A stretch of 64,000 nt of DNA, taken from contig NZ_JANKZF010000009.1 in the NCBI RefSeq assembly GCF_027568515.1, positions 186,001-250,000 on the forward strand, written 5' to 3'. Both the position numbers and the translations under genes were made by a program. The notes below the pieces were generated by a model that saw nothing but the letters and a program-made list of their open reading frames with translations, was not told the DNA's origin and searched no databases. Below are positions 1 through 64,000 of the stretch, piece by piece. Numbering within the stretch: the stretch's first letter is position 1; the number at the start of each line of letters is the position of its first letter. The DNA comes from Arthrobacter sp. HY1533. Lineage in GTDB: Bacteria; Actinomycetota; Actinomycetes; Actinomycetales; Micrococcaceae.

Positions 1-1
1 G

Positions 2-115
2 TTGAATTCCTCCACCCGGGCCAGTGCCTACCTGTACAACACAACTGCCGATGTCGATGCGTTCCTGGCCGCCGTGGCCGGGGTCCGTGCGTACTTCGGC
101 GTGGAAGGGGCGTAG
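2..115 (+). CDS. sufS: Cysteine desulfurase SufS, C-terminal fragment
   Basis: The 3' end of a gene entering from the left edge; the last 37 codons are visible and end in TAG at 113-115. The peptide contains RASAYLYNT followed by VDAF and VRAYFG, which matches the C-terminal end of SufS-type, PLP-dependent group II cysteine desulfurases. These supply sulfane sulfur for iron-sulfur cluster assembly. The sufU gene starts 3 nt after the stop, the usual sufS-sufU pairing in Gram-positives. The catalytic core is outside the window, so the call rests on the tail and the neighbour. Confidence 0.75.
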   Translation: MNSSTRASAYLYNTTADVDAFLAAVAGVRAYFGVEGA

Positions 116-118
116 GCC

Positions 119-580
119 TTGAGTTCACTCGATTCGCTTTACCAGCAGATCATCTTGGAGGAGTCCAAGGCCCGGCGCGGCGGCGACCTGCCCGCCGAGC
201 AGCTTGATGCCACCCAACTTCCCGCCAATGTTGGCCAGTGCCACCAGCTCAACCCCGTATGCGGCGACGAGATCACGCTGCGCCTGGAGACCGAGGGTGA
301 TCAGGTTTCCGGCATCCACTGGGCGGGGGACGGGTGCTCCATTTCGATGGCGTCGGCGTCCATCCTCAGCGACATGGTGGTGGGCCTGGACAAGGCAGGG
401 GTGCAGTCGCTCATCGACAGCTTCCGCGAGGTCATGCGCTCCCGCGGCAAGCACGAGGCCGACGAAGATGTCCTGGGGGACGCTGCGGCACTGTCTGGCG
501 TCTCCAAGTTTCCGGCCCGCGTCAAGTGCGCCATGCTGGCCTGGGTTGCGGCAGAGGACGCGTTGAACCAGACCCGCTAG
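119..580 (+). CDS. sufU: SufU-type iron-sulfur assembly protein
   Basis: 153 residues starting at a TTG 3 nt after the sufS stop, so probably translationally coupled. It has the three SufU cysteines: NPVCGD (Cys48 with Asp50), GDGCSIS (Cys73) and VKCAMLAW (Cys137), which form the zinc/sulfur-acceptor site. SufU accepts persulfide sulfur from SufS and passes it to the SUF scaffold in the cytosol. Length and motif spacing fit the family. The insert between the second and third cysteines, typical of SufU compared with IscU, is present. Confidence 0.93.
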   Translation: MSSLDSLYQQIILEESKARRGGDLPAEQLDATQLPANVGQCHQLNPVCGDEITLRLETEGDQVSGIHWAGDGCSISMASASILSDMVVGLDKAGVQSLIDSFREVMRSRGKHEADEDVLGDAAALSGVSKFPARVKCAMLAWVAAEDALNQTR

Positions 581-598
581 CGGCGGCTGCCGCTGCGG

Positions 599-1051
599 CT
601 AGGGTGCCCGGCGAGCCATGGCCAGCGCATGCCTGCGGCTGAGCGACCACAAGACCAACACCAGCAGGGCGCCAATGAAAGCGCCAAAGGTGTTGGCGAC
701 GATGTCGCTCCAGGCGGGGACACGCTCCGGCAGGAAGATGCCCTGCGCCAGCTCAACGGCCCCGGACACTGCCGCGGCAATGACCACCGAAAGCCACCAG
801 AGCCAGCGGTGCAGCCGCAGTGCCAAGATGGCCCCGAACGGTACAAAAAGCAGGATGTTGGCCGCGAACTCCACCTTGCGGTACGTGATGAACCATTGCG
901 GCAGGCCGCGGTTGTGCAGCCACTCAATGAGTTGCATGAGCACGCCGTCAATGGGCCGGTCCACGGGGGACGGCCACAACAGGATGCCGGCCAGGGCGGC
1001 AAAGTAAGCCACCGCAAGGAAGACGGCGATTCTATGGCTGGTTGTGCTCAC
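599..1051 (-). CDS. VanZ-family membrane protein
   Basis: 150 residues from a GTG start with a poor Shine-Dalgarno sequence. It has about four hydrophobic segments, with LLWPSPVDRP near the first and EFAANILLFVPFGAI in the middle, the hallmark of the VanZ-like domain. VanZ-like proteins are small integral membrane proteins; VanZ itself gives low-level teicoplanin resistance, but most actinobacterial members have no known function. It converges with sufU, and only 18 nt separate the stops. A paralogue lies at 23474-23965 and shares WPxPVDxP and the NILLFVPxG block. Confidence 0.85.
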   Translation of the reverse strand: MSTTSHRIAVFLAVAYFAALAGILLWPSPVDRPIDGVLMQLIEWLHNRGLPQWFITYRKVEFAANILLFVPFGAILALRLHRWLWWLSVVIAAAVSGAVELAQGIFLPERVPAWSDIVANTFGAFIGALLVLVLWSLSRRHALAMARRAP

Positions 1052-1077
1052 GCTGCCAGTCTATGGGAGTACGCAAA

Positions 1078-1139
1078 TGGCCCGGAATGCAGTGATGGCC
1101 CGAAGCAAATGCTCCGGGCCATCACTGCATTCCGGGCCA
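1078..1139. terminator. Perfect 25-bp inverted repeat, likely terminator
   Basis: Arms 1078-1102 and 1115-1139 are perfectly complementary around a 12-nt loop that can pair three further bases. It lies just past the stop of the LANTG protein gene (minus strand) and upstream of the VanZ gene. It should therefore end transcription of the former. There is no long T-tract, which is common for actinobacterial terminators. Confidence 0.7.
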
Positions 1140-1159
1140 GCCGGAAAGAATCCTAAGTG

Positions 1160-1777
1160 CTATGCGTCCTGGCGGCTGCGGCGGCGTGAAACCACCACGG
1201 TGCCAACGCCTGCGGCAAGTGCGCCGGCGCCAACCAGGGACCAGACCAGCACGCCGGTGTCGATGCCGGTGTTGGCCAGGCCACCCTTTTCGCCGTCAGC
1301 AACGGTGTTGCCGTCGCCGGCACCGGTGCCTGAACCGCTGCCCGGGAGGCTGGTGACAACCTTGACTACCTGCGAGGCCTTGTTGCCCGAGGTGCGGCCA
1401 ACGGCCGTCAGGGTCCAGGTGCCGTTTGCGCTCAGGGTGACGGGCAGGGAGAAGGTACCGGCTGCCGTTGCCTGCGTGGTGAACGTGGACGGTGCCACGG
1501 CCTTGACGATGAGCGGCTTGGACATGGAGATGCCGCCGCCGATGGAGCCAATGGCTCCGCCTGCCACGGCGCTGGTCTGCGTGGCAGTGACGTCGATGGT
1601 CTCACCCGGGGCGAAGCCCGAGCCTGCGAAAGTTACTGCCTGACCCGGGACCACTACGGTGTCTGAGACGGTGGCCGAGCCTTCGGCGGGGTAGTCAGGT
1701 GCGGCCTGGGCCGCAACTGTTCCTACCGAAAGGGTTAGGATGCCGGCAAGTGCCAGGCTGACGAGTGTTTTTTTCAT
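1160..1777 (-). CDS. Small LANTG cell-wall surface protein
   Basis: 205 residues. The ATG at 1777 is preceded by GGGGGA, which decides the start over an open frame extending further upstream. Residues 1-26 form a Sec signal peptide (MKKTLVSLALAG...AQAA). The middle is a beta-rich Ig-like region containing VPGQAVTFAGSGFAPGE, followed by a Gly/Ser linker. The C-terminus is a sortase signal: LANTG, a hydrophobic stretch and RRRSRQDA. LAxTG signals are typical of class E sortases in high-GC actinobacteria. No sortase gene is in the window. It is the first gene of the polysaccharide locus and may be a wall-anchored adhesin or structural protein. Confidence 0.85.
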   Translation of the reverse strand: MKKTLVSLALAGILTLSVGTVAAQAAPDYPAEGSATVSDTVVVPGQAVTFAGSGFAPGETIDVTATQTSAVAGGAIGSIGGGISMSKPLIVKAVAPSTFTTQATAAGTFSLPVTLSANGTWTLTAVGRTSGNKASQVVKVVTSLPGSGSGTGAGDGNTVADGEKGGLANTGIDTGVLVWSLVGAGALAAGVGTVVVSRRRSRQDA

Positions 1778-1886
1778 TGAGGTTCCCCCACTAAATTTCC
1801 TGCGAAAATGGCTGTGTGCCCCCGATGAGCTGAGAAGCCTGTTCGAGACTATCAGCACTTCATGGTACAAACCAAGTTCAATCCAA

Positions 1887-1915
1887 TTGATATACATTCT
1901 TAATGTTCGCGTCAA
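1887..1915 (-). promoter_or_regulatory. Sigma-70-type promoter for the LANTG gene
   Basis: On the minus strand TTGACG (1910-1915), a 17-nt spacer and TATCAA (1887-1892) lie about 110 nt before the ATG at 1777. The -35 hexamer is also one arm of an 8-bp inverted repeat (1910-1917 with 1935-1942). That repeat could be an operator, or the terminator of the DUF4012 gene just upstream. Confidence 0.45.
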
Positions 1916-1954
1916 CAGGTGTTTGCAAAAGACTTGTTGACGCCATGAATTTGA

Positions 1955-3853
1955 CTATTTTGTTGCGGTTGTGCAGGTGTCAGCCATCTCCGGCGGCAGG
2001 ATGACGTCTGCGGGGTTTTGCACAGTCGGTGTGACGTCCAGTTTGGCCTCGCTAGACTGGACAACCTTGCCGAAGTCCAACTCAACGGTGGTGCTCTGGC
2101 CTGGCGCAAGGTCCACCCGGATCACGCCAACAGGGCGTTCAGCGTGCGTAAAGGAACCCACTGGCGTGGGTTTGCCGTCGACGCGGGCAGCCTCTGTACG
2201 GGCCTGGGATGGACCATAGGCAATCACATTGGTTGCTACGTTGCCACGGGCTACCCCAAAGACTGCGTCCCCCGTGACGTACCTTGGCAGGGACGTGGCT
2301 GCGTCGGCTGGCGCCGTGTTGGTCAGCGTGATGCGTGCCGTGTACTGGCCGTACTCGCCTGCACGGCACTTTTGGACTAGTTGGACTGTTCTTTTGACGT
2401 AGTAATCCATCTTGGCGCCCGTGCCGTCATTGAAGTAAACACCAAAAGCAGCCGGAGCAACGCTGGGCCCTGAGATGGCGCCACCTATGCGCTGGGAAGC
2501 CAAGAGATTCTGTTCATTAGCATGGGAGGACCAAATCTTGATTCGGTTTTCCTCAACGCCCTGGCCCAACGCCGAGATGAGTTTTTCACCCGAGGTATCC
2601 CCGGAGGAGACTTCAGCGAAAATCTTCTTGGCCACCTCAGCGAAGTAGGCGTCCTGCAGCTTGGGGTCTTGGATGTTGGCATACACATCTGACAACAGGG
2701 CCTTCACCAGGTTTTGGCTTGTCAAGGTGGTGGGCAAACTGCCAATGTCCACACCTTCGGGAATTGCGGAGCTGACATCAACGGATCCGGTGGCCTTCAA
2801 GACCATGGCCAGTGCCGGGGGATCCAAGGTTATGACACCGTCAATGACGTCGCCCGGGTGGCGCTCCTGCCACATGGTCCGTGCTGTGCTGGCTGCCGTG
2901 GGGAAATCTGGCGTCATGTTGACGTTCTGCATGTAGCTGCCCAGACGGTTGGTGTAGATGGCTTCCTGTGCTGCATCCACATTGAGGGCGGGATCAAAGA
3001 CACCCATCCTCGAGGCTGAATCTTGAGTGGTGAGCGCGATCTTCCCTTGCTCAGTTCGGAGCAACGCCAACGCACCAGGGATGCCTCCCGTGGCACGGAC
3101 TTCTGCGCTGTTTTGAATAAGCAGCAGGTAATTGCGAGGCTCGCCGCTGCCCATCATGGCCGGCAACAAACGAACAGTGCTTGACGCTACATTGAGTGTG
3201 CCGCGTAAGTCGTCGAGCTGTTGTTCGGCCTGCTCAAGTGGTTTGGCGATTTGCGGCATGAGTTTGGACTTGTCTATGTCCGCCAGCCTGTCATAGGAGA
3301 GCTGGACCGTATTTGCAGCTGCAACTACGTTGGGGGCAGCAGAGCTGATGGCTTCAAGCCCCACGGCGCCATTGGCGGGTGTGAGTGCTTTCCAATTGAG
3401 GGATTCAAAGGAGCCCAATAACGGCTTGGCTGCAAGCTGGACAACATCATCCGCGGTGACCGTGACGGTAGTGGCCGCAGAAAAATTGGGTCCAACCCAC
3501 GGGAGTGCGCCGGCAGCCTTCCATACTGGGTCTGTTCCCGCAGACTTCGCTGCGGCGGTGTGGCCTGCCAATTCCTCAACCGTTGCCGCAGCTCCTGCTT
3601 GATCGTTGGACGTGAGTTGCTTTTTCAGCTGAGGCAGCAGCTCGGTTGTTGACTGCAGGTTGTCCTTGACGATGCCAGCCTTCAGGCCGAGCCAAGCGGC
3701 AGCTCCACCGAAAATCGCCAGCGCGGCTACCAGAGAGATGCCTACCCACATCAAGCGCCGAAAGAGTTTGCGTTTACGCGGCACCTGTTTCGTGCGTCGT
3801 CGACGCTGGGAATTCGGTGATAGCGCCACTGAGTGACCCGAGGAACGATTCAC
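1955..3853 (-). CDS. DUF4012 membrane-anchored extracellular protein
   Basis: 632 residues. The GTG at 3853 follows GGAAAGG by 7 nt and is preferred to an in-frame start at 3883. A basic N-terminus (RRRRTKQVPRKRK) is followed by one membrane segment (SLVAALAIFGGAAAWL) and a large extracellular part. The NYLLLIQNSAEVRATGG block and the following ALLRTEQGKI segment are characteristic of DUF4012. This family sits in exopolysaccharide loci of actinobacteria and Chloroflexi; its biochemical role is unknown. It lies directly downstream of the initiating sugar transferase on the same strand. A role in exporting or retaining the polymer at the surface is inference. Confidence 0.85.
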   Translation of the reverse strand: MNRSSGHSVALSPNSQRRRRTKQVPRKRKLFRRLMWVGISLVAALAIFGGAAAWLGLKAGIVKDNLQSTTELLPQLKKQLTSNDQAGAAATVEELAGHTAAAKSAGTDPVWKAAGALPWVGPNFSAATTVTVTADDVVQLAAKPLLGSFESLNWKALTPANGAVGLEAISSAAPNVVAAANTVQLSYDRLADIDKSKLMPQIAKPLEQAEQQLDDLRGTLNVASSTVRLLPAMMGSGEPRNYLLLIQNSAEVRATGGIPGALALLRTEQGKIALTTQDSASRMGVFDPALNVDAAQEAIYTNRLGSYMQNVNMTPDFPTAASTARTMWQERHPGDVIDGVITLDPPALAMVLKATGSVDVSSAIPEGVDIGSLPTTLTSQNLVKALLSDVYANIQDPKLQDAYFAEVAKKIFAEVSSGDTSGEKLISALGQGVEENRIKIWSSHANEQNLLASQRIGGAISGPSVAPAAFGVYFNDGTGAKMDYYVKRTVQLVQKCRAGEYGQYTARITLTNTAPADAATSLPRYVTGDAVFGVARGNVATNVIAYGPSQARTEAARVDGKPTPVGSFTHAERPVGVIRVDLAPGQSTTVELDFGKVVQSSEAKLDVTPTVQNPADVILPPEMADTCTTATK

Positions 3854-3944
3854 TTGACAGCCTTTCCGGCAGGGAAGCGACACTTTTGGCTGGACAACGG
3901 TCCAATTGAGCGCAGGGAAACCGACAACGCTGGGCTAGACCGCA

Positions 3945-5369
3945 CTAATACGCACCATCCCGCTTCGCAACTGCTTGAACTGTCCTAAAGACAATGGCCA
4001 GATCCCCGGCCATTGACCAATTCTCGACATAGTAAAGATCTAAACGCACTGAATCTTGCCACGACAGGTTGGAGCGGCCGCTGACCTGCCAAAGTCCAGT
4101 GAGGCCAGGCTTGACCAAAAGCCGTCGCCGGACGTGTTCTTCATAGGCATCAACTTCGACGGATAGAGGGGGCCGAGGGCCAACCAAACTCATCGATCCA
4201 GAAAAGACATTGAAAAGTTGTGGCAACTCATCCAAGCTAAACCTTCGAAGGATGGACCCGACGCGAGTGACTCGTGGATCAACTTTCAATTTGAAAAGCA
4301 GCCCACTTCCCTCATTAATTTTCTGCAGTTCGTGCAGTCGCTGCTCAGCGTTGATTTCCATGGATCGAAACTTGTGCATAGTGAATGGATCGCCTAGCAT
4401 ACCGACACGCTCTTGTCGGAAGAACACCGAACCGGGGCTGTCCAACTTTATGCAAAGGGCAATTGTGAGCATGACGGGGGAGAAAATTACGAGCAGCAAT
4501 GACGATGCAAGAATGTCAAACGCCCTTTTTGCGACTCGCTTGCCACCTTCGAGTCGTGGCGTCGTCACATGGATCAGCGGCAGCCCAGCCACCGGCTGCG
4601 TGTGGATGCGCGGTCCGGCAATGTCGGTGAGTGCTGGAGCCACTATCAGGCCGATGTTCACTGCAGCTAGTTCCCAGCCCAATTGCCGCATGGTCACTGG
4701 ATTTAGGTGAAGACCCGCGGTAAGTGCAACGGTGTCAGCGCCACTGGTCCGAACGGCTGCCAAAATATCTAGGGCAGCATTGTTGCCTTGGTAGATCGGA
4801 AATTCAAATGACTCGTCTATTTGAGGATCTGTGAGACCTTGGACATAGGCGCCAACTGGTGAATATCCCGCCTGTGGGAAACGTCGCAGAGCGTCAACCA
4901 AGTGGGCTACGGCTGTTGGACCACCTACGATTAAAACATGCGCTGTGCTTCTGCCTTTGACTCGTTCGAGAGCCAGATGCTGCCGTAGGATCCATCGGCC
5001 AGTGATCAGTCCCACGACGCCAATCGGAAAAGCGATGCCTACGTAACCCCTAGCCAAGTCCATTTGAAATGCATATGAAACGATTGCCAGGGCGCCGAAC
5101 AACCACAACGCTGAGGCAAACACTCTCTTATATTCATCTGCACCAGAACCGAGAATTCGGGGTTCGCGGCTTCCCCATGCTCCGAGCATGAGCCACCATG
5201 CGATGGGTAGCAATACAGTTATGATCACATATGGTGCACCAGCCACATGGTCGTCACCATCCAAACCGAACCGAATTAGGTGCGCCCCCAATACGGACCA
5301 CACAACAATGGCGGCGTCAGCAATACCAATTCGCCGCACGTAGTTTGCCCGCCAATTTTCGGAACTCAA
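3945..5369 (-). CDS. Polyprenyl-phosphate sugar-1-phosphate transferase (initiating enzyme)
   Basis: 474 residues from a TTG start at 5369, chosen because GGGGGA sits 5 nt upstream; an in-frame TTG at 5420 has no ribosome site. The N-terminal half has four to five membrane helices and a CoA-binding-like segment (VLIVGGPTAVAHLVDAL). The C-terminal third is the bacterial sugar transferase domain: KRAFDILASS, FFRQERVG, KFRSM, DELPQLFNV, SLVGPRP and KPGLTGLWQVSGR. It transfers a hexose-1-phosphate to undecaprenyl phosphate at the inner membrane face and so starts the repeat unit. The family is WcaJ/WbaP/CpsE-like; the sugar cannot be read from sequence. It follows the BY-kinase gene by 90 bp. Confidence 0.93.
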   Translation of the reverse strand: MSSENWRANYVRRIGIADAAIVVWSVLGAHLIRFGLDGDDHVAGAPYVIITVLLPIAWWLMLGAWGSREPRILGSGADEYKRVFASALWLFGALAIVSYAFQMDLARGYVGIAFPIGVVGLITGRWILRQHLALERVKGRSTAHVLIVGGPTAVAHLVDALRRFPQAGYSPVGAYVQGLTDPQIDESFEFPIYQGNNAALDILAAVRTSGADTVALTAGLHLNPVTMRQLGWELAAVNIGLIVAPALTDIAGPRIHTQPVAGLPLIHVTTPRLEGGKRVAKRAFDILASSLLLVIFSPVMLTIALCIKLDSPGSVFFRQERVGMLGDPFTMHKFRSMEINAEQRLHELQKINEGSGLLFKLKVDPRVTRVGSILRRFSLDELPQLFNVFSGSMSLVGPRPPLSVEVDAYEEHVRRRLLVKPGLTGLWQVSGRSNLSWQDSVRLDLYYVENWSMAGDLAIVFRTVQAVAKRDGAY

Positions 5370-5459
5370 CGATTTCCCCCACAATAAAAATTGAATATAT
5401 CTTAGGTTGGCGAACGCCAATCGACTAACGAAGCCGTAGCTCAGATCATTTGCATGGCA

Positions 5460-6932
5460 CTATTGACCGCGACGTGACGTTCTGCCCTGAATGATGTCGT
5501 CGAAAGCATCGCCCGTCGTATTCACGAGGGTCGGCGTGACATCCTTGGAACCCTTTGACCGGCGTGGAGGTGTTCCAACCACTGGTGTATAGCCGTAGTA
5601 ATTGTATGAATATGCGTCAGGGCCCTTCGTCGGCACGCGATTCAAGACGACACCGAGCACATCAGCGTCAACAAGGTCCAGCGTTGAAATAGCCTTCTCC
5701 ACTTGAGCCCGTTTGGCCGTGTGGCATCCAACGACCAAGAGGACACCGCCAACTTGCTGGGACAAAACAGCAGCATCCGTTACGGGCAGTAGCGGCGGAG
5801 CATCGATAATGACTGCATCGAAGACTTGCTCAAGTCGTTCTATCAGTTGTTTCATCTCCATGGAACCCAACAATTCACTGGGATTCGGAGGAATTCGTCC
5901 GGACGTTAGTACGTGAAGTTCATTCTTTCCCCAAGGTTGCATGAGGTCTTGAACATCCGCTTGACCAATGAGCGCAGTAGTCAAGCCAGCTTGCCCTTCG
6001 AGGCCTAGATAGGTGGCCACCATGGGGCGGCGGAGATCCGCGTCAACTAGGGCGACCGACTGGCCCGCTTCCGCTATGGCAATGGCCAAATTCGTTGCCG
6101 TGCTGCTTTTGCCTTCGCCAGGAAGTGAGGAGGTAACCAATACGGTCTTGCTCTTGTGACTTACATGAGCAAATTGGAGATTCGTACGTAGTTGGCGAAA
6201 AGACTCAGCTCTTTGGCTATGAAGTGAATCATGTGACACCAGAGGGCTCTTCGCAGCGTCTGGATCGAAAGCAATGCCGCCTAGGACTGGAGCTTGCGAC
6301 ACGACTTTCAGATCGCGCTCGCTTCGTATACGTGTGTCCAGCGTGGTCCGGAGAACTGCGGCAGACAAACCTAGCGCCAATCCAACGATGAGTCCTAGCG
6401 CCAAATTGACCTTTAAGTTTGGGGCTGATGGTGACACCGGCGCGATTGCGGGGGTTACCACTGAAACCCTGACGGGAGAGACGCCGCCAGTCGTAGGCGT
6501 TTCCAAAGTGTCGACTGCCTTAATGAGACTATTGGCCACGCCTTGGGCGATCGAGGCGGCTTGTACCGGAGAGCTATCGTCCACAGAAATGGTGATTAGA
6601 ACTGTTTTCAGATCGGAAGAGGCTGAAACTTTGGAGGAGAGCTGCTGCGGAGTTACATTCAGTCCCAACGTATCGATCACAGGTTGCAAGACTGTTGGCG
6701 TGGTTGCAGTCTTGACATACGAGGAAACTCGAGCCTGTATGAAACTATTGCCAGTCTGAAGATCCTGCACCGACCCAGAGTTCTGCGTTGCCACGAATAG
6801 CTGAGTTTGAGCTGTGTAGATGGGCTTGATCAGTATCGACGCCAGCCCTCCGAACAATAGTCCGACCAAGGTCAGAGCAACAATGGCTATCCAATTGCGC
6901 CGCAAAATGAGCAGGTAGTCCCGAAATTCCAA
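5460..6932 (-). CDS. Wzz/BY-kinase: polysaccharide chain-length regulator and tyrosine autokinase
   Basis: 490 residues. The TTG at 6932 is preceded by GGGGGA, and the protein then begins with the family-typical LEFRDYLLILRRNW; a longer frame to 6992 is less likely. The N-terminal Wzz domain has two membrane helices flanking an extracellular loop. The C-terminal bacterial tyrosine kinase domain has Walker A PGEGKSS, Walker A' LVDADLRRP and Walker B VIIDAPPL. It ends with a Tyr cluster (YSYNYYGY) that serves as the autophosphorylation tail. It is a fused CapA/CapB-type protein controlling polymer length and export. A candidate dephosphorylating enzyme is the tyrosine phosphatase at 22875-23477. 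Confidence 0.94.
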   Translation of the reverse strand: MEFRDYLLILRRNWIAIVALTLVGLLFGGLASILIKPIYTAQTQLFVATQNSGSVQDLQTGNSFIQARVSSYVKTATTPTVLQPVIDTLGLNVTPQQLSSKVSASSDLKTVLITISVDDSSPVQAASIAQGVANSLIKAVDTLETPTTGGVSPVRVSVVTPAIAPVSPSAPNLKVNLALGLIVGLALGLSAAVLRTTLDTRIRSERDLKVVSQAPVLGGIAFDPDAAKSPLVSHDSLHSQRAESFRQLRTNLQFAHVSHKSKTVLVTSSLPGEGKSSTATNLAIAIAEAGQSVALVDADLRRPMVATYLGLEGQAGLTTALIGQADVQDLMQPWGKNELHVLTSGRIPPNPSELLGSMEMKQLIERLEQVFDAVIIDAPPLLPVTDAAVLSQQVGGVLLVVGCHTAKRAQVEKAISTLDLVDADVLGVVLNRVPTKGPDAYSYNYYGYTPVVGTPPRRSKGSKDVTPTLVNTTGDAFDDIIQGRTSRRGQ

Positions 6933-7037
6933 GAGCAGATTCCCCCGTGTTGATGAATTGAATGCATTGATGACAGGAAGTGCCTGGACCAATTTTCTGC
7001 GAGTCTATTTGTTAAATATGTCGCCTATGGCTGGCTG

Positions 7038-8006
7038 CTAACCTCGGAGCTGACTCCTGTTGGATCTGTACCATTCCACCGTATTCTGGACGCCGTCTGC
7101 GAGCCGGATTTCAGATCTCCAGCCGGCACTTTCCAACTTCGAGACGTCTAGTAGCTTTTGTGGCGTCCCGTCGGGTTTGGAGACGTCCCAGAGCATTTCG
7201 CCTTTGTATCCGACCGCATCCGCGACCAATCCAGCGAGTTCCTTGATGGTTACGTCTGTACCTGTCCCTACATTTACTTGATCCGGGCCATCATAGTTCT
7301 CCATGAGGTGGAGGCAAGCGGCAGCCATATCGTCGACATGAAGGAATTCGCGGCGCGGTGTCCCGGTTCCCCAATTTGTAAGTGACTGCGCGCCTGACTG
7401 AACGGCTTCGTCGTAGCGACGGATAAGAGCAGGTAAGACATGGGAGCCCTGAGGGGAAAAGTTGTCGCCAGGCCCATAGAGATTTGTGGGCATTGCAGAA
7501 ATCCAAGGCAGCCCGTACTGGCGCCTCACAGCCTGAACTTGGAGGATTCCGGCAATTTTGGCGATGGCGTACGCATCGTTGGTGGGTTCCAGGTGGCCGG
7601 TAAGCAACGAGTCCTCACGGATCGGTTGTGTGGCCAGCTTTGGATAGATGCACGACGAGCCAAGAAACAAAAGGCGCTCGACGCCATGTTCGCGGGCTGC
7701 ATCAAGGACATTGACCTGTATGCGCAAGTTGTCGCTTAGGAAGTCGACGGGGTAGTTGCTGTTGGCAAGAATGCCACCAACCTTGGCCGCCGCGAGAACT
7801 ACATAGCGAGGCTTAACTTCGGCGAAGAATGCGAATGTGGCTTCTCTGTCCTTGAGGTCAAGCTCGGCTGAAGTTCTTCCGACCAAGTCGGTGAAGCCTT
7901 CGGATTCCAGTTTGCGCATGATCGCGGAGCCCACTAGGCCGCGATGGCCTGCAACGTAGAACTTTGAGCCACGATCAAGTCCGCCAGGCGTGAATTCTAT
8001 CTTCAT
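7038..8006 (-). CDS. fcl: GDP-L-fucose synthase
   Basis: 322 residues, an extended short-chain dehydrogenase. It shows the NADP-binding GHRGLVGSAI, the SSCIYP block, the catalytic YAIAK pair and the C-terminal GWRSEIRLADG. It epimerises and reduces GDP-4-keto-6-deoxymannose to GDP-L-fucose. It starts 1 nt after the gmd stop, so the two genes form one transcription unit that makes GDP-L-fucose from GDP-mannose in the cytosol. The first 13 residues before GSKFYVAGHRG are longer than usual. Confidence 0.95.
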   Translation of the reverse strand: MKIEFTPGGLDRGSKFYVAGHRGLVGSAIMRKLESEGFTDLVGRTSAELDLKDREATFAFFAEVKPRYVVLAAAKVGGILANSNYPVDFLSDNLRIQVNVLDAAREHGVERLLFLGSSCIYPKLATQPIREDSLLTGHLEPTNDAYAIAKIAGILQVQAVRRQYGLPWISAMPTNLYGPGDNFSPQGSHVLPALIRRYDEAVQSGAQSLTNWGTGTPRREFLHVDDMAAACLHLMENYDGPDQVNVGTGTDVTIKELAGLVADAVGYKGEMLWDVSKPDGTPQKLLDVSKLESAGWRSEIRLADGVQNTVEWYRSNRSQLRG

Positions 8007-8007
8007 T

Positions 8008-9036
8008 TTAGTAGTTCCAACTTGCCAAGTTTACGGGGTCTACCCAATGGCTGCCAGCATTCTTCAGAATTTCAATGTCGGCATCAACCATGATGCGGGC
8101 TAGTTCAGGAGTTTCAACCGTTGACTTCCATCCGAGTTTCGCGTGTGCCTTGGATGGGTCACCGATGAGCGCGTCGACTTCCGTCGGGCGCAGGTAGCGC
8201 TCGTCAAACCTCACGTGATCCTCCCAATTAAGCCCAGCGTGATCGAAGGCTGTTTGTAGGAAATCCTGAACCGTGTAGCCTACACCTGTCGCGAGTACAA
8301 AATCTTCGGGCTCGTCTACTTGGAGCATACGCCACATACCTTCAACGTATTCTGCAGCGTATCCCCAGTCGCGTACTGCATCAAGGTTGCCCATATAGAG
8401 TTCGGTTTGCTTGCCAGCCTTGATGGCGGCAACGGCCCTGGTGATTTTTCGAGTTACGAATGTTTCGCCTCGGCGAGGGGACTCGTGGTTAAAAAGAATG
8501 CCATTGACGGCAAAAAGCCCGTAGGCTTCGCGGTAATTCTTGGTGATCCAGTAACTGTAAACCTTAGCGGCACCGTAGGGCGAACGAGGATAGAACGGTG
8601 TGTCCTCGCCCTGGGGAGGGGGAGTAGCCCCAAACATTTCAGAAGTTGATGCTTGGTAGAAGCGGGCGTTCACACCTGACATGCGCAGGGCTTCGAGTAG
8701 ACGAACGGTGGCAACACCAGTGGTATCCGCAGTGTGCTCTGGCTCATCGAAAGATACGCGGACATGCGACTGTGCTGCCAGATTGTAGACTTCGTCAGGT
8801 TTGATCTCCGCCAGCAGGGTCACAAGCCGAGCTGCATCGCTAAGGTCGCCGTAGTGAAGGAAAAGCTTGGCGTTCGGATCGTGGGCATCGACATAAAGGT
8901 GGTCAATACGAGTCGTGTTGAACGTCGAAGCTCGGCGAATTAGTCCGTGGACTTCGTAGCCCTTCTTGAGCAGTAGCTCGGCCAAGTAAGACCCGTCTTG
9001 GCCGGTAATGCCGGTAATTAGTGCTCGCTTAGTCAA
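8008..9036 (-). CDS. gmd: GDP-mannose 4,6-dehydratase
   Basis: 342 residues from a TTG start with GGGGGA 8 nt upstream. Features are the glycine-rich [14 protein letters not shown], the STSEMFG block with the catalytic Thr/Ser-Glu, the SPYGAAK Tyr-Lys pair, and [14 protein letters not shown]. It converts GDP-D-mannose to GDP-4-keto-6-deoxy-D-mannose, the substrate of Fcl encoded immediately downstream. Presence of the pair indicates a polymer containing L-fucose or a related 6-deoxyhexose. Length fits the family. Confidence 0.96.
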
Positions 9037-9080
9037 CGCGTGTCCCCCTGGGAAGAAATAATGTCATGAATTGGCTTTAT

Positions 9081-9096
9081 TGTGATCGAAATCACT
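9081..9096. promoter_or_regulatory. CRP/GlxR-like palindrome upstream of gmd
   Basis: TGTGATCGAAATCACT matches the consensus TGTGA-n6-TCACA in nine of ten fixed positions. It begins 45 nt upstream of the gmd TTG, in the short gap before the glycosyltransferase stop. Actinobacterial CRP-family regulators (GlxR, Crp) bind such sites. Whether it acts here is untested. Confidence 0.35.
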
Positions 9097-10332
9097 TTAC
9101 TTAGCTGTGGCTAGGTCGCGCAGCCACGCGCTGTACTTGATTATAGCGGCTTCCTCGGAAAGCGCGTTCTCGGCGTAGAGTTTGCCCGCTCGGCCTAACT
9201 TTTGTGACAAAGCCGGATCGTTGGCGAGTTTCAATACTACCTCGAGTAATTCGTCTGGCCGATCTGGTGCGATTCTGACTCCAGCCTCAGAAGATTCTAT
9301 TTCACCTGCCGTAGTACTATCGTGTTCTGTCGCGGCAATAATCGGAAGTCCTGCAGAGAAATACGAAGTCAACTTGCTGGGTACCGCCATCTCACGCAGT
9401 CCACTCATTTCGTTAACGAGTAGGATGTCGGCCGCGTGCAACGCGGCCTGGAACGCCTCGTCGGACAGTGGCGAGATGAATTGAATCCGGTCGACGTCGC
9501 TCGAAAGCTCCTGAATTCTGTCCTTTTGATTCCCGCCTCCGAGAAGCACAAACCTCACGTTAGAACTAGAGTCATCGGCAGCCCTTGCTGCATTAACAAC
9601 GTTTCCGAGGGCTTGTTTGACACCCATGTTTCCCGCATGGAGGACCACGGTCTCATTTCCCCAGCCCAACTCGAGGCGCGTTGACTCGCGGTCAATTTGG
9701 TGGCGTTTCTTCAGGTGGGTCCAATTACCAATTACTCCTATATCTTCGTACTTAACTCCTAAATCGTTAACGAGATACTTTCGGAAACGTTTGTGTATGA
9801 CTGTAACTTTCGTAGCCGATCGAAAAACGAGTCCTTCAAACTTCTTCATGATCCGCGTCTGAAGAGAACTCCCGGTGCCGGTCTCTTCGAGTCCACGCGA
9901 ATAAATGTCTTGAACCCAGACTCCCGTTAGAGTTCGCCCGATTCCGATTTTTGATCGAAGGAGGACCAGCGCGGTCGCGAATAGAGACGGACTGACAATA
10001 AGTACGACGTCAGGACGATGCCAACGCGCAAAGAGTAGCCTCACGCCGAAACTGAGCTCCAAATGCATACGATTGACATTGGATAGTCGGTTCGGGATGA
10101 AGTGGCGAAGTCTCTTGACTTTGACCGAATTCACTATCTCTGTCTTCTGCCAACCAGAGTAGCCATCCTGGAGCTTCCACTCCGGGTAATGTGGATAGCC
10201 TGTTAGGACATGGACGATGTGTCCTTCGGTGACCAGCATTTCGGCCAAGCGTGTGGTGTATGGGGCTATTCCGGTGGGCTCAGGCGCGTAGTTAAGGCCA
10301 ACGATTGTGATGCGAAGATTCTGGTGAGTCAC
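9097..10332 (-). CDS. WcaI-like family 4 glycosyltransferase
   Basis: 411 residues from GTG at 10332; the family normally begins right before LRITIVGLNYAPEPTG, so longer in-frame starts look spurious. It is a GT-B enzyme with the N-terminal motif GLNYAPEPTGIAPYT and HVLTGYPHYPEW, both typical of colanic-acid fucosyltransferase WcaI. The C-terminal donor-binding half has VLHAGNMG and a SAGLPIIA block. It probably adds a sugar, plausibly fucose given adjacent gmd-fcl, to the lipid-linked repeat on the cytosolic side. Donor specificity is inference. Confidence 0.85.
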   Translation of the reverse strand: MTHQNLRITIVGLNYAPEPTGIAPYTTRLAEMLVTEGHIVHVLTGYPHYPEWKLQDGYSGWQKTEIVNSVKVKRLRHFIPNRLSNVNRMHLELSFGVRLLFARWHRPDVVLIVSPSLFATALVLLRSKIGIGRTLTGVWVQDIYSRGLEETGTGSSLQTRIMKKFEGLVFRSATKVTVIHKRFRKYLVNDLGVKYEDIGVIGNWTHLKKRHQIDRESTRLELGWGNETVVLHAGNMGVKQALGNVVNAARAADDSSSNVRFVLLGGGNQKDRIQELSSDVDRIQFISPLSDEAFQAALHAADILLVNEMSGLREMAVPSKLTSYFSAGLPIIAATEHDSTTAGEIESSEAGVRIAPDRPDELLEVVLKLANDPALSQKLGRAGKLYAENALSEEAAIIKYSAWLRDLATAK

Positions 10333-10702
10333 ACACACAAGAGTAGCGGTATCCCGAGCGCGCGAAGTTCCTTCCAAGCCGATCCTGCAAGTGGAAGACC
10401 CAACTTAAGCCGCAACGTGGTGCATGTTTGGGCGGGCGCTGACCACAGTTACCGATTGCTGTGGGCAACAGGGTATCGTGAACTTGCTGCAGTGGATCAA
10501 CCTCTGGTTTCATCACTCTGTGTTCGATCGACTCGGAATCTTGGGTGACGAGAACGACGACTCAAAGCCGACATAATCGTATGAAAAGCCGGGCAGACTC
10601 TCGCGGGTGATACCCGAGGAAGTCGCCTGTGTAACGAAGAAGGTCGAACGAGAATAGCGTGCGGGAGCATGGTCGTTCCGAGCCTCAGCCGATAGGACCA
10701 GA

Positions 10703-11905
10703 TTGAAACGTTCAATGAAATCGATCGCAATCTATGCGATCGGTGTGATAGTCATGGGCCTCCTGGCGCTTGTCAGCATTCCGGCGATGATCCAGCTCGT
10801 TGGCCCCACTCGCTGGGGGCATATAGGTGTCATGCAAACGGCAGGGCTCTGGGCTTCAGCAGTCATCTATTACGGATGGAATGTCAATGGCCCGGGTGAA
10901 GCGGGTCGTCGTTCATTGTCTGCTCATCTAACCCTTATTCTTGAGTCCCTCAAGATACGTATCCCGCTATTCGTTTTATTTATCGCCGTACTTTGCTGGG
11001 TGGCAGCACAAGTGCCAGGTTATTCGTCGGATTCACTGCTGGCATTCGCTTCTACAGCTTTCCTCGGACTCCGTGTTAGTTGGCTTTTCATTGGAACCAG
11101 CCGGCCCGGAATGTTATTTGTTTGTGAAACACTGCCTCGAATAGTTTTTATTGCGATTGGAATCATTTTGGGATTGTCATTCCAAGATATTCAGTTGTTG
11201 CTACTGGGGCCTATCGTTGGGCTTTTGAGTTCAATGATCATAACGATTCTAGTAACACTCAGATACAGTAGGAATATGAGGACAACGAGAACCTTAGGGC
11301 AGTTGTTCGTATCCAACAAGCATGCTTTCGTCAGCTCAATCGTTGGAGCCACGTACTCCACTGCGCCAGTGTTTATAGTCGCGGGGGTTTCTCCTCAATC
11401 TTTGCCTTTGTATATTTTGGTGGACCGAGTATGGAAACAGGCTAACACTGCATACTCTCCAGTTATGGATTTCTTGAGATCACAAATGGCTTCGGTCTCT
11501 AATCAAACCAAATCACGAGGCAAAAAGGTTGCAAAGATTTCAATCGGTTGTCTAACTTTGGCTGCGATTGGTTTCTTAGTTTTTTCGCAAGAAATCATGT
11601 CCAGATTGAGTCACGGCCAGATCCACGTGCCAATGCTGACCGCCGCCGCCCTTGCAATCGTGTTTATCGCGAGCAACATGACCGTAACAATGATTGATAT
11701 TATTCTAGCTTCGCTAGGTCAGTTAGGAAGAACTACCAAAGCTACACTGATTGCTTTCCTATTCGGACTACCACTTTGTTATGTATTGGCTGGCCAATTT
11801 GGTGCAAACGGAGCCATTTATGCACTTACCATTGGTTATGTGATTCGAATTTCGAGAGGCTACTGGGTCCTTATGCGCTACGGAGATGAGGTGCTAGGGA
11901 AATGA
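10703..11905 (+). CDS. Wzx-like polysaccharide flippase
   Basis: About 400 residues from TTG at 10703 with AGGA upstream; ATG at 10715 is an alternative. The protein is almost entirely hydrophobic, with around 10-12 predicted helices (KSIAIYAIGVIVMGLLALVSIPAMI at the start, but no soluble domain). It resembles MATE/MOP-superfamily oligosaccharide translocases that flip undecaprenyl-linked repeats. It is slightly shorter than the usual 420-480 residues. It is transcribed divergently from the WcaI-like gene, and its DNA is clearly AT-richer than the flanks, suggesting transfer. Assignment rests on membrane topology and cluster context rather than a catalytic motif. Confidence 0.75.
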   Translation: MKRSMKSIAIYAIGVIVMGLLALVSIPAMIQLVGPTRWGHIGVMQTAGLWASAVIYYGWNVNGPGEAGRRSLSAHLTLILESLKIRIPLFVLFIAVLCWVAAQVPGYSSDSLLAFASTAFLGLRVSWLFIGTSRPGMLFVCETLPRIVFIAIGIILGLSFQDIQLLLLGPIVGLLSSMIITILVTLRYSRNMRTTRTLGQLFVSNKHAFVSSIVGATYSTAPVFIVAGVSPQSLPLYILVDRVWKQANTAYSPVMDFLRSQMASVSNQTKSRGKKVAKISIGCLTLAAIGFLVFSQEIMSRLSHGQIHVPMLTAAALAIVFIASNMTVTMIDIILASLGQLGRTTKATLIAFLFGLPLCYVLAGQFGANGAIYALTIGYVIRISRGYWVLMRYGDEVLGK

Positions 11906-13790
11906 AGCTCTCTGGAAATGGGATTTTCATTTTTATCGGCGAGTATTCGTTTTGACTAGAATCAGGTGTTGGCAAAAGGAAGGACTCGGCTTTAGAAGCT
12001 CCGATACCACTGCCACTTCCACGGAGCTTTCGTCAGCAACTCCACCTTTCACCCTCATGAGCTGAACACTTTGTGCCATCGCGAAGGCCGTGACAAGGAT
12101 GTCATTGGTAGGGCTCGTTTTCTACTCTTGGCTGTCTTGTCTTTATTAGGAACCAACAGGATGCGTGATTCGCGAAAATGCCGTCTACGGCCGTCTGCGG
12201 AATATCTAGATTCGACAATTAGGCCTTGTGTTGCGTGTCTGGAAAATCAACCGATACGGGATAATTTCGCCACCGACAATAATAATTCGCCCTATCCGCG
12301 ACAAGGTCAAGTTCGCCCTGCCTGCTGGGCATTGCCCCACGGCCCCAAGACAAGTTATCGGCAACGGGCGGTTTGTCCGGGCTTTGACTGAGGGCCTGAT
12401 CGAATTCAGTGAGCAGTTTAGACATGCCATTGTGCCGCACGTGGGATATTGATCATATTGGGCCTCAGGGCTATTTCGTGTGACCACCGGACCCGGCACC
12501 AGTGGCCAGATCTGGCCGGAAAACCGGTCCGGTCCGGATTCGCTACTCCTATGTCACAGTCTGTTTCTTCGATCGCGGCACACCTGGCTCCTGTGGCCTT
12601 TGCTGGACGACATTGGCTGCCGTCACGGTCGGTGTGGGCCGAAGCGGTCTACGTGCCTTTGACTGTGGCAGTCCCTGGCAGGAGAGATCTGACCCACCAG
12701 TGATCATTTGTACGACGCCTTGCCTGAGCCACGAATACACAGATCTCACCGGTACTGGGCCGCGCTTTAGAAGTATCCGAAATTCTGGCGAAGTTTGGAC
12801 ACGGTCCCTGTAGATGAGTCGGCCGAGATGCTCATTGACATTCTCTCCTGCGGTATGGGTGGCCCTCGCAAACGTTTCAACGGGGGTTGTCGTTCAGATC
12901 GGCTCGCCCGGCGACGACTCGACCCAGAACAGCGAATGAGGGGGTTTGCCGGGTCCCCCATAGTAGATCAGTCTTGAACCCTAGTCGACAAAAGCCATTG
13001 CCAAGCTCCGCCCGCTCACGGCCAGCAAGGTAGGACATGGACGGGGGCTATGGAAGTGGGTGTGCCGTTGCTATTGGCCCCATCAGCCTGGGGCTGTCTC
13101 CAGTCACGCTCCAGTCCAAGCCATCAACTTGGCTGGGGGAAATCGTCGGAATCCGTCTGCACAGAGTCAGACTGTATGCGGACAGCCGCCATGGACTCGC
13201 TGGCGACTCGATCTCCAAGACGAGTCGAACGGCAGTCGCGTACCAGGCGAGTCTTCTACCAAACTAAACGCTAAAAAGACGGTGACAGCTGGATCCCCTC
13301 GCTGCCGATGCCCAAGTTACGTTGGAGACAAACCGGCGCATTGTCCAGTCGAGAATCAACACTTATGCGAGTCGTATGTCCATCAAGATAGGCTGCCGAC
13401 CTAGGTCGTCGTTGAATCAGCCGATACCTGCGTCTCCGTCAGTTGGCCTGTACTCATTGAACGCCGGCCACCATTCAAATAGTGGGCGGCAATCATGCTC
13501 GAAAGATTGAACAGGCTCGGATCATCCAATGGCTCCACCGGCGCCATCAACGAATACCAGCAAATCTCCGTGGCCCAGCCCGAGCCTCAGAAGCCACACC
13601 GACAGTTTCGGCCGCTGGCTCATTGACTTCGGCGGCTTCTGGCCGAAACTTCACTTCCGATCCTGCAGCCCAAAGATAATTTAACACGCGAATAGCATAT
13701 AATTAATGTATATACCCTGATTGAGCGTTCGTCGCCTATCAAACCTGAACACTGTACGGGAAAATAGGCGGCATCTTTGGAAGAAGGACA
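11906..13790. other. Decayed 1.9-kb stretch without a recognisable gene
   Basis: All six frames are broken into pieces of about 115 residues or fewer, none with a family motif I recognise. The DNA between about 12.2 and 13.6 kb is GC-richer than the flippase and acetyltransferase genes on either side. It is probably the remains of inserted or deleted genes. Near the right end (13680-13720) an AT-rich patch including TATAAT could be part of a promoter for the acetyltransferase gene at 13791. Confidence 0.5.
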
Positions 13791-14372
13791 ATGGTAGCTA
13801 GCAAGTTCATTCCAGTCATCCCCCTGCGAGATGCGCCAGGTGCGCGCGACACATGGGAAAGACCGAAGATAGTGGTGTACGCATGGGGTGCTATCCAATT
13901 GTTATTGGTTTCGAGCCATTGGCAGATTAGCTCAAGACTTCGGGCAACTGCACTTCGGCTATTTGGGGCGTCGATTGGCCACGGTGTAATCCTCCGCCCC
14001 GGCCTAAAAGTCGCTTTTCCTTGGAAACTGACTATCGGAAATGATTCCTGGATTGGAGACAGCGTTTGGTTTCACAATCAGGACGCCTTAACTATTGGCT
14101 CGGATGTAGTAATTTCACAAGGAACATTTATTACGACGGGTAGTCATGCTCTGGCCAAAGACATGGCTCTGATTACTAGGCCAGTTGTTATTGAGGACGG
14201 CGCGTGGATCACAGCCAAGTGTGTGGTGCTGGGAGGTTCACGTATCGGTAAGTCAGCACTTGTGGCGCCAGCTTCTGTTGTTTCTGGCGTCGTTGCGGAT
14301 GGCATAGTTGTTCGTGGAAACCCTGCTCAATTCGTTCGCAATAGGTTTCCCGAGTCTGAAGAAATAGGCTGA
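13791..14372 (+). CDS. WcaF-like left-handed beta-helix acetyltransferase
   Basis: 193 residues from an ATG preceded by GAAGGAC. The C-terminal two thirds show the hexapeptide-repeat pattern (IGNDSWIGDSVWFHN, IGSDVVISQGTFITTGSH, IEDGAWITAKCVVLGGSRIG), which builds a trimeric left-handed beta-helix. The N-terminal LRATALRLFGASIGHGVILRPGLKV block matches the colanic-acid acetyltransferase WcaF subfamily. It should transfer acetyl from acetyl-CoA to a sugar hydroxyl of the repeat unit. The stop is 1 nt before the next glycosyltransferase. Codon use is AT-rich like its neighbours. Confidence 0.87.
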   Translation: MVASKFIPVIPLRDAPGARDTWERPKIVVYAWGAIQLLLVSSHWQISSRLRATALRLFGASIGHGVILRPGLKVAFPWKLTIGNDSWIGDSVWFHNQDALTIGSDVVISQGTFITTGSHALAKDMALITRPVVIEDGAWITAKCVVLGGSRIGKSALVAPASVVSGVVADGIVVRGNPAQFVRNRFPESEEIG

Positions 14373-14373
14373 G

Positions 14374-15492
14374 ATGAAGATAGTACATGTTGTTACTTTG
14401 ATTTCCCCCGAGGGAGCCTACGGTGGTCCGGTTCGAGTTGCCCTAAATCAACTGGGCGAGTTGCAGAAGCAGGGTCACGAGGTGCTCTTGGTCGCATCCT
14501 ATAGAGGATATTTACCATCTCAAGTGCCGAAATTTATCGATGGTGTTCCTGTATCGCTTTTCCCGGCTGTCACGTTTAGCCGAAAGCTGGGTTTTGCCGG
14601 GACCATTTCTCCACGCATGATTTTGGCTCTTCCAAAAATCTTTCGAAATTTCGACGTAATTCACATGCACTTTGCGAGAGATCTAGTGGTCTTGCCGGCA
14701 GGTATATTTGCGACCTTGAATCGAAAAAAGTCGGTTTTCATTCAAACGCATGGAATGATCGATGAATCAAATTCACAACTCGCACATATTATTGACTGGT
14801 TGATGACAAAACGAGTCATGAAACGTTCACGTCGCGTTTTCTATCTGACTGACGTAGAATGTGCCAGTCTTCTACATCTATTTCCTTTTATAGGTTGCAA
14901 AATTCACTATCTTCCCAACGCGGTTCCAACTGCTGCAATAGTTTCTCCGGAAGAATCAGACGTCGTGGAGTTCATCTTTCTAGCGAGACTTCAATCGCGA
15001 AAAAATCCGGATGTATTTGTCCATGCGGCGAAATTGAGAATTGAGAATGGATCGAAGGCGCGTTACACCGTTGTGGGCCCCGATGAAGGCATGGGTAAAA
15101 TGGTTGATGACCTCATACGAGAAGCCGCCACTTCCATGATAAGTCGCGAAGCGGCCGTGGCTATGACAGCCGCCAGCCTAAGAATTGGACGCGCGGACGT
15201 TTACGTTCTACCGTCAGTCAACGAACCATTTCCGATGTCTGTTTTGGAGGCCCTAGCGGTCGGTGTGCCTGTATTAATAACGGAAAGCAATGGATTAGCG
15301 GATTTTGTTAGGCAGGCCAATTCTGGAATAATCGTCGAACCGACCGCCGATAGTGTAGCCAAGGCCATGAAGATCATGGAGGATGATGCTGCCCTCCGGA
15401 GCTTGTACGGGTCAAATGCTACAAAATTGGCCCAAGATGAGTTTTCGATGTCTAAGGTTGGCAGCCAACTAATTGCAAATTACGGTCAATAG
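14374..15492 (+). CDS. Family 4 glycosyltransferase
   Basis: 372 residues, ATG 1 nt after the acetyltransferase stop, so co-translated. It is a GT-B enzyme: N-terminal KIVHVVTLISPEGAYGGPVRVALNQL (short Gly-rich loop) and IHMHFARD. The donor half has FIFLARLQSRKNPDVFV and the EX7E-type segment NEPFPMSVLEALAVGVPVL. It retains the usual length. It probably extends the lipid-linked repeat on the cytosolic face; donor and acceptor are unknown. The downstream gene is a decayed IS3 element. Confidence 0.88.
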   Translation: MKIVHVVTLISPEGAYGGPVRVALNQLGELQKQGHEVLLVASYRGYLPSQVPKFIDGVPVSLFPAVTFSRKLGFAGTISPRMILALPKIFRNFDVIHMHFARDLVVLPAGIFATLNRKKSVFIQTHGMIDESNSQLAHIIDWLMTKRVMKRSRRVFYLTDVECASLLHLFPFIGCKIHYLPNAVPTAAIVSPEESDVVEFIFLARLQSRKNPDVFVHAAKLRIENGSKARYTVVGPDEGMGKMVDDLIREAATSMISREAAVAMTAASLRIGRADVYVLPSVNEPFPMSVLEALAVGVPVLITESNGLADFVRQANSGIIVEPTADSVAKAMKIMEDDAALRSLYGSNATKLAQDEFSMSKVGSQLIANYGQ

Positions 15493-15799
15493 CATTTCGA
15501 GGGAGTGTGATCGTCGTTGTGAGGTGCCTTCAACTCTAAACTTTTGTCGATCTAAGTTTTGTCCGACGCTAGGGTGTCTTTTGAGGTAGGCGACCAGCCG
15601 GAAATTTCGGTGCCACCCATTGGCATGCTCGGAGCAGATACGGACGCTGGAATTCTTCCCGTCACCCGTGATTTCAAGTTCCACCGATGACGAGTACTAA
15701 TGTTGATCTCACACTTCCCTGTCCCCTGGCGGATGGGACAGCCCCGGGTTTCACTGACTCTCGGGGTTTAGTGTTGCAAGGCGGCTTTGAATCCGGTAT
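15493..15799. other. Intergenic stretch before the IS3 remnant
   Basis: About 300 bp between the glycosyltransferase stop and the 3' end of the IS3 remnant. I see no gene, no strong hairpin and no clear IS terminus. It may contain the distal end of the IS. Confidence 0.4.
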
Positions 15800-16912
15800 T
15801 CATTGCCCCAACTCGATTGGGGTTAGCCGGCTAAGTCGGCGTTTGCGGTGGTAGGTTTTCTCGATCCAGGTCACGATCGCCAGCCGCAGCTCCTGCCGTG
15901 TGGCCCAGCGTTGCCGGTCCAGAACGTTCTTTTGCAACAGCGCGAAGAACGACTCCATGGCGGCGTAGTCAGCGCACCTCCCCACCCGCCCATCGACCCG
16001 GTCAACCCGCTGCGCCTCAGGTTTCGTACGTAGGCGTTGGTGGGAAATGGAGATCCGCGGTCCGAATGCAGCACGGTTCCCAGTGCGAACCTGAGGGACA
16101 CCGCGTTGCGTGGCGCTGCCACGGCAAGGGTTGCCTTCATGCCTGAGTCAATTGAGTAGCCGACGATCCGGTTCGAACGCACGTCCGTGATTGCACACAG
16201 GTATAGTTTGCCCACGTCGGTGCGGTGCTCGGTGATGTCCGTCACCCACAGCCGGTTGGGTTCCGTTGCGGTGAAGTCCCGCTTGACCAGGTCGTCTTGG
16301 ACGGGCCAGCCTGCTTTGCGCGTCAGGCCGCGTTTCCTGGCGAACGCGGACCAGATTCTCTGGCTGCTTCACGGGCGCTGGACCTGGTTCTCACCCGTGG
16401 CCAGGCCTTGGTCCTTCAACTCGTCGGCAATGAACCTGTACCCGAACGCGGGGTTGTCCCGGTGCACGTCCAGAGCGCCGTTGATCAGGTGTGCATCAGC
16501 CCAATCCCGGTCCATCACCGGATCCGCCTTCCAGGTGTAGGTCGCCTGTTTGAAGAAGCCGAGCACCGAAGCAGGCCACCGCGGCGGGAACTCCGTCCGC
16601 GGCTAGGTCAAGGACCAGAGGGAACGTCATTTTGGGGGCAGCTCGCGGGTGAAGAACGCCGCAGCCCAGCGCAGGATCTCATTCTCATGGTGCAGCGATC
16701 GGATGCGTTTCTTCGCATCCCGCAGCTGGGCCGCCTCAACAGCGCTTACTCCCGAGCGGGTGCCGTCCTCGATATCGGCTTTCTTGAGCCGGTTGTGGAA
16801 GGTCGCTTCGCAAGATTACGAAGTCCCTGGCGATCTGCGCGATCGGAGTTTCGTGCTTGCGGGCCACGGCAATAACATCGCGGGGGAACTCGGCGGGGAA
16901 AGGCTAAGGCAT
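15800..16912 (-). mobile_element. IS3-family element, inactivated orfAB transposase
   Basis: Read on the minus strand, orfA begins MP(stop)PFPAEFPRDVIAVARKHE: the third codon is TAG (16904-16906), where lysine is usual in related OrfA proteins. A frame change follows before the helix-turn-helix, and the end of orfA appears as AKKRIRSLHHENEILRWAAAFF, a leucine-zipper region. orfB is split by several frameshifts. Visible pieces are DNPAFGYRFIADELKDQG, TDITEHRTDVGKLYLCAITDV (first catalytic Asp), HSDRGSPF (second Asp), and, in another frame, YAAMESFFALLQKNVLDR with the catalytic Glu. Identified as IS3 family by motif order; it is not functional. Confidence 0.82.
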
Positions 16913-16974
16913 ATCAATATCCTTGCTGCCAGGAACATATCCCCACAAGTCAGGAGTCAAACAAACCCGGGGCA

Positions 16975-17190
16975 GTCCCCATCCTGCACAACGACACCAT
17001 CATGATGTTCTTCTACGACCAAGGGATCGAGATCATCAGCCATCCGATCCCCCCAAGGGAACCATCTACATTGGCAACGGCACTCGTCCCAGACTTCCTA
17101 GCCCGCTACCAGCACAACTACTCAAAATCAGAAGTGTCCACGAAGTCCTGACACATCAACCATCCACGATGTCCTGAGACACAAAACTCA
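16975..17190 (+). mobile_element. IS481-like transposase C-terminal remnant
   Basis: Two overlapping plus-strand frames look like the last part of an actinobacterial IS481 transposase: one with FFYDQGIEIISHPIPP, the next with TIYIGNGTRP, where intact copies usually read TYVGNGRPRG. Two similar sequences, GTCCACGAAGTCCTGACAC and ATCCACGATGTCCTGAGACA, close the fragment and resemble an IS end. Only the C-terminus remains and it is frameshifted. Confidence 0.45.
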
Positions 17191-17296
17191 TCCGCTATTT
17201 GGATTTCATCAGGCCTCGGAATATCGAACTTAGCTGTGAACATACGTTTGACGGAAGCTCACATTTCGGAGGATCGCTCCAATGTAGGGCTCTAAC

Positions 17297-18757
17297 CTAG
17301 AGTCGCCCTCTCTTTGTCGGTGCAGCGGGGTTGGTATGCGGTCTGTCTGTTAGACCGGTACTGCGAGGAGTCACGAAGGCTACACATAACAGGATGACAA
17401 GGAGATAGGCCATGGACGTCAGCAATGAACCTCGTAGGACGATTAGCAAGTAGAAAGGCAGTATGCATCCAAGCAGAGGCGGAATTCTCGAAGATTCCAG
17501 GAATTGCTCGGCCCGAACATCAAATGTCCGCAGCAAATAGCCGAGTGCAAACATCCCCACTACTAGGAAAATCCAACCGCCATTGATGTAGAACTCGGCC
17601 CATATAGGCGCCGAAAGATTTTCGAATGAATACCCTTTGAAACGTGCTAGCAAGATGCCCGTGTCAACCGGCTTACTTTCCCATAAACTTCGAGGGACCC
17701 AAAAGAGCAAAACGCCGAGCAACTGATTCCCCCATGTAATTCCTTCAACATGTACATACTCGACGGTATTCACCAACTGGGCAAATGCGTCGAAGTCACC
17801 GGTGGTCATTGCCGAGATCGGACTGTCACTCTCAATGTTGGCATGTGTGGAGTGACGGAAGGCGTCCATAATCGGGAACAATGTTACTAGTCCGACCATT
17901 GCTGACAAGGAAACAACCTTGAACCTATCGACAGTGGCGTATGCACCCATTGAGGCAAAAATGGCCAATGCAACTGTGCCGAAAATATAGCGTGGACTAC
18001 TAATTGGATTTACAACCAGCAACAAGGCACCCATAAGCGTCAGTGGCAGTATTAGTGGTTTGGATTTCTCGGCGAACCTCCGTTGCTGTCTCAACTGCAT
18101 CTGGGCAGCAAATGCTACCAGCAGGCTCATGGACGCCGCGCCGGTAATTATTACATTGGTCGTTGGGTCTGGCCATACATAGGATCGAGCTAAGGCGAGT
18201 TCCGACAGGCTTAGCAGGAAGTTTGAGGGACCAATCTTCAAGACGTAATAGGCAGCAAAGCCCAGCGCTCCAGCAGCAAGGGCGTTGGCGCGTAAATCCG
18301 AGACGACAGACGGTTTCGCTGATGCGACTTTCCCACGCCGATTCGCTAGCCAGCTCCCAAGTATGAATACGGTATTGCCAATCAACACAATTGTGGTGGC
18401 AATTCCGAACAAGCTCTCATCGATGCCAAGCGTGGTACCTGGAACGATTTGAAGTCGCTGTTGGACATAGGGAGCCATACCCATGAATATGTATGTGAAA
18501 AGCCAGTACACCATTTCGTACAAATGCCTAGTGCGGGAACCCATCAGCCAAGCAAACCTGATACCCGCAAGTCCCATGACAAGAACGTGTGGAAGAGCAC
18601 TTCGAACCGAAAAGCTCGAGTTTGTTGTTTGATGTAACCAGATGGGGACCAGGACGCAAAGCCCGAGCGCCACAAAAGTTGCCAGTAGCGGGCGAGGCAT
18701 CACCGAAGTCGGCTTGGACACCCACCTGTCGGACCCAATTTTCCGTGATGACGGCAA
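17297..18757 (-). CDS. Wzy-like polysaccharide polymerase (O-antigen polymerase family)
   Basis: 486 residues from TTG at 18757 with TTGGGGAT 5-6 nt upstream. It is a polytopic membrane protein with 10-12 hydrophobic segments. A long loop in the second half contains FAQLVNTVEYV and PRSLWESKPVDTG, the pattern of oligosaccharide repeat-unit polymerases (compare WPRFLWPSKP-like loops). It would join flipped repeat units on the outer membrane face. No catalytic motif is diagnostic for Wzy, so the call relies on topology, the loop and the locus. It lies opposite in strand to the flippase. Confidence 0.72.
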   Translation of the reverse strand: MPSSRKIGSDRWVSKPTSVMPRPLLATFVALGLCVLVPIWLHQTTNSSFSVRSALPHVLVMGLAGIRFAWLMGSRTRHLYEMVYWLFTYIFMGMAPYVQQRLQIVPGTTLGIDESLFGIATTIVLIGNTVFILGSWLANRRGKVASAKPSVVSDLRANALAAGALGFAAYYVLKIGPSNFLLSLSELALARSYVWPDPTTNVIITGAASMSLLVAFAAQMQLRQQRRFAEKSKPLILPLTLMGALLLVVNPISSPRYIFGTVALAIFASMGAYATVDRFKVVSLSAMVGLVTLFPIMDAFRHSTHANIESDSPISAMTTGDFDAFAQLVNTVEYVHVEGITWGNQLLGVLLFWVPRSLWESKPVDTGILLARFKGYSFENLSAPIWAEFYINGGWIFLVVGMFALGYLLRTFDVRAEQFLESSRIPPLLGCILPFYLLIVLRGSLLTSMAYLLVILLCVAFVTPRSTGLTDRPHTNPAAPTKRGRL

Positions 18758-19121
18758 TATTTATCCCCAAGTAGTAAAAGTCATTGGACAGGTCTATTCT
18801 ATCGGTTTATGGCCGAAATCGTGTTTCCTCTATGTGTTCAATGAGCACACCGGCCGTGGCTCATCATGGAACATAGAAAGTCGATAGTTGTAGATTCTAG
18901 TAGAATGCTGCCAGAGGCAAGGAATTTATTGTCTGCAGCTTGCGTTCGCGGTGTCATACGCCAGCATGCCCGAACTGGGGCCGTACTTCATTCTAGCGAA
19001 AACAAAGAATGAAAACCGTCGCCTTGGAGTCAGGGAATGATTGCACAATTACCTTGTTGTTAATAGCGTTCTTTTAATCGCACCACCGCTGATGGCGTAC
19101 CCACAGTTAATGTACGTAGAA
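18758..19121. other. Intergenic stretch between polymerase and pyruvyltransferase genes
   Basis: About 360 AT-rich bases. No open frame of note and no strong hairpin were seen. It should contain the promoter for the polymerase gene (minus strand), but I cannot single out convincing hexamers. Confidence 0.4.
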
Positions 19122-20135
19122 TTAGTTATTCGAAAATTGCGATGAAAGTATAGATTTGGCTCGACGCGCGGCATCGTCAAGTGATTCTGCCATTTCTACA
19201 TGGGTAAAAGTATTGAGATAGTCTCTAAAGATTCCCAGCACCTTACCGTTTGCGTTATCTATGGCGATTGTAGGGAGGCCGAGTAGGGCCCCAAGGAACA
19301 TTCCATGTAGCCTGTCCGTCACCAAAACACGTCCCATCGAAACGGTCTTAATGCCTCCGCGGAGGTTGAGGTTTGCAGCCTTGACATATGACCACTGAAT
19401 TGCATTCAGAAGGTGTGGACGTGATATCGGCAATACCCGCGCAATGTTTTCTGGTAGCCTGTATATATGCCACATGAACTGGCTTTTGAGATCAAGATGC
19501 CAATCGGTGAGTTTATATTCTAATTCAGAAAAGGCAGCTACGTCTCTACCCGCAACGGCTTCGGAGTCTTCACGTAGCAGCAGCACCACATCATGTGCCG
19601 CTTGGCCGTTTTTTTCCAATTTTCCGAGCCCAAGTGCCAAATCAGGACAGAATATATGCTCGGAGTTTGGGAACCATTCTTTAGCCCGAGCCATATCAAC
19701 TGACTGCCGCAACAGAATTGTTAGGTCCGGGTGCCCATTCAATGCAATTTGAGCCTTTTCAAGTCCGTCCTTCGATTCGAAGTCGAGGCTCTGAGGGAGC
19801 TGGATGATCTGTCGATCAGGGAAAGAAGTTATTAGCATTTCACGAAAGTTCTGATGTTCTGTCCAACGGTCACCGAAGTTGCCTCCCCCTGTGATGAGGA
19901 TCGGTCCAGTTGGAACGCAACGACGCAAGTCGGCGATGTCAAAACAGTGAACGTCTGCTACGTAGTCAACTGACACCCCAATCTCTTTGAGGTACATGAG
20001 AGTGCCTAGCCAGATGAAAGAATCGCCGGCATTCTGGTGTCGCGGGAAATCGAGCAATGCAACATGGGTACCAGAGGGCAACAAACTCGACAGGATCTTT
20101 GTTGCATCACTTTGTAGCGCAAGTAAGGGGTTCAT
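19122..20135 (-). CDS. Polysaccharide pyruvyl transferase family protein
   Basis: 337 residues from ATG at 20135; the frame stays open to 20318, but the upstream part looks non-coding. The N-terminal VALLDFPRHQNAGDSFIWLGT matches the EpsI/EpsO type (D-P-x-H-x-N-x-G-D). GGGNFGDRW, IQLPQSLDF, and VTDRLHGMFLGALLGLPTI complete the family pattern. These enzymes add pyruvate ketals from phosphoenolpyruvate to sugars of extracellular polysaccharides, giving negative charge. The gene is followed on the same strand by the polymerase gene after 364 bp. Confidence 0.85.
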   Translation of the reverse strand: MNPLLALQSDATKILSSLLPSGTHVALLDFPRHQNAGDSFIWLGTLMYLKEIGVSVDYVADVHCFDIADLRRCVPTGPILITGGGNFGDRWTEHQNFREMLITSFPDRQIIQLPQSLDFESKDGLEKAQIALNGHPDLTILLRQSVDMARAKEWFPNSEHIFCPDLALGLGKLEKNGQAAHDVVLLLREDSEAVAGRDVAAFSELEYKLTDWHLDLKSQFMWHIYRLPENIARVLPISRPHLLNAIQWSYVKAANLNLRGGIKTVSMGRVLVTDRLHGMFLGALLGLPTIAIDNANGKVLGIFRDYLNTFTHVEMAESLDDAARRAKSILSSQFSNN

Positions 20136-20865
20136 ATTGTCAATACTAGGGTGTCGTTCGTCCGAGACAGAACGTTCCCCAGACGGCGCGGATACAATTG
20201 CGGGGTGCGTCGGGTCGCCCACACCGTGATGACGCGCGGCTACCTGCGAAGGCCAAGCTTGCGGCGACCCATTCAGATGTAGTGACTGGAATGATGGCGA
20301 GCCACGGGAATCGACCATGCTGCTTGGGCCCAGATCGGTTCAACGACTGTCCGTCCATTGGATGAAACCGGTGCAAGCAAGGTTCCATTGAGGCGCGGGG
20401 CGAATCGCCATCACTAGCCTTCAACGCCGTGATGCAACGGATTTGGCAGTTGCCATCCGGAGCTGTGGAGCGCATCGACAGTGAACGCCGAGAATTTGGC
20501 GAATCTCCGCAGGCGACTAGAGACTTCCAGGTGACTCTGTCCGGTGCTGGACACGATATAGTAGACCGTAAACGCACCTTCTTAGAGTCCATTCGGTCGA
20601 TTTGCTTTGGATTGGGCAGTAAGTGCACTTAGTGAATTTGTGAGCATGAAGCTATTGTGCTTTATGCTGAATTATTGCGCGCATTGTTCCCTTGTAGGCG
20701 AGAATACAGTAATCTGTCAGGATGAAATCAATTGATCAATATTGTTAATAATACTCAAGTTTTCTAATTTGCGTCGGCGAAACTCATGGATAGCGGGAGT
20801 TGGCGCCGCAAGCCTTGGGTATGGTTCTGAACTTGAATGTCTGTGACATATTTTTTGGAGAAAAA
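20136..20865. other. Gap between divergent pyruvyltransferase and GT14 genes
   Basis: About 730 bp. Frames of up to 160 residues are open on the minus strand, but none has a recognisable motif. The part from 20146 to 20600 is GC-richer than the part next to the GT14 gene. It must contain the two divergent promoters. It may also hold remnants of a lost gene. Confidence 0.4.
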
Positions 20866-21756
20866 TTGGGAACTCGATTTGCTGTCCTAGCACATGACGA
20901 CGCGAACATGCTTCGATTGCTGGCCGAGCAACTTGGTCAGAATGAGATTTGGGTCCACCTCGATAAATCCGTTGATATGGCGAAGTATCTGGAATCAGCA
21001 GGCGGGCTGATGCCCGAGAATATGCATTTCGTAAGCCGTCGTGTCAATGTTCGCTGGGGGGGATATTCTGTTGTCCAAGCTATGCGAGCCTGTGCAGTCG
21101 AGGCTATGGCGTCCGCTGAAAAGGATGACCATATCGTCTTTATCTCAGGGCACTGCTACCCAATCCGTCCTGTCGAGCAATTGTTGGCATATCTTGAGTC
21201 GGCTCCCAATGTGCAGCACGTTCGGGCCTATCGTCTGACGGACTATCCACGATGGCACACGGACCGCTATGCGCGAAGCCATTGGTTCGATTTAAGGCTG
21301 CCGAGATTTACGGCAGCTTCAATGCGGAGGATTGTGAGGAATGCAGTTAAATACCTTTCCTTTGCCCTACCTCGTAAACGGACGGGCCTCGATGTCGTCG
21401 CCGGTTCTCAATGGATGGCTTTAACCAAGGAATGTCTCCAAGAGGCATTTGAGGCACTTGACACAAAGGAGTATCGAATATTTCGCAATTCTTTCGCTCC
21501 GGATGAAATGGCGATTCAGACATTCATATTTAACTCACGCTGGGCGAATGCTACCAGCATGAAAGGGATCGAAGAAATTAGTAATGACGATATTTCTTCG
21601 ATTCCAAATTTTCATTTCCTTCGTCCGGGGTTGAGTGGTCTTGCAACGCAAGACGATGTTAATTCTGCATTCGCAAGAGGCTCCTTTTTTATAAGAAAAA
21701 TTGACTCATCAAACATTGCAAATACGATTAAATCCATAATCGCTCTTACCATCTAG
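20866..21756 (+). CDS. GT14-family (core-2/I-branching-like) glycosyltransferase
   Basis: 296 residues. TTG at 20866 has GGAG five bases upstream, so I prefer it over earlier in-frame starts. The order RFAVLAHDDANMLRLL, WVHLDKS, RRVNVRWGGYSVVQAM, ISGHCYPIRP and GSQWMALT follows the core-2/I-branching beta-1,6-N-acetylglucosaminyltransferase family (GT14). Bacterial members modify surface polysaccharides. The exact linkage is not deducible. The DNA is AT-rich and flanked by an IS30 remnant, suggesting acquisition. Confidence 0.85.
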   Translation: MGTRFAVLAHDDANMLRLLAEQLGQNEIWVHLDKSVDMAKYLESAGGLMPENMHFVSRRVNVRWGGYSVVQAMRACAVEAMASAEKDDHIVFISGHCYPIRPVEQLLAYLESAPNVQHVRAYRLTDYPRWHTDRYARSHWFDLRLPRFTAASMRRIVRNAVKYLSFALPRKRTGLDVVAGSQWMALTKECLQEAFEALDTKEYRIFRNSFAPDEMAIQTFIFNSRWANATSMKGIEEISNDDISSIPNFHFLRPGLSGLATQDDVNSAFARGSFFIRKIDSSNIANTIKSIIALTI

Positions 21757-22048
21757 GCTTTCGCTAGTACATCTAGAATTATTCTTGTGTATTGGTTCGT
21801 TGTTTCTCGTGGGCAGTGGCCTGCTCTTGATTTTAATTGGTGCCACACTGTTCTGCGAATTGTCGCTCACAGTCACCGTCCTATGATTTGTTGAAGCGAC
21901 CGTTCATCGTAAGTTGTTCGCAATCGTTGCGGTCCATTACACGATGCTTCAGGGTTTGTGGGCCAGCCGTAATGCAGGACTTATGGGTAGGGAATCCGGA
22001 GAGAGGGACTTCACCACGAACCACGGAGAGTCAGATTATGTTGCCGGG

Positions 22049-22797
22049 ATGATGACCTCGCGGGAGCGGCTTTCCCCGGAGCAGGTCAGTGCACGACTAC
22101 GCATTGATTTCCCGGATGATGTATCCATGCGAGTAAGCCCAGAGACGATCTACAACGGAATCTACCACCAGGGCGCGGCGGGCTCCGCAAGGGCTTGGAC
22201 CTGTACCTGCGCTCCCGCAAGTCCTACAGGCGCCCCCAGCATCAAATGGATGCCCGCAGGAAGCGGGTCCCCGAGGAGCTGCTGATCGGCAACCGCCCCG
22301 AAGAAATCGAGGACCGCCTGGTCCCCGGCCATTGGGAGGGCGACTTGATCCTGGGCAAGGAAGGCAAGAGCGCCATTGGAACCCTGGTGGAGCGCACCAG
22401 CCGGTTCGTGCTGCTCCTCCACCTGCCCAACGGCCATACCGCCCAGGATGTGGCACAGGCGATTCAAGACACGCTTCCCACACTGCCGGAACAGGTTCGC
22501 AAATCCATCACCTGGGACCAGGGCTCAGAGATGGTGGGCGCCCACGAGCGAGTGAAAATCGACACCGGCGCGAACGTCTACTTCGCCGATCCCCACTCAC
22601 CCTGGCAACGCGGCAGTAACGAGAACACCAACGGGCTGCTGCGCCAGTACTTCCCCAAAGGCGTCGACCTGAACCAGTTCGGCATCGAGGACCTCGACTA
22701 CGCGGCCGCCGGACTCAACGGCCGGCTCCGCAAAACACTCGACTGGAAAACCCCAGCACAAACCCTCGAGAAGATACTGGCAGAATCAATACCCTAA
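22049..22797 (+). mobile_element. IS30-family element, truncated and frameshifted transposase
   Basis: Frame one gives RERLSPEQVSARLRIDFPDD and RVSPETIYNGIYHQG, the IS30 N-terminal DNA-binding end. At about 22177 a single-base deletion shifts the frame, and the rest (22195-22797) reads LDLYLRSRKSYRRP and the DDE core: GHWEGDLILGK (Asp), ITWDQGSEM (Asp) and RGSNENTNGLLRQYFPKG (Glu). The N-terminal helix-turn-helix is missing. The sequence GTGTTGCAACAACCAC after the stop resembles an IS30 right end. It ends the AT-rich polysaccharide region. Confidence 0.85.
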
Positions 22798-22874
22798 GCC
22801 GTGTTGCAACAACCACTGGAAAACGCCATCATTCCCCGCTCATTTGCAGTGTGCGGTCCACTAGGCCGATGGAC

Positions 22875-23477
22875 TTAGTCCTTTGAACCCGGAATTTCCG
22901 TTGTGCTGCGTGTATTAGCCCAAGCAGCCAAAACGCCGATTGCCGTGAGGACGTCCCGTCTCATCTGTTCATATATATCATCAGAACGACGGTATGGATC
23001 CACCACATCATCTTCTTGAGGAGTCGAACGGTGCAAACTTCTTGCACGTAGCGCGAGCGGAACCATGGATTCCCACCGGGCTCGGGGGTCGGTGACATGG
23101 TGGATTTCAATGTTGGGGAGGATTCTAGCCAATTCGAGAAGTGTGAACGTCTTCTTCAGCAGCGCCGGTTGCAGTTCAACGATACTGCTGCGGTGTGCGC
23201 GCGTGAGAGCAATAACAAGATCCTGTTCTTTCAGGACGTCTGGTGTGAGTTGGCGTGATTGAAAATCTGCAGCCGACGCGCCCATAACGCGGATGAATCC
23301 CTCGACGTGTGGTTCAATTCCATGGCCAATCAATGCCCCGGTGCCTGCGCTCGTTACCCTGAATCCGCCGGGAGACACCTCATCCAGTTCGGCTTGCAGT
23401 AAGCGCTCAACCATGGGGGAACGGCAGATGTTGCCGGTGCATACTGCCAAGATGCGGAATGGGGGAGTGGACGTCAT
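22875..23477 (-). CDS. Low-molecular-weight protein-tyrosine phosphatase
   Basis: 200 residues, ATG overlapping the upstream VanZ stop by 4 nt. The N-terminal P-loop VCTGNICRSPM carries Cys13 and Arg19 of the CX5R motif. VVDPYRR near residue 160 supplies the general-acid Asp. The fold and length match bacterial LMW-PTPs, though the insert between them (ARSLHRSTPQED) is somewhat long. Such enzymes (Wzb, CpsB-type partners) dephosphorylate BY-kinases; the candidate partner is 16 kb away at 5460-6932. It ends the Hpt-like/VanZ/phosphatase operon. Confidence 0.92.
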   Translation of the reverse strand: MTSTPPFRILAVCTGNICRSPMVERLLQAELDEVSPGGFRVTSAGTGALIGHGIEPHVEGFIRVMGASAADFQSRQLTPDVLKEQDLVIALTRAHRSSIVELQPALLKKTFTLLELARILPNIEIHHVTDPRARWESMVPLALRARSLHRSTPQEDDVVDPYRRSDDIYEQMRRDVLTAIGVLAAWANTRSTTEIPGSKD

Positions 23478-23965
23478 TTTGATCGGTATTCCTTTGAGGT
23501 CTTGACAAGCTCGACCACCGATTCCTTCGAGCTCTGGCGAGGCTCGACTGCCAGCCGGCGGTGTGCAAGAAAGTAGATGCCAGCGCCGACTGCAGCGCCG
23601 AGTGTATTGGCAACGACATCCAGCACCGACGGGACCCTAGCCGAGAGAAACAGGGCCTGGCTCAGTTCGATGATGCACGAGGCCAGGAAACCGATGCCCA
23701 CACTCAGCCAAACGCTCTTCAGCCGCACCGAGGCAATGACGCCCATGGGCACAAACAGAAGGATGTTGGAGGAGAATTCAATTTGTGCATAGCCAACGAA
23801 TTTTGGCATGCCGTGGTGATGCAGCCACGAAATAGTCTGATCAAGGAATCCGGCCGCCGGTTTGTCCACCGGGGTGGGCCAAAAGACTATGAGTGCAAGT
23901 GCCACCAAGTAGGCAGCCATCAGCCCAACTGCAAGGCGGTGGATGGTCTTTTGGGAAAGTGTCAC
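23474..23965 (-). CDS. VanZ-family membrane protein (second copy)
   Basis: 163 residues from a GTG start 9 nt after the Hpt-like gene stop. Four hydrophobic segments, WPTPVDKPAAG, EFSSNILLFVPMGVI and ELSQALFLSARVPSVLDVVANTLGA identify the VanZ-like domain. It resembles the protein at 599-1051. The last residues (VEPRQSSKESVVELVKTSKEYRSK region) are encoded by a dispersed repeat (23499-23550) and do not belong to the family core. Function unknown. Confidence 0.87.
   Translation of the reverse strand: MTLSQKTIHRLAVGLMAAYLVALALIVFWPTPVDKPAAGFLDQTISWLHHHGMPKFVGYAQIEFSSNILLFVPMGVIASVRLKSVWLSVGIGFLASCIIELSQALFLSARVPSVLDVVANTLGAAVGAGIYFLAHRRLAVEPRQSSKESVVELVKTSKEYRSK
23499..23550. repeat. Dispersed CTCGACCACCG repeat inside the VanZ gene end
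   Basis: GGTCTTGACAAGCTCGACC at 23499 continues as ACCG and is followed by a related inverted segment (CGAGGCTCGACTGCC). The same core occurs twice in mfd (44843 and 45815). It is read through in frame and gives the VVELVKTS peptide at the protein's C-terminus. Confidence 0.6.
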
Positions 23966-23974
23966 ATGGAAACG

Positions 23975-24343
23975 TTACGCCACGTTGACGTAGCTTGCCG
24001 TCAACTGGCCTGCGGTTTGGTTTCCGCACTTGCGCAGCGCCGTCAGTTTCTTGTTGGCTGCAGAGTTACAACCGGATTCAAGGTCCCGGATGAGATCGCT
24101 GGTCAGCTTGCCCAGGCGGGCAGCGCCGACCATCATGCTGGAGCTGCGGAGACTTAGCGCTGCGTCCAGGGCGTCGTCTTTGTCTCCCGAGGCTACGGCT
24201 TCAAACAGGCGAACAAAGCGCCCAGGCCACATGTCAACATAGCGGCAGACAAAACTGCGACACAACGCATACTCGCCGTCGAGGGATTCCTCCAGTGAGT
24301 GCAGGGTCTCGGTGCAGACGAGTGGCAATGCGGTGACTGGCAT
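23975..24343 (-). CDS. Hpt-like helical protein lacking the phospho-histidine
   Basis: 122 residues from ATG at 24343 with AAGGAG six nt upstream, which decides the start. The region DAALSLRSSSMMVGAARLGKLTSDL (about residues 60-84) follows the histidine-phosphotransfer pattern AHxLKxSSxxxGAxxL, but Leu63 occupies the histidine position and Arg66 the lysine. The rest is helical. It is first in an operon with VanZ and a tyrosine phosphatase, and next to three kinases. It may be a non-catalytic Hpt relative that binds a receiver domain; this is inference. Confidence 0.6.
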   Translation of the reverse strand: MPVTALPLVCTETLHSLEESLDGEYALCRSFVCRYVDMWPGRFVRLFEAVASGDKDDALDAALSLRSSSMMVGAARLGKLTSDLIRDLESGCNSAANKKLTALRKCGNQTAGQLTASYVNVA

Positions 24344-24599
24344 GGTCTGCTCCTTCCTGCTGCCTGCCGAAGTACGGGACCTGTTGGTACCCGCTAACGG
24401 TTCAAGACTATCGGCAGCATGCCGGAATTTGACTGGTTTTGACAGAAATCCTGGAAACTTGACCAAACCTTATACGAAAGGACAGTCTTTTATGCCTCGT
24501 GCGTCACTCGACAGGCCCGTTGGTGCCGCAGAATCAGCGAAGTGACGCTGAATCGAACAGGATTTGATGTTTCATCGCGTTTGTGACTTGTGGACAAAT
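24344..24599. other. Intergenic stretch upstream of the Hpt-like operon
   Basis: About 250 bp without a gene. It should contain the minus-strand promoter of the Hpt-like/VanZ/phosphatase operon; no strong hexamer pair was identified. The duplicated regulatory DNA begins at its right edge. Confidence 0.4.
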
Positions 24600-24670
24600 C
24601 TTGTGCATTTCTTGTGCAAATATTCCGGATTCTCGATGCTGTTTCTTGAGGTGCCTGCGGCATTGTTGAT
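24600..24670 (+). promoter_or_regulatory. Orphan copy of the surface-operon regulatory region
   Basis: By hand alignment 53 of 71 bases match 26711-26781 without a gap, including an identical GTTTCTTGAG and CATTGTTG. It begins with a direct repeat of TTGTGC at 24601 and 24612, spaced 11 bp. In the other copy it precedes the first alternate-signal-peptide gene; here only a hairpin follows. Confidence 0.55.
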
Positions 24671-24760
24671 GCCGCCGGAAGGCAAGCGAGGCGGGGCGGA
24701 ATGCCCCCGAATGCAGGTGGTGTGTTGGTTCCCCCGCCAACACACCACCCCTGCATGGGG
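24665..24760 (+). ncRNA. Candidate small RNA from the orphan promoter
   Basis: If transcription starts after CATTGTTG as it would in the paralogous region, a transcript of about 80-95 nt would end at the hairpin 24711-24756. No open frame is evident. It could instead be the scar of a deleted gene. Nothing in the sequence proves transcription. Confidence 0.25.
24711..24756. terminator. Hairpin terminator between kinase gene and orphan promoter
   Basis: Arms 24711-24728 and 24737-24756 pair over 18 bp with a two-base bulge and an 8-nt loop (TTCCCCCG). It lies 45 bp past the kinase stop (minus strand) and also ends any plus-strand transcript from 24670. No T-tract follows. Confidence 0.6.
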
Positions 24761-24800
24761 TGCGCGGAGTCTGCATGCGGTGCCTGAATACCTGGCGTGA

Positions 24801-26525
24801 TTATGGGGTGGAGTCCAGCACAGACTCAGGCATGTCATCGCGGCCGGCCGGCCTGTTGTCGGTGGACAAACATCCGGGCAGAACGAATCCGATGGTGGTT
24901 CCCACGCCGGGCTCGCTGTTGAGGCTAATGGTGCCTCCATGTTTGGCAACGATGGTTCGGGAAATCATGAGTCCCAGCCCGATTCCCGGAATGGACCTGG
25001 CCATGGCGGACTTGGCCCGGAAGAACTTGGTAAAGGCCTCGGCCTGTTCCTCGGAGTCCATGCCCATCCCCGTGTCTTGGACCTGGCAGATCAGGTCCTC
25101 GCCTCGGGCCCAGGCCCGCACAGTGATGGTCCCGCCGTCGGGGGAGTACTTGACAGCGTTGGAGACAAAATTGTCCAGGACCTGGCCTATGCGCCTGGCG
25201 TCAACAAGGGCCATCAAGGAGCCCGCTACCTCGCTTGCCATGCGAAGGTTGTTCATTTCGGCGGCGGGGGCGGCGGAGGCCATGCTGTCCGCGACCAGGG
25301 AGGAAAAATTTGTCCGGCTCAGCTGCAAGGTTAGGGAGTCGGTGGTCAATAGATCCGAAACCAGCGCACTGAGCCGGTCTACATTGCGCGAGGCGATGGT
25401 CAGAAAGCCTTGGATTTCAGCCTGCGTCAGGTCAGGCTCCTCGAGAACCATGTCCAGATAGCCCTGGATGGAGGTAAGAGGGGTGCGAAACTCGTGCGAA
25501 ACGTTAGCCACAAAGTCATTCTTGGCGTCCAGCGCCGCCATCATCTCGGTGATGTCATGAAAGGCAATCACAGCGCCGTCAAAGCCACCGTTGTCATCCA
25601 AGATGGGTCGCGCTGCCGTGGACACGGCCCGGGCTTTAGCTCCGGCACCCACCCACACCATGTAGTTGGTGAAGGCCTGTCCCAAAATGGCCCGGCGCAC
25701 TGGACGTTCATCCGCCTCCACGGAAGTGACGCCGTCGACGTTGAAGACCAGCAGCTCCCTTTCTTCCGGGTCTGCAATGTCCTCCGGAAGTGCGTGGACA
25801 TGCAGCGCCCTTTGCGTCGCATTCATGAGCATGTCGTTGCCGTGGGCGTCGACCACGACCAGACCCACGGCCACAGTGTCGACAATAGTTTCCAAAAGCC
25901 GTTCCCTTTGCTGGCTTGCGGCGAGCATAGACCGTAGTTCAACGTCCTTGGCCTCAAGCGCCTTGCGTTGCAAGTTGACGGTATTGGTCACCGCGACAAC
26001 AGTGCTGGCGTAAGCGAGAACCACCAGGGGGAAGAGCAGCGGCCTGGCTAATTGTTCGGCCGTGAAGCCGCTGGGCGAGGTCAGGATGGGGAACCAAACT
26101 ATGAGCAGCGCTGCGACCCCGCTGATCGCCACGGTGGTGCGCGGAGCAATGTGCGAGGAAGCAAGCCAGAAGACGGGGAAGAAGATCAGCAGGCCAACTG
26201 CAGTAAGGAACTGTTGGTTGCCACCCCGGAAGAGGCCAATGGCCACAAAGTCCAGATAGGGGATCACTAGAAAGGCGCCCCTTGGCATCCTTTCCCACGG
26301 GATGGCAATCGACGCGATCAACAACAGCGCATGCAAGGTCAGGGAAGCGATGAACAGCGGTTCCCCAAACGAGGTTGGATAGATCAGCAAGGCAATTGCC
26401 ACTGCGAACACCATGAGGAGCGATAACGGCAGCTGATTGAGGAACACCCGCCGGCGCAATGGATCGAGCCAGCCCAGCAATCGCGAAGCCTTCTGCTGGT
26501 TTCCAAGGGGCATGGGCACTTCCAT
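24801..26525 (-). CDS. PAS-containing membrane sensor histidine kinase (paralogue 1)
   Basis: 574 residues (start at 26525 or at the in-frame ATG 26513). About six membrane helices at residues 30-180 form an intramembrane-type sensor with little extracellular sequence. A PAS-like domain follows (about 205-330), ending GAVIAFHDITEM. Then come HisKA with His344 in NVSHEFRTPLTS, and HATPase: DNFVSNAVKYSPD (N box), DTGMGM (G1), FTKFFRA (F) and GIGLGL (G2). All catalytic motifs are intact. It is highly similar to the proteins at 30596 and 36755. No regulator gene adjoins it; the single OmpR-type regulator at 32527 is the likely partner. The divergent surface operon starts 306 bp away. Confidence 0.93.
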   Translation of the reverse strand: MEVPMPLGNQQKASRLLGWLDPLRRRVFLNQLPLSLLMVFAVAIALLIYPTSFGEPLFIASLTLHALLLIASIAIPWERMPRGAFLVIPYLDFVAIGLFRGGNQQFLTAVGLLIFFPVFWLASSHIAPRTTVAISGVAALLIVWFPILTSPSGFTAEQLARPLLFPLVVLAYASTVVAVTNTVNLQRKALEAKDVELRSMLAASQQRERLLETIVDTVAVGLVVVDAHGNDMLMNATQRALHVHALPEDIADPEERELLVFNVDGVTSVEADERPVRRAILGQAFTNYMVWVGAGAKARAVSTAARPILDDNGGFDGAVIAFHDITEMMAALDAKNDFVANVSHEFRTPLTSIQGYLDMVLEEPDLTQAEIQGFLTIASRNVDRLSALVSDLLTTDSLTLQLSRTNFSSLVADSMASAAPAAEMNNLRMASEVAGSLMALVDARRIGQVLDNFVSNAVKYSPDGGTITVRAWARGEDLICQVQDTGMGMDSEEQAEAFTKFFRAKSAMARSIPGIGLGLMISRTIVAKHGGTISLNSEPGVGTTIGFVLPGCLSTDNRPAGRDDMPESVLDSTP

Positions 26526-26663
26526 CCTTCGACGTCGCTACGCGGCTCCTACGCTTGTGCCCGGCGCAGCCTTGTGCTGGCAGACACACTATTGGTACCG
26601 ATAATCTCACACGCGGCAGTTTGTGGACTTTAGTGACTTGCCGTCGACTTTGCAGAGATCACC

Positions 26664-26781
26664 TTGAGCGTTTCTTGAGCCTCAGGATCAGTCTCAAGAC
26701 AGCTGCGAATCTTGAGTTTTTCTTGCTGAAATCTTCCGGGTTTTTGGGGCTGTTTCTTGAGTTGGACGCTGCATTGTTGTT
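26664..26781 (+). promoter_or_regulatory. 11-bp-spaced direct repeats before the surface operon
   Basis: TTGAG at 26664 and 26675 and TTG at 26712 and 26723 form two direct-repeat pairs with 11-bp start-to-start spacing, with context CTTGAGnnTTTCTTG. An inverted CTCAAG lies between them (26693-26698), and GTTTCTTGAG recurs at 26752. OmpR/PhoB-type regulators bind tandem half-sites of this spacing. The region lies between the divergent kinase and surface operons. Confidence 0.5.
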
Positions 26782-26831
26782 CTCACCAGCAGGACAGCCT
26801 GCCGAGAAGAACACGAACAAGGGGTCTCAAA

Positions 26832-27386
26832 ATGAACAAGATTGCTAAAGGCGCTATTGCAACCGGTGTTGGTATTGTCCTGCTGGCAGGTGGCGGCGGA
26901 ACCCTCGCCGTCTGGAACCAGACAGACATCGGCACTCAGGGCAAGATTTCTGCCGGTGATTTGAACTTGGTTGCGGGCACCGGAGTTTGGAAGAACGCCA
27001 AGAACGAGGACATCACTATCGGCAGCTACCGCGTTGTCCCGGGCGAAGTTCTGACCTACACCCAGCCGCTGACCGTGACTTTGGAAGGTGACCTGATGGT
27101 GGCCCACTTGACTCTGACGGGAGCCTCGCCGGTCAACGGATTTGTTCCGGCAGACGTCACCACTTCCACCACACTGACTGATGCTGCCGGTGTGACAGTC
27201 GAAGGCAACACACCCTTGGACAAGGACCACGACGGTGATTTTACCGCCACCACCACGTTCGCGTTCCGCCTCGGCACCGAAGGACGCAGCTCTGTCAACG
27301 CTACGTACGATTTCAAGGACATTGGCTACATGTTGGAGCAGCAGACCCCCAACGCAGACATCGTTGCTCCCCCGGTTGGCCCGTAG
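26832..27386 (+). CDS. TasA-like protein with alternate-type signal peptide (1)
   Basis: 184 residues from ATG with AAGGGG upstream. The N-terminus KGAIATGVGIVLLAGGGGTLAVWNQ is the alternate-type signal peptide handled by SipW-like peptidases. A single beta-rich domain with ISAGDLNLVAG and YRVVPGEVLTYTQPL follows, as in TasA/camelysin-type fibre proteins. No transmembrane or sorting signal is present at the C-terminus, so it should be released or polymerise. First gene of the operon; the peptidase is encoded two genes downstream. Confidence 0.85.
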   Translation: MNKIAKGAIATGVGIVLLAGGGGTLAVWNQTDIGTQGKISAGDLNLVAGTGVWKNAKNEDITIGSYRVVPGEVLTYTQPLTVTLEGDLMVAHLTLTGASPVNGFVPADVTTSTTLTDAAGVTVEGNTPLDKDHDGDFTATTTFAFRLGTEGRSSVNATYDFKDIGYMLEQQTPNADIVAPPVGP

Positions 27387-27461
27387 GCCTTAGTTTCGTA
27401 GACCCCGGCGGCGTGCCGGGTACCCAACCGGCGCGCCGCCACCCCTCAGACGGAAGCAGCC

Positions 27462-28055
27462 ATGAAGACCACCCGCACCCTGAAAGCAACCGGCCTTGTG
27501 CTGATTGCCGTGGTGCTGGGATTGCTCACCGTCCAAGGAAGCTACGCACTCTGGAACAAGGTCGCCACCTCCAATGCCGGAACCATCCAGGCCGCTGATT
27601 TCAACGTCACTCTCGCGAAGAACCTGACTGACAAGCCGATCAGTATGACTACGGATCAGGGGACTGCAGCGACGCTGCAGCTAACCACCAAACCCCTCGG
27701 AGTGGTCAAACCAGGGGACAGCGCGTACGCCGGCGTTCAAGTGGGCAACATGACAAACGCCAGCGCCGATTTCAAGATCCAGGTACTCCTAGGCGCCCCC
27801 ACCATCACAAACAACAACTCTCAATGGCCTCTGGCACAGTACTTGAGTATCAAGGCTGTAGAAGCACCGTCGCTGGCGGAGTGCGGCTCAGCGTTGTTTT
27901 CACCTTCGACACCCGCCTCACCGGCGCCGCTGGAAATTGCCAAGGGCGCTAACGGTGTGTTTTGCTTCCAAGTTTCCCTGGCTGCCACCATGCCGGCAAC
28001 GTTCAATGGTCAGGCAGCGTCAATTTCCGTTCCGATCACAGTCAACCAATTCTAG
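27462..28055 (+). CDS. TasA-like protein with alternate-type signal peptide (2)
   Basis: 197 residues, 75 bp after the previous gene. The N-terminal segment TGLVLIAVVLGLLTVQGSYALWNKVATSNAGTIQAADFNV again shows the xALWN motif and AGxIxAxDF block. The rest is a beta-rich domain ending SISVPITVNQF. Two cysteines (in AECGSAL and GVFCFQV) could form a disulfide. It is a probable secreted SipW substrate and perhaps a minor or anchoring subunit of the same surface fibre. Confidence 0.8.
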   Translation: MKTTRTLKATGLVLIAVVLGLLTVQGSYALWNKVATSNAGTIQAADFNVTLAKNLTDKPISMTTDQGTAATLQLTTKPLGVVKPGDSAYAGVQVGNMTNASADFKIQVLLGAPTITNNNSQWPLAQYLSIKAVEAPSLAECGSALFSPSTPASPAPLEIAKGANGVFCFQVSLAATMPATFNGQAASISVPITVNQF

Positions 28056-28066
28056 GAGCGTTCGCC

Positions 28067-28678
28067 ATGTCTATCTTCAGCCCCGTCTCCCGTGATGCAG
28101 CATCGCCGGAGGCTGACGTGGCACCCGAACCGACCTCGCACGGAGCCTGGCGTTCAATCGGCACTTGGGCCGCCTACGTAGCCCTTCTGTTGGCGGCGCT
28201 CACCGCATTGATCATGATTGTGGCCCCCATGGCCACGGGCTCACACACTTACACGGTGCTGACCAGTTCCATGGCCCCGAAGTACGCCCCTGGAACTTTC
28301 TTGGTGGTCAAGCCAACCCCGTTTGCCGAACTCCAAGTGGGGGACATCATCACCTACCAAATTGAGTCCGGAAAGCCCGGAGTGATCACACACCGCATTA
28401 CCGCCGTGGCAACCACCCAAGCCGGTGCGCGGGTCATGACCACCAAGGGCGACAACAATTCCCTTGAAGATGCCGCCCCGGTCCAAGAAGCACAGGTCCA
28501 GGGCAAGCTGCTGTACGCAATCCCGTATGTAGGCTTTGCCGCCCACGCCGTGGGTGAACAGCGGGGCAAGCTGCTGCCCATCGTCGCTGTTGGATTTATT
28601 GCTCTGGGCGCATTCAGCATGGTCAAGGGTGCCGTGGAGAAGAAGCGCGGCAAGAATTCGGATCGACACGGCGAATGA
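28067..28678 (+). CDS. sipW: SipW-like signal peptidase I (S26B)
   Basis: 203 residues from ATG with AGGAG upstream, 11 nt after the previous stop. A membrane helix (residues ~30-60) precedes the catalytic box VLTSSMAPKYAPGTFLVV with the nucleophilic Ser. GDIITYQ follows, then ITHRI with the His that replaces lysine in the ER/SipW-type (S26B) class, and TKGDNNSLEDAAPV. A second helix lies near the C-terminus. It processes the two alternate-type signal peptides encoded just upstream at the outer membrane face. Confidence 0.93.
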   Translation: MSIFSPVSRDAASPEADVAPEPTSHGAWRSIGTWAAYVALLLAALTALIMIVAPMATGSHTYTVLTSSMAPKYAPGTFLVVKPTPFAELQVGDIITYQIESGKPGVITHRITAVATTQAGARVMTTKGDNNSLEDAAPVQEAQVQGKLLYAIPYVGFAAHAVGEQRGKLLPIVAVGFIALGAFSMVKGAVEKKRGKNSDRHGE

Positions 28679-29556
28679 CCCACGAAGTCCAACCGTGCAG
28701 GAGATCAGGCTCTATACGGGTGGCCGCCACGGCAATCGTGGCAAGCATTGCCCTGGGAGCCTTGCTGGCAGGACCTGCCAGTGCAGAACCGAACAAGAAC
28801 GAACTGCTTCAGCTAAGCAGCGACGGTGTCAACTTCGCCACCGACGCAATACCAACCATGTTTAGGAGCACAAAAGGTTATGTTCCAGGAGAATCGCGCA
28901 GGGCGCTCATTTGGGTCCGCAACGCCAGCAAACATCCAGCACATCTTTCCGTCGCCGTTCGCAACACCGGGATGGCAACAAGCTCGGTCCTACCAAAACA
29001 CCTCTTCTTCAAGGCCCAGTCCCAAAATCGCAGCCCCGCAGCCACCTCTCTGCCCGCTTCCGGCACCTGCACCCCGCTCATCGATGATTGGACTCTGGCC
29101 GGAGGCGCGGTTCTGCCCCTGACAGTCGACCTAGGTCTCTTGGTGGATGCCCCCAACTCGACCCGAAAACAGTCTGCAGAATTTGCATTGACGTTCCTCA
29201 TGCAGGAGCAGGGCCCCGGAAAACTGGTTAATGCCTGTGCCGGGACCACTGATAGCCCGCCCGCCGGAGAAGGAGTTGCCTCCGTGGTGGTTGGTGGCGG
29301 TACATCCGTTACCACCAATGGCGGCGGGGCACTGAACAGCAATGGAGCCGTTGCTGGCGACGACGAGGCCACCGCCAACCCTAGTTTGGCCCCTGATCCC
29401 TCCGGTGCCGAACCCTTGCCGGAGGCCCGGCCGTTGCTTCCCCAACTGCAAAGTAATGTGGAAGCCACCAGCTACAACCCATGGGCGTGGATTGTCCTGG
29501 CCAGTGGGTGTGTGTACATGTTCGCCATTTCCCGGAAACGGAGCACGACCAGATGA
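28675..29556 (+). CDS. Membrane-anchored secreted protein of the SipW operon
   Basis: 293 residues; ATG overlaps the sipW stop by 4 nt. A signal peptide (AATAIVASIALGALLAGPASAE) precedes a beta-rich domain with PGESRRALIWVRNASKHPAHLSV, like the immunoglobulin-like proteins found beside actinobacterial SipW genes. A Gly/Asn/Ala-rich linker leads to a C-terminal helix (WAWIVLASGCVYMFAI) and basic tail. There is no LPxTG. Probably anchors or organises the fibre on the outside of the membrane; I do not recognise a named family. Confidence 0.7.
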   Translation: MTHEVQPCRRSGSIRVAATAIVASIALGALLAGPASAEPNKNELLQLSSDGVNFATDAIPTMFRSTKGYVPGESRRALIWVRNASKHPAHLSVAVRNTGMATSSVLPKHLFFKAQSQNRSPAATSLPASGTCTPLIDDWTLAGGAVLPLTVDLGLLVDAPNSTRKQSAEFALTFLMQEQGPGKLVNACAGTTDSPPAGEGVASVVVGGGTSVTTNGGGALNSNGAVAGDDEATANPSLAPDPSGAEPLPEARPLLPQLQSNVEATSYNPWAWIVLASGCVYMFAISRKRSTTR

Positions 29557-30584
29557 GTTCAGCAGGGCCACAGCATGCAGGGGGAAACCAAGGCAACGGC
29601 TCGCAGCCATCTGGCCGCGGGCTGCGTAGTTTGCCGGGGTTCACCGTGGCAGCCGTGGTCTTTGTTCTCATTGTTTTGTTGGGTGTTGGCGGCATAGCCA
29701 TCGCCAACTGGAACCAAAGCGCGACAGTTGCCATCGCCGTCACGGCGGGAGCCGCGGCACCCACAAGTCCGCCGCCTACGACCGCTCCGCCGACGACGAA
29801 TCCTCCTACGACCGCGCCTCCGACAGCCGGTTCCGGCATAATTAGCACTGTGTTCAGCATCGCTCCGAGGCCAGGAAAAGTTGTGGTCGACACGGTCACG
29901 TGCGAGCCCCACGCCTCAAACGGTAGGTTCAATATTTCGTGGCCCAAGGTATCGCCGGCGGCCGATAGCTATACGGTCTCGATAAAGTCTCAGACGTCAA
30001 AGACGGCATTTCAGTCCACCGTGGATGTCAGGCCCACAACGAACCCTTTGGTTTCGACAACCTTTGATATTGGCAACCAGCCTGAACAATTTGGGCTCTA
30101 CCTGCTTCGAATTCAAGGCATTAAGAGTGGTGCTGCCGGTGACCCGATCTACAGGACGTTAAACTACTCCGCAAAAGGGAAAGGGGCTTGTCAGTGGGGC
30201 GCCTCCGATGGGCTTCCTCCGTTGGGTGCTTTTTCCGTAGATGCGGGTCCGCAGAGACAAACAGCCAACGCGGATGCCAATCTCAACCCCAACGCAAACC
30301 GAGTCAATCTCGGCTTTGTGGGGGCGGCCGAAGCCACTGAATTTGTAGTCAGCGTTGAGTCACTCAGCTCAACGTCCAGTTACGGGGCCGAATACAAGGC
30401 AAACGCCGGTGGCTCCACGTTGATCTTCCCTCTTCGGACGATTCAGGGCTATGAACCTGCCGCATCGGCTGCATTCTACGGTCAGTACAAAGTAAGGATC
30501 ATACCGATGAACGGGCAGGTCGCAGGAGATCCAGTATACAAGACTGTCCAATACCAACAGTGGAGTACCGAGGTTTGGGACTGA
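29553..30584 (+). CDS. Membrane-anchored protein with Pro/Thr stalk and fibronectin-like domains
   Basis: 343 residues; ATG overlaps the previous stop by 4 nt. A cytosolic Gly/Ser-rich N-terminus, one membrane helix (TVAAVVFVLIVLLGVGGIAIANW) and a stalk PPTTAPPTTNPPTTAPP (about residues 70-92) lead to two similar beta-rich halves. Each contains a VSIKS/VSVES-type strand, a GLYLLRIQGI or YKVRIIPMNG strand and GDPIYRT or GDPVYKT, so it is an internal duplication. The pattern suggests fibronectin-III-like modules. It is the last gene of the operon and may be a receptor or scaffold. Confidence 0.65.
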   Translation: MSSAGPQHAGGNQGNGSQPSGRGLRSLPGFTVAAVVFVLIVLLGVGGIAIANWNQSATVAIAVTAGAAAPTSPPPTTAPPTTNPPTTAPPTAGSGIISTVFSIAPRPGKVVVDTVTCEPHASNGRFNISWPKVSPAADSYTVSIKSQTSKTAFQSTVDVRPTTNPLVSTTFDIGNQPEQFGLYLLRIQGIKSGAAGDPIYRTLNYSAKGKGACQWGASDGLPPLGAFSVDAGPQRQTANADANLNPNANRVNLGFVGAAEATEFVVSVESLSSTSSYGAEYKANAGGSTLIFPLRTIQGYEPAASAAFYGQYKVRIIPMNGQVAGDPVYKTVQYQQWSTEVWD

Positions 30585-30595
30585 GTCGATTGGTC

Positions 30596-32305
30596 CTAGG
30601 GCATGGAGGACAATTCCGGGTTGATGATGCACACCGGGATCGTGAAACTCATGGTGGTTCCCTGACCGGGCTGGCTTTGCATGGTCAGGAAACCTCCGTG
30701 CTTGTCAATGATGGTCTTGGAAATCATGAGCCCCAGACCAATACCGGGGATGCCGCGTTCCACCGCTGATCCAGCCCTGAAGAATTTCTGGAACACACCT
30801 GCCTGCTCGGCACTGCTCATGCCGAGTCCAGTGTCCGCGACTTCGCAGTTCAAATCAGTACCGCTGGCCCAGGCACGGACGGTGAGGGTTCCGCCGTCGG
30901 GCGAGTACTTGATGGCGTTGGAGACCAGGTTGTCCAGCACCTGGCTGATCCTTCCGGCGTCAATCCTTGCCGCAAGAGGTAGCTGGCAATCTGTCTCCAC
31001 TGCCACTTTGTTGCGTTCCGCTGCCGGCCTGGCAGATTCAACGGATTCGGAAACCAATAGGGCAAAGTCGGCCACGGATCGTTGCACGGTCATTGCGGTG
31101 GTGGTCAACAGGTCAGAAACCAGGCCGTTGAGCCGAACCGCATTGCGCTGGGCGATTTCCAGGTAGTTGGCGATCTCCGCTGGCGGGGCACCTGGCGTCT
31201 CGCGGGCCATGGCCAAGTAGGACTGGATGGCGGTCAGGGGAGTGCGGAACTCATGGGAAACATTGGCGACAAAGTCATCTTTCGCGCTCAAGGCATTGAC
31301 CATGTCTGTGACGTCGTGGAAGGCGATGACGGCGCCGTCGGACTCACCGCCCTCGCCCTGGATGGTGCGGGCAGTTGTTGACAGCGCCCTCGCGCGATCG
31401 CCGGTGCCAATCCAGATTTGGTAGTTGGTGAACGATTCTCCCAAGATGGCCCGGCGGACCGGCCGTGCGTCGGCTGGCAACGCCCCCTTGTTTGGCCCAA
31501 AGACCAGCAGTTCACCTTCGTGGGGATCGGCGATGTGGTCAGGGACTCCCAGGGCATGGATGGCTTCCTGGGTTGAGTTCATGAGGCGGTCGTTGCCGTC
31601 CGCATCCACCACCACAACGCCAACGCCGACCGTGTCCACGATGGTCTCCAGCAGGCGCTCACGTTGTTGGCTGTCCAACAGGTCTGCCTTGCGCCGCCTG
31701 TCTTGTGAGACTAGGGCTTGACGCTGCCTGTCCATGCTGGTGGTCAGCACCACCATCCCGATGGCGAATGCGAGCATCATGAAGGGAAACAGCAGCGGAC
31801 GCAACAATTGTTCTGTGGTCACAGGCCCGGGCTTGAGGATTTGAGGAATCCAAACAATCACCAGGCTAGCAAGGGTGCTTGAAATGACCGCCGTTTTGGG
31901 CGCGTAGCCGGATGAGCACAGCCAAAACACTGGGAACAGCACCAACGCGGTGCCAGATGACAAGACAGTGCTGCTGCCATCTCGGAAGAAGGCCACGGCC
32001 ACGAAGCCAAGGTAAGGGATAACCAAGAAAGAGCCGGGCGGCAGCCTGTCCCAGGGAATGGTCACAGTAGCTGCCAGCAAGGCAATGCTCATGACCAAGG
32101 CGGTGACCAGCGTTGCTTGGCCGAACAGCGTCGGATCCAGGAAGGCAATCAGGGCGGTGGCCAGGACCACGGTGAGCGTGAAGGGCAGCTGGGCCAGAAA
32201 CAGCCGTGTCCGCAGGGAACGTTCATAAAAGTAGCGTCGCAGGAGTTGGCCTGCGGAAGCGTCGCTGGAATTGGCAGGGGCGAAGGTCAAATTGGTGTCT
32301 GTCAC
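30596..32305 (-). CDS. PAS-containing membrane sensor histidine kinase (paralogue 2)
   Basis: 569 residues from GTG at 32305. Six helices (about 40-190), a PAS-like domain (215-335) and HisKA with His351 (ANVSHEFRTPLTA), then N box DNLVSNAIKYSPD, G1 DTGLGM, F box FQKFFRA and G2 GIGLGL. It converges with the surface operon (stop 11 nt from that operon's last stop) and is divergent from the response regulator at 32527, so it is the most natural cognate kinase. Shares the block RPVRRAILGxxFTNYxxWxG with the other two kinases. Confidence 0.94.
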   Translation of the reverse strand: MTDTNLTFAPANSSDASAGQLLRRYFYERSLRTRLFLAQLPFTLTVVLATALIAFLDPTLFGQATLVTALVMSIALLAATVTIPWDRLPPGSFLVIPYLGFVAVAFFRDGSSTVLSSGTALVLFPVFWLCSSGYAPKTAVISSTLASLVIVWIPQILKPGPVTTEQLLRPLLFPFMMLAFAIGMVVLTTSMDRQRQALVSQDRRRKADLLDSQQRERLLETIVDTVGVGVVVVDADGNDRLMNSTQEAIHALGVPDHIADPHEGELLVFGPNKGALPADARPVRRAILGESFTNYQIWIGTGDRARALSTTARTIQGEGGESDGAVIAFHDVTDMVNALSAKDDFVANVSHEFRTPLTAIQSYLAMARETPGAPPAEIANYLEIAQRNAVRLNGLVSDLLTTTAMTVQRSVADFALLVSESVESARPAAERNKVAVETDCQLPLAARIDAGRISQVLDNLVSNAIKYSPDGGTLTVRAWASGTDLNCEVADTGLGMSSAEQAGVFQKFFRAGSAVERGIPGIGLGLMISKTIIDKHGGFLTMQSQPGQGTTMSFTIPVCIINPELSSMP

Positions 32306-32526
32306 TGGTTCAATTCCGCCAAATCCCCAAATAAGTTGGTAATGATGGGCCGTGCATGTGGCCCGGGCCCCGGTGATTGGCCGACTCTCTCACGCCGCAG
32401 GGAGTGAAACATCCGCGGGCACCGCTATTGATGATGCCATACTGTAAGTTGCAACTGGGTCCGGGGGCCCTGAAGTTCAGCAACAAGTATGGTTCTTATT
32501 GGTCTTGCAAGTGTAGTGGGGTAGAG

Positions 32527-33360
32527 ATGGACAATTCTCGTATAGCAGTCATCGTTGAAGACGACCAAGATATCCGTGAACTTATCAGCGTCATTCTCTG
32601 CCAAGCCGGTTTTGATGTTTACACCGCCAGCAACGGGGCTGATGGTGTTGAAGCCGTTCGGAAGCACAACCCCGCCATTGTCACCTTGGATCTTGGCCTG
32701 CCGGACATGGACGGTTTTGAGGTGGCCAGGCGAGTAAGGCTCTTCAGTGATGCCTACATCATCATGCTGACAGGGCGTGCTGATGAAATGGACACGCTGC
32801 TGGGCCTGGAAACCGGGGCCGATGACTACCTCACCAAGCCCTTCCGCCCCCGTGAGTTGCGGGCCAGGATCAGCGCCATGTTGCGCAGGCCGCGCCTTGG
32901 CGCGTCCACCTCCTCAGTTGATGCGGAAACTACCGGAGCAGCCACCGCACCAGCGGCTCCCGGCCAACCTGAAGCCGCTGCCACTGTATCCACGGGTTCC
33001 ACCGCTGCGGCTGTCGAATCCACGGGCCCCAGCATTGATGCGCCGCGGGCCATCAACGGCCTGGTTCTCAACGACGGAGACCGCACAGCGGAAGTGGACG
33101 GCACCGAGCTGGAGCTGACCCGGACCGAATTTGACCTGCTCCACGCGCTGGTGGACAGCGGCAAGCAGGTGCGCAGCAAGTCGGACCTGGTGCGCTGGCT
33201 GCGAGGCGAAGAATACGACGTGGGCACCTACATCAGCGAAGCCGACGAGCGCACCATCGAGGTGCACATGACCAACCTGCGCCGCAAGATGGGGGACAAC
33301 CCCCGCGATCCCCGCTGGATCAAGACCGTTCGCGGCGTTGGCTACCGGTTGGTCCACTAA
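32527..33360 (+). CDS. OmpR/PhoB-type response regulator
   Basis: 277 residues from ATG with a GGGG ribosome site; divergent from kinase 2 with 221 bp between. Receiver domain (1-120) has EDD at residues 11-13, Asp55 in IVTLDLGLPDMDG, and LTKPF with the conserved Lys. A long Ala/Thr-rich linker of about 55 residues leads to the winged-helix domain: LTRTEFDLLHALVDS, RTIEVHMTNLRRKMGD and TVRGVGYRLV. It is the only regulator beside three kinases and probably binds the 11-bp-spaced repeats at 26664-26781 (inference). Confidence 0.95.
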   Translation: MDNSRIAVIVEDDQDIRELISVILCQAGFDVYTASNGADGVEAVRKHNPAIVTLDLGLPDMDGFEVARRVRLFSDAYIIMLTGRADEMDTLLGLETGADDYLTKPFRPRELRARISAMLRRPRLGASTSSVDAETTGAATAPAAPGQPEAAATVSTGSTAAAVESTGPSIDAPRAINGLVLNDGDRTAEVDGTELELTRTEFDLLHALVDSGKQVRSKSDLVRWLRGEEYDVGTYISEADERTIEVHMTNLRRKMGDNPRDPRWIKTVRGVGYRLVH

Positions 33361-33475
33361 GGCCATCCATCCGTTCCTGACAGCAGGGCCCCAGCCAACA
33401 TGGATTTGGGGCGGGTTGATCCGTGCCAGCAGGCGGCCGAGCCGGGCTGGCTACGCGTGGAATTTGTAGTACAGC

Positions 33476-35311
33476 GTGTCGCTTTCGGCCACTTATGATC
33501 CAATCGGCTCAGGTGCCGCGGCTGCCGCCGCATCGGAGCCACTTACCGTTTCGGGTAAGCGCGCCGTGCGAAAAGATGAGTTGACCTACAATGCGTTGGA
33601 CCACGGAATCGTAGGCGACGGAACGATAGATGATGTCGCTGCCATCGAGGCGTTGGGTTCCCTTGTCTCAGCGGCAGGCGGGGGAACGATCTACTTTCCT
33701 CGCCGAACATACCGAGTCTCCCGATCCATTCGCTGCCGCAGCAATGTCCGTTACCGGGACGACAAGACTGTCATCTACAACAACACCACTTCAACTTCAC
33801 CCATTGACAAAGGGGCGTTCATCCCTGGGTATATTCACGGGGCCGGATTCTATGCACCCAACGGTGCTGGCAAGGTTTTTAGCAGCGTTGCGATATCTGA
33901 CGTTGCACTGGGCAGCACCACCATCACAGCAGCCTCAGTAGGCGGGCTCTCCGCCGTATCAGTGGGGGACTTCATTGCAGTCCGCAGCGTGGCGAACTAT
34001 GTGGCAAGCGCGGTCGAAGTCCCAAATCAGCTTTACTTCAGCAAGGTACTGTCAATCAGCGGGGACACTCTGACCCTTTCGGACGCCTCGCCCTATGCCA
34101 TTGCCGGCGCTACCGTTCACCCCCTGAAGGGCAACCCTGTGGATGGGCAAAACGCCGTAATGGAGATGATCGAGAACGTCGCCATTGAGGGCTTTGACAT
34201 CGACGCCATCTTCCCGGTCTGGGGCGGCGGTTGCTACGGATTCCGGATGTCAAATATCAGGCCACACAACCGAGAAAAGGTCTCCAGCCTCGTATCGCTC
34301 AACGCCATGTGCAGGTTTGAGATTACAGACTGCCAGGCGGACTGGTACTACACTTTTTGTGAACTTGCCCTTGGCTGTGCTGACGGGAGAGTGCACCGGA
34401 ACGCTGGCACCTTCCGCGTGGGGACAAGCATTTTCAACCCCATCAGCATCGTAGAGTCGTCGCACAACATCAAGGTCGAGGACAATACCCTCACAGTGCC
34501 GTCTGCCTTCACGGAAGCAACCAAAGTGTTTGCCAACCTTGGCCACTGCCAAGATGTCTGGATCCGAGACAACAAGTTACTTGCTCTCGGTTCAATGGAT
34601 GCCGTCTTCGGGGTGTCGAATGGTGCTGTTGCTGAACGGGGCGTATCTGGCCTTCGGGTGAACAATAACCAGATCACCACAGGGGCAGGGGTGAACCGCG
34701 TATTCAGCATCGGCGGAAACATTGGTGCATACGTCCCTAGACGATTTACAGTAAGGGATAACTTCCTCAGCGGCGTACTAAATCCGGCTGTCAATGAGTG
34801 GATGATGCTTCTGGCTGGTGAAGACTTCGTCGTTTCGGGCAACGTCGTTCCCGATGGAGCGGGGCAGCGCGTTGGACCCAGCCCGCGAGGTCGGTTTGAC
34901 GGTGGAGAGCCGACGACAGCGACCTCGGGGCATATGGTAACGGTCACGGCCATGGCAGGCAACGTCCTTCACTGCAACCTGACAAAGACCATAGGACGGA
35001 TTCTCTATCGGGGCTCTATCACCGCCGTTCGAGTCGAGGTGATTACCGCCTACAACGCAGGCACGAGCAACACGTTGGTGGTCGGACACTCGGCAGTTGA
35101 TAACGCCTACGCCACATCAATCAACGTGGGCTCAACGGGCGTCTTCTACATCTACCCTGGGCACGCAAGTGCGGGCACTGGAATGGGTAAGCGTCTGGCC
35201 ACCCAAGACAGGGATGTGCTGGCCACCTACACGCCGTCCGGCACGGCACCAAACCAGGGCCTCGCACTCGTCACTGTTTTCTACGAGCCGAACACACCGC
35301 CTTCGTCGTAG
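33476..35311 (+). CDS. Phage-tailspike-like right-handed beta-helix protein
   Basis: 611 residues from GTG at 33476; a stop codon at 33467 bounds the frame and no ribosome site is visible. After the short Ala-rich N-terminus, DHGIVGDGTIDDVAAIEALGSLVSAAGGGTIYFPRRTY matches the start of pectate-lyase/tailspike beta-helices. The Asn-rich middle (VEDNTL, WIRDNKL, VNNNQI, VRDNFL, VSGNVV) shows the parallel beta-helix coils, and a small C-terminal beta domain follows. No signal peptide. It could be a capsule depolymerase derived from a prophage. No other phage gene is adjacent. It may lack its original N-terminal head-binding part. Confidence 0.6.
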   Translation: MSLSATYDPIGSGAAAAAASEPLTVSGKRAVRKDELTYNALDHGIVGDGTIDDVAAIEALGSLVSAAGGGTIYFPRRTYRVSRSIRCRSNVRYRDDKTVIYNNTTSTSPIDKGAFIPGYIHGAGFYAPNGAGKVFSSVAISDVALGSTTITAASVGGLSAVSVGDFIAVRSVANYVASAVEVPNQLYFSKVLSISGDTLTLSDASPYAIAGATVHPLKGNPVDGQNAVMEMIENVAIEGFDIDAIFPVWGGGCYGFRMSNIRPHNREKVSSLVSLNAMCRFEITDCQADWYYTFCELALGCADGRVHRNAGTFRVGTSIFNPISIVESSHNIKVEDNTLTVPSAFTEATKVFANLGHCQDVWIRDNKLLALGSMDAVFGVSNGAVAERGVSGLRVNNNQITTGAGVNRVFSIGGNIGAYVPRRFTVRDNFLSGVLNPAVNEWMMLLAGEDFVVSGNVVPDGAGQRVGPSPRGRFDGGEPTTATSGHMVTVTAMAGNVLHCNLTKTIGRILYRGSITAVRVEVITAYNAGTSNTLVVGHSAVDNAYATSINVGSTGVFYIYPGHASAGTGMGKRLATQDRDVLATYTPSGTAPNQGLALVTVFYEPNTPPSS

Positions 35312-35314
35312 GTA

Positions 35315-36442
35315 TCAGCGGCGCAGGATGGCTTTCTTGATGGTACGGGCGGCATCCCATAGTGGGGCCGTCCGTACCATCCATGTAAGAGCAGCGGTTA
35401 GTTCTTTGTCTTCGATGCCGTGGGTTTTCATTGCTTCAAGATTTTGCTTGGCAAATATGGCCGATCCATGCTCGGGCCGGAAGGAGCGGAGGCGCTGTAT
35501 ATCAATTGCATCAGGAAGCGTGCGGCATCTTTCGAGGGAGCCCACTACCCGAAGATTAACCATGGTACGGATACATTTCTCACACTGACCACAGTTGAAG
35601 GCGCCACCCGGGTTCTCCCAGCAGATGCGCAAGTGATCCATGGCAGCATCGCTCTTAGAGATCCGCTCCACTTGCTCCGGGCGAGTGGCGGACTCTCCGT
35701 GGTGCTCAAAAGTAACCGACGAAGAGTTCCATAGAGAGTCAAGCTCTGGGTGGGAGCCCCAAGGGAATAGATCGCTCGTATGGTAGCTCGCCGGGATGAT
35801 TACACGTTCCAAGACGTCGCCTAGCAGCAACCCTACGGTGGCCAACGCTGCGCCATGGTAGTGAGTCCCCCAGTCCAGTAAGCCTTCAGACATGTGGCGA
35901 ATATTGGTCCGAACTTCAACGAGCTCCTTGCCAAGTGACTTGGCCGCGCCCCTGGCGCCATCCAAGGCTTTCTGCGACAACGCCTCATCATCTACGTCGA
36001 TATCGAACCCTGTTACGAAGATCAAATGCGTGATGTCCTCGGACCGCTCAATGGCGGAGTAGAACGAGTCCGCCCCGCCGCTGAAGAAACTTCCGACCCC
36101 GCGCTGCTGGAGGCGCTCTGGAACTGGATCGCTGACTGAGACGATTTCAATCGAGCGGAGGTTACTGTACCAGGAGTCAAGCAGACTCTGAACGCCGGCC
36201 GCATTCTCGAGTGCGATCGGGTCCTGGGGCCCAGCTAACCGGAGTTCCATGCCGTGTCTCATAGCCATAGGCAAGGTGGCTGGTAGCCACGCTCCGCTTC
36301 CGCCGTTCAGGGGGACGTTGGCCGAGACGTCAATCTGGATGGGGCCTTCGTCTAGTCCGTGAAGAATCGCAGAGGCCGACATTGAGTCGTCCGACGCCAG
36401 TGGTTCAGTAGTGAGTACACCTATCGTGCTGGCATTGGCCAT
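35315..36442 (-). CDS. PP-loop ATPase-like protein with QueC-type zinc motif
   Basis: 375 residues; ATG after GGGGGAT. SFFSGGADSFYSA (Ser121-Ser126) is the PP-loop of N-type ATP pyrophosphatases. Near residue 274 lies C-x9-C-x2-C-x2-C (Cys274, 284, 287, 290), the zinc-binding arrangement of QueC. The N-terminal ~110 residues are unlike QueC. No other deazapurine gene is nearby, so a role in queuosine or archaeosine synthesis is unlikely; ATP-dependent activation of another substrate in the surface locus is inference. Stops converge 3 bp from the tailspike-like gene. Family not named. Confidence 0.7.
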   Translation of the reverse strand: MANASTIGVLTTEPLASDDSMSASAILHGLDEGPIQIDVSANVPLNGGSGAWLPATLPMAMRHGMELRLAGPQDPIALENAAGVQSLLDSWYSNLRSIEIVSVSDPVPERLQQRGVGSFFSGGADSFYSAIERSEDITHLIFVTGFDIDVDDEALSQKALDGARGAAKSLGKELVEVRTNIRHMSEGLLDWGTHYHGAALATVGLLLGDVLERVIIPASYHTSDLFPWGSHPELDSLWNSSSVTFEHHGESATRPEQVERISKSDAAMDHLRICWENPGGAFNCGQCEKCIRTMVNLRVVGSLERCRTLPDAIDIQRLRSFRPEHGSAIFAKQNLEAMKTHGIEDKELTAALTWMVRTAPLWDAARTIKKAILRR

Positions 36443-36754
36443 GAAAATCCCCCAGAAAAGTGAGCAAGCAAAGTTATCTCAAGTCTAAAGCAGGCTAGGG
36501 TCACATAAGGCCGGTAAAGCATCGTCTGCGTCAAGGCTGTCGAAGCATGATCGCCGCAGTGCAAGCTGCGCGGGCCGCCGCTAGGATGTCAACATCTGCG
36601 GGCACAAACGCGACGGTGCAGCAAGGGCGGACTGTCTTGCTATGTTCCGCGGCTGGGCGCACTTGGCCATCATGTCGGGGGAAACTGAATCCGGTCTGGC
36701 CTTCTCAGACGCTTCTGACAGAAAGTACCAACGAAGTCGTGAGCCTTTTCCGCC
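36443..36754. other. Intergenic stretch between kinase 3 and PP-loop gene
   Basis: About 310 bp with no gene that I can support. It should contain the PP-loop gene's promoter. I saw no terminator-grade hairpin after the kinase stop. Confidence 0.4.
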
Positions 36755-38458
36755 TTAGTTCAGCACCAGCACTGACTCCGGCAGTTCGATCCGCATGGTG
36801 GTTCCCACATTGCGCTCGCTTTGCACTGTGATGGCGCCGCCGTGGTTGGCCACAATGGCCTTGGTGATCAGCAGCCCCAGGCCCAGCCCGGGGATGGAAC
36901 GCTCCAGGGCAGGGTCCGCCCGGAAGAATTTGGTGAACGCCTGCGCCTGCTCGGCGCTGCTCATCCCCATGCCGGTGTCCCGGACCTCCAGCACCACATC
37001 GGCACCGTCGGCCACGGCACTCACGGTGACCGTTCCGCCGTCGGGCGAGTACTTGATGGCATTGGAGATCAAGTTGTCCAGCGCCTGGCCAATTCTTCCC
37101 GCGTCCACCATGGCCCAGAGCTGGTCCGGGACATGCTCGGTCAACTCCACCCCGTTCCGCTCCGCCATGGGTCGCGCGGAGACAACACTCTCGTGGGCCA
37201 GTGTGGCAATGTCCGTCATGGCGGGGGTGACCTCCATTGAATCCGTGGTCAACAGGTCCGAGACCAGCCGGTTCAGGCGCAGCGCATTTCGCTGGGTGAT
37301 GGTCAGGAACTTGTTGATGTCCGCCGGCAGCCGGTCGGCATCATCGAGCACCATGCCCAGATACCCCAGGATGGAGGTCAGCGGTGTGCGGAACTCGTGG
37401 GAAACGTTGGCCACAAAGTCGTCCTTGGCGGCCAAGGCCGCCATCACCTCAGTGTTGTCGTGGAAGGCAATGACGGCCCCGGCGGAACTGCCATCCTCAT
37501 TGCGCATGGTGCGGGCCGTGGTGGAAATGGCCCGGCTGTTCTCACCCTGGCCAATCCACATCTGGTAGTTGGTGAACGATTCGCCCAGGATGGCGCGGCG
37601 GACGGGCCGCTCATCCGGAGGCAACGGGACCTTGCCATGGCCAAACAGCAGGAGGTCCTTCTCCTGCGGATCCGCCATGCCCGGCGGCAGGGCCTGGGCG
37701 CGGATGGTGTCCTGCGTGGCGTTCATGAGCTGGTCGTTGCCGCCCTCATCCACCACCACAATGCCCACGGCCACGGTGTCCAGGACGGTGGCAAGCATCT
37801 GCTCGCGCTGCTTGCTCAGTTCAAGGGCGGTTCTCAGCTCGGCATCCTTGGCTTGCAAGGCCTTGCGCTGGCTGTCCATGCTGGCCGTCATGATGACCAC
37901 CGTCATGGAGAATGCCATCATCATGAATGGAAAGACCAGCGGCTTGGCCAGCAGCTCCGGGGTGATTTTTGCCGGCCCCAGGAACAGCGGAACCCACACA
38001 ATCAACAAGGTGCCCAGCGTGCTGGAGACAATGGCCGTCTTCCGCGCGTACCCGGATGCGGAAAGCCAGAACACGGGGAACAACGCCAGCAGACCCACGG
38101 AGGTGATGTACTGCGCGCTGCCATCGCGGATGAATCCAACCGAAACCAGGTCCAGGTACGGAATGGCCAGGAACGCCCCGCGCGGCATCCGGTCCCAGGG
38201 GACGGCCACGCACAGGGCAAGAATGGCCGCCTGCATCCACAGCCCGGCGATGAAGTGCGGACCCGCCAGAATGACCGGGTAGTACGCCGCGGCCAGGCCC
38301 ACCGTCAAGAGCACGGTCAACGTCAGCGGCAGCTGCGTGAGCAGCACCCGCATCCGCAGGGTCCTTTTGTAGAAGTGGCGCTTGAGCAGGGTGTCTTGGG
38401 CTGGGTTGGTCAAGGGACTTCCGTAATGGGTCAGGGTCATGCGCCGGGACTGGCACAT
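36755..38458 (-). CDS. PAS-containing membrane sensor histidine kinase (paralogue 3)
   Basis: 567 residues from ATG at 38458 (or ATG at 38440). Six helices (about 45-195), PAS-like domain, HisKA with His354 in NVSHEFRTPLTS, N box DNLISNAIKYSPD, G1 DTGMGM, F box FTKFFRA, G2 GLGLGL (first Ile replaced by Leu). All catalytic residues are present. Closely similar to kinases 1 and 2, with the same RPVRRAILGESFTNYQMWIG block. No regulator adjoins it; the gene is downstream of nhaA on the same strand direction but has its own 77-bp gap. Ligand unknown. Confidence 0.93.
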   Translation of the reverse strand: MCQSRRMTLTHYGSPLTNPAQDTLLKRHFYKRTLRMRVLLTQLPLTLTVLLTVGLAAAYYPVILAGPHFIAGLWMQAAILALCVAVPWDRMPRGAFLAIPYLDLVSVGFIRDGSAQYITSVGLLALFPVFWLSASGYARKTAIVSSTLGTLLIVWVPLFLGPAKITPELLAKPLVFPFMMMAFSMTVVIMTASMDSQRKALQAKDAELRTALELSKQREQMLATVLDTVAVGIVVVDEGGNDQLMNATQDTIRAQALPPGMADPQEKDLLLFGHGKVPLPPDERPVRRAILGESFTNYQMWIGQGENSRAISTTARTMRNEDGSSAGAVIAFHDNTEVMAALAAKDDFVANVSHEFRTPLTSILGYLGMVLDDADRLPADINKFLTITQRNALRLNRLVSDLLTTDSMEVTPAMTDIATLAHESVVSARPMAERNGVELTEHVPDQLWAMVDAGRIGQALDNLISNAIKYSPDGGTVTVSAVADGADVVLEVRDTGMGMSSAEQAQAFTKFFRADPALERSIPGLGLGLLITKAIVANHGGAITVQSERNVGTTMRIELPESVLVLN

Positions 38459-38535
38459 GACAGTCTCTCACCCATCCCAACCCTTCCGGCCGCAACGACA
38501 CCCCAGCTGTGGCGCTCGGCGGCTGCCCCCAGGCG

Positions 38536-39849
38536 CTACCTGCCCTGGCCATCCTGCTGGAAGACATCCGGGATGCCGTCATGGTCCTCATCGAGCTCCT
38601 CAAGCTCGGCAATCTTGCGGTAGTGCCGGTTGCGGCTGCGCAGCACGACGGCGGCCAGCAGGGCTGCGAGCACGGAACCCGCCAGGATGGCCACCTTGGC
38701 ATGGCTGTAATGGGGGGAGTCGCTGCCAAAGCTGAGCTCACTGATCAGCAGGGACACCGTGAAGCCCACCCCGGCCAGCAGCGAAAGCCCCGCGACATCC
38801 ACCCACTTGAGTCCGTCGTCGAGCTTGGCCTTGGTGGTCTTGGTGATGAGCCAGGTGGAGCCGAAGACGCCAATGAACTTGCCAGCCACCAGGGCCACCA
38901 CAATGCCAATGGCCACAGAATCTGTGAAGGCGCTGCGGAGCCCTGCCAGGCCGCCCAGGGCCACCCCGGCGGAGAAGAATGCGAACAAGGGCACGGCCAC
39001 GCCGGCGGAAACCGGGCGGATCAGGTGTTCAAAGTGTTCGGCCAGGCCCGGGCCGGCCTCGGGGCCACCGTTCTTGGCGCTGCGCAGAACGGGAACGGCG
39101 AAGCCCAGCAGCACGCCGGCCACTGTTGCGTGGACGCCGGATGCGTGGACCAGGGCCCAGGTGGCCGCCGCCAGCGGCAGCAGCAGGTACCAGGCATGGA
39201 TGCGCTTTTGCACCAGCCACGTGAAGGCCAGCAGGGGCAGCAGTGCCAGTGCCAGGAACTGGAAGTGCATCTCACCCGGGTAGAACACGGCAATGATGGC
39301 GATGGCAATCAAGTCATCCACCACAGCCAGCGTCAGCAGGAAGGTGCGCAGGGCGCTGGGCAGGTGGGTGCTGATGACGGCCAGCACGGCCAGCGCGAAG
39401 GCAATGTCCGTGGCGGTGGGGATGGCCCAGCCCTTGAGTACCTCGGGGCCGGCACTGAGGTTGACCAGCGCAAAAAGCGCGGCCGGGACTATAACACCGC
39501 CCACTGCCGCGGTGATGGGGACGATGGCCCGGGCCGGGTTGCGGAGATCGCCGGCCACAAATTCGCGCTTGAGTTCCAGGCCGGCCACGAAGAAGAAGAT
39601 GGCCAGCAGGCCGTCGGCCGCCCAGGTGCCCAGGGACAGGTTCAGGTGGAGGGCCTCGGGACCAATGCGGAAGTCGCGGAGGGAAAAGTAGCCATCCGCC
39701 CAGGGCGAGTTTGCCCAGACCAGGGCAATGATTGTGGCGGCTAGCAGCAGGGCTCCGCCCACTGTTTCGGATCGCAGGATGGCGCTGATGCGCACGGATT
39801 CGCCGTAGCTTCCGCGGCTGAAAATGCTGGGACGGTTTGCTGATTTCAT
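38536..39849 (-). CDS. nhaA: Na+/H+ antiporter NhaA
   Basis: 437 residues from ATG at 39849; a longer open frame upstream is non-coding. About 11-12 helices with the NhaA signatures: [28 protein letters not shown] (ion-binding-region Asp) and [15 protein letters not shown] (the Asp pair of the active site). It exchanges Na+ for protons at the membrane and supports pH and salt tolerance. The C-terminal tail ends [14 protein letters not shown], an Asp-rich loop of the D-x-D-x-D-G-x-x-D type, not part of the classical protein. The initiator lacks a good ribosome site. Confidence 0.95.
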
Positions 39850-40002
39850 GGGCGCTGCAGCTTTCGGTTGGAGCGGCAAGTGGCTGGACCTTTTGGGTTC
39901 AACTATGACATTGCCGACCAGACTTCCCGGCGCACCTGCAAACAAGTTTACAGGATCCGGCCCACTCCCTGCGGCACTGCCGGGCAGAAGTGGACGCAAA
40001 GA

Positions 40003-40036
40003 GCCCGGCACCTCCCCGTTGGGAGTGGTGCCGGGC
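40003..40036. terminator. Hairpin terminator after the repeat surface protein gene
   Basis: GCCCGGCACCTCCC (40003-40016) pairs with 40021-40036 (GGGAGTGGTGCCGGGC, two-base bulge) around a CGTT loop. It lies 22 bp past the stop of the minus-strand surface protein gene. Confidence 0.75.
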
Positions 40037-40057
40037 CCTCTTATCGCCGCCCTGCCT

Positions 40058-42979
40058 TTAGTGGTCCAGGGGCCGGCGGCTGCGCCACACGGCTCCTGCA
40101 CCCAGCAGCAGGAACAGCCCTGCCAGTGGAATGCTCCAGCCCGGTCCGAATCCGGTATTGGCCAAGGTGGCACCACGTCCCGCCCCGGCAGCAGAAACCA
40201 CGGGGCACTTCACGTGGGTGAACTTGACCTTGAAGGTGGCCGAGCCGTCCTTGTGGGGTGCCCAGTTGGCCGTCTTGGCCAGTTCGTAGCCGTTGGCCGG
40301 CGTGGCCCGCACGGTGACGCTCTTGCCATTTTCCGCGCTGCGGGAAGCCTTGTAGCTGATCCCAGTGGTGCTGGCCAGGGACAGCGTGGGCGCCGTGAGA
40401 GTTCCATTGCTGCACACTGCCTGGGCGGCGGTGGGCACTGCCGGCGATGCCTTGACCATGCAGTCCGGAGTGCTGAACTTTACGGTGAAGGTGGCGGTCC
40501 CATCATGCTTGGGCGTCCAGCCCTCGGCTGCGGCCAGCTTGTGGCCGAACTTTGGGCTGGCCGTGACGGTCACCTTTGTTCCAGCGGCCGCGTCCTTGTT
40601 CTGGGTGTAGCTGACGCCGGCCGTGGAGGCGAACGTCAGTGTGGGGGAGGAGGCGGTGCCGGGGCCGGTGCACTGTGCCTGGACGGCGACGGGCGCGGCC
40701 GGCGTTGCCGCCACTGTGCAGTCCGGAGCGGGGTCAAAGGTGAAGGAGTAGGCGGCGGTGCCGCCCTCATTCAAGACCCAGCCCTTGTTGGCCAGGGGCG
40801 CGAAGCCGTTGGCCGGAAGCACCAGCCTGTAGCCTTCCCTGGGCGTGGCCGTGATGGTGACGGTGCCGCCCGGAGTGGCTGCTCCGGCAACGCTGTAGCT
40901 GATGCCATCAGAGTTGGCGGGCACGGACATGGAGGGACCGTCCGTGGCCCCGGGGCCCGTGCAGACCTGCTGTGCGAAGGTGGGCGTTTCGGGCGTCGCG
41001 TCGACAAGGCAATTGACGGTGTCGAACTCGATCCGGAAGCTGGCCGTGCCGTCCTCGTTCAGGGACCACCCGCTGCCGGCCTTGAGGGCGTAGCCCTGGG
41101 CCGGGGTGGCGATGACGTAGACGGTGCTGCCCTGGGCCGCGGTGCCTTGCATGCTGTAGCTGATCGACTCGGTGTCCGCGGGGACGTCCGCCCCCGGGGT
41201 GGTGGCCATGCCGGGACCCGTGCACACGGCCTGGGTGGCAGTGGGGACGGCCGGGGTTGCCACAACTGTGCAGTCCAGTGTGCCGAACTCGACGGTGAAG
41301 GTGGCGGTGCCGTCTTCCTTCAGCATCCAGCCATCCGCTGCCTGCAGCTTGAAGCCGGAGTTGGCGGTTGCCGTGACAGTCACCGTGGCACCGGCGGTTG
41401 CCGGCACATCCTGCGAGTAACTGACGCCGTCAGTGGTGGCGAAGGTCAGCGTGGGAGTGGTGGCAGTGCCGGGGCCGGTGCAGACTGACTGGACCACAGC
41501 CGGGTTGACAGGGGTTGCCATGACCGTGCAGTCGAGGGTGTCCAGCGTGACGGTGAAGGTGTAAGTGGCCGAGCCGTTGGGGCCGGGCACCCATCCTGCT
41601 GCGGGTGCCAGGGCGTAGCCGGTCTGGGGTGTTGCCGTGACGGTGACGGTGCTGCCTTGTGCCACGGTGCCCGAGACCGAGTAGCTGATGCCGGCTGTTT
41701 CGGCGGGTGTCACCGTCGGTGTTGTTGCGGTGCCGGGGCCTGTGCACACGGCCTGGACCACAGCCGGGTTGACAGGTGTTGCGGCGACCGTGCAGTCCAG
41801 GGTGTTCAGCGTGACGGTGAAGGTGTAGCTGGCCGAGCCGTTGGGGCCTGGCACCCATCCTGCTGCGGGTGCCAGGGCGTAGCCGGTCTGGGGTGTTGCG
41901 GTCACGGTGACGGTGCTGCCTTGTGCCACGGTGCCTGAGACCGAGTAGCTGATGCCGGCTGTTTCGGCCGGTGTCACCGTCGGTGTTGTTGCGGTGCCGG
42001 GGCCTGTGCACACGGCCTGGACCACAGCCGGGTTGACAGGTGTTGCGGCGACCGTGCAGTCCAGGGTGTTCAGCGTGACGGTGAAGGTGTAGCTGGCCGA
42101 GCCGTTGGGGCCTGGCACCCATCCTGCTGCGGGTGCCAGGGCGTAGCCGGTCTGGGGTGTTGCGGTCACGGTGACGGTGCTGCCTTGTGCCACGGTGCCT
42201 GAGACCGAGTAGCTGATGCCGGCTGTTTCGGCGGGTGTCACCGTCGGTGTTGTTGCGGTGCCGGGGCCGGTGCACACTGACTGGGCCACTGTTGGGGCAA
42301 CGGGCGTTGCCGTCACGATGCAATTCACCGTGTCAAACGTGGCCGTGAAAGTGGCGGTCCCGTTCTCCTGAGGAATCCAACCCGGAGCAGGCGACAGCGA
42401 GAACCCGAGCTGGGGGGCGGCGGTGACCGTCACCGTGGCGCCTTGGGCTGCGGGTGCGGATTGTGAGTAGGCGATGCCCTCGGTGCTGGCAAGGACCATG
42501 GTGGGCGCACTTGCCACGCCGGCGGTGGTGCACTGGGCCTGCGTGACAGCAGGGCCAACGGGAACTACTACAGCATTGGGGGTGGCGACGCGGCACCCGT
42601 TGTAGAAGATTGCCTGGCCCGCGGCGTCCCAGTTTTGGCCTGCGGGCTGGTAGTTGTTGGGCGGGTAAATGTCACCCCAGCCGGGAGCCGGGTAGACAGG
42701 GCCAGTGTGGTTGGCGTGGCCGCGCTTGAAAGATTCGAAGCTGGTTGTCTGGGGATCGCCATAGGGATTGTTCGAGCTGCTGCTCGCGTGGCAGAACGTC
42801 ACGTCGCCATCACCCGTGCCGATGCCCTCCGCCATGGCCGAGGGAGCCACCACCAGCCCCACCACACCCACGAGCGCCAGTGATGCGGCGGCGGTGAACG
42901 CCAAGATCTTGGCGCCCAGGGAACGCCTGCCCCCGCCACCACCGCCCGCGTGCCTTGCAATTGCGTGTTGTCCCAACAT
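40058..42979 (-). CDS. Large LANTG wall-anchored protein with tandem repeats
   Basis: 973 residues; ATG at 42979 has GGGA seven nt upstream and is preferred to an in-frame ATG at 43024. A signal sequence ([26 protein letters not shown]) precedes a domain with [14 protein letters not shown], then about ten beta-rich repeats with conserved VCTGPG, GxxVTVTAxP and GWxxxxxGxAxxxxxF...DC. Three consecutive repeats are nearly identical (41480-42275). The C-terminus has LANTG, a membrane helix and RSRRPLDH, a sortase E type signal. The paired Cys per repeat suggests disulfides. Probably an adhesin or stalk; ligand unknown. Confidence 0.85.
41480..42275. repeat. Three near-identical 264-bp tandem repeats in a surface gene
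   Basis: The same bases recur at 41691, 41955 and 42219, giving an 88-codon unit that starts [17 protein letters not shown]. The second and third copies are almost identical over their whole length; the first differs at a few positions. Diverged units flank them. Confidence 0.9.
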
Positions 42980-43260
42980 GATTCCCAGCCCTTCAATGCC
43001 GTCTCGTGCAAAATCAGCAGGCACATGCCGGAAGGCCGACGGTCAACGCCGGCTCCTGGCTTGGCTGCTTCGGATGTGAGGGACCGCAGGGTTGCCGGCG
43101 AATCCCGTTCGCATATCCGGGCGGGGACGGGGGCGCATTGTTGCGCCTGGTGGTGCCGGGGAAGAGACTTTCCCCGGCAACCAACAGCGGGGTTTCCCCC
43201 TGCGCATGCGACAGCAATTTCATTGCTTCTCCGACCCAGCTTCAGATAAGTAGTTGAAGA
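42980..43260 (-). promoter_or_regulatory. Structured leader upstream of the repeat surface protein
   Basis: Three hairpins follow one another: 43154-43163 with 43170-43179 (10 bp), a GGGG-TTT-CCCC hairpin near 43191-43201, and GCGCA-TTGT-TGCGC at 43132-43145. A segment GCCGGCAACCCTGCGG follows on the minus strand. The 250-nt leader is long for a surface protein gene. It could be a riboswitch or structured 5' UTR; I cannot assign a class. Confidence 0.35.
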
Positions 43261-43416
43261 CTAGGGAGGGCGGTCGGGGCGTTCTAGCGTGGTGGAAAAG
43301 CGGGAATTGGGCCAAACACTTGCGTTTTATTGACCGACCACTCGCTTTTGGCACCCCGTCCACTTGGTTTTGCACTGCGTACAGGCACTCGGGTGGAGGG
43401 GATCAGGGCATGAAAA

Positions 43417-43455
43417 AAGGAACGGCGCACAACTTCTTGTTGTGCGCCGTTCCTT
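43417..43455 (-). terminator. Strong rho-independent terminator
   Basis: Perfect 17-bp arms 43417-43433 and 43439-43455 with a 5-nt loop; on the minus strand the stem is followed by a run of T residues. It ends transcription of the DUF2505 gene 20 bp upstream. Confidence 0.9.
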
Positions 43456-43474
43456 GTCTGCTGGGGAAAACTGC

Positions 43475-43972
43475 CTAGTGGCTGTTCAGCCATTCCTGGG
43501 CCAGCGTGGCCTGCAGGTTCAGTGCCCGGCCAATGACGGGCTCGGCCGCCGAGGCGATCTTGGCGCCCAGGAAGGGAACGCCGGACTTGACCTCGCCGCT
43601 CAGCTCCACCACTGTGGATTCGCCGCTGGCCACGAGCTTCTGCTCAGCCGTGACGTCCACGGGTGCGCCGGAGACGGACAGTTTGATGCTGTTGGTGCGG
43701 GAACCGTCGGCTGCCGGGGCGCTCCAGGACTCATCCTGCGTGACGGTCAGCGATGAGCCGAGCACCTTCTTGGCGATGTCCGGCATGCGGGTGGTGGGCA
43801 GTGTGCGCACCGTCTTGGTGGTGAACGCGCCCGCGGTGGAGCCGCTGATGGTGAAGGACAACAGTACCCCTCCCACGGTTTCGCTCACGTGCTTGATGAA
43901 GTCTTCGTTGGCAAAGACATCTGTCACGCTCTGGGCGGTGGCCGAGAGCGTCGTTGAGGCGGCAAGCGCCAT
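43475..43972 (-). CDS. DUF2505 family protein
   Basis: 165 residues. ATG at 43972 follows GGAGGAACC, a near-ideal ribosome site; the frame upstream is spurious. The sequence ATTLSATAQSVTDVFANEDFIKHVSE begins the family, and the body is an START/SRPBCC-like alpha-beta fold (VVELSGEVKSGVPFLGAKIASAAEPVI). Actinobacterial DUF2505 proteins are cytosolic, often about 160 residues, function unknown. It is divergent from mfd, 178 bp away, and ends in a strong terminator. Confidence 0.85.
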   Translation of the reverse strand: MALAASTTLSATAQSVTDVFANEDFIKHVSETVGGVLLSFTISGSTAGAFTTKTVRTLPTTRMPDIAKKVLGSSLTVTQDESWSAPAADGSRTNSIKLSVSGAPVDVTAEQKLVASGESTVVELSGEVKSGVPFLGAKIASAAEPVIGRALNLQATLAQEWLNSH

Positions 43973-44150
43973 GGTTCCTCCAGGATCAGGGGGTGGTGGG
44001 GCAGCTCCTAGGATAGCAAGGCCGGCGGCGAGTAAGCTGGACACGGACCCGGCACTGCACGCAAATACCGGGCTTTCGTGCTGTCCTACGGCACGGCACA
44101 CCAATGCACGCCGGCTGCCCCGCGGCCGGGAAACAAGGAGAAAAACACCC

Positions 44151-47100
44151 ATGAGCCTTGCAGGGTTGCGGATTGCGCTGTCACAGGATCCACTCTTCGC
44201 CAGGGTGCGCAGCTACGCGTCGGCCGACCCCGCCACCCGCAGCACAGACATCGCCTTCAGCGCCCCCGCCGGCCTGCGCCCCGTGCTGCTGGCCGAGGTG
44301 GCGGACGGGCTTGCCGCCTCATCAGGGGTGGTCCTGGCCGTGACGGCGACCGGCCGCGAGGCTGAGGATACCGTGGCCGCGCTGCGCTCCTACCTGCCCG
44401 AGGGGGCCGTGGCCGAGTTCCCCAGCTGGGAAACCCTGCCGCACGAGCGCCTGTCCCCGCGCTCGGACACCGTCGGCCGCCGCCTGGCCGTGTTGCGCCG
44501 CCTGGCCCATCCCGAGCACGACGCCGGTGAGCACCTTCGCGTGATCGTGGCACCCGTGCGGGCCGTGGTCCAGCCGCTCGTGGCCGGCCTGGGCGAGCTG
44601 GCCCCGGTCCACGTCAAGACGGGGGAGGAGATCCCCTTCGCCGAGCTCATCAAGCGCCTGGCCGACGCCGCCTACGCCCGCGTGGACATGGTCACGCACC
44701 GCGGCGAATTTGCCGTGCGCGGCGGCATCCTTGACGTCTTCCCGCCCACAGAGAACCACCCCGTGCGCATTGAGTTCTTCGGCGACGAGGTGGAGTCGAT
44801 GCGATGGTTCAGCATCGCCGACCAGCGCACCTTGACCTCCAAGGTCTCGACAAGCTCGACCACCGGCGGTATTGTCCACCCCACCGAGCTGCACGCCCCG
44901 CCGTGCCGCGAAATCCTCATCACCCCCACCGTCATGGGCCGCGCCGCCAAGCTCAAGGACGCCATGCCGGCGGCCGCCGCCATGCTGGAAAAGATCGCCG
45001 GCGGCATTGCCGTGGAAGGCATGGAATCCCTGGCACCGGCCCTCGTGGACGGCATGGTGCCGCTGGCCAGCCTGCTGCCCGCCGGCTCCATCACAGTGGT
45101 GCTGGATCCCGAAAAGGTCAGCGCCCGCGCCCACGACCTCGAATCCACCAACGCAGAGTTCCTCGAGGCGGCCTGGTCCACGGCCTCCGACGGCGGGACG
45201 GCACCGCTTGACCTGGCGTCGGCCGGAACGGGAGGGGCCGCCGTTGACCTGTCCTCGGCCGGATTCAAGTCCCTCACCGAAACCCGCGACGCCGCACTGG
45301 GGCACGGCGTGGCCTGGTGGACCATGAGCTCACTGGCTCAGGACGAAGAACTTGAGGTGTCCACGGACGTGCTGAACCTGCACGCCCGCGAACCCCGCGG
45401 CTACCGCGGCGACGTAGCGGAAATGATGGAGTTCATCGGCGCCCGGGTCAAGGACCAGTGGCGCGTGGTGGTGGCCACCCAGGGCCCCGGCCCGGCCCAG
45501 CGCCTGGCCGAGCTGTTCCACGAAGCCAACATCCCGGCGTCGCGCGTTGAATCGCTGGATGCCGAACCTCAGCCGGGCATCATCGAGGTGACCACGGCAG
45601 ACACCGGCCGCGGCTTCGTCTTCGATTCCCTCAAGCTGGGCCTGCTGACCGAGGCCGATTTGCTGGGCCGCGCGTCCGCCGTCTCCACCCGGGACATGCG
45701 CAAGATGCCCTCCAAGCGGCGCAACGCCGTGGACCCGCTGCAGCTGGCGGCCGGGGACTATGTGGTCCACGAGCAGCACGGCGTGGGCAAGTTTGTGGAG
45801 CTGATCCAGCGCAAGGTCTCGACAGGCTCGACCACCGGACGGGCAGGCTCAACCACCGGGGGCCCCGGGCTGCGCGAATACCTGGTGCTCGAGTACGCCC
45901 CGTCCAAGCGCGGCGCACCGGGGGACCGTTTGTTCGTCCCCACCGACCAGCTGGACCAGGTGACCGCCTACGTGGGCGGCGACGCACCGGCGCTGTCCAA
46001 GATGGGCGGCTCGGACTGGGCCGCCACCAAGTCCAAGGCACGCAAGGCCGTCAAGGAGATCGCCGGGGAACTGATCCGGCTGTACTCGGCGCGCATGGCC
46101 AGCCGCGGGCACGCCTTCGGCCCGGACACCCCGTGGCAGGCCGAGCTGGAGGAGGCGTTCCCATATGTGGAGACGCCCGACCAGCTGGTGGCCATCAACG
46201 AGGTCAAGGCCGACATGGAGAAGGAAGTCCCCATGGACCGGCTCATCTCCGGCGACGTGGGCTACGGCAAGACCGAAATTGCCGTCCGCGCAGCGTTCAA
46301 GGCCGTGCAGGACGGCAAGCAGGTGGCCGTTCTTGTCCCCACCACGCTGCTGGCGCAGCAGCACTACGAGACGTTCAACGAGCGCTTCTCCGGCTTCCCC
46401 GTGCGCGTGGCGCCGCTATCGCGCTTCCAGACCACCAAGGAATCCAAGGAAATTGTGGAGGGCGTGAAGAACGGCTCCGTTGACGTTGTCATTGGCACGC
46501 ACCGGCTCCTGTCCAAGGACTTTGCCTTCAAGGACCTGGGCCTGGTGATTGTGGATGAGGAGCAGCGCTTTGGTGTGGAGCACAAGGAGGCGCTGAAGAA
46601 AATGCGCACCAACGTTGACGTGCTGGCCATGAGTGCCACCCCCATTCCGCGAACCCTTGAGATGTCCATGACAGGCATCCGCGAAACCTCCACCCTGGCC
46701 ACCCCGCCCGAGGAGCGCCACCCCGTGCTCACCTACGTGGGCGCGCACAGCGACAAGCAGGTGGGTGCCGCCATCCGCCGCGAGCTCATGCGCGAGGGCC
46801 AGGTGTTTTATGTGCACAACCGGGTTAAATCAATTGACCGCACGGCAGCCCACATCCAGCAGTTGGTCCCGGACGCCCGCGTGGCCGTGGCCCACGGGCA
46901 GATGTCCGAGTCGCGGCTCGAGCAGATCATTGTGGACTTCTGGGAGAAGCGCTTTGACGTGCTGGTGTGCACCACCATCATTGAAACCGGACTGGACATC
47001 TCCAACGCCAACACGTTGATCGTGGAGCAGGCCAACAACTACGGCCTGTCCCAGCTGCACCAGCTGCGCGGACGTGTGGGCCGCGGGCGTGAACGCGCCT

Positions 47101-47831
47101 ACGCCTACTTCCTGTACCCGGCGGACAAGCCGCTGGGCGAGGTGGCCCTGGAGCGTTTGAAGGCCGTGGCCACCCACAACGAGCTCGGCGCCGGCATGGC
47201 CCTGGCCATGAAGGACCTGGAAATCCGTGGCGCCGGCAACCTGCTGGGCGGTGAGCAGTCAGGCCACATCCAGGGCGTTGGCTTCGACCTGTACATCCGC
47301 CTGGTGGGCGAGGCCGTGGCCGACTACCGCGGCGAGGGCGAGGAACGGGCCGCCGAGATGAAGATCGAGCTGCCCGTCAACGCCCACCTGCCGCACGACT
47401 ACGTGCCGGGGGAGCGGCTGCGCCTGGAGGCCTACCGCAAGCTGGCCGCCGCCGTCACCATGGAGGACATTGCCGAGGTCCAGGCGGAACTCATCGACCG
47501 CTACGGCGAACTGCCCCCGGCGGCCGTGAACTTGATTGCCGTGGCCCACTTCAAGGTCCTGGCCCGCGCGGCCGGGCTCTCCGATGTGGCGCTGCAGGGC
47601 AACTTCATCAAGTTCGGCCCGGCAGAGCTGCCCGAGTCCAAGCAGATGCGCCTGACCCGCATGTACCCCGGATCCATGGTGAAGCCAGCCCTGAACTCCG
47701 TGCTCATCCCCAAGCCCAAGACGGCCAGGATCGGTGGCCGCGACCTGGCCGACGCCGAGGTGCTCACGTGGGCGCAGGGCGTGCTGGAGGCAATCTTCGA
47801 GACCACCCCGGCCTCCGTGGCGGCATCCTAG
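44151..47831 (+). CDS. mfd: Transcription-repair coupling factor Mfd
   Basis: 1226 residues; ATG at 44151 after AAGGAG. The N-terminal UvrB-like region is followed by a CarD-like RNA polymerase interaction domain (GDYVVHEQHGVGKFVEL), and a RecG-like translocase with GDVGYGKTE, DEEQRFGV, SATPIPRTLEMS, TTIIETGLDI and QLRGRVGRG. It removes stalled RNA polymerase and recruits UvrA at DNA damage. Two insertions of short repeats are read in frame: KVSTSSTTGG near residue 231 and KVSTGSTTGRAGSTTGG near 555, the latter in a loop of the CarD-like domain. Otherwise full length and probably functional. Confidence 0.97.
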   Translation: MSLAGLRIALSQDPLFARVRSYASADPATRSTDIAFSAPAGLRPVLLAEVADGLAASSGVVLAVTATGREAEDTVAALRSYLPEGAVAEFPSWETLPHERLSPRSDTVGRRLAVLRRLAHPEHDAGEHLRVIVAPVRAVVQPLVAGLGELAPVHVKTGEEIPFAELIKRLADAAYARVDMVTHRGEFAVRGGILDVFPPTENHPVRIEFFGDEVESMRWFSIADQRTLTSKVSTSSTTGGIVHPTELHAPPCREILITPTVMGRAAKLKDAMPAAAAMLEKIAGGIAVEGMESLAPALVDGMVPLASLLPAGSITVVLDPEKVSARAHDLESTNAEFLEAAWSTASDGGTAPLDLASAGTGGAAVDLSSAGFKSLTETRDAALGHGVAWWTMSSLAQDEELEVSTDVLNLHAREPRGYRGDVAEMMEFIGARVKDQWRVVVATQGPGPAQRLAELFHEANIPASRVESLDAEPQPGIIEVTTADTGRGFVFDSLKLGLLTEADLLGRASAVSTRDMRKMPSKRRNAVDPLQLAAGDYVVHEQHGVGKFVELIQRKVSTGSTTGRAGSTTGGPGLREYLVLEYAPSKRGAPGDRLFVPTDQLDQVTAYVGGDAPALSKMGGSDWAATKSKARKAVKEIAGELIRLYSARMASRGHAFGPDTPWQAELEEAFPYVETPDQLVAINEVKADMEKEVPMDRLISGDVGYGKTEIAVRAAFKAVQDGKQVAVLVPTTLLAQQHYETFNERFSGFPVRVAPLSRFQTTKESKEIVEGVKNGSVDVVIGTHRLLSKDFAFKDLGLVIVDEEQRFGVEHKEALKKMRTNVDVLAMSATPIPRTLEMSMTGIRETSTLATPPEERHPVLTYVGAHSDKQVGAAIRRELMREGQVFYVHNRVKSIDRTAAHIQQLVPDARVAVAHGQMSESRLEQIIVDFWEKRFDVLVCTTIIETGLDISNANTLIVEQANNYGLSQLHQLRGRVGRGRERAYAYFLYPADKPLGEVALERLKAVATHNELGAGMALAMKDLEIRGAGNLLGGEQSGHIQGVGFDLYIRLVGEAVADYRGEGEERAAEMKIELPVNAHLPHDYVPGERLRLEAYRKLAAAVTMEDIAEVQAELIDRYGELPPAAVNLIAVAHFKVLARAAGLSDVALQGNFIKFGPAELPESKQMRLTRMYPGSMVKPALNSVLIPKPKTARIGGRDLADAEVLTWAQGVLEAIFETTPASVAAS
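44843..44866. repeat. CTCGACCACCGG repeat inserted in mfd (first)
   Basis: GGTCTCGACAAGCTCGACCA followed by CCGG, read in frame as VSTSSTTG. It matches the copy at 45815 (one base differs) and the one at 23499. Confidence 0.65.
45815..45862. repeat. CTCGACCACCGG repeats inserted in mfd (second, doubled)
   Basis: GGTCTCGACAGGCTCGACCA plus CCGG at 45815, then a second partial unit GGCAGGCTCAACCACCGG. Both are read in frame and give VSTGSTTG and AGSTTGG in a loop of the CarD-like domain. Confidence 0.65.
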
Positions 47832-47844
47832 GGCGGGCCTGGTG

Positions 47845-47862
47845 GCCGGCCGCGTGGCCGGC
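47845..47862. terminator. Short GC-rich hairpin between mfd and rrf2
   Basis: GCCGGCC (47845-47851) pairs with GGCCGGC (47856-47862) around GCGT, between the convergent mfd and Rrf2 genes. No T-tract; could serve both directions. Confidence 0.45.
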
Positions 47863-47868
47863 CGGTGG

Positions 47869-48324
47869 TCAGCGGCGTGCCCAGGCCCCCGGATCCTCGA
47901 GCAGCGCCAGGACCGGCGAAGGCAGGGAGCCGGCCGCCACATCGGCCAGGGTGGTGTTTTCGAGCACCGCCCGCAGGCTGGCCCTGGCGGCGACCCAGAC
48001 TTCCCTCAGGGCAACACTGGACTCGGGGTACTGGACGTCTTCCGGCCGCTCTCCGCGGACACCGGCCAAGGGGCCGTCCACGGCGCGGATGACGTCGGCC
48101 ACGGTGATTGAATCCGCGTCCCTGCCCAGCACATAGCCGCCCCTGGCGCCCCTTTTTGCCGTCAGGATGCCACTTTTGGTGAGCTGCGCCAGGATGGATT
48201 CCAGGAACTTTGTTGGAATCTGCTGTTCCGATGCCAACCGCTCCCGAGTCACCATGGCGCCGTCCCGCAGGACGAGCTCAACCACCGCCCTCAACGCATA
48301 GTCCGCTTTGGCTGTTACATGCAC
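47869..48324 (-). CDS. Rrf2-family transcriptional regulator
   Basis: 151 residues from GTG at 48324 with AGGAGG six nt upstream. The N-terminal winged helix has TAKADYALRAVVELVLRDG, IPTKFLESILAQLTKSGIL and SxRGARGGYVLGR, the Rrf2 pattern. The three cysteines of iron-sulfur members (IscR) are absent, so it resembles CymR-type regulators that respond to cysteine precursors. It lies just downstream of the ssu-type transporter on the same strand, 55 bp from the permease stop, and could control that operon through the palindrome at 51098. Confidence 0.9.
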   Translation of the reverse strand: MHVTAKADYALRAVVELVLRDGAMVTRERLASEQQIPTKFLESILAQLTKSGILTAKRGARGGYVLGRDADSITVADVIRAVDGPLAGVRGERPEDVQYPESSVALREVWVAARASLRAVLENTTLADVAAGSLPSPVLALLEDPGAWARR

Positions 48325-48379
48325 CGACGGCCTCCTCACACCATGGGACACCAAGTCCCGTATGTGAAGAATAACCCGG

Positions 48380-49234
48380 CTAGCTCCTTGCGGCCCCCAA
48401 CCCCCGGCGATGCAGCAGACCGGCGGTGATGCGTGTGAACACCTGGTCAACGGCCATGCCCACAATCAGGATGACCAGCATGATCGCCATGAGCCCGGGA
48501 GTGTCGGAGAACTCCCGGGAGTACTGCAGTGAAGCACCCAAGGACGGCCTCGAGGCGATGATGACCAGAAGCTCGCCCGCCATCAGGCTGCGCCATGCGA
48601 AGGACCAACCCTGCTTGAGCCCCGCAACGTAGCCGGGCAGGGCGGCCGGCAACACGATGTGCCAATAAAGGCTGGCTCCCCGCGCCGCCATCGACTTGGC
48701 ATTTCTGAGCAGATTGCGGGGAATCTCATCAATGCCGCTGATGAGTCCATTGGCGATGGACGGGGCCGCCCCCAAGACAATCACGAAGAGAATGGCCTGT
48801 TCACCCAGCCCAAAAATCAGGATGGCAAACGGGAACCAGGCGATGGAAGGCATGGTCTGCATCCCCGTAATGAGCGAACCAATCGCCGACCGCAGCAGCC
48901 GGGAATGGGCCACTGAGAGGCCAACCGCGGTCCCCACCGCCACGGCCACGGCGAAACCGATGCCGGCACGGCCCATGGTGATTGACAGGCTCAGCCAGAA
49001 TTTCTCCTGCCCCAGCATTTCAATCAGGCGCTCCACCACCTCCAGCGGGGCCGGAAGCACATAGGGTGGCCGCCACCCCGAAAGGTACACGCCCTGCCAG
49101 ATCACAAAAACAAGTGCAACAGCCATGGCCGGCGGGATGAAACGGCGGGCCCCGGCGCGGCGTTTCGTGGTGGACTGCCGGTCCAGGGGAGCCGGGCTGT
49201 CCAAGGAAGTGGGGGTTGCTCCGGGCTTGATCAT
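48380..49234 (-). CDS. ssuC: Sulfonate-type ABC transporter permease
   Basis: 284 residues; ATG overlaps the ATPase stop by 4 nt. Six helices, and the EAA-like loop around GIDEIPRNLLRNAKSMAARGASLYWHIVLPAALPGY follow the SsuC/TauC/NrtB pattern. It forms the membrane channel for a nitrate/sulfonate/taurine-class importer. The loop lies before the last helices, as usual. Substrate is not fixed by sequence; no monooxygenase (ssuD, tauD) is encoded nearby. Confidence 0.9.
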   Translation of the reverse strand: MIKPGATPTSLDSPAPLDRQSTTKRRAGARRFIPPAMAVALVFVIWQGVYLSGWRPPYVLPAPLEVVERLIEMLGQEKFWLSLSITMGRAGIGFAVAVAVGTAVGLSVAHSRLLRSAIGSLITGMQTMPSIAWFPFAILIFGLGEQAILFVIVLGAAPSIANGLISGIDEIPRNLLRNAKSMAARGASLYWHIVLPAALPGYVAGLKQGWSFAWRSLMAGELLVIIASRPSLGASLQYSREFSDTPGLMAIMLVILIVGMAVDQVFTRITAGLLHRRGLGAARS

Positions 49235-50010
49235 CGCAAGGGCCGCCTGATGTGGTTGGAAAGTTCCGTGGCCAATCCGGCAGACTCGGCGCTGTCGGAG
49301 CGCCGGGGCCTGTCAAACGTTATGTCGATTTCAGTGTCGATGCGGCCTGGGGAGGTGGCCATGACGATCACACGGTCGGCCAGCCTGACCGCTTCCCTGG
49401 CGTCGTGGGTCACAAACAAGATTGTGAGCCTGCGCTCGGCCCAGATTCGCTCGATTTCATCGTGCATGGCCTCACGGGTGAAAGCGTCAAGTGCACCGAA
49501 GGGTTCATCCATCAACAACACGCTGCACTCCTGGGCAAGCGTCTTGGCCAGGGCCACACGTTGGCGCATGCCGCCGGATATTTCATGCGGGCGCAGCTTT
49601 TCAAGGCCGGGCAGGCGAACGGTCTCGAGCAGGTCCGCGACCCTCGCGGCCCTCTCGGGGCGGGGAACGTGGGACAGCTTCAACGCCAGTTCAATGTTTC
49701 CCCCCACCGTCAGCCAGGGAAACAAGTTGTCCTCCTGAAACATCACCCCAACCTTGCGTCCGCCGGTCGAAATGCTTCCCTGGCTTGGATTGTCCAGCCC
49801 GGCAACCAGATTCAGGAGTGTGGACTTCCCACAGCCGGAGCGGCCCAGGAGGCACACAAACTTCTCCGCCGCCACGTCCAGGTCCAGGTTTTCAAGCACC
49901 TGTTCCCTCTGGCTACCGCGGCCGTAGTACTTGCTGACGGACTTCACGGAGATCCCGAGGCCGCCTTGAACATTTTCAACGCCTTGCTGAATGGCTGGGG
50001 AGGACGTCAC
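49231..50010 (-). CDS. ssuB: Sulfonate-type ABC transporter ATPase
   Basis: 259 residues, GTG overlapping the upstream stop by 4 nt. Walker A LLGRSGCGKSTLL, Q-loop MFQEDNLFPWL, signature SGGMRQRVALAKTLAQ, Walker B VLLMDEPFGALD and the switch His in FVTHDAREAVRLADR are all intact. The PFGALDAFTRE block is typical of SsuB/TauB. It powers import with the neighbouring permease. The N-terminal 18 residues before LGISVKSVSKYY may be an over-long start. Confidence 0.93.
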   Translation of the reverse strand: MTSSPAIQQGVENVQGGLGISVKSVSKYYGRGSQREQVLENLDLDVAAEKFVCLLGRSGCGKSTLLNLVAGLDNPSQGSISTGGRKVGVMFQEDNLFPWLTVGGNIELALKLSHVPRPERAARVADLLETVRLPGLEKLRPHEISGGMRQRVALAKTLAQECSVLLMDEPFGALDAFTREAMHDEIERIWAERRLTILFVTHDAREAVRLADRVIVMATSPGRIDTEIDITFDRPRRSDSAESAGLATELSNHIRRPLR

Positions 50011-51068
50011 GGCACTGCCACCTCGCTCTGGCCGCGGGCCACCAACAATGAATTGAGGATGCGCGTGTCATAAATTCCGTCCAGGTCCACGCTGTCCAGG
50101 AGCCCCACGGACTGGGCATTCTTGGCACCTTGGAGCAATGTGGACGCGAGGGGGTCAGGGGTGAATTTCACATTGGCCCACGCCGTTGCCAGGACTCCCT
50201 TTTGCAGGGGCTGGCCGGTGAGCTTCTCGATTCCGGCATTGACCACCGATTGCGCCTGCTCCGGCTTGGCGTTGATGAAGTCGATGGCGTTCAGTTCGCC
50301 CTTGAGCACGGCGGCCACTGTCCCCGGGTACTTGTCCAGGAATTCCTTGCGCACCACCAGGTTGGTGACCACAAACTGCTTGTCCGGCCAGAGATCGGCT
50401 TCGTTGACCAGGACATGGGCGCCGCCCTGCTCAATGAGCCGGGTCATCCACGGTTCGGGAAGCCAGGCCCCATCGATCTGGCCGGCGGAAAAAGCCTGCA
50501 AGGCCGTGGCGTTGTCCTGGGGCATGATGCTCACGTCCCCGCCGCCTTCCACCGTGGTGGCCAGACCCTGTGACTTCAGCCAGTAGCGCAAGGCCACGTC
50601 CTGGGTGTTGCCCAGTTGCGGCGTGGCCAGCTTTGCCCCCTTCAGCTGTTCGACGGAGCTGATCCCGGAGCGGACCACCAGGCCAGCCCCGCCCGACGCG
50701 GCCCCTGCCACCACCCGAAGGGCCGCACCCTTGCTCTTGACGAAGCCGTTGATGGTGGGGTTCGGTCCAACAAAAGCCATGTCCACGGCCCCGGAAAACA
50801 AGGCTTCGATGGCTGCCGGCCCCGCATTGAAAAGCATCGGCTTCAGGGCGGTGTCTCCCAGTTCAGCGGCGAAATACCCTTGGTCCACACCAACGATGGC
50901 CGGCGCGTGCGTCAGGTTGGGAAAGTAGCCCAACCGCACCTCCTTGGCCACGGCGCCGGCGCCTGGACTTGCGCCCGCCGGGACTGCAGTGTCTGCATTG
51001 GCTGAGCACGCGCCCAGCAGGGCCACGATTGCTGCCAGGCCAAGGAGCCTGCCGAATTTCTTGTTCAT
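50007..51068 (-). CDS. ssuA: Sulfonate-type ABC transporter substrate-binding lipoprotein
   Basis: 353 residues from ATG. The N-terminus FGRLLGLAAIVALLGACS is a lipoprotein signal with lipobox LGAC. The mature protein has VRLGYFPNLTHAPAIVGVD and FVGPNPTINGFVKSKG, AALRVVAGAASGGAGLVV, of the SsuA/NrtA/ThiY-like family. It binds a small anionic sulfur or nitrogen compound outside the membrane. First gene of the operon; it has a long palindrome in its leader. C-terminal LLVARGQSEVAVP gives no extra clue. Confidence 0.9.
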   Translation of the reverse strand: MNKKFGRLLGLAAIVALLGACSANADTAVPAGASPGAGAVAKEVRLGYFPNLTHAPAIVGVDQGYFAAELGDTALKPMLFNAGPAAIEALFSGAVDMAFVGPNPTINGFVKSKGAALRVVAGAASGGAGLVVRSGISSVEQLKGAKLATPQLGNTQDVALRYWLKSQGLATTVEGGGDVSIMPQDNATALQAFSAGQIDGAWLPEPWMTRLIEQGGAHVLVNEADLWPDKQFVVTNLVVRKEFLDKYPGTVAAVLKGELNAIDFINAKPEQAQSVVNAGIEKLTGQPLQKGVLATAWANVKFTPDPLASTLLQGAKNAQSVGLLDSVDLDGIYDTRILNSLLVARGQSEVAVP

Positions 51069-51097
51069 GTTGTCTGCCCCCGAGGATGAGTGCCGAA

Positions 51098-51122
51098 ATA
51101 ACCTACTAATCCACTAGGTTAT
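51098..51122. promoter_or_regulatory. Perfect palindrome before the ssu operon, candidate Rrf2 operator
   Basis: ATAACCTA (51098-51105), a 9-nt spacer and TAGGTTAT (51115-51122) form a perfect dyad about 30 nt upstream of the ssuA ATG. It resembles CymR/Rrf2-type dyads with TAGGTWT arms. An Rrf2 regulator is encoded at the operon's far end. Confidence 0.6.
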
Positions 51123-51267
51123 GTTTGCATTTCGGGGGGAAACAGAGTGCACGATACCTGCTTTGCCTACCTGATTACTGTGTTATTCGCGTCCCATCAC
51201 TTGCTCCGGTGCAACGGTACGCGGAAGCGCAAGGTGCCATCCGCCGTCGAACGTTTCATGGGCGCAA

Positions 51268-51303
51268 AAAAGCCCCGCAATCCAGGTGGACTGCGGGGCT
51301 TTT
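51268..51303 (-). terminator. Rho-independent terminator
   Basis: AAAAGCCCCGCA (51268-51279) pairs with TGCGGGGCTTTT (51292-51303) around a 12-nt loop. Symmetric A/T tails let it work in both directions. It follows the small membrane protein gene (stop at 51319). Confidence 0.85.
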
Positions 51304-51318
51304 GCTGCGGCGTCGGTG

Positions 51319-51543
51319 CTACTCGCCTGCGGAGTCTGTGCGGCCCATGATGGACATCGGAATGATGAGCGACAGGGAGCACAGGCCGATGCCGGCGATG
51401 GCCGGGCCAAAGGCGTGCCAGAAGCTTTCCAGGCTCCAGAAGGAGAATGCGAAGATTCCGCCCAGGAACATGGCGAAGAAGATCACAAACAAGACGACTG
51501 ACTGGACCACGCTGTTTTCGCGACGGTAACTGGTGTTGGACAC
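51319..51543 (-). CDS. Small two-helix membrane protein
   Basis: 74 residues from GTG with AAGGAGG six nt upstream, a strong site. Two hydrophobic stretches (VVQSVVLFVIFFAMFLGGIFAF and AIAGIGLCSLSLIIPMSIMG) with a short polar link. No enzyme motif; no family recognised. It has its own terminator, and lies between the ssu operon and deoC, so it is probably a single-gene unit. Confidence 0.65.
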   Translation of the reverse strand: MSNTSYRRENSVVQSVVLFVIFFAMFLGGIFAFSFWSLESFWHAFGPAIAGIGLCSLSLIIPMSIMGRTDSAGE

Positions 51544-51625
51544 GGTTCCTCCTTGACCCCGATGGGGGAGATGGGTGGGGCACCGGAGTGCCGGCGCGCT
51601 GATCTACCCACGATCTTAGTACGGA

Positions 51626-52348
51626 TTAGTAGGCTGAGGTGCCCGCGGCGCCCGTGACGATGGCAATGCCGGAGCTGGTGCCGATCCGGGTGGCGCCGGC
51701 GGCAATCATTTCCAGTGCCTTCTCGCGGGTGCGCACGCCGCCGGAGGCCTTGACGCCCAGCTCCGGGCCCACGGTCTGGCGCATGAGCGCCACATCCTGT
51801 GCCGTGGCGCCGCCGCCGTTGAAGCCCGTGGAGGTCTTCACGAAGTCCGCGCCGGCCTCGACGGCGGCCTGGCAGGCCAGGACCTTCTCGTCGTCGCTGA
51901 GCAGCGAGGTTTCAATGATGACCTTCAGGATGGAATCCTCGGCGTGGACCACCTCGGCCACGGCGGAGATGTCCGACACCAGGGCGTCCCTGTCCAGGGC
52001 GCGGGCGGAGGCAATGTTGATGACCATGTCCACCTCGTCGGCGCCGTCCATCGTGGCGCCGCGGGCCTCAAAGACCTTGACGTCGGTGTTGTGCGTGCCG
52101 AGCGGGAACCCCACAACGGTGCAGGTCAGCACCCCGGTGCCCAGCAGCGCCTTCTTGGCCGTTTCCACCCAGACGGGGTTCACGCAGACCGACTTGAAGT
52201 GGTGGGTGGCGGCTTCCTGGCACAGGCGCAGGATGTCCGCGCGGCTGGCCTCGGGTGCCAGGAGCGTGTGGTCAATGAACCCGGCAAGGTCTCCCGTGGC
52301 GGTTTCCCCTGCGGAGCTGTTGGGTGTGAGGGGGTTGTTGGACGTCAT
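51626..52348 (-). CDS. deoC: Deoxyribose-phosphate aldolase
   Basis: 240 residues, ATG after GGAAGGAATGCCCC. The TIM-barrel motifs DHTLLAPEASRAD, SVCVNPVWVE, VVGFPLGTHNTDVK, EVDMVINI, KVIIETSLLSDDE and DFVKTSTGF (Schiff-base lysine) followed by GVKASGGVR identify DeoC. It cleaves 2-deoxyribose-5-phosphate to acetaldehyde and glyceraldehyde-3-phosphate in nucleoside salvage. It pairs functionally with the phosphorylase at 60249, although the genes are apart. Standalone gene. Confidence 0.96.
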   Translation of the reverse strand: MTSNNPLTPNSSAGETATGDLAGFIDHTLLAPEASRADILRLCQEAATHHFKSVCVNPVWVETAKKALLGTGVLTCTVVGFPLGTHNTDVKVFEARGATMDGADEVDMVINIASARALDRDALVSDISAVAEVVHAEDSILKVIIETSLLSDDEKVLACQAAVEAGADFVKTSTGFNGGGATAQDVALMRQTVGPELGVKASGGVRTREKALEMIAAGATRIGTSSGIAIVTGAAGTSAY

Positions 52349-52425
52349 GGGGCATTCCTTCCCTGGTGCGGCTAGTTACCACAATGGTGCCACATGCGAA
52401 GGTCAGCGGCGCAGCCTGTTCGCCT

Positions 52426-53589
52426 CTAGCGGCGCAGCCTGTAGCCGCGCTTGAGCACCGTCTCCACCATGCCCGGGTCGGGCAGGGCGGCCCGCAGCCG
52501 GCTGATGGTCATGTGCAGGGCGTGCTCGCTCTCGCCCAGGCCCATGGCGGCCGCCAGCTCGGCCTGCGAGGCGATGGCGCCGTCGGCGTCCATGAGGGCC
52601 TTGAGCAGCTGCAGCGGACCGGGCGCCAGCGGCACGCAGACGCCGTCGACCATGAGCGACTGCCCTCGCAGCTCCAGCAGCGAGCCGCCGCTGACGGCGC
52701 TCTGGGCGCCCTTGCGTTCCAGGTACTCGCACACGAGCCGGACCAGGGCACCCATGCGGAAGCGCTCCGGCACCAGCGGCGTGATGCCGGAGGCCAGCAG
52801 GGGTGCGGCCGTGACGGGGCCGACGGCGGCACACACCACATCGCCCGGCCGGCCGGCCCCGGGGACGGCGCCGCGCAGGGCCCGGCGGAACTCGCGGCCG
52901 CGGCCCATTGACTCGGCGGTGCTCAGCACGGCGTCGACCGCAGGGGCACTCGTGAACGTCAGCACGTCCAGCTCCCGGGCAATGACGGCCTCGACGAGCT
53001 GCGCCAGTTTGTTGCCGTCCTCGGCGTTGACCCAGCGGTAGGGCGTCACGGCCAACACCGTGGCGCCGGCGGCTCGCAACCGCTCCAGCGCGGCAACGTC
53101 CGTGTAGCCGTGGACCTGCACGGCCACGGTCTTGCCCTTTACTCCCGCGGCGATAACGAGGTCCGTCAGTGTTGCGGTGGTTTCATCGGCACTGATCCCG
53201 TGGTCGTCAAGGCCTGCCGCGCGGACGGCGCCGCGGGCCTTGGGGCCGCGCACGTAAATGGCGGCAGCAGCCAGCGTTGCCAGCAGTTCCTCGCCCTGCC
53301 CGGCGGCATCGGCGGCCTCGGCCCAGCGGCGCATGCCGTAGGCCGTGGTGACCATGACAATCTCCGGGGCGGCGGCAATCACGGCGGCCGTTTCCGCTTG
53401 CAGCACGGCATCGTCTTCAACGGGGGCGATCTTCAGCGCCGGGGCGTGCAGCACAGTGGCGCCTCGCCGTTCGAGGGCCTCGATGAGGTCGCCGGCCCGG
53501 CGGTGGGCCGTGACGCCGATCCGGAAACCGCGCAGCGGCGGGGGAGGGGTGGGTGTTCGGTGCCCGGGCGGCGGTGCTGCTTGGTTCAT
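52426..53589 (-). CDS. hemD: Uroporphyrinogen-III synthase with C-terminal winged-helix domain
   Basis: 387 residues from ATG at 53589 (GTG at 53601 overlapping the cobA stop is the alternative). The N-terminal ~260 residues form HemD: GFRIGVTAHRRAGDLIEALERRGA, VMVTTAYGMRRWAEA, LTFTSAPAVDAVL and CAAVGPVTAAPLL. The C-terminal part (about 290-387: PLQLLKALMDADGAIASQAEL, HALHMTISRLRAAL, VLKRGYRLRR) is an OmpR-type winged helix. Fusions of this type occur in actinobacteria near nitrite reductase. It cyclises hydroxymethylbilane for siroheme and may also bind DNA; the DNA target is unknown. Confidence 0.92.
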   Translation of the reverse strand: MNQAAPPPGHRTPTPPPPLRGFRIGVTAHRRAGDLIEALERRGATVLHAPALKIAPVEDDAVLQAETAAVIAAAPEIVMVTTAYGMRRWAEAADAAGQGEELLATLAAAAIYVRGPKARGAVRAAGLDDHGISADETTATLTDLVIAAGVKGKTVAVQVHGYTDVAALERLRAAGATVLAVTPYRWVNAEDGNKLAQLVEAVIARELDVLTFTSAPAVDAVLSTAESMGRGREFRRALRGAVPGAGRPGDVVCAAVGPVTAAPLLASGITPLVPERFRMGALVRLVCEYLERKGAQSAVSGGSLLELRGQSLMVDGVCVPLAPGPLQLLKALMDADGAIASQAELAAAMGLGESEHALHMTISRLRAALPDPGMVETVLKRGYRLRR

Positions 53590-53597
53590 GAAGTACC

Positions 53598-54374
53598 TCA
53601 CGCTGATTGCAGGCCCGCATCCGCCAGGAAGTCCGGGATGCCCAAGCCGTTTGCGCCTGCCAGTCCGACCACGTCCCCGATCACGATGACGGCGGGGTTG
53701 CGGCAGCTGGACGAGGCCCCCACAATGCTACCGACCGTGGCGGTGGTGGTGCGCTGGGAGTGGCTGAAACCGCTCTCAACCACAGCGACGGGCGTAACAT
53801 TGGCCAGCCCGGCCAGCCTCAGCCCGGCCACGAGGGAGGGCAGCGTGCCGATGCCCATGAGGACCACGATGGTGCCGCCCAGCCCCGCGAGGTGCGTGTA
53901 TTCGCTCGTGGACAGGGGTGCATGGCCGGACACCACTGTGAACAGGTGGCTGACATTGCGGTGCGTCACGGGGATGCCGGCCGCGCCGGGGACCGCGATA
54001 GCGCTGGAAATGCCGGGGATGACCGTCACGGGGATGCCGGCCGCGACTGCTCCGGCCATTTCCTCCCCGCCCCGGCCAAACACAAACGGGTCCCCGCCCT
54101 TCAGCCGCACCACGTGCAGGCCGGCGCGGGCGCCGTCGAGCATCCTGGCCGTGATGTCCTCCTGGGCAACTTTGTGGTGCCCCGGCGTCTTGCCCACATC
54201 CACAAACGTGGCCCGGGGCGCCAGCCGGGCCAGGTCCTCCGTGGGTCCGAGCCTGTCAAAATAGACCACATCCGCCACGGCCAGGGCCCTGGCGGCGCGG
54301 ATGGTGAGCAGGTCAGCGGGGCCTGGGCCGCCGCCCACCAGGGTGATGCGTCCCGCGCGTCGTGTGCGTGCCAT
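53598..54374 (-). CDS. cobA: Uroporphyrinogen-III C-methyltransferase
   Basis: 258 residues, ATG after AAGGAGATCACC, 12 nt after the nirB stop. Motifs: ITLVGGGPGPADLLTIRA, ADVVYFDRL, VRLKGGDPFVFGRGGEE, VIPGISSA and PVTHRNVS. It methylates uroporphyrinogen III at C2 and C7 using S-adenosylmethionine to give precorrin-2, the first step to siroheme, needed by NirB encoded immediately upstream. Single-domain (SUMT) type without CysG fusion; hemD follows with a 4-8 nt junction. Confidence 0.95.
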   Translation of the reverse strand: MARTRRAGRITLVGGGPGPADLLTIRAARALAVADVVYFDRLGPTEDLARLAPRATFVDVGKTPGHHKVAQEDITARMLDGARAGLHVVRLKGGDPFVFGRGGEEMAGAVAAGIPVTVIPGISSAIAVPGAAGIPVTHRNVSHLFTVVSGHAPLSTSEYTHLAGLGGTIVVLMGIGTLPSLVAGLRLAGLANVTPVAVVESGFSHSQRTTTATVGSIVGASSSCRNPAVIVIGDVVGLAGANGLGIPDFLADAGLQSA

Positions 54375-54386
54375 GGTGATCTCCTT

Positions 54387-57080
54387 CTAGTTGCTTTGGT
54401 TGCTGCGTGGTTCGGCGCTGCGGACGGGGATGTGGGTGGCGATCAGCACGGGGCCCGCGGCCCGTTCCTGTTCCGTGGCCGGGCGGACCTGGCCGCGCTC
54501 GGGGACGAACACGATGGAGTCGTCGGGCGTTTCCGGGGCGTTGACGAAGGAGCGGAATCGGCGCAGCCGTTCGGGGTCGGCCAGGGTGGCTGCCCATTCG
54601 TCCTCGTAGTTGTCCACGTGGGCCGCCATGGCCGCCTCAAGGTCCGCGGCGATGCCGAGGGAGTCGTTGACCACCACGTCCACCACATGGGCCAGGCCTC
54701 CCGGGAGCTCCTCCTGCCAGCGGGCGGTGCGCTGCAGCCTGTCCGCCGTGCGGATGTAGTACATCAAGTACCGGTCGATGTAGCTCACCAGGGTGGAATC
54801 GTCCAGGTCCTTGGCCAGCAGCTGGGCGTGCGCCGGGGTGGCTCCTCCGTTGCCGCCAACGTACAGGTTCCAGCCGTCGGCGGTGGCAATGATGCCCACG
54901 TCCTTGCCGCGGGCCTCGGCGCATTCGCGGGCGCAACCGGAGACGCCCAGCTTGATCTTGTGCGGGCTGCGCAGGCCCCGGTACCGCAATTCCAGGTTGA
55001 TGGCCATGGCCACCGAATCCTGCACCCCGAAGCGGCACCAGGTGGAGCCCACACACGATTTCACTGTGCGCAGGGACTTCCCGTACGCCTGCCCGGACTC
55101 CATGCCGGCGTCGATCAGGACCTTCCATATCTGCGGCAGCTGTTCCAGACGGGCCCCAAAGAGGTCGATGCGCTGCCCGCCGGTGATCTTGGTGTACAGG
55201 CCAAAGTCCTGCGCCACCTTGGCGATCACGGCCAGCTTGTCAGGGGTGATCTCACCGCCGGGGATGCGCGGGACCACCGAGTAGCTGCCGTCCTTTTGCA
55301 TGTTGGCCAGGGCCCTGTCATTGGTGTCCTGCAGCGTGCCGCGGCCCTCATCCAGCACATAGGCGCTGTTCTGGCTGGCCAGGATGTTGGCCACCGTGGG
55401 CTTGCAAATGTCGCAGCCGCGCCCTGCCTTGGCCGTCTCATCGGCGCCGAAGCGGGCCAGGATCTCCCCGAAGCTGCGCAGGTCCAGTGCCCGCACAGCT
55501 TCGAACAGTTCCGGACGGGACATTTCAAAATGCTCACACAACGCCTTGGAGACGGCGATGCCGGACTTGGCCAGCTCGCCCTCCATGAGCTTCTTCAGCA
55601 GCGGCACGCACGAGCCGCACTGGGTGCCGGCCCGCGTGCACGCCTTCAACCCAGGGAGTTCCCGCACGGGGTCCTGGCCCTCGCAGCTGCCGCAACCGTT
55701 CACTGCGTCGCGGACGCTGCCTGCCGTGACGTTGTTGCAGGAGCACAGGATGGCGTCGTCGGGAAGTTCGACGGCGGGTGCCTCGCCGCCGCCGGCTGCC
55801 GACAGAAAGGCGCCGGGTTCGGCGGGCAGTTCGCGGCCCAGAAGCGGCCGGAGGCTGGTGTAGGGACTGGCGTCGCCCACAAAGATGCCGCCCAGCAGGA
55901 CCTTCGCATCCGGGCTCGTGACGATCTTTTGGTACACGCCGCGGGCGGGATCGGCGTAGACAACTTCCAGGCTGTCCTCTGTGGTGGCAAAGGCGTCGCC
56001 GAAGCTGGCCACGTCCACGCCGGACAGCTTCAGCTTGGTGGCAGTGTCAAAGCCGGGGAAGGTGGCGCTGCCGCCGTGCAGCCTGTCCGCCACAATCTCC
56101 GCCATGGTGTTGGCCGGGGCCACCAGGCCCATGCACTGGCCGCCAAAGTTGGCCACCTCGCCAATGGCCCACACGCCGGGGACGCCGGTTTCGCAGCCGT
56201 CGGAGATGACCACTCCGCCGCGGGGGCCCAGCCCAAAGCCGTGGTGGGCGCCGCCGTCGCGCCCCCGGGCCAGTTCATCGCGGGGGCGCACGCCCACCGA
56301 CACCACCACGAGGTCCGCGGGCACCTGCGTGCCGTCGGCCATGAGCACCCCGGTGACGTTGCCGGCGTCGTCCGTTTCAATGCCCGCCGGGTACACGCCG
56401 GTGGTGGCTGCCATTCCCTTGGCGGCAATGAGGCGGCCCAGGGCCTGGCCGGCGCCCTCGTCCAACTGGGCGTTCATGAGCCAGCGGCCGCCGTTGATGA
56501 CCACCGACTCGGCACCCAGGGTCATCAGCCCGGCCGCGGCCTCCAAGCCGAGCAGGCCGCCGCCAATGACGGCCGTCCGCACGGTGCGGCCCAGTTTCCG
56601 GCCCAGCACCTCGAGCTGCTTGTTGAGTGTCCAGACGTCGTCCAGGGTCCGGTAGACGTGGGCCTGGGCGGCGCCGGGGATGTCCAGGCGGGCCGCGTCC
56701 GAGCCCGTGGCCAGGACCAGATCGTCGTAGGGGTGGATGGCCGGTTCACCGTTGTCCAGGGTGTGGACCAGGCCGCGGATTGGATCGAGGCGGACTGCCT
56801 TGGCGCCGCGGACCAGCGTGATGGAGGGGTGGTCCCAGAGGGTGGCGTCGCCGAGCGTGAGGTCCACGTCCACCTCAGTCAGGGCCCGGCTCAGCGCAAC
56901 GCGGTCGTAGGGTGCGTGGGTCTCCTCGGTGAGGACAGTGACATGCCAGCCGTCCAGGCCGCGGGCGTGCATGGCCTCGACCAGGCGGTGTGCTGCGGGG
57001 CCTCCGCCCACCACCACGAGCCTGCGGAAGGACGGGGCCGTTCCCGGAATGCTGGTGACTTGCGGCTCTGGCTGCGTCAT
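54387..57080 (-). CDS. nirB: Assimilatory nitrite reductase [NAD(P)H], large subunit
   Basis: 897 residues, ATG after GGGAGG. Order: FAD domain (FRRLVVVGGGPAAHRLVEAM), NAD domain (IGGGLLGLEAAAGL), BFD-like [2Fe-2S] domain (CSCNNVTAGSV..., CTRAGTQCGSC; also GCDICKP), nitrite/sulfite reductase ferredoxin-like half domain, and the siroheme/[4Fe-4S] site (CVGSTWCRFGVQDS, then LGVSGCARECAEA). It reduces nitrite to ammonium in the cytosol with NirD. It heads the nirB-cobA-hemD operon and is divergent from nirD (243 bp). Confidence 0.95.
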   Translation of the reverse strand: MTQPEPQVTSIPGTAPSFRRLVVVGGGPAAHRLVEAMHARGLDGWHVTVLTEETHAPYDRVALSRALTEVDVDLTLGDATLWDHPSITLVRGAKAVRLDPIRGLVHTLDNGEPAIHPYDDLVLATGSDAARLDIPGAAQAHVYRTLDDVWTLNKQLEVLGRKLGRTVRTAVIGGGLLGLEAAAGLMTLGAESVVINGGRWLMNAQLDEGAGQALGRLIAAKGMAATTGVYPAGIETDDAGNVTGVLMADGTQVPADLVVVSVGVRPRDELARGRDGGAHHGFGLGPRGGVVISDGCETGVPGVWAIGEVANFGGQCMGLVAPANTMAEIVADRLHGGSATFPGFDTATKLKLSGVDVASFGDAFATTEDSLEVVYADPARGVYQKIVTSPDAKVLLGGIFVGDASPYTSLRPLLGRELPAEPGAFLSAAGGGEAPAVELPDDAILCSCNNVTAGSVRDAVNGCGSCEGQDPVRELPGLKACTRAGTQCGSCVPLLKKLMEGELAKSGIAVSKALCEHFEMSRPELFEAVRALDLRSFGEILARFGADETAKAGRGCDICKPTVANILASQNSAYVLDEGRGTLQDTNDRALANMQKDGSYSVVPRIPGGEITPDKLAVIAKVAQDFGLYTKITGGQRIDLFGARLEQLPQIWKVLIDAGMESGQAYGKSLRTVKSCVGSTWCRFGVQDSVAMAINLELRYRGLRSPHKIKLGVSGCARECAEARGKDVGIIATADGWNLYVGGNGGATPAHAQLLAKDLDDSTLVSYIDRYLMYYIRTADRLQRTARWQEELPGGLAHVVDVVVNDSLGIAADLEAAMAAHVDNYEDEWAATLADPERLRRFRSFVNAPETPDDSIVFVPERGQVRPATEQERAAGPVLIATHIPVRSAEPRSNQSN

Positions 57081-57168
57081 GGTTGTGGCCTCCCACCTCG
57101 GGGCCCTCTGGTGGCAGCCCGTGTCCCTCCATGCTAGGAAGACGCCATTGCCGGGCCATTGCGCCTTT

Positions 57169-57184
57169 GTAACGGACAGTTAAC
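57169..57184. promoter_or_regulatory. GlnR-like box between nirB and nirD
   Basis: GTAAC, six bases, TTAAC approximates the actinobacterial GlnR pattern GTnAC-n6-GnAAC with one mismatch. It lies in the divergent promoter region. Nitrogen control of nir genes by GlnR is known in actinomycetes; this site is a weak match. Confidence 0.35.
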
Positions 57185-57323
57185 ATCGGCCTCACTGTGG
57201 CTTGTGCAACGGCTGTGAGGGGGGATTAACGTCACCGTCACGGGGGTGCGGGGCTGCGGAAACATGGCGTGCCTAGCGTGGGAGGTGCCAGTTCACCACT
57301 TCCGCCCAATGCGAAGGATCGCC

Positions 57324-57737
57324 ATGGAACAGCTCCTGGAAATGCCCCGCCCCGCCAGCCTTGATCCGGCGTCCCCGGGTTACCTGGCGTCCCCGGCTTC
57401 CCTGGCCGACGGCGCTCGCCGCTGGCACCCGGTCTGCCGGCTGCGTGAGCTGGAGGACTCATGGGGCGAGGCCGCCCTGGTGGACGGCCGCCAGCTTGCC
57501 TTGTTCTGGGTGGGAGGCAGCGACGTCTTTGCCGTGGCACAGGCGTGTCCCGCAACCCAGGCACACGTCATGGCCCGCGGCCTGGTGGGAACGCGTGGGA
57601 CCACCCACACCATTGCCTCGCCGCTGCACAAGGAGGTGTACTCGCTGTCCACGGGCGAGTGTTTTGGCCGCCCGGAACTGCACCTGGCCACGTATCCGGT
57701 GCGCGTCGTGGACGGCACCGTCGAGGTCAGCTGCTAG
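57324..57737 (+). CDS. nirD: Nitrite reductase [NAD(P)H] small subunit
   Basis: 137 residues. ATG at 57324 follows AAGGA and is chosen over upstream ATGs. The Rieske-like fold is seen in RWHPVCRLRELEDSWGEAALVDGRQLALFWV, SDVFAVAQACPATQAHVM, and ASPLHKEVYSLSTGECF. The four cluster ligands of true Rieske proteins are not all present, as is normal for NirD. It forms the cytosolic nitrite reductase with NirB. Divergent from nirB, unlike the common nirBD order, so both need their own promoters in the shared gap. Confidence 0.93.
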   Translation: MEQLLEMPRPASLDPASPGYLASPASLADGARRWHPVCRLRELEDSWGEAALVDGRQLALFWVGGSDVFAVAQACPATQAHVMARGLVGTRGTTHTIASPLHKEVYSLSTGECFGRPELHLATYPVRVVDGTVEVSC

Positions 57738-57751
57738 CGGCGCCCGAACAT

Positions 57752-58405
57752 CTAGCTGCGCCGGAACAGCCTGGCGAACAAGCCGCGCCCGCGTTCGGGG
57801 GCGGCTTCCGGTTCCGGAGCCTGGGCGGCGGCGGCCGCACGGCGGGCCACGGCCCGGGACCGCCAGGCCGCCACCTCGGCGTCAACCTCCCGCAGCTTGG
57901 TGATGACCGGTGGACCGCCCAAAAGCTGGCGGCGGGCCTCGATGATCCGGGCGTTGAAATCGGCCAGGATCTCGCGCACGCGCGCCTCGGAACCCTGCGC
58001 GTCCAGTGTGGCGTCGAGTTCGGCGTCCTCCTTGCGCAGCATCAGGGCCGGGGGACCGAGCCCGCTGACCTGCTCACGCTGCAGCAGCCCCTTGACCCAC
58101 CAGTCGGGGTCGTCATTGCCGCCCAGGCCCGGAATGGGCTTGCCCGCGTAGGCCAAATTGTCGAAGTCGCCACGGGCCACGGCGGCGTCGATGGCGCTGT
58201 TGGCCACCTCCCACACCTCTTCGGCCTCGTGGATGCGCCGCGGCTCGTTCGCCTGGGCACCATCCCCGGAACCGAATGAACGGCCGGTGGCGTTGGCGTA
58301 GTCATCGGCCGGGATGGGCGTTGCCGCCGCGTCCCTGGCGTCCAGGTACCGGGCCGCCTCGAGTGCCTTGTCGCGGAATTCCGGTTCCTTCTTCCCCTGC
58401 GGCAT
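57752..58405 (-). CDS. DUF1992 (DnaJ-homologue subfamily C-like) protein
   Basis: 217 residues from ATG at 58405; upstream frame extension overlaps the mutase gene and is rejected. The conserved block is FGSGDGAQANEPRRIHEAEEVWEVANSAIDAAVARGDFDNLAYAGKPIPGLGGNDDPDWWVKGLLQREQVSGLGPPAL, the DUF1992 pattern (shared with human DNAJC28). No J-domain is present. A basic, Ala-rich C-terminal tail follows. Function unknown. It follows the mutase gene by 10 nt, so probably one operon. Confidence 0.9.
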   Translation of the reverse strand: MPQGKKEPEFRDKALEAARYLDARDAAATPIPADDYANATGRSFGSGDGAQANEPRRIHEAEEVWEVANSAIDAAVARGDFDNLAYAGKPIPGLGGNDDPDWWVKGLLQREQVSGLGPPALMLRKEDAELDATLDAQGSEARVREILADFNARIIEARRQLLGGPPVITKLREVDAEVAAWRSRAVARRAAAAAQAPEPEAAPERGRGLFARLFRRS

Positions 58406-58415
58406 GCGCTGCGCC

Positions 58416-60215
58416 CTAGAGGCTTTCCAGTCCCAGCGCCGTCCGCACATCCTGCACGACGGCGGCCAGCGCACGCTGCGCCTCCTGGCGGGCCTGGCCA
58501 AGTTCTTCCTGCCCGGCCACCGGGACGATGACCTCCAGGTAGGCCTTGAGCTTGGGCTCGGTGCCACTGGGACGGACGATCACCCGGGTGCCGTTGTCCG
58601 TCAGGTATGACATGCCGTCCGTGGCCGGCAGCTCCGGCGTTCCCTCGGACAGGTCGGTCAACACAGTGACGGGGGAGCCGTCGAAGCGGGCCGGGGGCTG
58701 CGCCCGCAGCCGTGCCATCATGTCGGCGATGTCGGAGATCTCCTCCACGCGGATGCTGATCTGGGTCGAGGAGTGCAGGCCATGGGACAGGGCCAGCTCG
58801 TCCAGAACGTCAAACAGTGTGCGGCCGGCGGCCTTGAGCCGGGCCGCCATCTCGGCGATCAGCAGCCCGGCCGAGATGCCGTCCTTGTCGCGGACCAATT
58901 CCGGGGCCACGCAGTAACCCAGGGCCTCCTCGTAGCCAAACGCCAGGCCCGGCACGCGGGAAATCCACTTGAAGCCCGTCAGCGTCTGGACATGGCCAAA
59001 GCCCGCCTCCTGGGCAATCTTGGCCAGCAGGCGCGAGGACACAATGGAGTTGGCAAACACGGGAGTGGCTGCCGTGCCGTCTGCCGCCGTGCCGCCGGTG
59101 GCCCAGCCGCCGCGGGCCGCCAGGTGCGCCCCGAGCAGGGCGCCCACCTGGTCGCCGTGCAGCTGGTGCCACTTGCCCGTGGCCGGGTCCAGAGCGCCCA
59201 CGGCGGCCCTGTCGGCGTCGGGGTCGTTGGCCAGCACAATGTCTGCACCCACCTTTCCGGCCAGGGCAAAGGCGAGGTCCATGGCCCCGGGCTCCTCGGG
59301 GTTGGGGAACGCCACGGTGGGGAATTCGGGGTCCGGATGGGTCTGTTCCGGGACGGGGTGGACGTTGGTGAAGCCGGCATGGGCCAGCACGGCCAGGGCT
59401 GTTTCATGCCCCACGCCGTGCATGGAGGTGTGCACAATCTTCAAGTCCCGGTCCGGGAACGCCTTGGCATCGGCCAGCTCGGCAACAGCCTTGATGTAGC
59501 CGGCCACCAGCTCCGGGCCCAGCACTGTCCAGCCGGACTCCGCCATGGAGATGCCGGAGGTGTCGCCGAGTTGTTTGGTGTTGGAGACTTCGGCAATGTG
59601 CCCGGCGATGAGGGAATCGTGCGGGGCAACGATTTGCACGCCGCGGGCCTCGGGGGCCACGGCCCGGCCGCCCAGGTAGACCTTGTAGCCATTGTCCTGG
59701 CGCGGGTTGTGGCTTGCCGTGACCATGATGCCGGCCTCGCAGTCCAGGGCGCGCACGGCGTAGGCCAACACGGGCGTGGGCAGCGGGGCCGGCATGAGGA
59801 ATGTCTCAACGCCTGCCGCGGCAAAGATGGCCGCCGTCTCGCGGGCAAAGTCGGCGGAGTTGTGCCGGGCGTCGAAGCCCACAACGGCGCGGGGCCGGTA
59901 GGCGCCATCCTGGGAGGCCAGGGCCAGCAGGTGGGCTGCCACCCCGGCGGCGGCGCGGCGCACCACCACCTTGTTCATGCGGTTGGGGCCCGGGCCCATG
60001 GCCGCCCGCAGCCCGGCCGTGCCGAACTGAAGGTTGCCGGCAAAGCTGTCGGCGAGCTCGGCAGGGTCCGCTGCGGCGCCGTCGATCATTGATCGCAGCG
60101 CCGCGGCGGTGGCCGGGTCGGGGTCATGGCTGGCCCACTGCCCGGCCGCCTCCTGCAGGGCCGCAACTTCGAGTGCGGCGTTGGACTCGGACCGGGCGTC
60201 GTTTAGATGTCTCAC
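58416..60215 (-). CDS. Phosphoglucomutase/phosphomannomutase
   Basis: 599 residues from GTG at 60215. LQFGTAGLRAAMGPGPNRMN, GIMVTASHNPRQDNGYKVY (phosphoserine loop), DPDADRAAVGAL (metal-binding loop), EEALGYCVAPELVRDKDG and RPSGTEPKLKAYLEV are the alpha-D-phosphohexomutase signatures; the length fits the PGM2-like long class. It interconverts hexose 1- and 6-phosphates, a link to sugar-nucleotide synthesis for the polysaccharide. Substrate choice (glucose, mannose or ribose/deoxyribose) is unresolved; the position by a purine nucleoside phosphorylase would suit a phosphopentomutase role too. Confidence 0.92.
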   Translation of the reverse strand: MRHLNDARSESNAALEVAALQEAAGQWASHDPDPATAAALRSMIDGAAADPAELADSFAGNLQFGTAGLRAAMGPGPNRMNKVVVRRAAAGVAAHLLALASQDGAYRPRAVVGFDARHNSADFARETAAIFAAAGVETFLMPAPLPTPVLAYAVRALDCEAGIMVTASHNPRQDNGYKVYLGGRAVAPEARGVQIVAPHDSLIAGHIAEVSNTKQLGDTSGISMAESGWTVLGPELVAGYIKAVAELADAKAFPDRDLKIVHTSMHGVGHETALAVLAHAGFTNVHPVPEQTHPDPEFPTVAFPNPEEPGAMDLAFALAGKVGADIVLANDPDADRAAVGALDPATGKWHQLHGDQVGALLGAHLAARGGWATGGTAADGTAATPVFANSIVSSRLLAKIAQEAGFGHVQTLTGFKWISRVPGLAFGYEEALGYCVAPELVRDKDGISAGLLIAEMAARLKAAGRTLFDVLDELALSHGLHSSTQISIRVEEISDIADMMARLRAQPPARFDGSPVTVLTDLSEGTPELPATDGMSYLTDNGTRVIVRPSGTEPKLKAYLEVIVPVAGQEELGQARQEAQRALAAVVQDVRTALGLESL

Positions 60216-60248
60216 GAGACAAATGTAGCGGCCCGGCCGCTGGAAGTC

Positions 60249-61070
60249 CTAGAGCTTGGCGATGATGCCCGCCAGCAGCGCCGAAATGCGCGGCCCTGCA
60301 GCGGCCCCGGCTTCCAGGACTTCCTCGTGCGAGAGCGGCGTGGCGCTGATGCCGGCGGCGAGGTTGGTCACCAGCGAGATGCCGAAGACCTCCATGCCGG
60401 CGGCGCGGGCGGCAATGGCTTCCAGCGCCGTGGACATGCCCACGAGGTCGGCGCCGATGCGCTTGGCGTACTGCACCTCGGCGGGGGTTTCGTAGTGCGG
60501 GCCGGTGAACTGTGCGTACACGCCCTCATCCAGGGTGGGGTCCACCTCGCGGGCCAGGGTGCGCAGCCGGGAGGAGTACAAATCCGTCAGGTCCACGAAC
60601 GTGGCACCTTCCAGCGGGGAACTGGCCGTGAGGTTGATGTGGTCGCTGATGAGCACGGGGGTGCCCGGGTTCCAGGCCTCGTTGAGCCCGCCGCAGCCGT
60701 TGGTCAGGACCATGGTCTTGGCGCCGGCTGCCGCGGCCGTGCGCACGCCGTGCACCACGGCACGCACACCCTTGCCCTCGTAGAAGTGGGTGCGGGCACC
60801 CAGCACCAGCACGTTCTTGCCGCCGGGGGTGCGGATGGAGGTCAGCGTGGCGGTGTGGCCCACCACGGCGGGGGCGGAGAAGCCGGGGACGTCGGCGGCG
60901 TTGACCACGGCGGTCACCTCGCCGATGAGCCCGGCAGCCTCACCCCAGCCGGAGCCCAGCACCACGGCAATGTCGTGCTGTGCGACGCCGGTCTTCTCGG
61001 CAATGTAGGCGGCCGCCTCGCGGGCCAGCTGGGCGGGATCGGTCTCGGGGGTGCTCTGTTCAATAGTCAC
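60249..61070 (-). CDS. punA: Purine nucleoside phosphorylase
   Basis: 273 residues, GTG start. [92 protein letters not shown] identify the trimeric class (PNP/XapA). It phosphorolyses purine nucleosides to base and pentose-1-phosphate. It is 33 nt upstream of the mutase gene on the same strand. With DeoC, this gives a salvage route. Confidence 0.95.
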
Positions 61071-61156
61071 GGAACCAACATACCGGCACGCGGCCCGCCG
61101 GGACAGGACCGGCAGGAACTTGGAGCAAAGCCCGGGCTAGGGAAGAATGAACATTT

Positions 61157-62584
61157 GTGACCAGCAACCAGGATGTATTCCAGCCCTTTGCCCTTCCCAG
61201 CCTTGCCATCCTCGGCGGCGGCCCCGGCGGCTATGAGGCCGCCATGGTTGCGGCCTCCATGGGCGCCAAGGTGACCATTGTGGAGCGCGCCGGCCTGGGC
61301 GGCTCCGCCGTGCTGAGCGACGTTGTCCCCTCCAAGACGCTCATTGCCGTGGCCGAGGCCATGAACCGCAGCGTGGACTCAACCGAGCTCGGCGTGAGCT
61401 TCCACGGCTCCGACGGCAACCCCAAGGAGGCCATGAAGGCCGACCTGAAGGCCATCAACGAGCGCGTGCTGCGCCTGGCCCGCGAGCAGTCCACCGACAT
61501 CCGCCGCGGCCTTGAGGCCCTGGGCGTGAAGATCATCATTGGCACCGGCCGCCTGCTGGACAACCGCACCATCTCCGTGGACCGCGGCGAGAGCACCGAA
61601 ATCGTCAAGGCCGACGCCATCCTGGTCTCCGTCGGCGCCCACCCCCGCGAGCTCGCCACGGCGCAGCCCGACGGCGAACGCATCTTCAACTGGACCCAGA
61701 TCTACGACCTCGAGGAACTCCCCGAAGAGCTCATCGTGGTGGGCTCCGGCGTGACCGGTGCCGAGTTCGCCTCCGCCTTCAACGGCCTGGGCTCCAAGGT
61801 CACCCTGATCTCCAGCCGCGACCAGGTTCTCCCCGGCGAGGACTCCGACGCCGCCGCCGTGCTCGAGGATGTCTTTGCCCGCCGCGGCCTGCGCGTGCTG
61901 GCCCAGTCCCGCGCCGAGGCCGTGGAGCGCACCGCCGACGGCGTGGTTGTCACCCTGGGCGACGGCTCCAAGGTCACCGGCTCGCACTGCCTGGTCTGCG
62001 TTGGCTCCATCCCCAACACCACCGACATTGGCCTGGAGGCCGCCGGCGTTGAAGTCACCCCCAGCGGCCACATCAAGGTCGACGGCGTCTCCCGCACCAG
62101 CGCGCCCAACGTCTACGCCGCGGGCGACTGCACAGGCGTGTTCGCCCTGGCCTCCGTTGCCGCCATGCAGGGCCGCATCGCCGTGGCCCACCTGGGCGGG
62201 GATGGCGTGCGCCCGCTGAAGCTGAACCAGGTTTCCTCCAACATCTTCACGTCCCCGGAAATTGCCTCCGTGGGTGTTTCCGAAGCGGACCTGGCCTCCG
62301 GCAAGTACCAGGGCGACGTGATCAAGCTCTCGCTGCAGACCAACGCCCGGGCCAAGATGCGGAACGTCAACGACGGCTTCATCAAGATCATTGCCCGCAA
62401 GGGCTCCGGCACCGTCATTGGCGGTGTGGTGGTGGGCGCTGGCGCCTGTGAGCTGATCTTCCCGATCGCCCTGGCCGTGACACAGAAGCTGCACGTTGAC
62501 GACGTCGCCAGCACCTTCACGGTGTACCCCTCAATGTCGGGCTCCATCGCCGAGGCCGCGCGCCGCCTGCACGTGCACATGTAG
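61157..62584 (+). CDS. lpdA: LpdA-type flavoprotein (NAD(P)H:quinone reductase)
   Basis: 475 residues, GTG start; divergent from punA. FAD-binding ILGGGPGGYEAAMVAASMG, and NAD-binding VVGSGVTGAEFASAFNGLG; ends with YPSMSGSIAEAARRL. In dihydrolipoamide dehydrogenases the FAD helix carries GGTCLNVGCIPSK; here it is GGSAVLSDVVPSK, lacking both redox cysteines, and the C-terminal HPT catalytic dyad is YPS. This fits the mycobacterial LpdA (Rv3303c) class, which reduces quinones instead of lipoamide. Intact in length. Confidence 0.9.
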   Translation: MTSNQDVFQPFALPSLAILGGGPGGYEAAMVAASMGAKVTIVERAGLGGSAVLSDVVPSKTLIAVAEAMNRSVDSTELGVSFHGSDGNPKEAMKADLKAINERVLRLAREQSTDIRRGLEALGVKIIIGTGRLLDNRTISVDRGESTEIVKADAILVSVGAHPRELATAQPDGERIFNWTQIYDLEELPEELIVVGSGVTGAEFASAFNGLGSKVTLISSRDQVLPGEDSDAAAVLEDVFARRGLRVLAQSRAEAVERTADGVVVTLGDGSKVTGSHCLVCVGSIPNTTDIGLEAAGVEVTPSGHIKVDGVSRTSAPNVYAAGDCTGVFALASVAAMQGRIAVAHLGGDGVRPLKLNQVSSNIFTSPEIASVGVSEADLASGKYQGDVIKLSLQTNARAKMRNVNDGFIKIIARKGSGTVIGGVVVGAGACELIFPIALAVTQKLHVDDVASTFTVYPSMSGSIAEAARRLHVHM

Positions 62585-62601
62585 TTCCCATGAACGCGCA
62601 G

Positions 62602-62636
62602 TCGTTGCCCCTTCCGGCCAGCCGAAGGGGCAACGA
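62602..62636. terminator. Bidirectional terminator between convergent genes
   Basis: TCGTTGCCCCTT (62602-62613) pairs with AAGGGGCAACGA (62625-62636) around an 11-nt loop, between the convergent lpdA and oxidoreductase genes. Confidence 0.75.
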
Positions 62637-62671
62637 GTGCGAGGTCACGGGCGGCAGCGGGACCGACAAGC

Positions 62672-64000
62672 TTAGGCCGGGGCGAAATGCGCCTCGATCA
62701 GGGCCTTCAAATCCCCGTGGCAGCCGCCGCAGCCCGTGCCGGCTCGGGTTGCCGCGGAGATTTCCGGCACGGTTGAGCAGCCCTGCGCCACCGCTGCGCT
62801 GATGGTTTCGCCCGAGACGCCGGCACAACGGCACACGTTTCGTGAGGGGTCCGGGGATGCCGGCGCGGCGTCAGGGCCGTCCAGGCGCAGCAGCGCCGAC
62901 CGGTCTGCCGGGAGTTCTGCGCCACGTTCAAACAGCAAGGTCAGTTCAGCCCCGGTGCGCGGCATGCCCACGCTGATGAAGCCGGCCAGGACCCCGGAGC
63001 GGGTGCCCATCTTCACGTACTTGCCGTGTTCGGGATCTGCCCACACGCTCACTGCCAGGCCGGGGACATCGTCAAAGGGGCCCGCCGCCACGTCGCCGGC
63101 GGCCGCCACGTCCACGCCGCGCGCCTTGAGCATCATGACAGGCGCCCGCTCGGCAGGCAGCGGGTGGGCCGCGGCAGCGCCCGCGGTGAGGAATGCGGCC
63201 AGCCATTCGGCCTGCCGCCAGCCCGGGCCAATGAGCCCCAGCGGCCCGGTCCCAGCGGCACAATCCGCGCAGGAGGAATCAAGACAGCGGACTTCGGCAC
63301 AGTCGCCAATGGCAAAGATGGCGGGGTCGTGGTGCGCCTGCAGCGAGTGGTCCACGAGGATGCCGCGGCCCGTGGCGAGCCCTGCCCCTTCCGCCAGCTC
63401 GGTGCGCGGCCGCACGCCGCAGGAGAGCACCAGCAGCGCGCCTTCCACTGCCGGACCGCCGTCCAGGGCCAAGGCAGAGAATGCCGGAACGCCGTCGGCA
63501 CCCGCCCCCATTTCCACGCCCACGGCCCGCGCGTCGGACACCACAGTGATTCCCCGGGCCCGCAGCGCAGCCGCGACTGTGTGCCCGGCGCCGGCGTCGA
63601 TGCTGCGCCCCAGCGTGTGCGGCCCGTGGTGGACCACCGTGACCAGGGCACCCTCATCGCGGGCGGCAAGGGCGGCCTCCAAGCCCAGGATCCCGCCACC
63701 AAGCACCACCACGCGCTCCCGGCGTGCGACGGCGCCGCGCAGCACCGCGGCGTCGTCCAGCCCGCGCAGGGCGATGACGCCGCGGGGCAGCGGGGAATGC
63801 GCGGCGGGGTCCGGGTTGAGTCCGTGCAGCGGCGGGACCACGGGGCGTGCGCCCGTGGCAAACACGAGGGAGGTGTAGCCCAGCCAGGGGCCATCCGCCA
63901 GGGTGACCCGCTGCCGGGCCCGGTCCACGCGCAGCACGCGGGCACCGCGAAGCACTGTGACCCCGGCGGCTTCGAGCTCGGCGGGGTCGGAGACGGAGAT
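62672..64000 (-). CDS. NirB-like FAD/BFD oxidoreductase, 3' part
   Basis: 443 codons visible; the frame stays open to the right edge, so the N-terminus is missing. Parts: VFATGARPVVPPLHG, the NAD site VVLGGGILGLEAALAARDEGA, IFAIGDCAEVRC, and a C-terminal BFD-like [2Fe-2S] domain (CRCAGVSGETI..., TRAGTGCGGCHGDLKALIEAHF). There is no siroheme reductase domain, so it is half of NirB. Such flavoproteins donate electrons in assimilatory nitrate or nitrite reduction. The partner is outside the window; the nearby nirBD favours a nitrogen-assimilation role. Confidence 0.85.
   Translation of the reverse strand: MSVSDPAELEAAGVTVLRGARVLRVDRARQRVTLADGPWLGYTSLVFATGARPVVPPLHGLNPDPAAHSPLPRGVIALRGLDDAAVLRGAVARRERVVVLGGGILGLEAALAARDEGALVTVVHHGPHTLGRSIDAGAGHTVAAALRARGITVVSDARAVGVEMGAGADGVPAFSALALDGGPAVEGALLVLSCGVRPRTELAEGAGLATGRGILVDHSLQAHHDPAIFAIGDCAEVRCLDSSCADCAAGTGPLGLIGPGWRQAEWLAAFLTAGAAAAHPLPAERAPVMMLKARGVDVAAAGDVAAGPFDDVPGLAVSVWADPEHGKYVKMGTRSGVLAGFISVGMPRTGAELTLLFERGAELPADRSALLRLDGPDAAPASPDPSRNVCRCAGVSGETISAAVAQGCSTVPEISAATRAGTGCGGCHGDLKALIEAHFAPA

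What the first reader, a model, noticed from the sequence alone, without database searches (positions are those of the whole stretch)
24600..38458. A SipW/TasA-like surface operon under three paralogous kinases and one regulator
Three closely similar membrane PAS/HisKA kinases (24801, 30596, 36755), all with intact catalytic motifs, sit around a five-gene SipW operon, with a single OmpR-type regulator. Each kinase keeps the same RPVRRAILG block in its PAS region, so they arose by local duplication and may feed different signals into one output. A second unit with a QueC-like enzyme and a tailspike-like protein lies between kinases 2 and 3. I know of no named system with this layout.
Basis: partly seen in the sequence, partly recalled or inferred. 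Interest (0 to 1): 0.85.

Follow-up and report, generated by a model that had tools for sequence, protein, structure and literature searches.

The report
SipW operon with histidine-less phosphotransfer partner
A soil-type bacterium controls a cell-surface protein operon with membrane sensors and one DNA-binding switch protein, and the locus also carries an overlooked small protein shaped like a phosphate-relay protein but missing the histidine that would carry the phosphate, a likely built-in brake or docking partner of the switch.

Summary
The layout is real: three membrane HisKA kinases (54-55% identical), a five-gene SipW operon and one OmpR-type regulator. The interpretation needs changes. 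The kinases are three old orthologous groups shared across the genus (support 100/99, 100/100, 99/99), not a local duplication, and a two-component-controlled sipW operon is already known (Clostridium perfringens bsaRS). (1) SipW-operon promoters carry CTTGAG-N5-CTTG direct repeats with an 11-bp period; all 17 strict sites in 623 kb of 36 related loci lie upstream of the SipW operon or of one small gene. (2) That gene (window 23975-24343) encodes an Hpt-fold protein whose phospho-accepting histidine is replaced, usually by leucine. Across 58 genomes, 23 of the 24 that carry it also carry the kinase. In 20 of 21 class-wide loci it lies tail-to-tail with a receiver-domain (mostly OmpR-like) gene, and it is fused to glycosyltransferases in three fetched loci. 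Best reading: the kinases feed one regulator, which drives the SipW operon and a pseudo-HPt that docks on the receiver, probably as feedback. Docking, its sign, and the use of this regulator by the first and third kinases are inferred; two relatives speak against the first kinase.

The parts
23975..24343 (-). pseudo-HPt (pHpt): 122-aa Hpt-fold protein, phospho-His position is Leu63
24600..24614 (+). CTTG-N7-CTTG direct repeat upstream of pHpt (one letter off CTTGAG)
24801..26525 (-). HK1: multi-TM PAS-HisKA-HATPase kinase
   Evidence: clade of 11 rows, 100/99
26663..26677 (+). CTTGAGCGTTTCTTG, 11-bp direct repeat in the SipW-operon promoter
26711..26736 (+). CTTGAGTTTTTCTTGCTGAAATCTTC, three 11-bp-spaced repeats in the SipW-operon promoter
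   Evidence: holds the only perfect match in the own genome to TCTTGAGNNNTTCTTG
26832..27386 (+). SubA: TIGR04089 alternate-signal exported protein
   Evidence: beta-rich AF2 model, pLDDT only 60.7
27462..28055 (+). SubB: SipW-dependent signal peptide protein (TIGR04088, borderline)
28061..28678 (+). SipW-type signal peptidase (TIGR02228)
28675..29556 (+). 293-aa protein with a signal-like N-terminus and a C-terminal hydrophobic segment
   Evidence: sequence; no Pfam or NCBIfam family
29553..30584 (+). 343-aa protein with a SipW-like N-terminal segment and a Pro/Thr linker
   Evidence: sequence; no family over cut-off
30596..32305 (-). HK2: kinase divergent from the regulator
   Evidence: clade of 9 rows, 100/100
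32430..32443 (+). GATGATGCCATACT, conserved block in the HK2/RR intergenic region, role unknown
32527..33360 (+). RR: OmpR/PhoB-type response regulator
33476..35311 (+). pectate-lyase-fold-type protein; no tblastn match (E<=1e-4) in the 36 relative loci scanned
   Evidence: PF12708 2e-7
35315..36442 (-). protein with PP-loop-like SGGADS motif; the QueC assignment has no profile support
36755..38458 (-). HK3: third kinase; orthologues occupy HK2's slot beside the regulator in five relatives
   Evidence: clade of 7 rows, 99/99

Best explanation
This is a surface-protein module of Arthrobacter-type bacteria. Membrane kinases (HK2 as cognate partner; HK1 and HK3 probably converging on it) phosphorylate one OmpR-type regulator. 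The regulator binds arrays of CTTGAG-N5 half-sites spaced 11 bp apart and turns on SubA-SubB-SipW-D-E, so that SipW processes and exports the surface proteins. The same kind of site lies upstream of a small pseudo-HPt gene. Its product keeps the HPt fold but cannot carry phosphate in the usual way because its histidine is replaced. I propose that it docks on the regulator's receiver domain as a true HPt would and so limits or times the response (feedback). Shown: layout, orthology, co-occurrence, predicted fold, missing histidine, conserved 11-bp repeats and their position. Inferred: that this regulator is the repeat-binding protein (about 0.85), that pHpt binds the receiver (about 0.65), that it inhibits (about 0.45), and that HK1 and HK3 act on this regulator (about 0.55-0.65 each).
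For: Co-occurrence in 58 genomes, at different cut-offs for each query: kinase with pHpt 23 both, 0 kinase only, 1 pHpt only, 34 neither; regulator with pHpt 22/1/2/33; within the genus 18 of 23 genomes match all three and 5 none (G007's 'regulator' match is receiver-only). CTTG-CTTG spacing on the coding strand of 16 SipW-operon promoters: 20 pairs at 11 bp, 0-3 at every other spacing from 5 to 26. Strict CTTGAGN5CTTG: 17 sites in 623,369 bp of 36 loci, about 1.2 expected by a uniform-base estimate, all 17 in a SubA-upstream or pHpt-upstream gap by the gene map. Looser sites: 14 of 16 main SipW operons, 0 of 7 other cassettes (5 second cassettes, 2 in genomes without the regulator; Fisher 1.5e-4); 8 of 8 pHpt genes beside HK1, 0 of 4 beside a regulator or receiver. 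G013 and G014 lack HK2 and there the regulator follows the SipW operon on the same strand. Histidine column: 59 of 64 distinct pHpt-profile hits lack His, 48 have Leu. Class-wide: of 21 H-less loci 20 have a receiver-domain gene tail-to-tail, 18 within 110 bp. The domain is fused to GT2 glycosyltransferases beside single-domain receivers.
Against: No binding or phosphotransfer was measured. In the window alone CTTGN7CTTG is not enriched (4 seen, 2.69 expected, 28 of 100 shuffles reach it); the case rests on position and conservation. In the own genome the 16-base pattern with up to one mismatch gives 6 hits against 3 for the reversed control. On the other strand the same word shows 11 pairs at 19 bp, which I read as the conserved leader and start codon. 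Two main operons (G004, G009) have no loose site. The promoters of the regulator, HK2 and HK3 have no CTTG pair at 11 bp. G015 and G007 link HK1 to a receiver-only protein. DHp specificity positions (chosen from memory) do not discriminate: HK1 and HK3 carry LTSGYMV, HK2 LTASYMA, and outgroup kinases mostly LTSGY. Promoter and pHpt sets were cut at 44% identity before counting, which dropped among others G005's partial operon, the G020 pHpt beside a receiver fragment and the other-genus pHpt genes. G001/G022 are near-duplicates and count twice in several tallies.
Confidence: 0.6

Rival explanations
1. Ordinary locus: HK2 and the regulator form one two-component system controlling the SipW operon; HK1 and HK3 belong to other circuits that happen to lie nearby, and pHpt is a decaying leftover of a phosphorelay.
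For: HK1 sits with a receiver-only protein in G015 and G007. HK2 has its own DHp residues, LTASY, in all 9 clade members. HK3 in the window is separated from the regulator by two genes. One of the 42 pHpt matches in relatives (in G005) has an in-frame stop.
Against: The other 41 of 42 pHpt matches are open and the pseudo-active-site region is among the most conserved (S64 55/57, L63 48/57, G73 56/57), which does not look like decay. HK1 and HK2 are retained together with one regulator match in several species. HK3 orthologues sit in HK2's slot in G004, G006, G009, G018 and G021.
Confidence: 0.22
2. pHpt acts on the kinases, not the regulator: it mimics a DHp/HPt helical bundle and blocks kinase-receiver docking, as plant AHP6 is thought to do.
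For: pHpt lies next to HK1 on the same strand in 8 loci including the window. AHP6 is described as competing with true HPts for the kinases (PMC7402358, passages).
Against: Class-wide, all 21 counted H-less loci have a receiver-domain gene in the 3-kb locus, whereas a kinase of this subfamily was seen in 5 of 21 (the 1.5-kb flanks limit this).
Confidence: 0.2
3. pHpt is a positive adaptor: docking of the receiver on pHpt stabilises the active regulator or, in fusions, lets a phosphorylated receiver switch a glycosyltransferase on.
For: GT2-pHpt fusions next to single-domain receivers; pHpt shares its type of upstream site with the output operon.
Against: No sign-specific evidence exists here.
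Confidence: 0.25
4. The 11-bp repeats bind another OmpR-family regulator and not the one in the locus.
For: The regulator's own promoter lacks the repeats; the first look for this regulator raised 64 candidate places in the genome, so other receiver proteins are present.
Against: Sites are absent from 7 of 7 second or regulator-less cassettes. Sites persist in G011, where the operon and regulator are about 0.5 Mb apart.
Confidence: 0.13

Closest known systems
Clostridium perfringens sipW-bsaABCRSD operon with BsaR/BsaS (PMC7395162, passages seen)
   Same: SipW-type peptidase plus exported matrix proteins; [quoted passage not shown] purified BsaR is said to bind specifically (the passage seen is cut before the target).
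   Different: One kinase inside the operon; no pseudo-HPt in the passages seen; another phylum. Here up to three kinase paralogues in divergent units, an OmpR-type regulator, 11-bp repeats and pHpt.
Bacillus subtilis tapA-sipW-tasA (recalled)
   Same: SipW-processed surface/matrix proteins, here too near a polysaccharide gene cluster (window 1-24 kb, by sequence).
Arabidopsis AHP6 pseudo-HPt (PMC7402358, passages seen)
   Same: HPt protein with the phospho-histidine replaced (Asn there); acts as a negative regulator.
   Different: Plant cytokinin relay with true HPts to compete with. Here a HisKA-OmpR system; residue is mostly Leu.
HptB (7c1i_A, Pseudomonas aeruginosa) and other HPt proteins
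   Different: HptB has H-x-x-K-G; the window pHpt has L-S-L-R-S in that place.

Membership tests
OmpR/PhoB response regulator | Receiver plus Trans_reg_C winged helix | tested here: met
   Response_reg 93.8 bits (cut-off 30.2), Trans_reg_C 75 (26.2); receiver acidic pocket, Thr and Lys visible
OmpR/PhoB response regulator | Binds direct repeats of about one helical turn (11 bp) (recalled) | tested here: inconclusive
   11-bp repeats are present upstream of SubA; binding was not tested
HisKA histidine kinase | HisKA and HATPase_c domains with catalytic boxes | tested here: met
Histidine phosphotransfer (HPt) protein | HPt helical-bundle fold | tested here: met
   Predicted model; Pfam Hpt matches 17 of 18 rows at E<=1, the window protein only at 0.015, under cut-off
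Histidine phosphotransfer (HPt) protein | Phospho-accepting histidine (HxxKG) | tested here: not met
   Leu63 in the window; 59 of 64 distinct hits lack His; alignment to 7c1i_A
SipW signal peptidase | TIGR02228 signal peptidase I | tested here: met
   90.8 bits, cut-off 51.85
SipW signal peptidase | Bacillus SipW equivalog NF046067 | tested here: not met
   77.5 bits, cut-off 190
TIGR04089 alternate-signal exported protein | Model score over cut-off | tested here: met
   128.9 bits, cut-off 60
TasA/CalY (Peptidase_M73, PF12389) | Model match in this genome | tested here: not met
   0 matches at E<=0.001 in the genome; B. subtilis control rings
TasA fibre fold | TasA-like jelly roll of SubA | tested here: inconclusive
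QueC | QueC or PP-loop profile match | tested here: not met
   0 families at E<=0.1 in Pfam and NCBIfam; no PP-loop enzyme

The most novel reading that the evidence does not exclude
Actinobacteria have an unnamed class of pseudo-HPt proteins that work as receiver-docking modules without phosphotransfer: stand-alone as dedicated partners of OmpR regulators, here placed under promoter sites shared with the regulator's output operon as a feedback element, and fused to glycosyltransferases as a direct receiver-controlled switch.
Probability: 0.5. Interest if true: 0.8.

Novelty: new variant of a known kind. Interest (0 to 1): 0.6.

Why it matters
Pseudo-HPt proteins are known from plants; the five paper searches made here (two of them with capped listings) showed no described bacterial family of this sort, and NCBIfam gave the window protein no name. 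A histidine-less HPt that keeps company with one regulator type, with mapped promoter sites, would show how two-component systems can be tuned by docking alone. It also gives a ready list of genes to test and links surface-protein secretion in Arthrobacter-type bacteria to defined sensors and candidate operator sites.

Tried and rejected
Local duplication: rejected by the tree. Specificity residues as proof of one output: not usable. TasA homology of SubA: left open, weak model. QueC: no profile support. Promoter k-mers first returned mainly the start codon and leader; the repeats became clear on alignment. Window-only enrichment of the repeat is not significant. pHpt as a true HPt with misaligned His: rejected, no His among the 22 most conserved columns shown. 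A second receiver for HK1 in the own genome: none at E<=1e-25 besides the regulator. In one search three of the seven control cassettes were first read from the wrong end and were redone; three further weak cassette matches there (L058, L080 twice) gave no site but their starts were not placed, so they are not counted. In the class survey at most 11 candidates per genome were scored, so 25 of 394 is a lower bound. Of 64 distinct hits five carry His (34-46 bits) and two Glu; some H-less hits score as low (37.8 and 43.5 bits in G042). The five His and two Glu rows were left out of the 57-row conservation count; the 21-locus count leaves out these, the window's own locus and L131 (Ser, no receiver nearby). 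L138 is divergent, not convergent. Literature: 'pseudo-HPt' (20 listed of 16,393), HPt lacking histidine (15 of 156), degenerate or HPt-like (6 of 6), HPt in Actinobacteria (7 of 7), HPt with glycosyltransferase (1 of 1): no bacterial family like this seen in these listings; most subscription papers are not held. Other passages read: Actinoplanes AsfR and Pseudomonas RcsC, not alike. SipW with Arthrobacter gave 2 papers and the family names 2, none on this locus by title or the abstract start shown.
Full report
What is there. The window lies in a genome G000, contig C63. The named records found with the small gene are Arthrobacter psychrochitiniphilus, A. cryoconiti, Arthrobacter sp. GMC3, H35-MC1 and E3, plus one filed as Sporosarcina beigongshangi (7 loci in 6 records), so I call it Arthrobacter-type. 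The kinases show six or seven hydrophobic segments in the first 240 residues in a simple Kyte-Doolittle scan, a PAS model over cut-off only in HK1, and HisKA and HATPase_c in all three. They are 54-55% identical.

The kinases are old. A 42-row tree (39 of the 41 kinase matches outside the window, leaving out one cut by a locus end and one not fetched) puts HK1 with ten relatives (100/99), HK2 with eight (100/100) and HK3 with six (99/99). HK1 stands directly before the SipW operon in G001, G003 and G022, and before it with nhaA and a second pHpt between in G005 and G019; G005's operon is only partly recognisable. HK2 lies between operon and regulator in G001, G003, G005, G012, G019, G020 and G022; HK3 takes HK2's place in G004, G006, G009, G018 and G021. 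G014 has HK1 and HK3 but no HK2. The window is the only genome in the tree with all three. The RP-x-R-[RK]-A stretch is found in 31 of 42 kinases, outgroups included, so it does not mark a local event.

Which regulator. At E<=1e-45 the window genome has one match. A search with a single-domain receiver from G015 again finds only this regulator in G000 at E<=1e-25. Two relatives speak against a simple 'all kinases, one regulator' rule: in G015 an HK1-type kinase sits beside a receiver-only protein while another kinase sits beside the OmpR regulator, and G007 has HK1 with only a receiver-only protein. I therefore hold HK2 to regulator as likely and HK1 and HK3 as probable.

Promoter repeats. Aligned SipW-operon promoters from 16 loci (those with SubA at 44% identity or more) show CTTGAG-N5-CTTG repeats. 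On the coding strand CTTG pairs occur 20 times at 11 bp and 0-3 times at any other distance from 5 to 26; on the other strand there are 11 pairs at 19 bp, which I take to be the conserved leader and start. Strict CTTGAGN5CTTG occurs 17 times in 623,369 bp of 36 loci, the window not included (about 1.2 expected by a uniform-base estimate); by the gene map all 17 lie upstream of SubA or in the gap upstream of pHpt. L047 and L066 (G001, G022) are near-identical and supply two each. With a looser pattern 14 of 16 main operons have a site (G004 and G009 do not); 0 of 7 other cassettes do, five of them second cassettes and two in genomes without the regulator (Fisher 1.5e-4). pHpt genes beside HK1 have a site in 8 of 8, those beside a regulator or receiver in 0 of 4. 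In the own genome the longer pattern with up to one mismatch gives 6 hits against 3 for the reversed control; three of the 6 are in this locus, including the only perfect one. In the window by itself the short pattern is not over-represented. Direct repeats of about 11 bp are what OmpR/PhoB-type regulators bind (recalled).

Linkage. In 58 genomes, kinase and pHpt are together in 23, kinase alone 0, pHpt alone 1, neither 34; within the genus 18 of 23 genomes match kinase, regulator and pHpt and 5 match none (cut-offs differ between queries, and G007's regulator match is receiver-only). The SipW substrate follows less tightly (17/6/11/24 with the kinase), so SipW was probably recruited by an existing signalling module. 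In 394 class genomes, 25 match at 1e-7 (a lower bound). Of the 30 loci returned, leaving out the window's own, 5 with His, 2 with Glu and 1 with Ser, 21 remain: all have a receiver-domain gene, 20 of them tail-to-tail and 18 within 110 bp; one is divergent. Six of the 21 neighbours were scanned with Pfam (L113, L117, L124, L128, L140, and L138 through its copy L091), plus L094 from outside the 21: all seven are receiver plus Trans_reg_C. The neighbours of the GT2 fusions are single-domain receivers (lengths; L066's by Pfam). In L066, L078 and L079 the same domain is the C-terminal part of a family 2 glycosyltransferase; the Hpt model itself is over cut-off only in L078.

Reading. HK2, and probably HK1 and HK3, act through one regulator on the SipW operon and on pHpt. 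pHpt cannot carry phosphate by the usual chemistry. Its fold, its gene partner and the GT2 fusions point to docking on receivers. Because its gene has the operon's type of site I favour feedback; the sign is not established.

What is known. The C. perfringens sipW operon contains and needs its own sensor and regulator (PMC7395162, passages), so a two-component-controlled SipW operon is not new. AHP6 is a plant pseudo-HPt that damps a relay (PMC7402358, passages). Caulobacter HmrB is a putative HPt without the HxxKG motif, but neither of its histidines could be replaced without loss of function (PMC11481889, passages). The searches listed under Tried and rejected showed no bacterial histidine-less HPt family tied to OmpR regulators.

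Noticed in passing
window 32430-32443: GATGATGCCATACT in the HK2/RR intergenic region is nearly identical in the 12 aligned HK2-type regulator promoters, also where HK2 is absent; role unknown.
   Followed up: partly
L066:4192-6081, L078:2931-4946, L079:4746-6992: GT2 glycosyltransferases with a C-terminal histidine-less Hpt domain, head-to-head (L066) or tail-to-tail (L078, L079) with a single-domain receiver and near a related kinase.
   Followed up: partly
window 41445-42289: 264-bp tandem repeat, 3.2 copies, 95% matches, inside a 988-aa protein with divergent InlB B-repeat domains.
   Followed up: no
window 22195-22797: Integrase-core (rve) open frame, probably of an insertion element, between the polysaccharide genes and the LMW-phosphatase/VanZ/pHpt genes.
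   Followed up: no
window 22875-23965: LMW tyrosine phosphatase and VanZ-like genes that keep company with HK1 or pHpt in several relatives.
   Followed up: no
L073:8762-9874: A related kinase sits beside a receiver fused to a SpoIIE phosphatase domain.
   Followed up: no
window 26800-26831: The leader CAAGGGGTCT just before SubA's start codon is conserved in most of the 16 loci (CAAGGGGTC in 14), more than a ribosome site seems to need.
   Followed up: no
L103: Record named Sporosarcina beigongshangi carries the Arthrobacter-type locus; probably a mislabelled genome.
   Followed up: no
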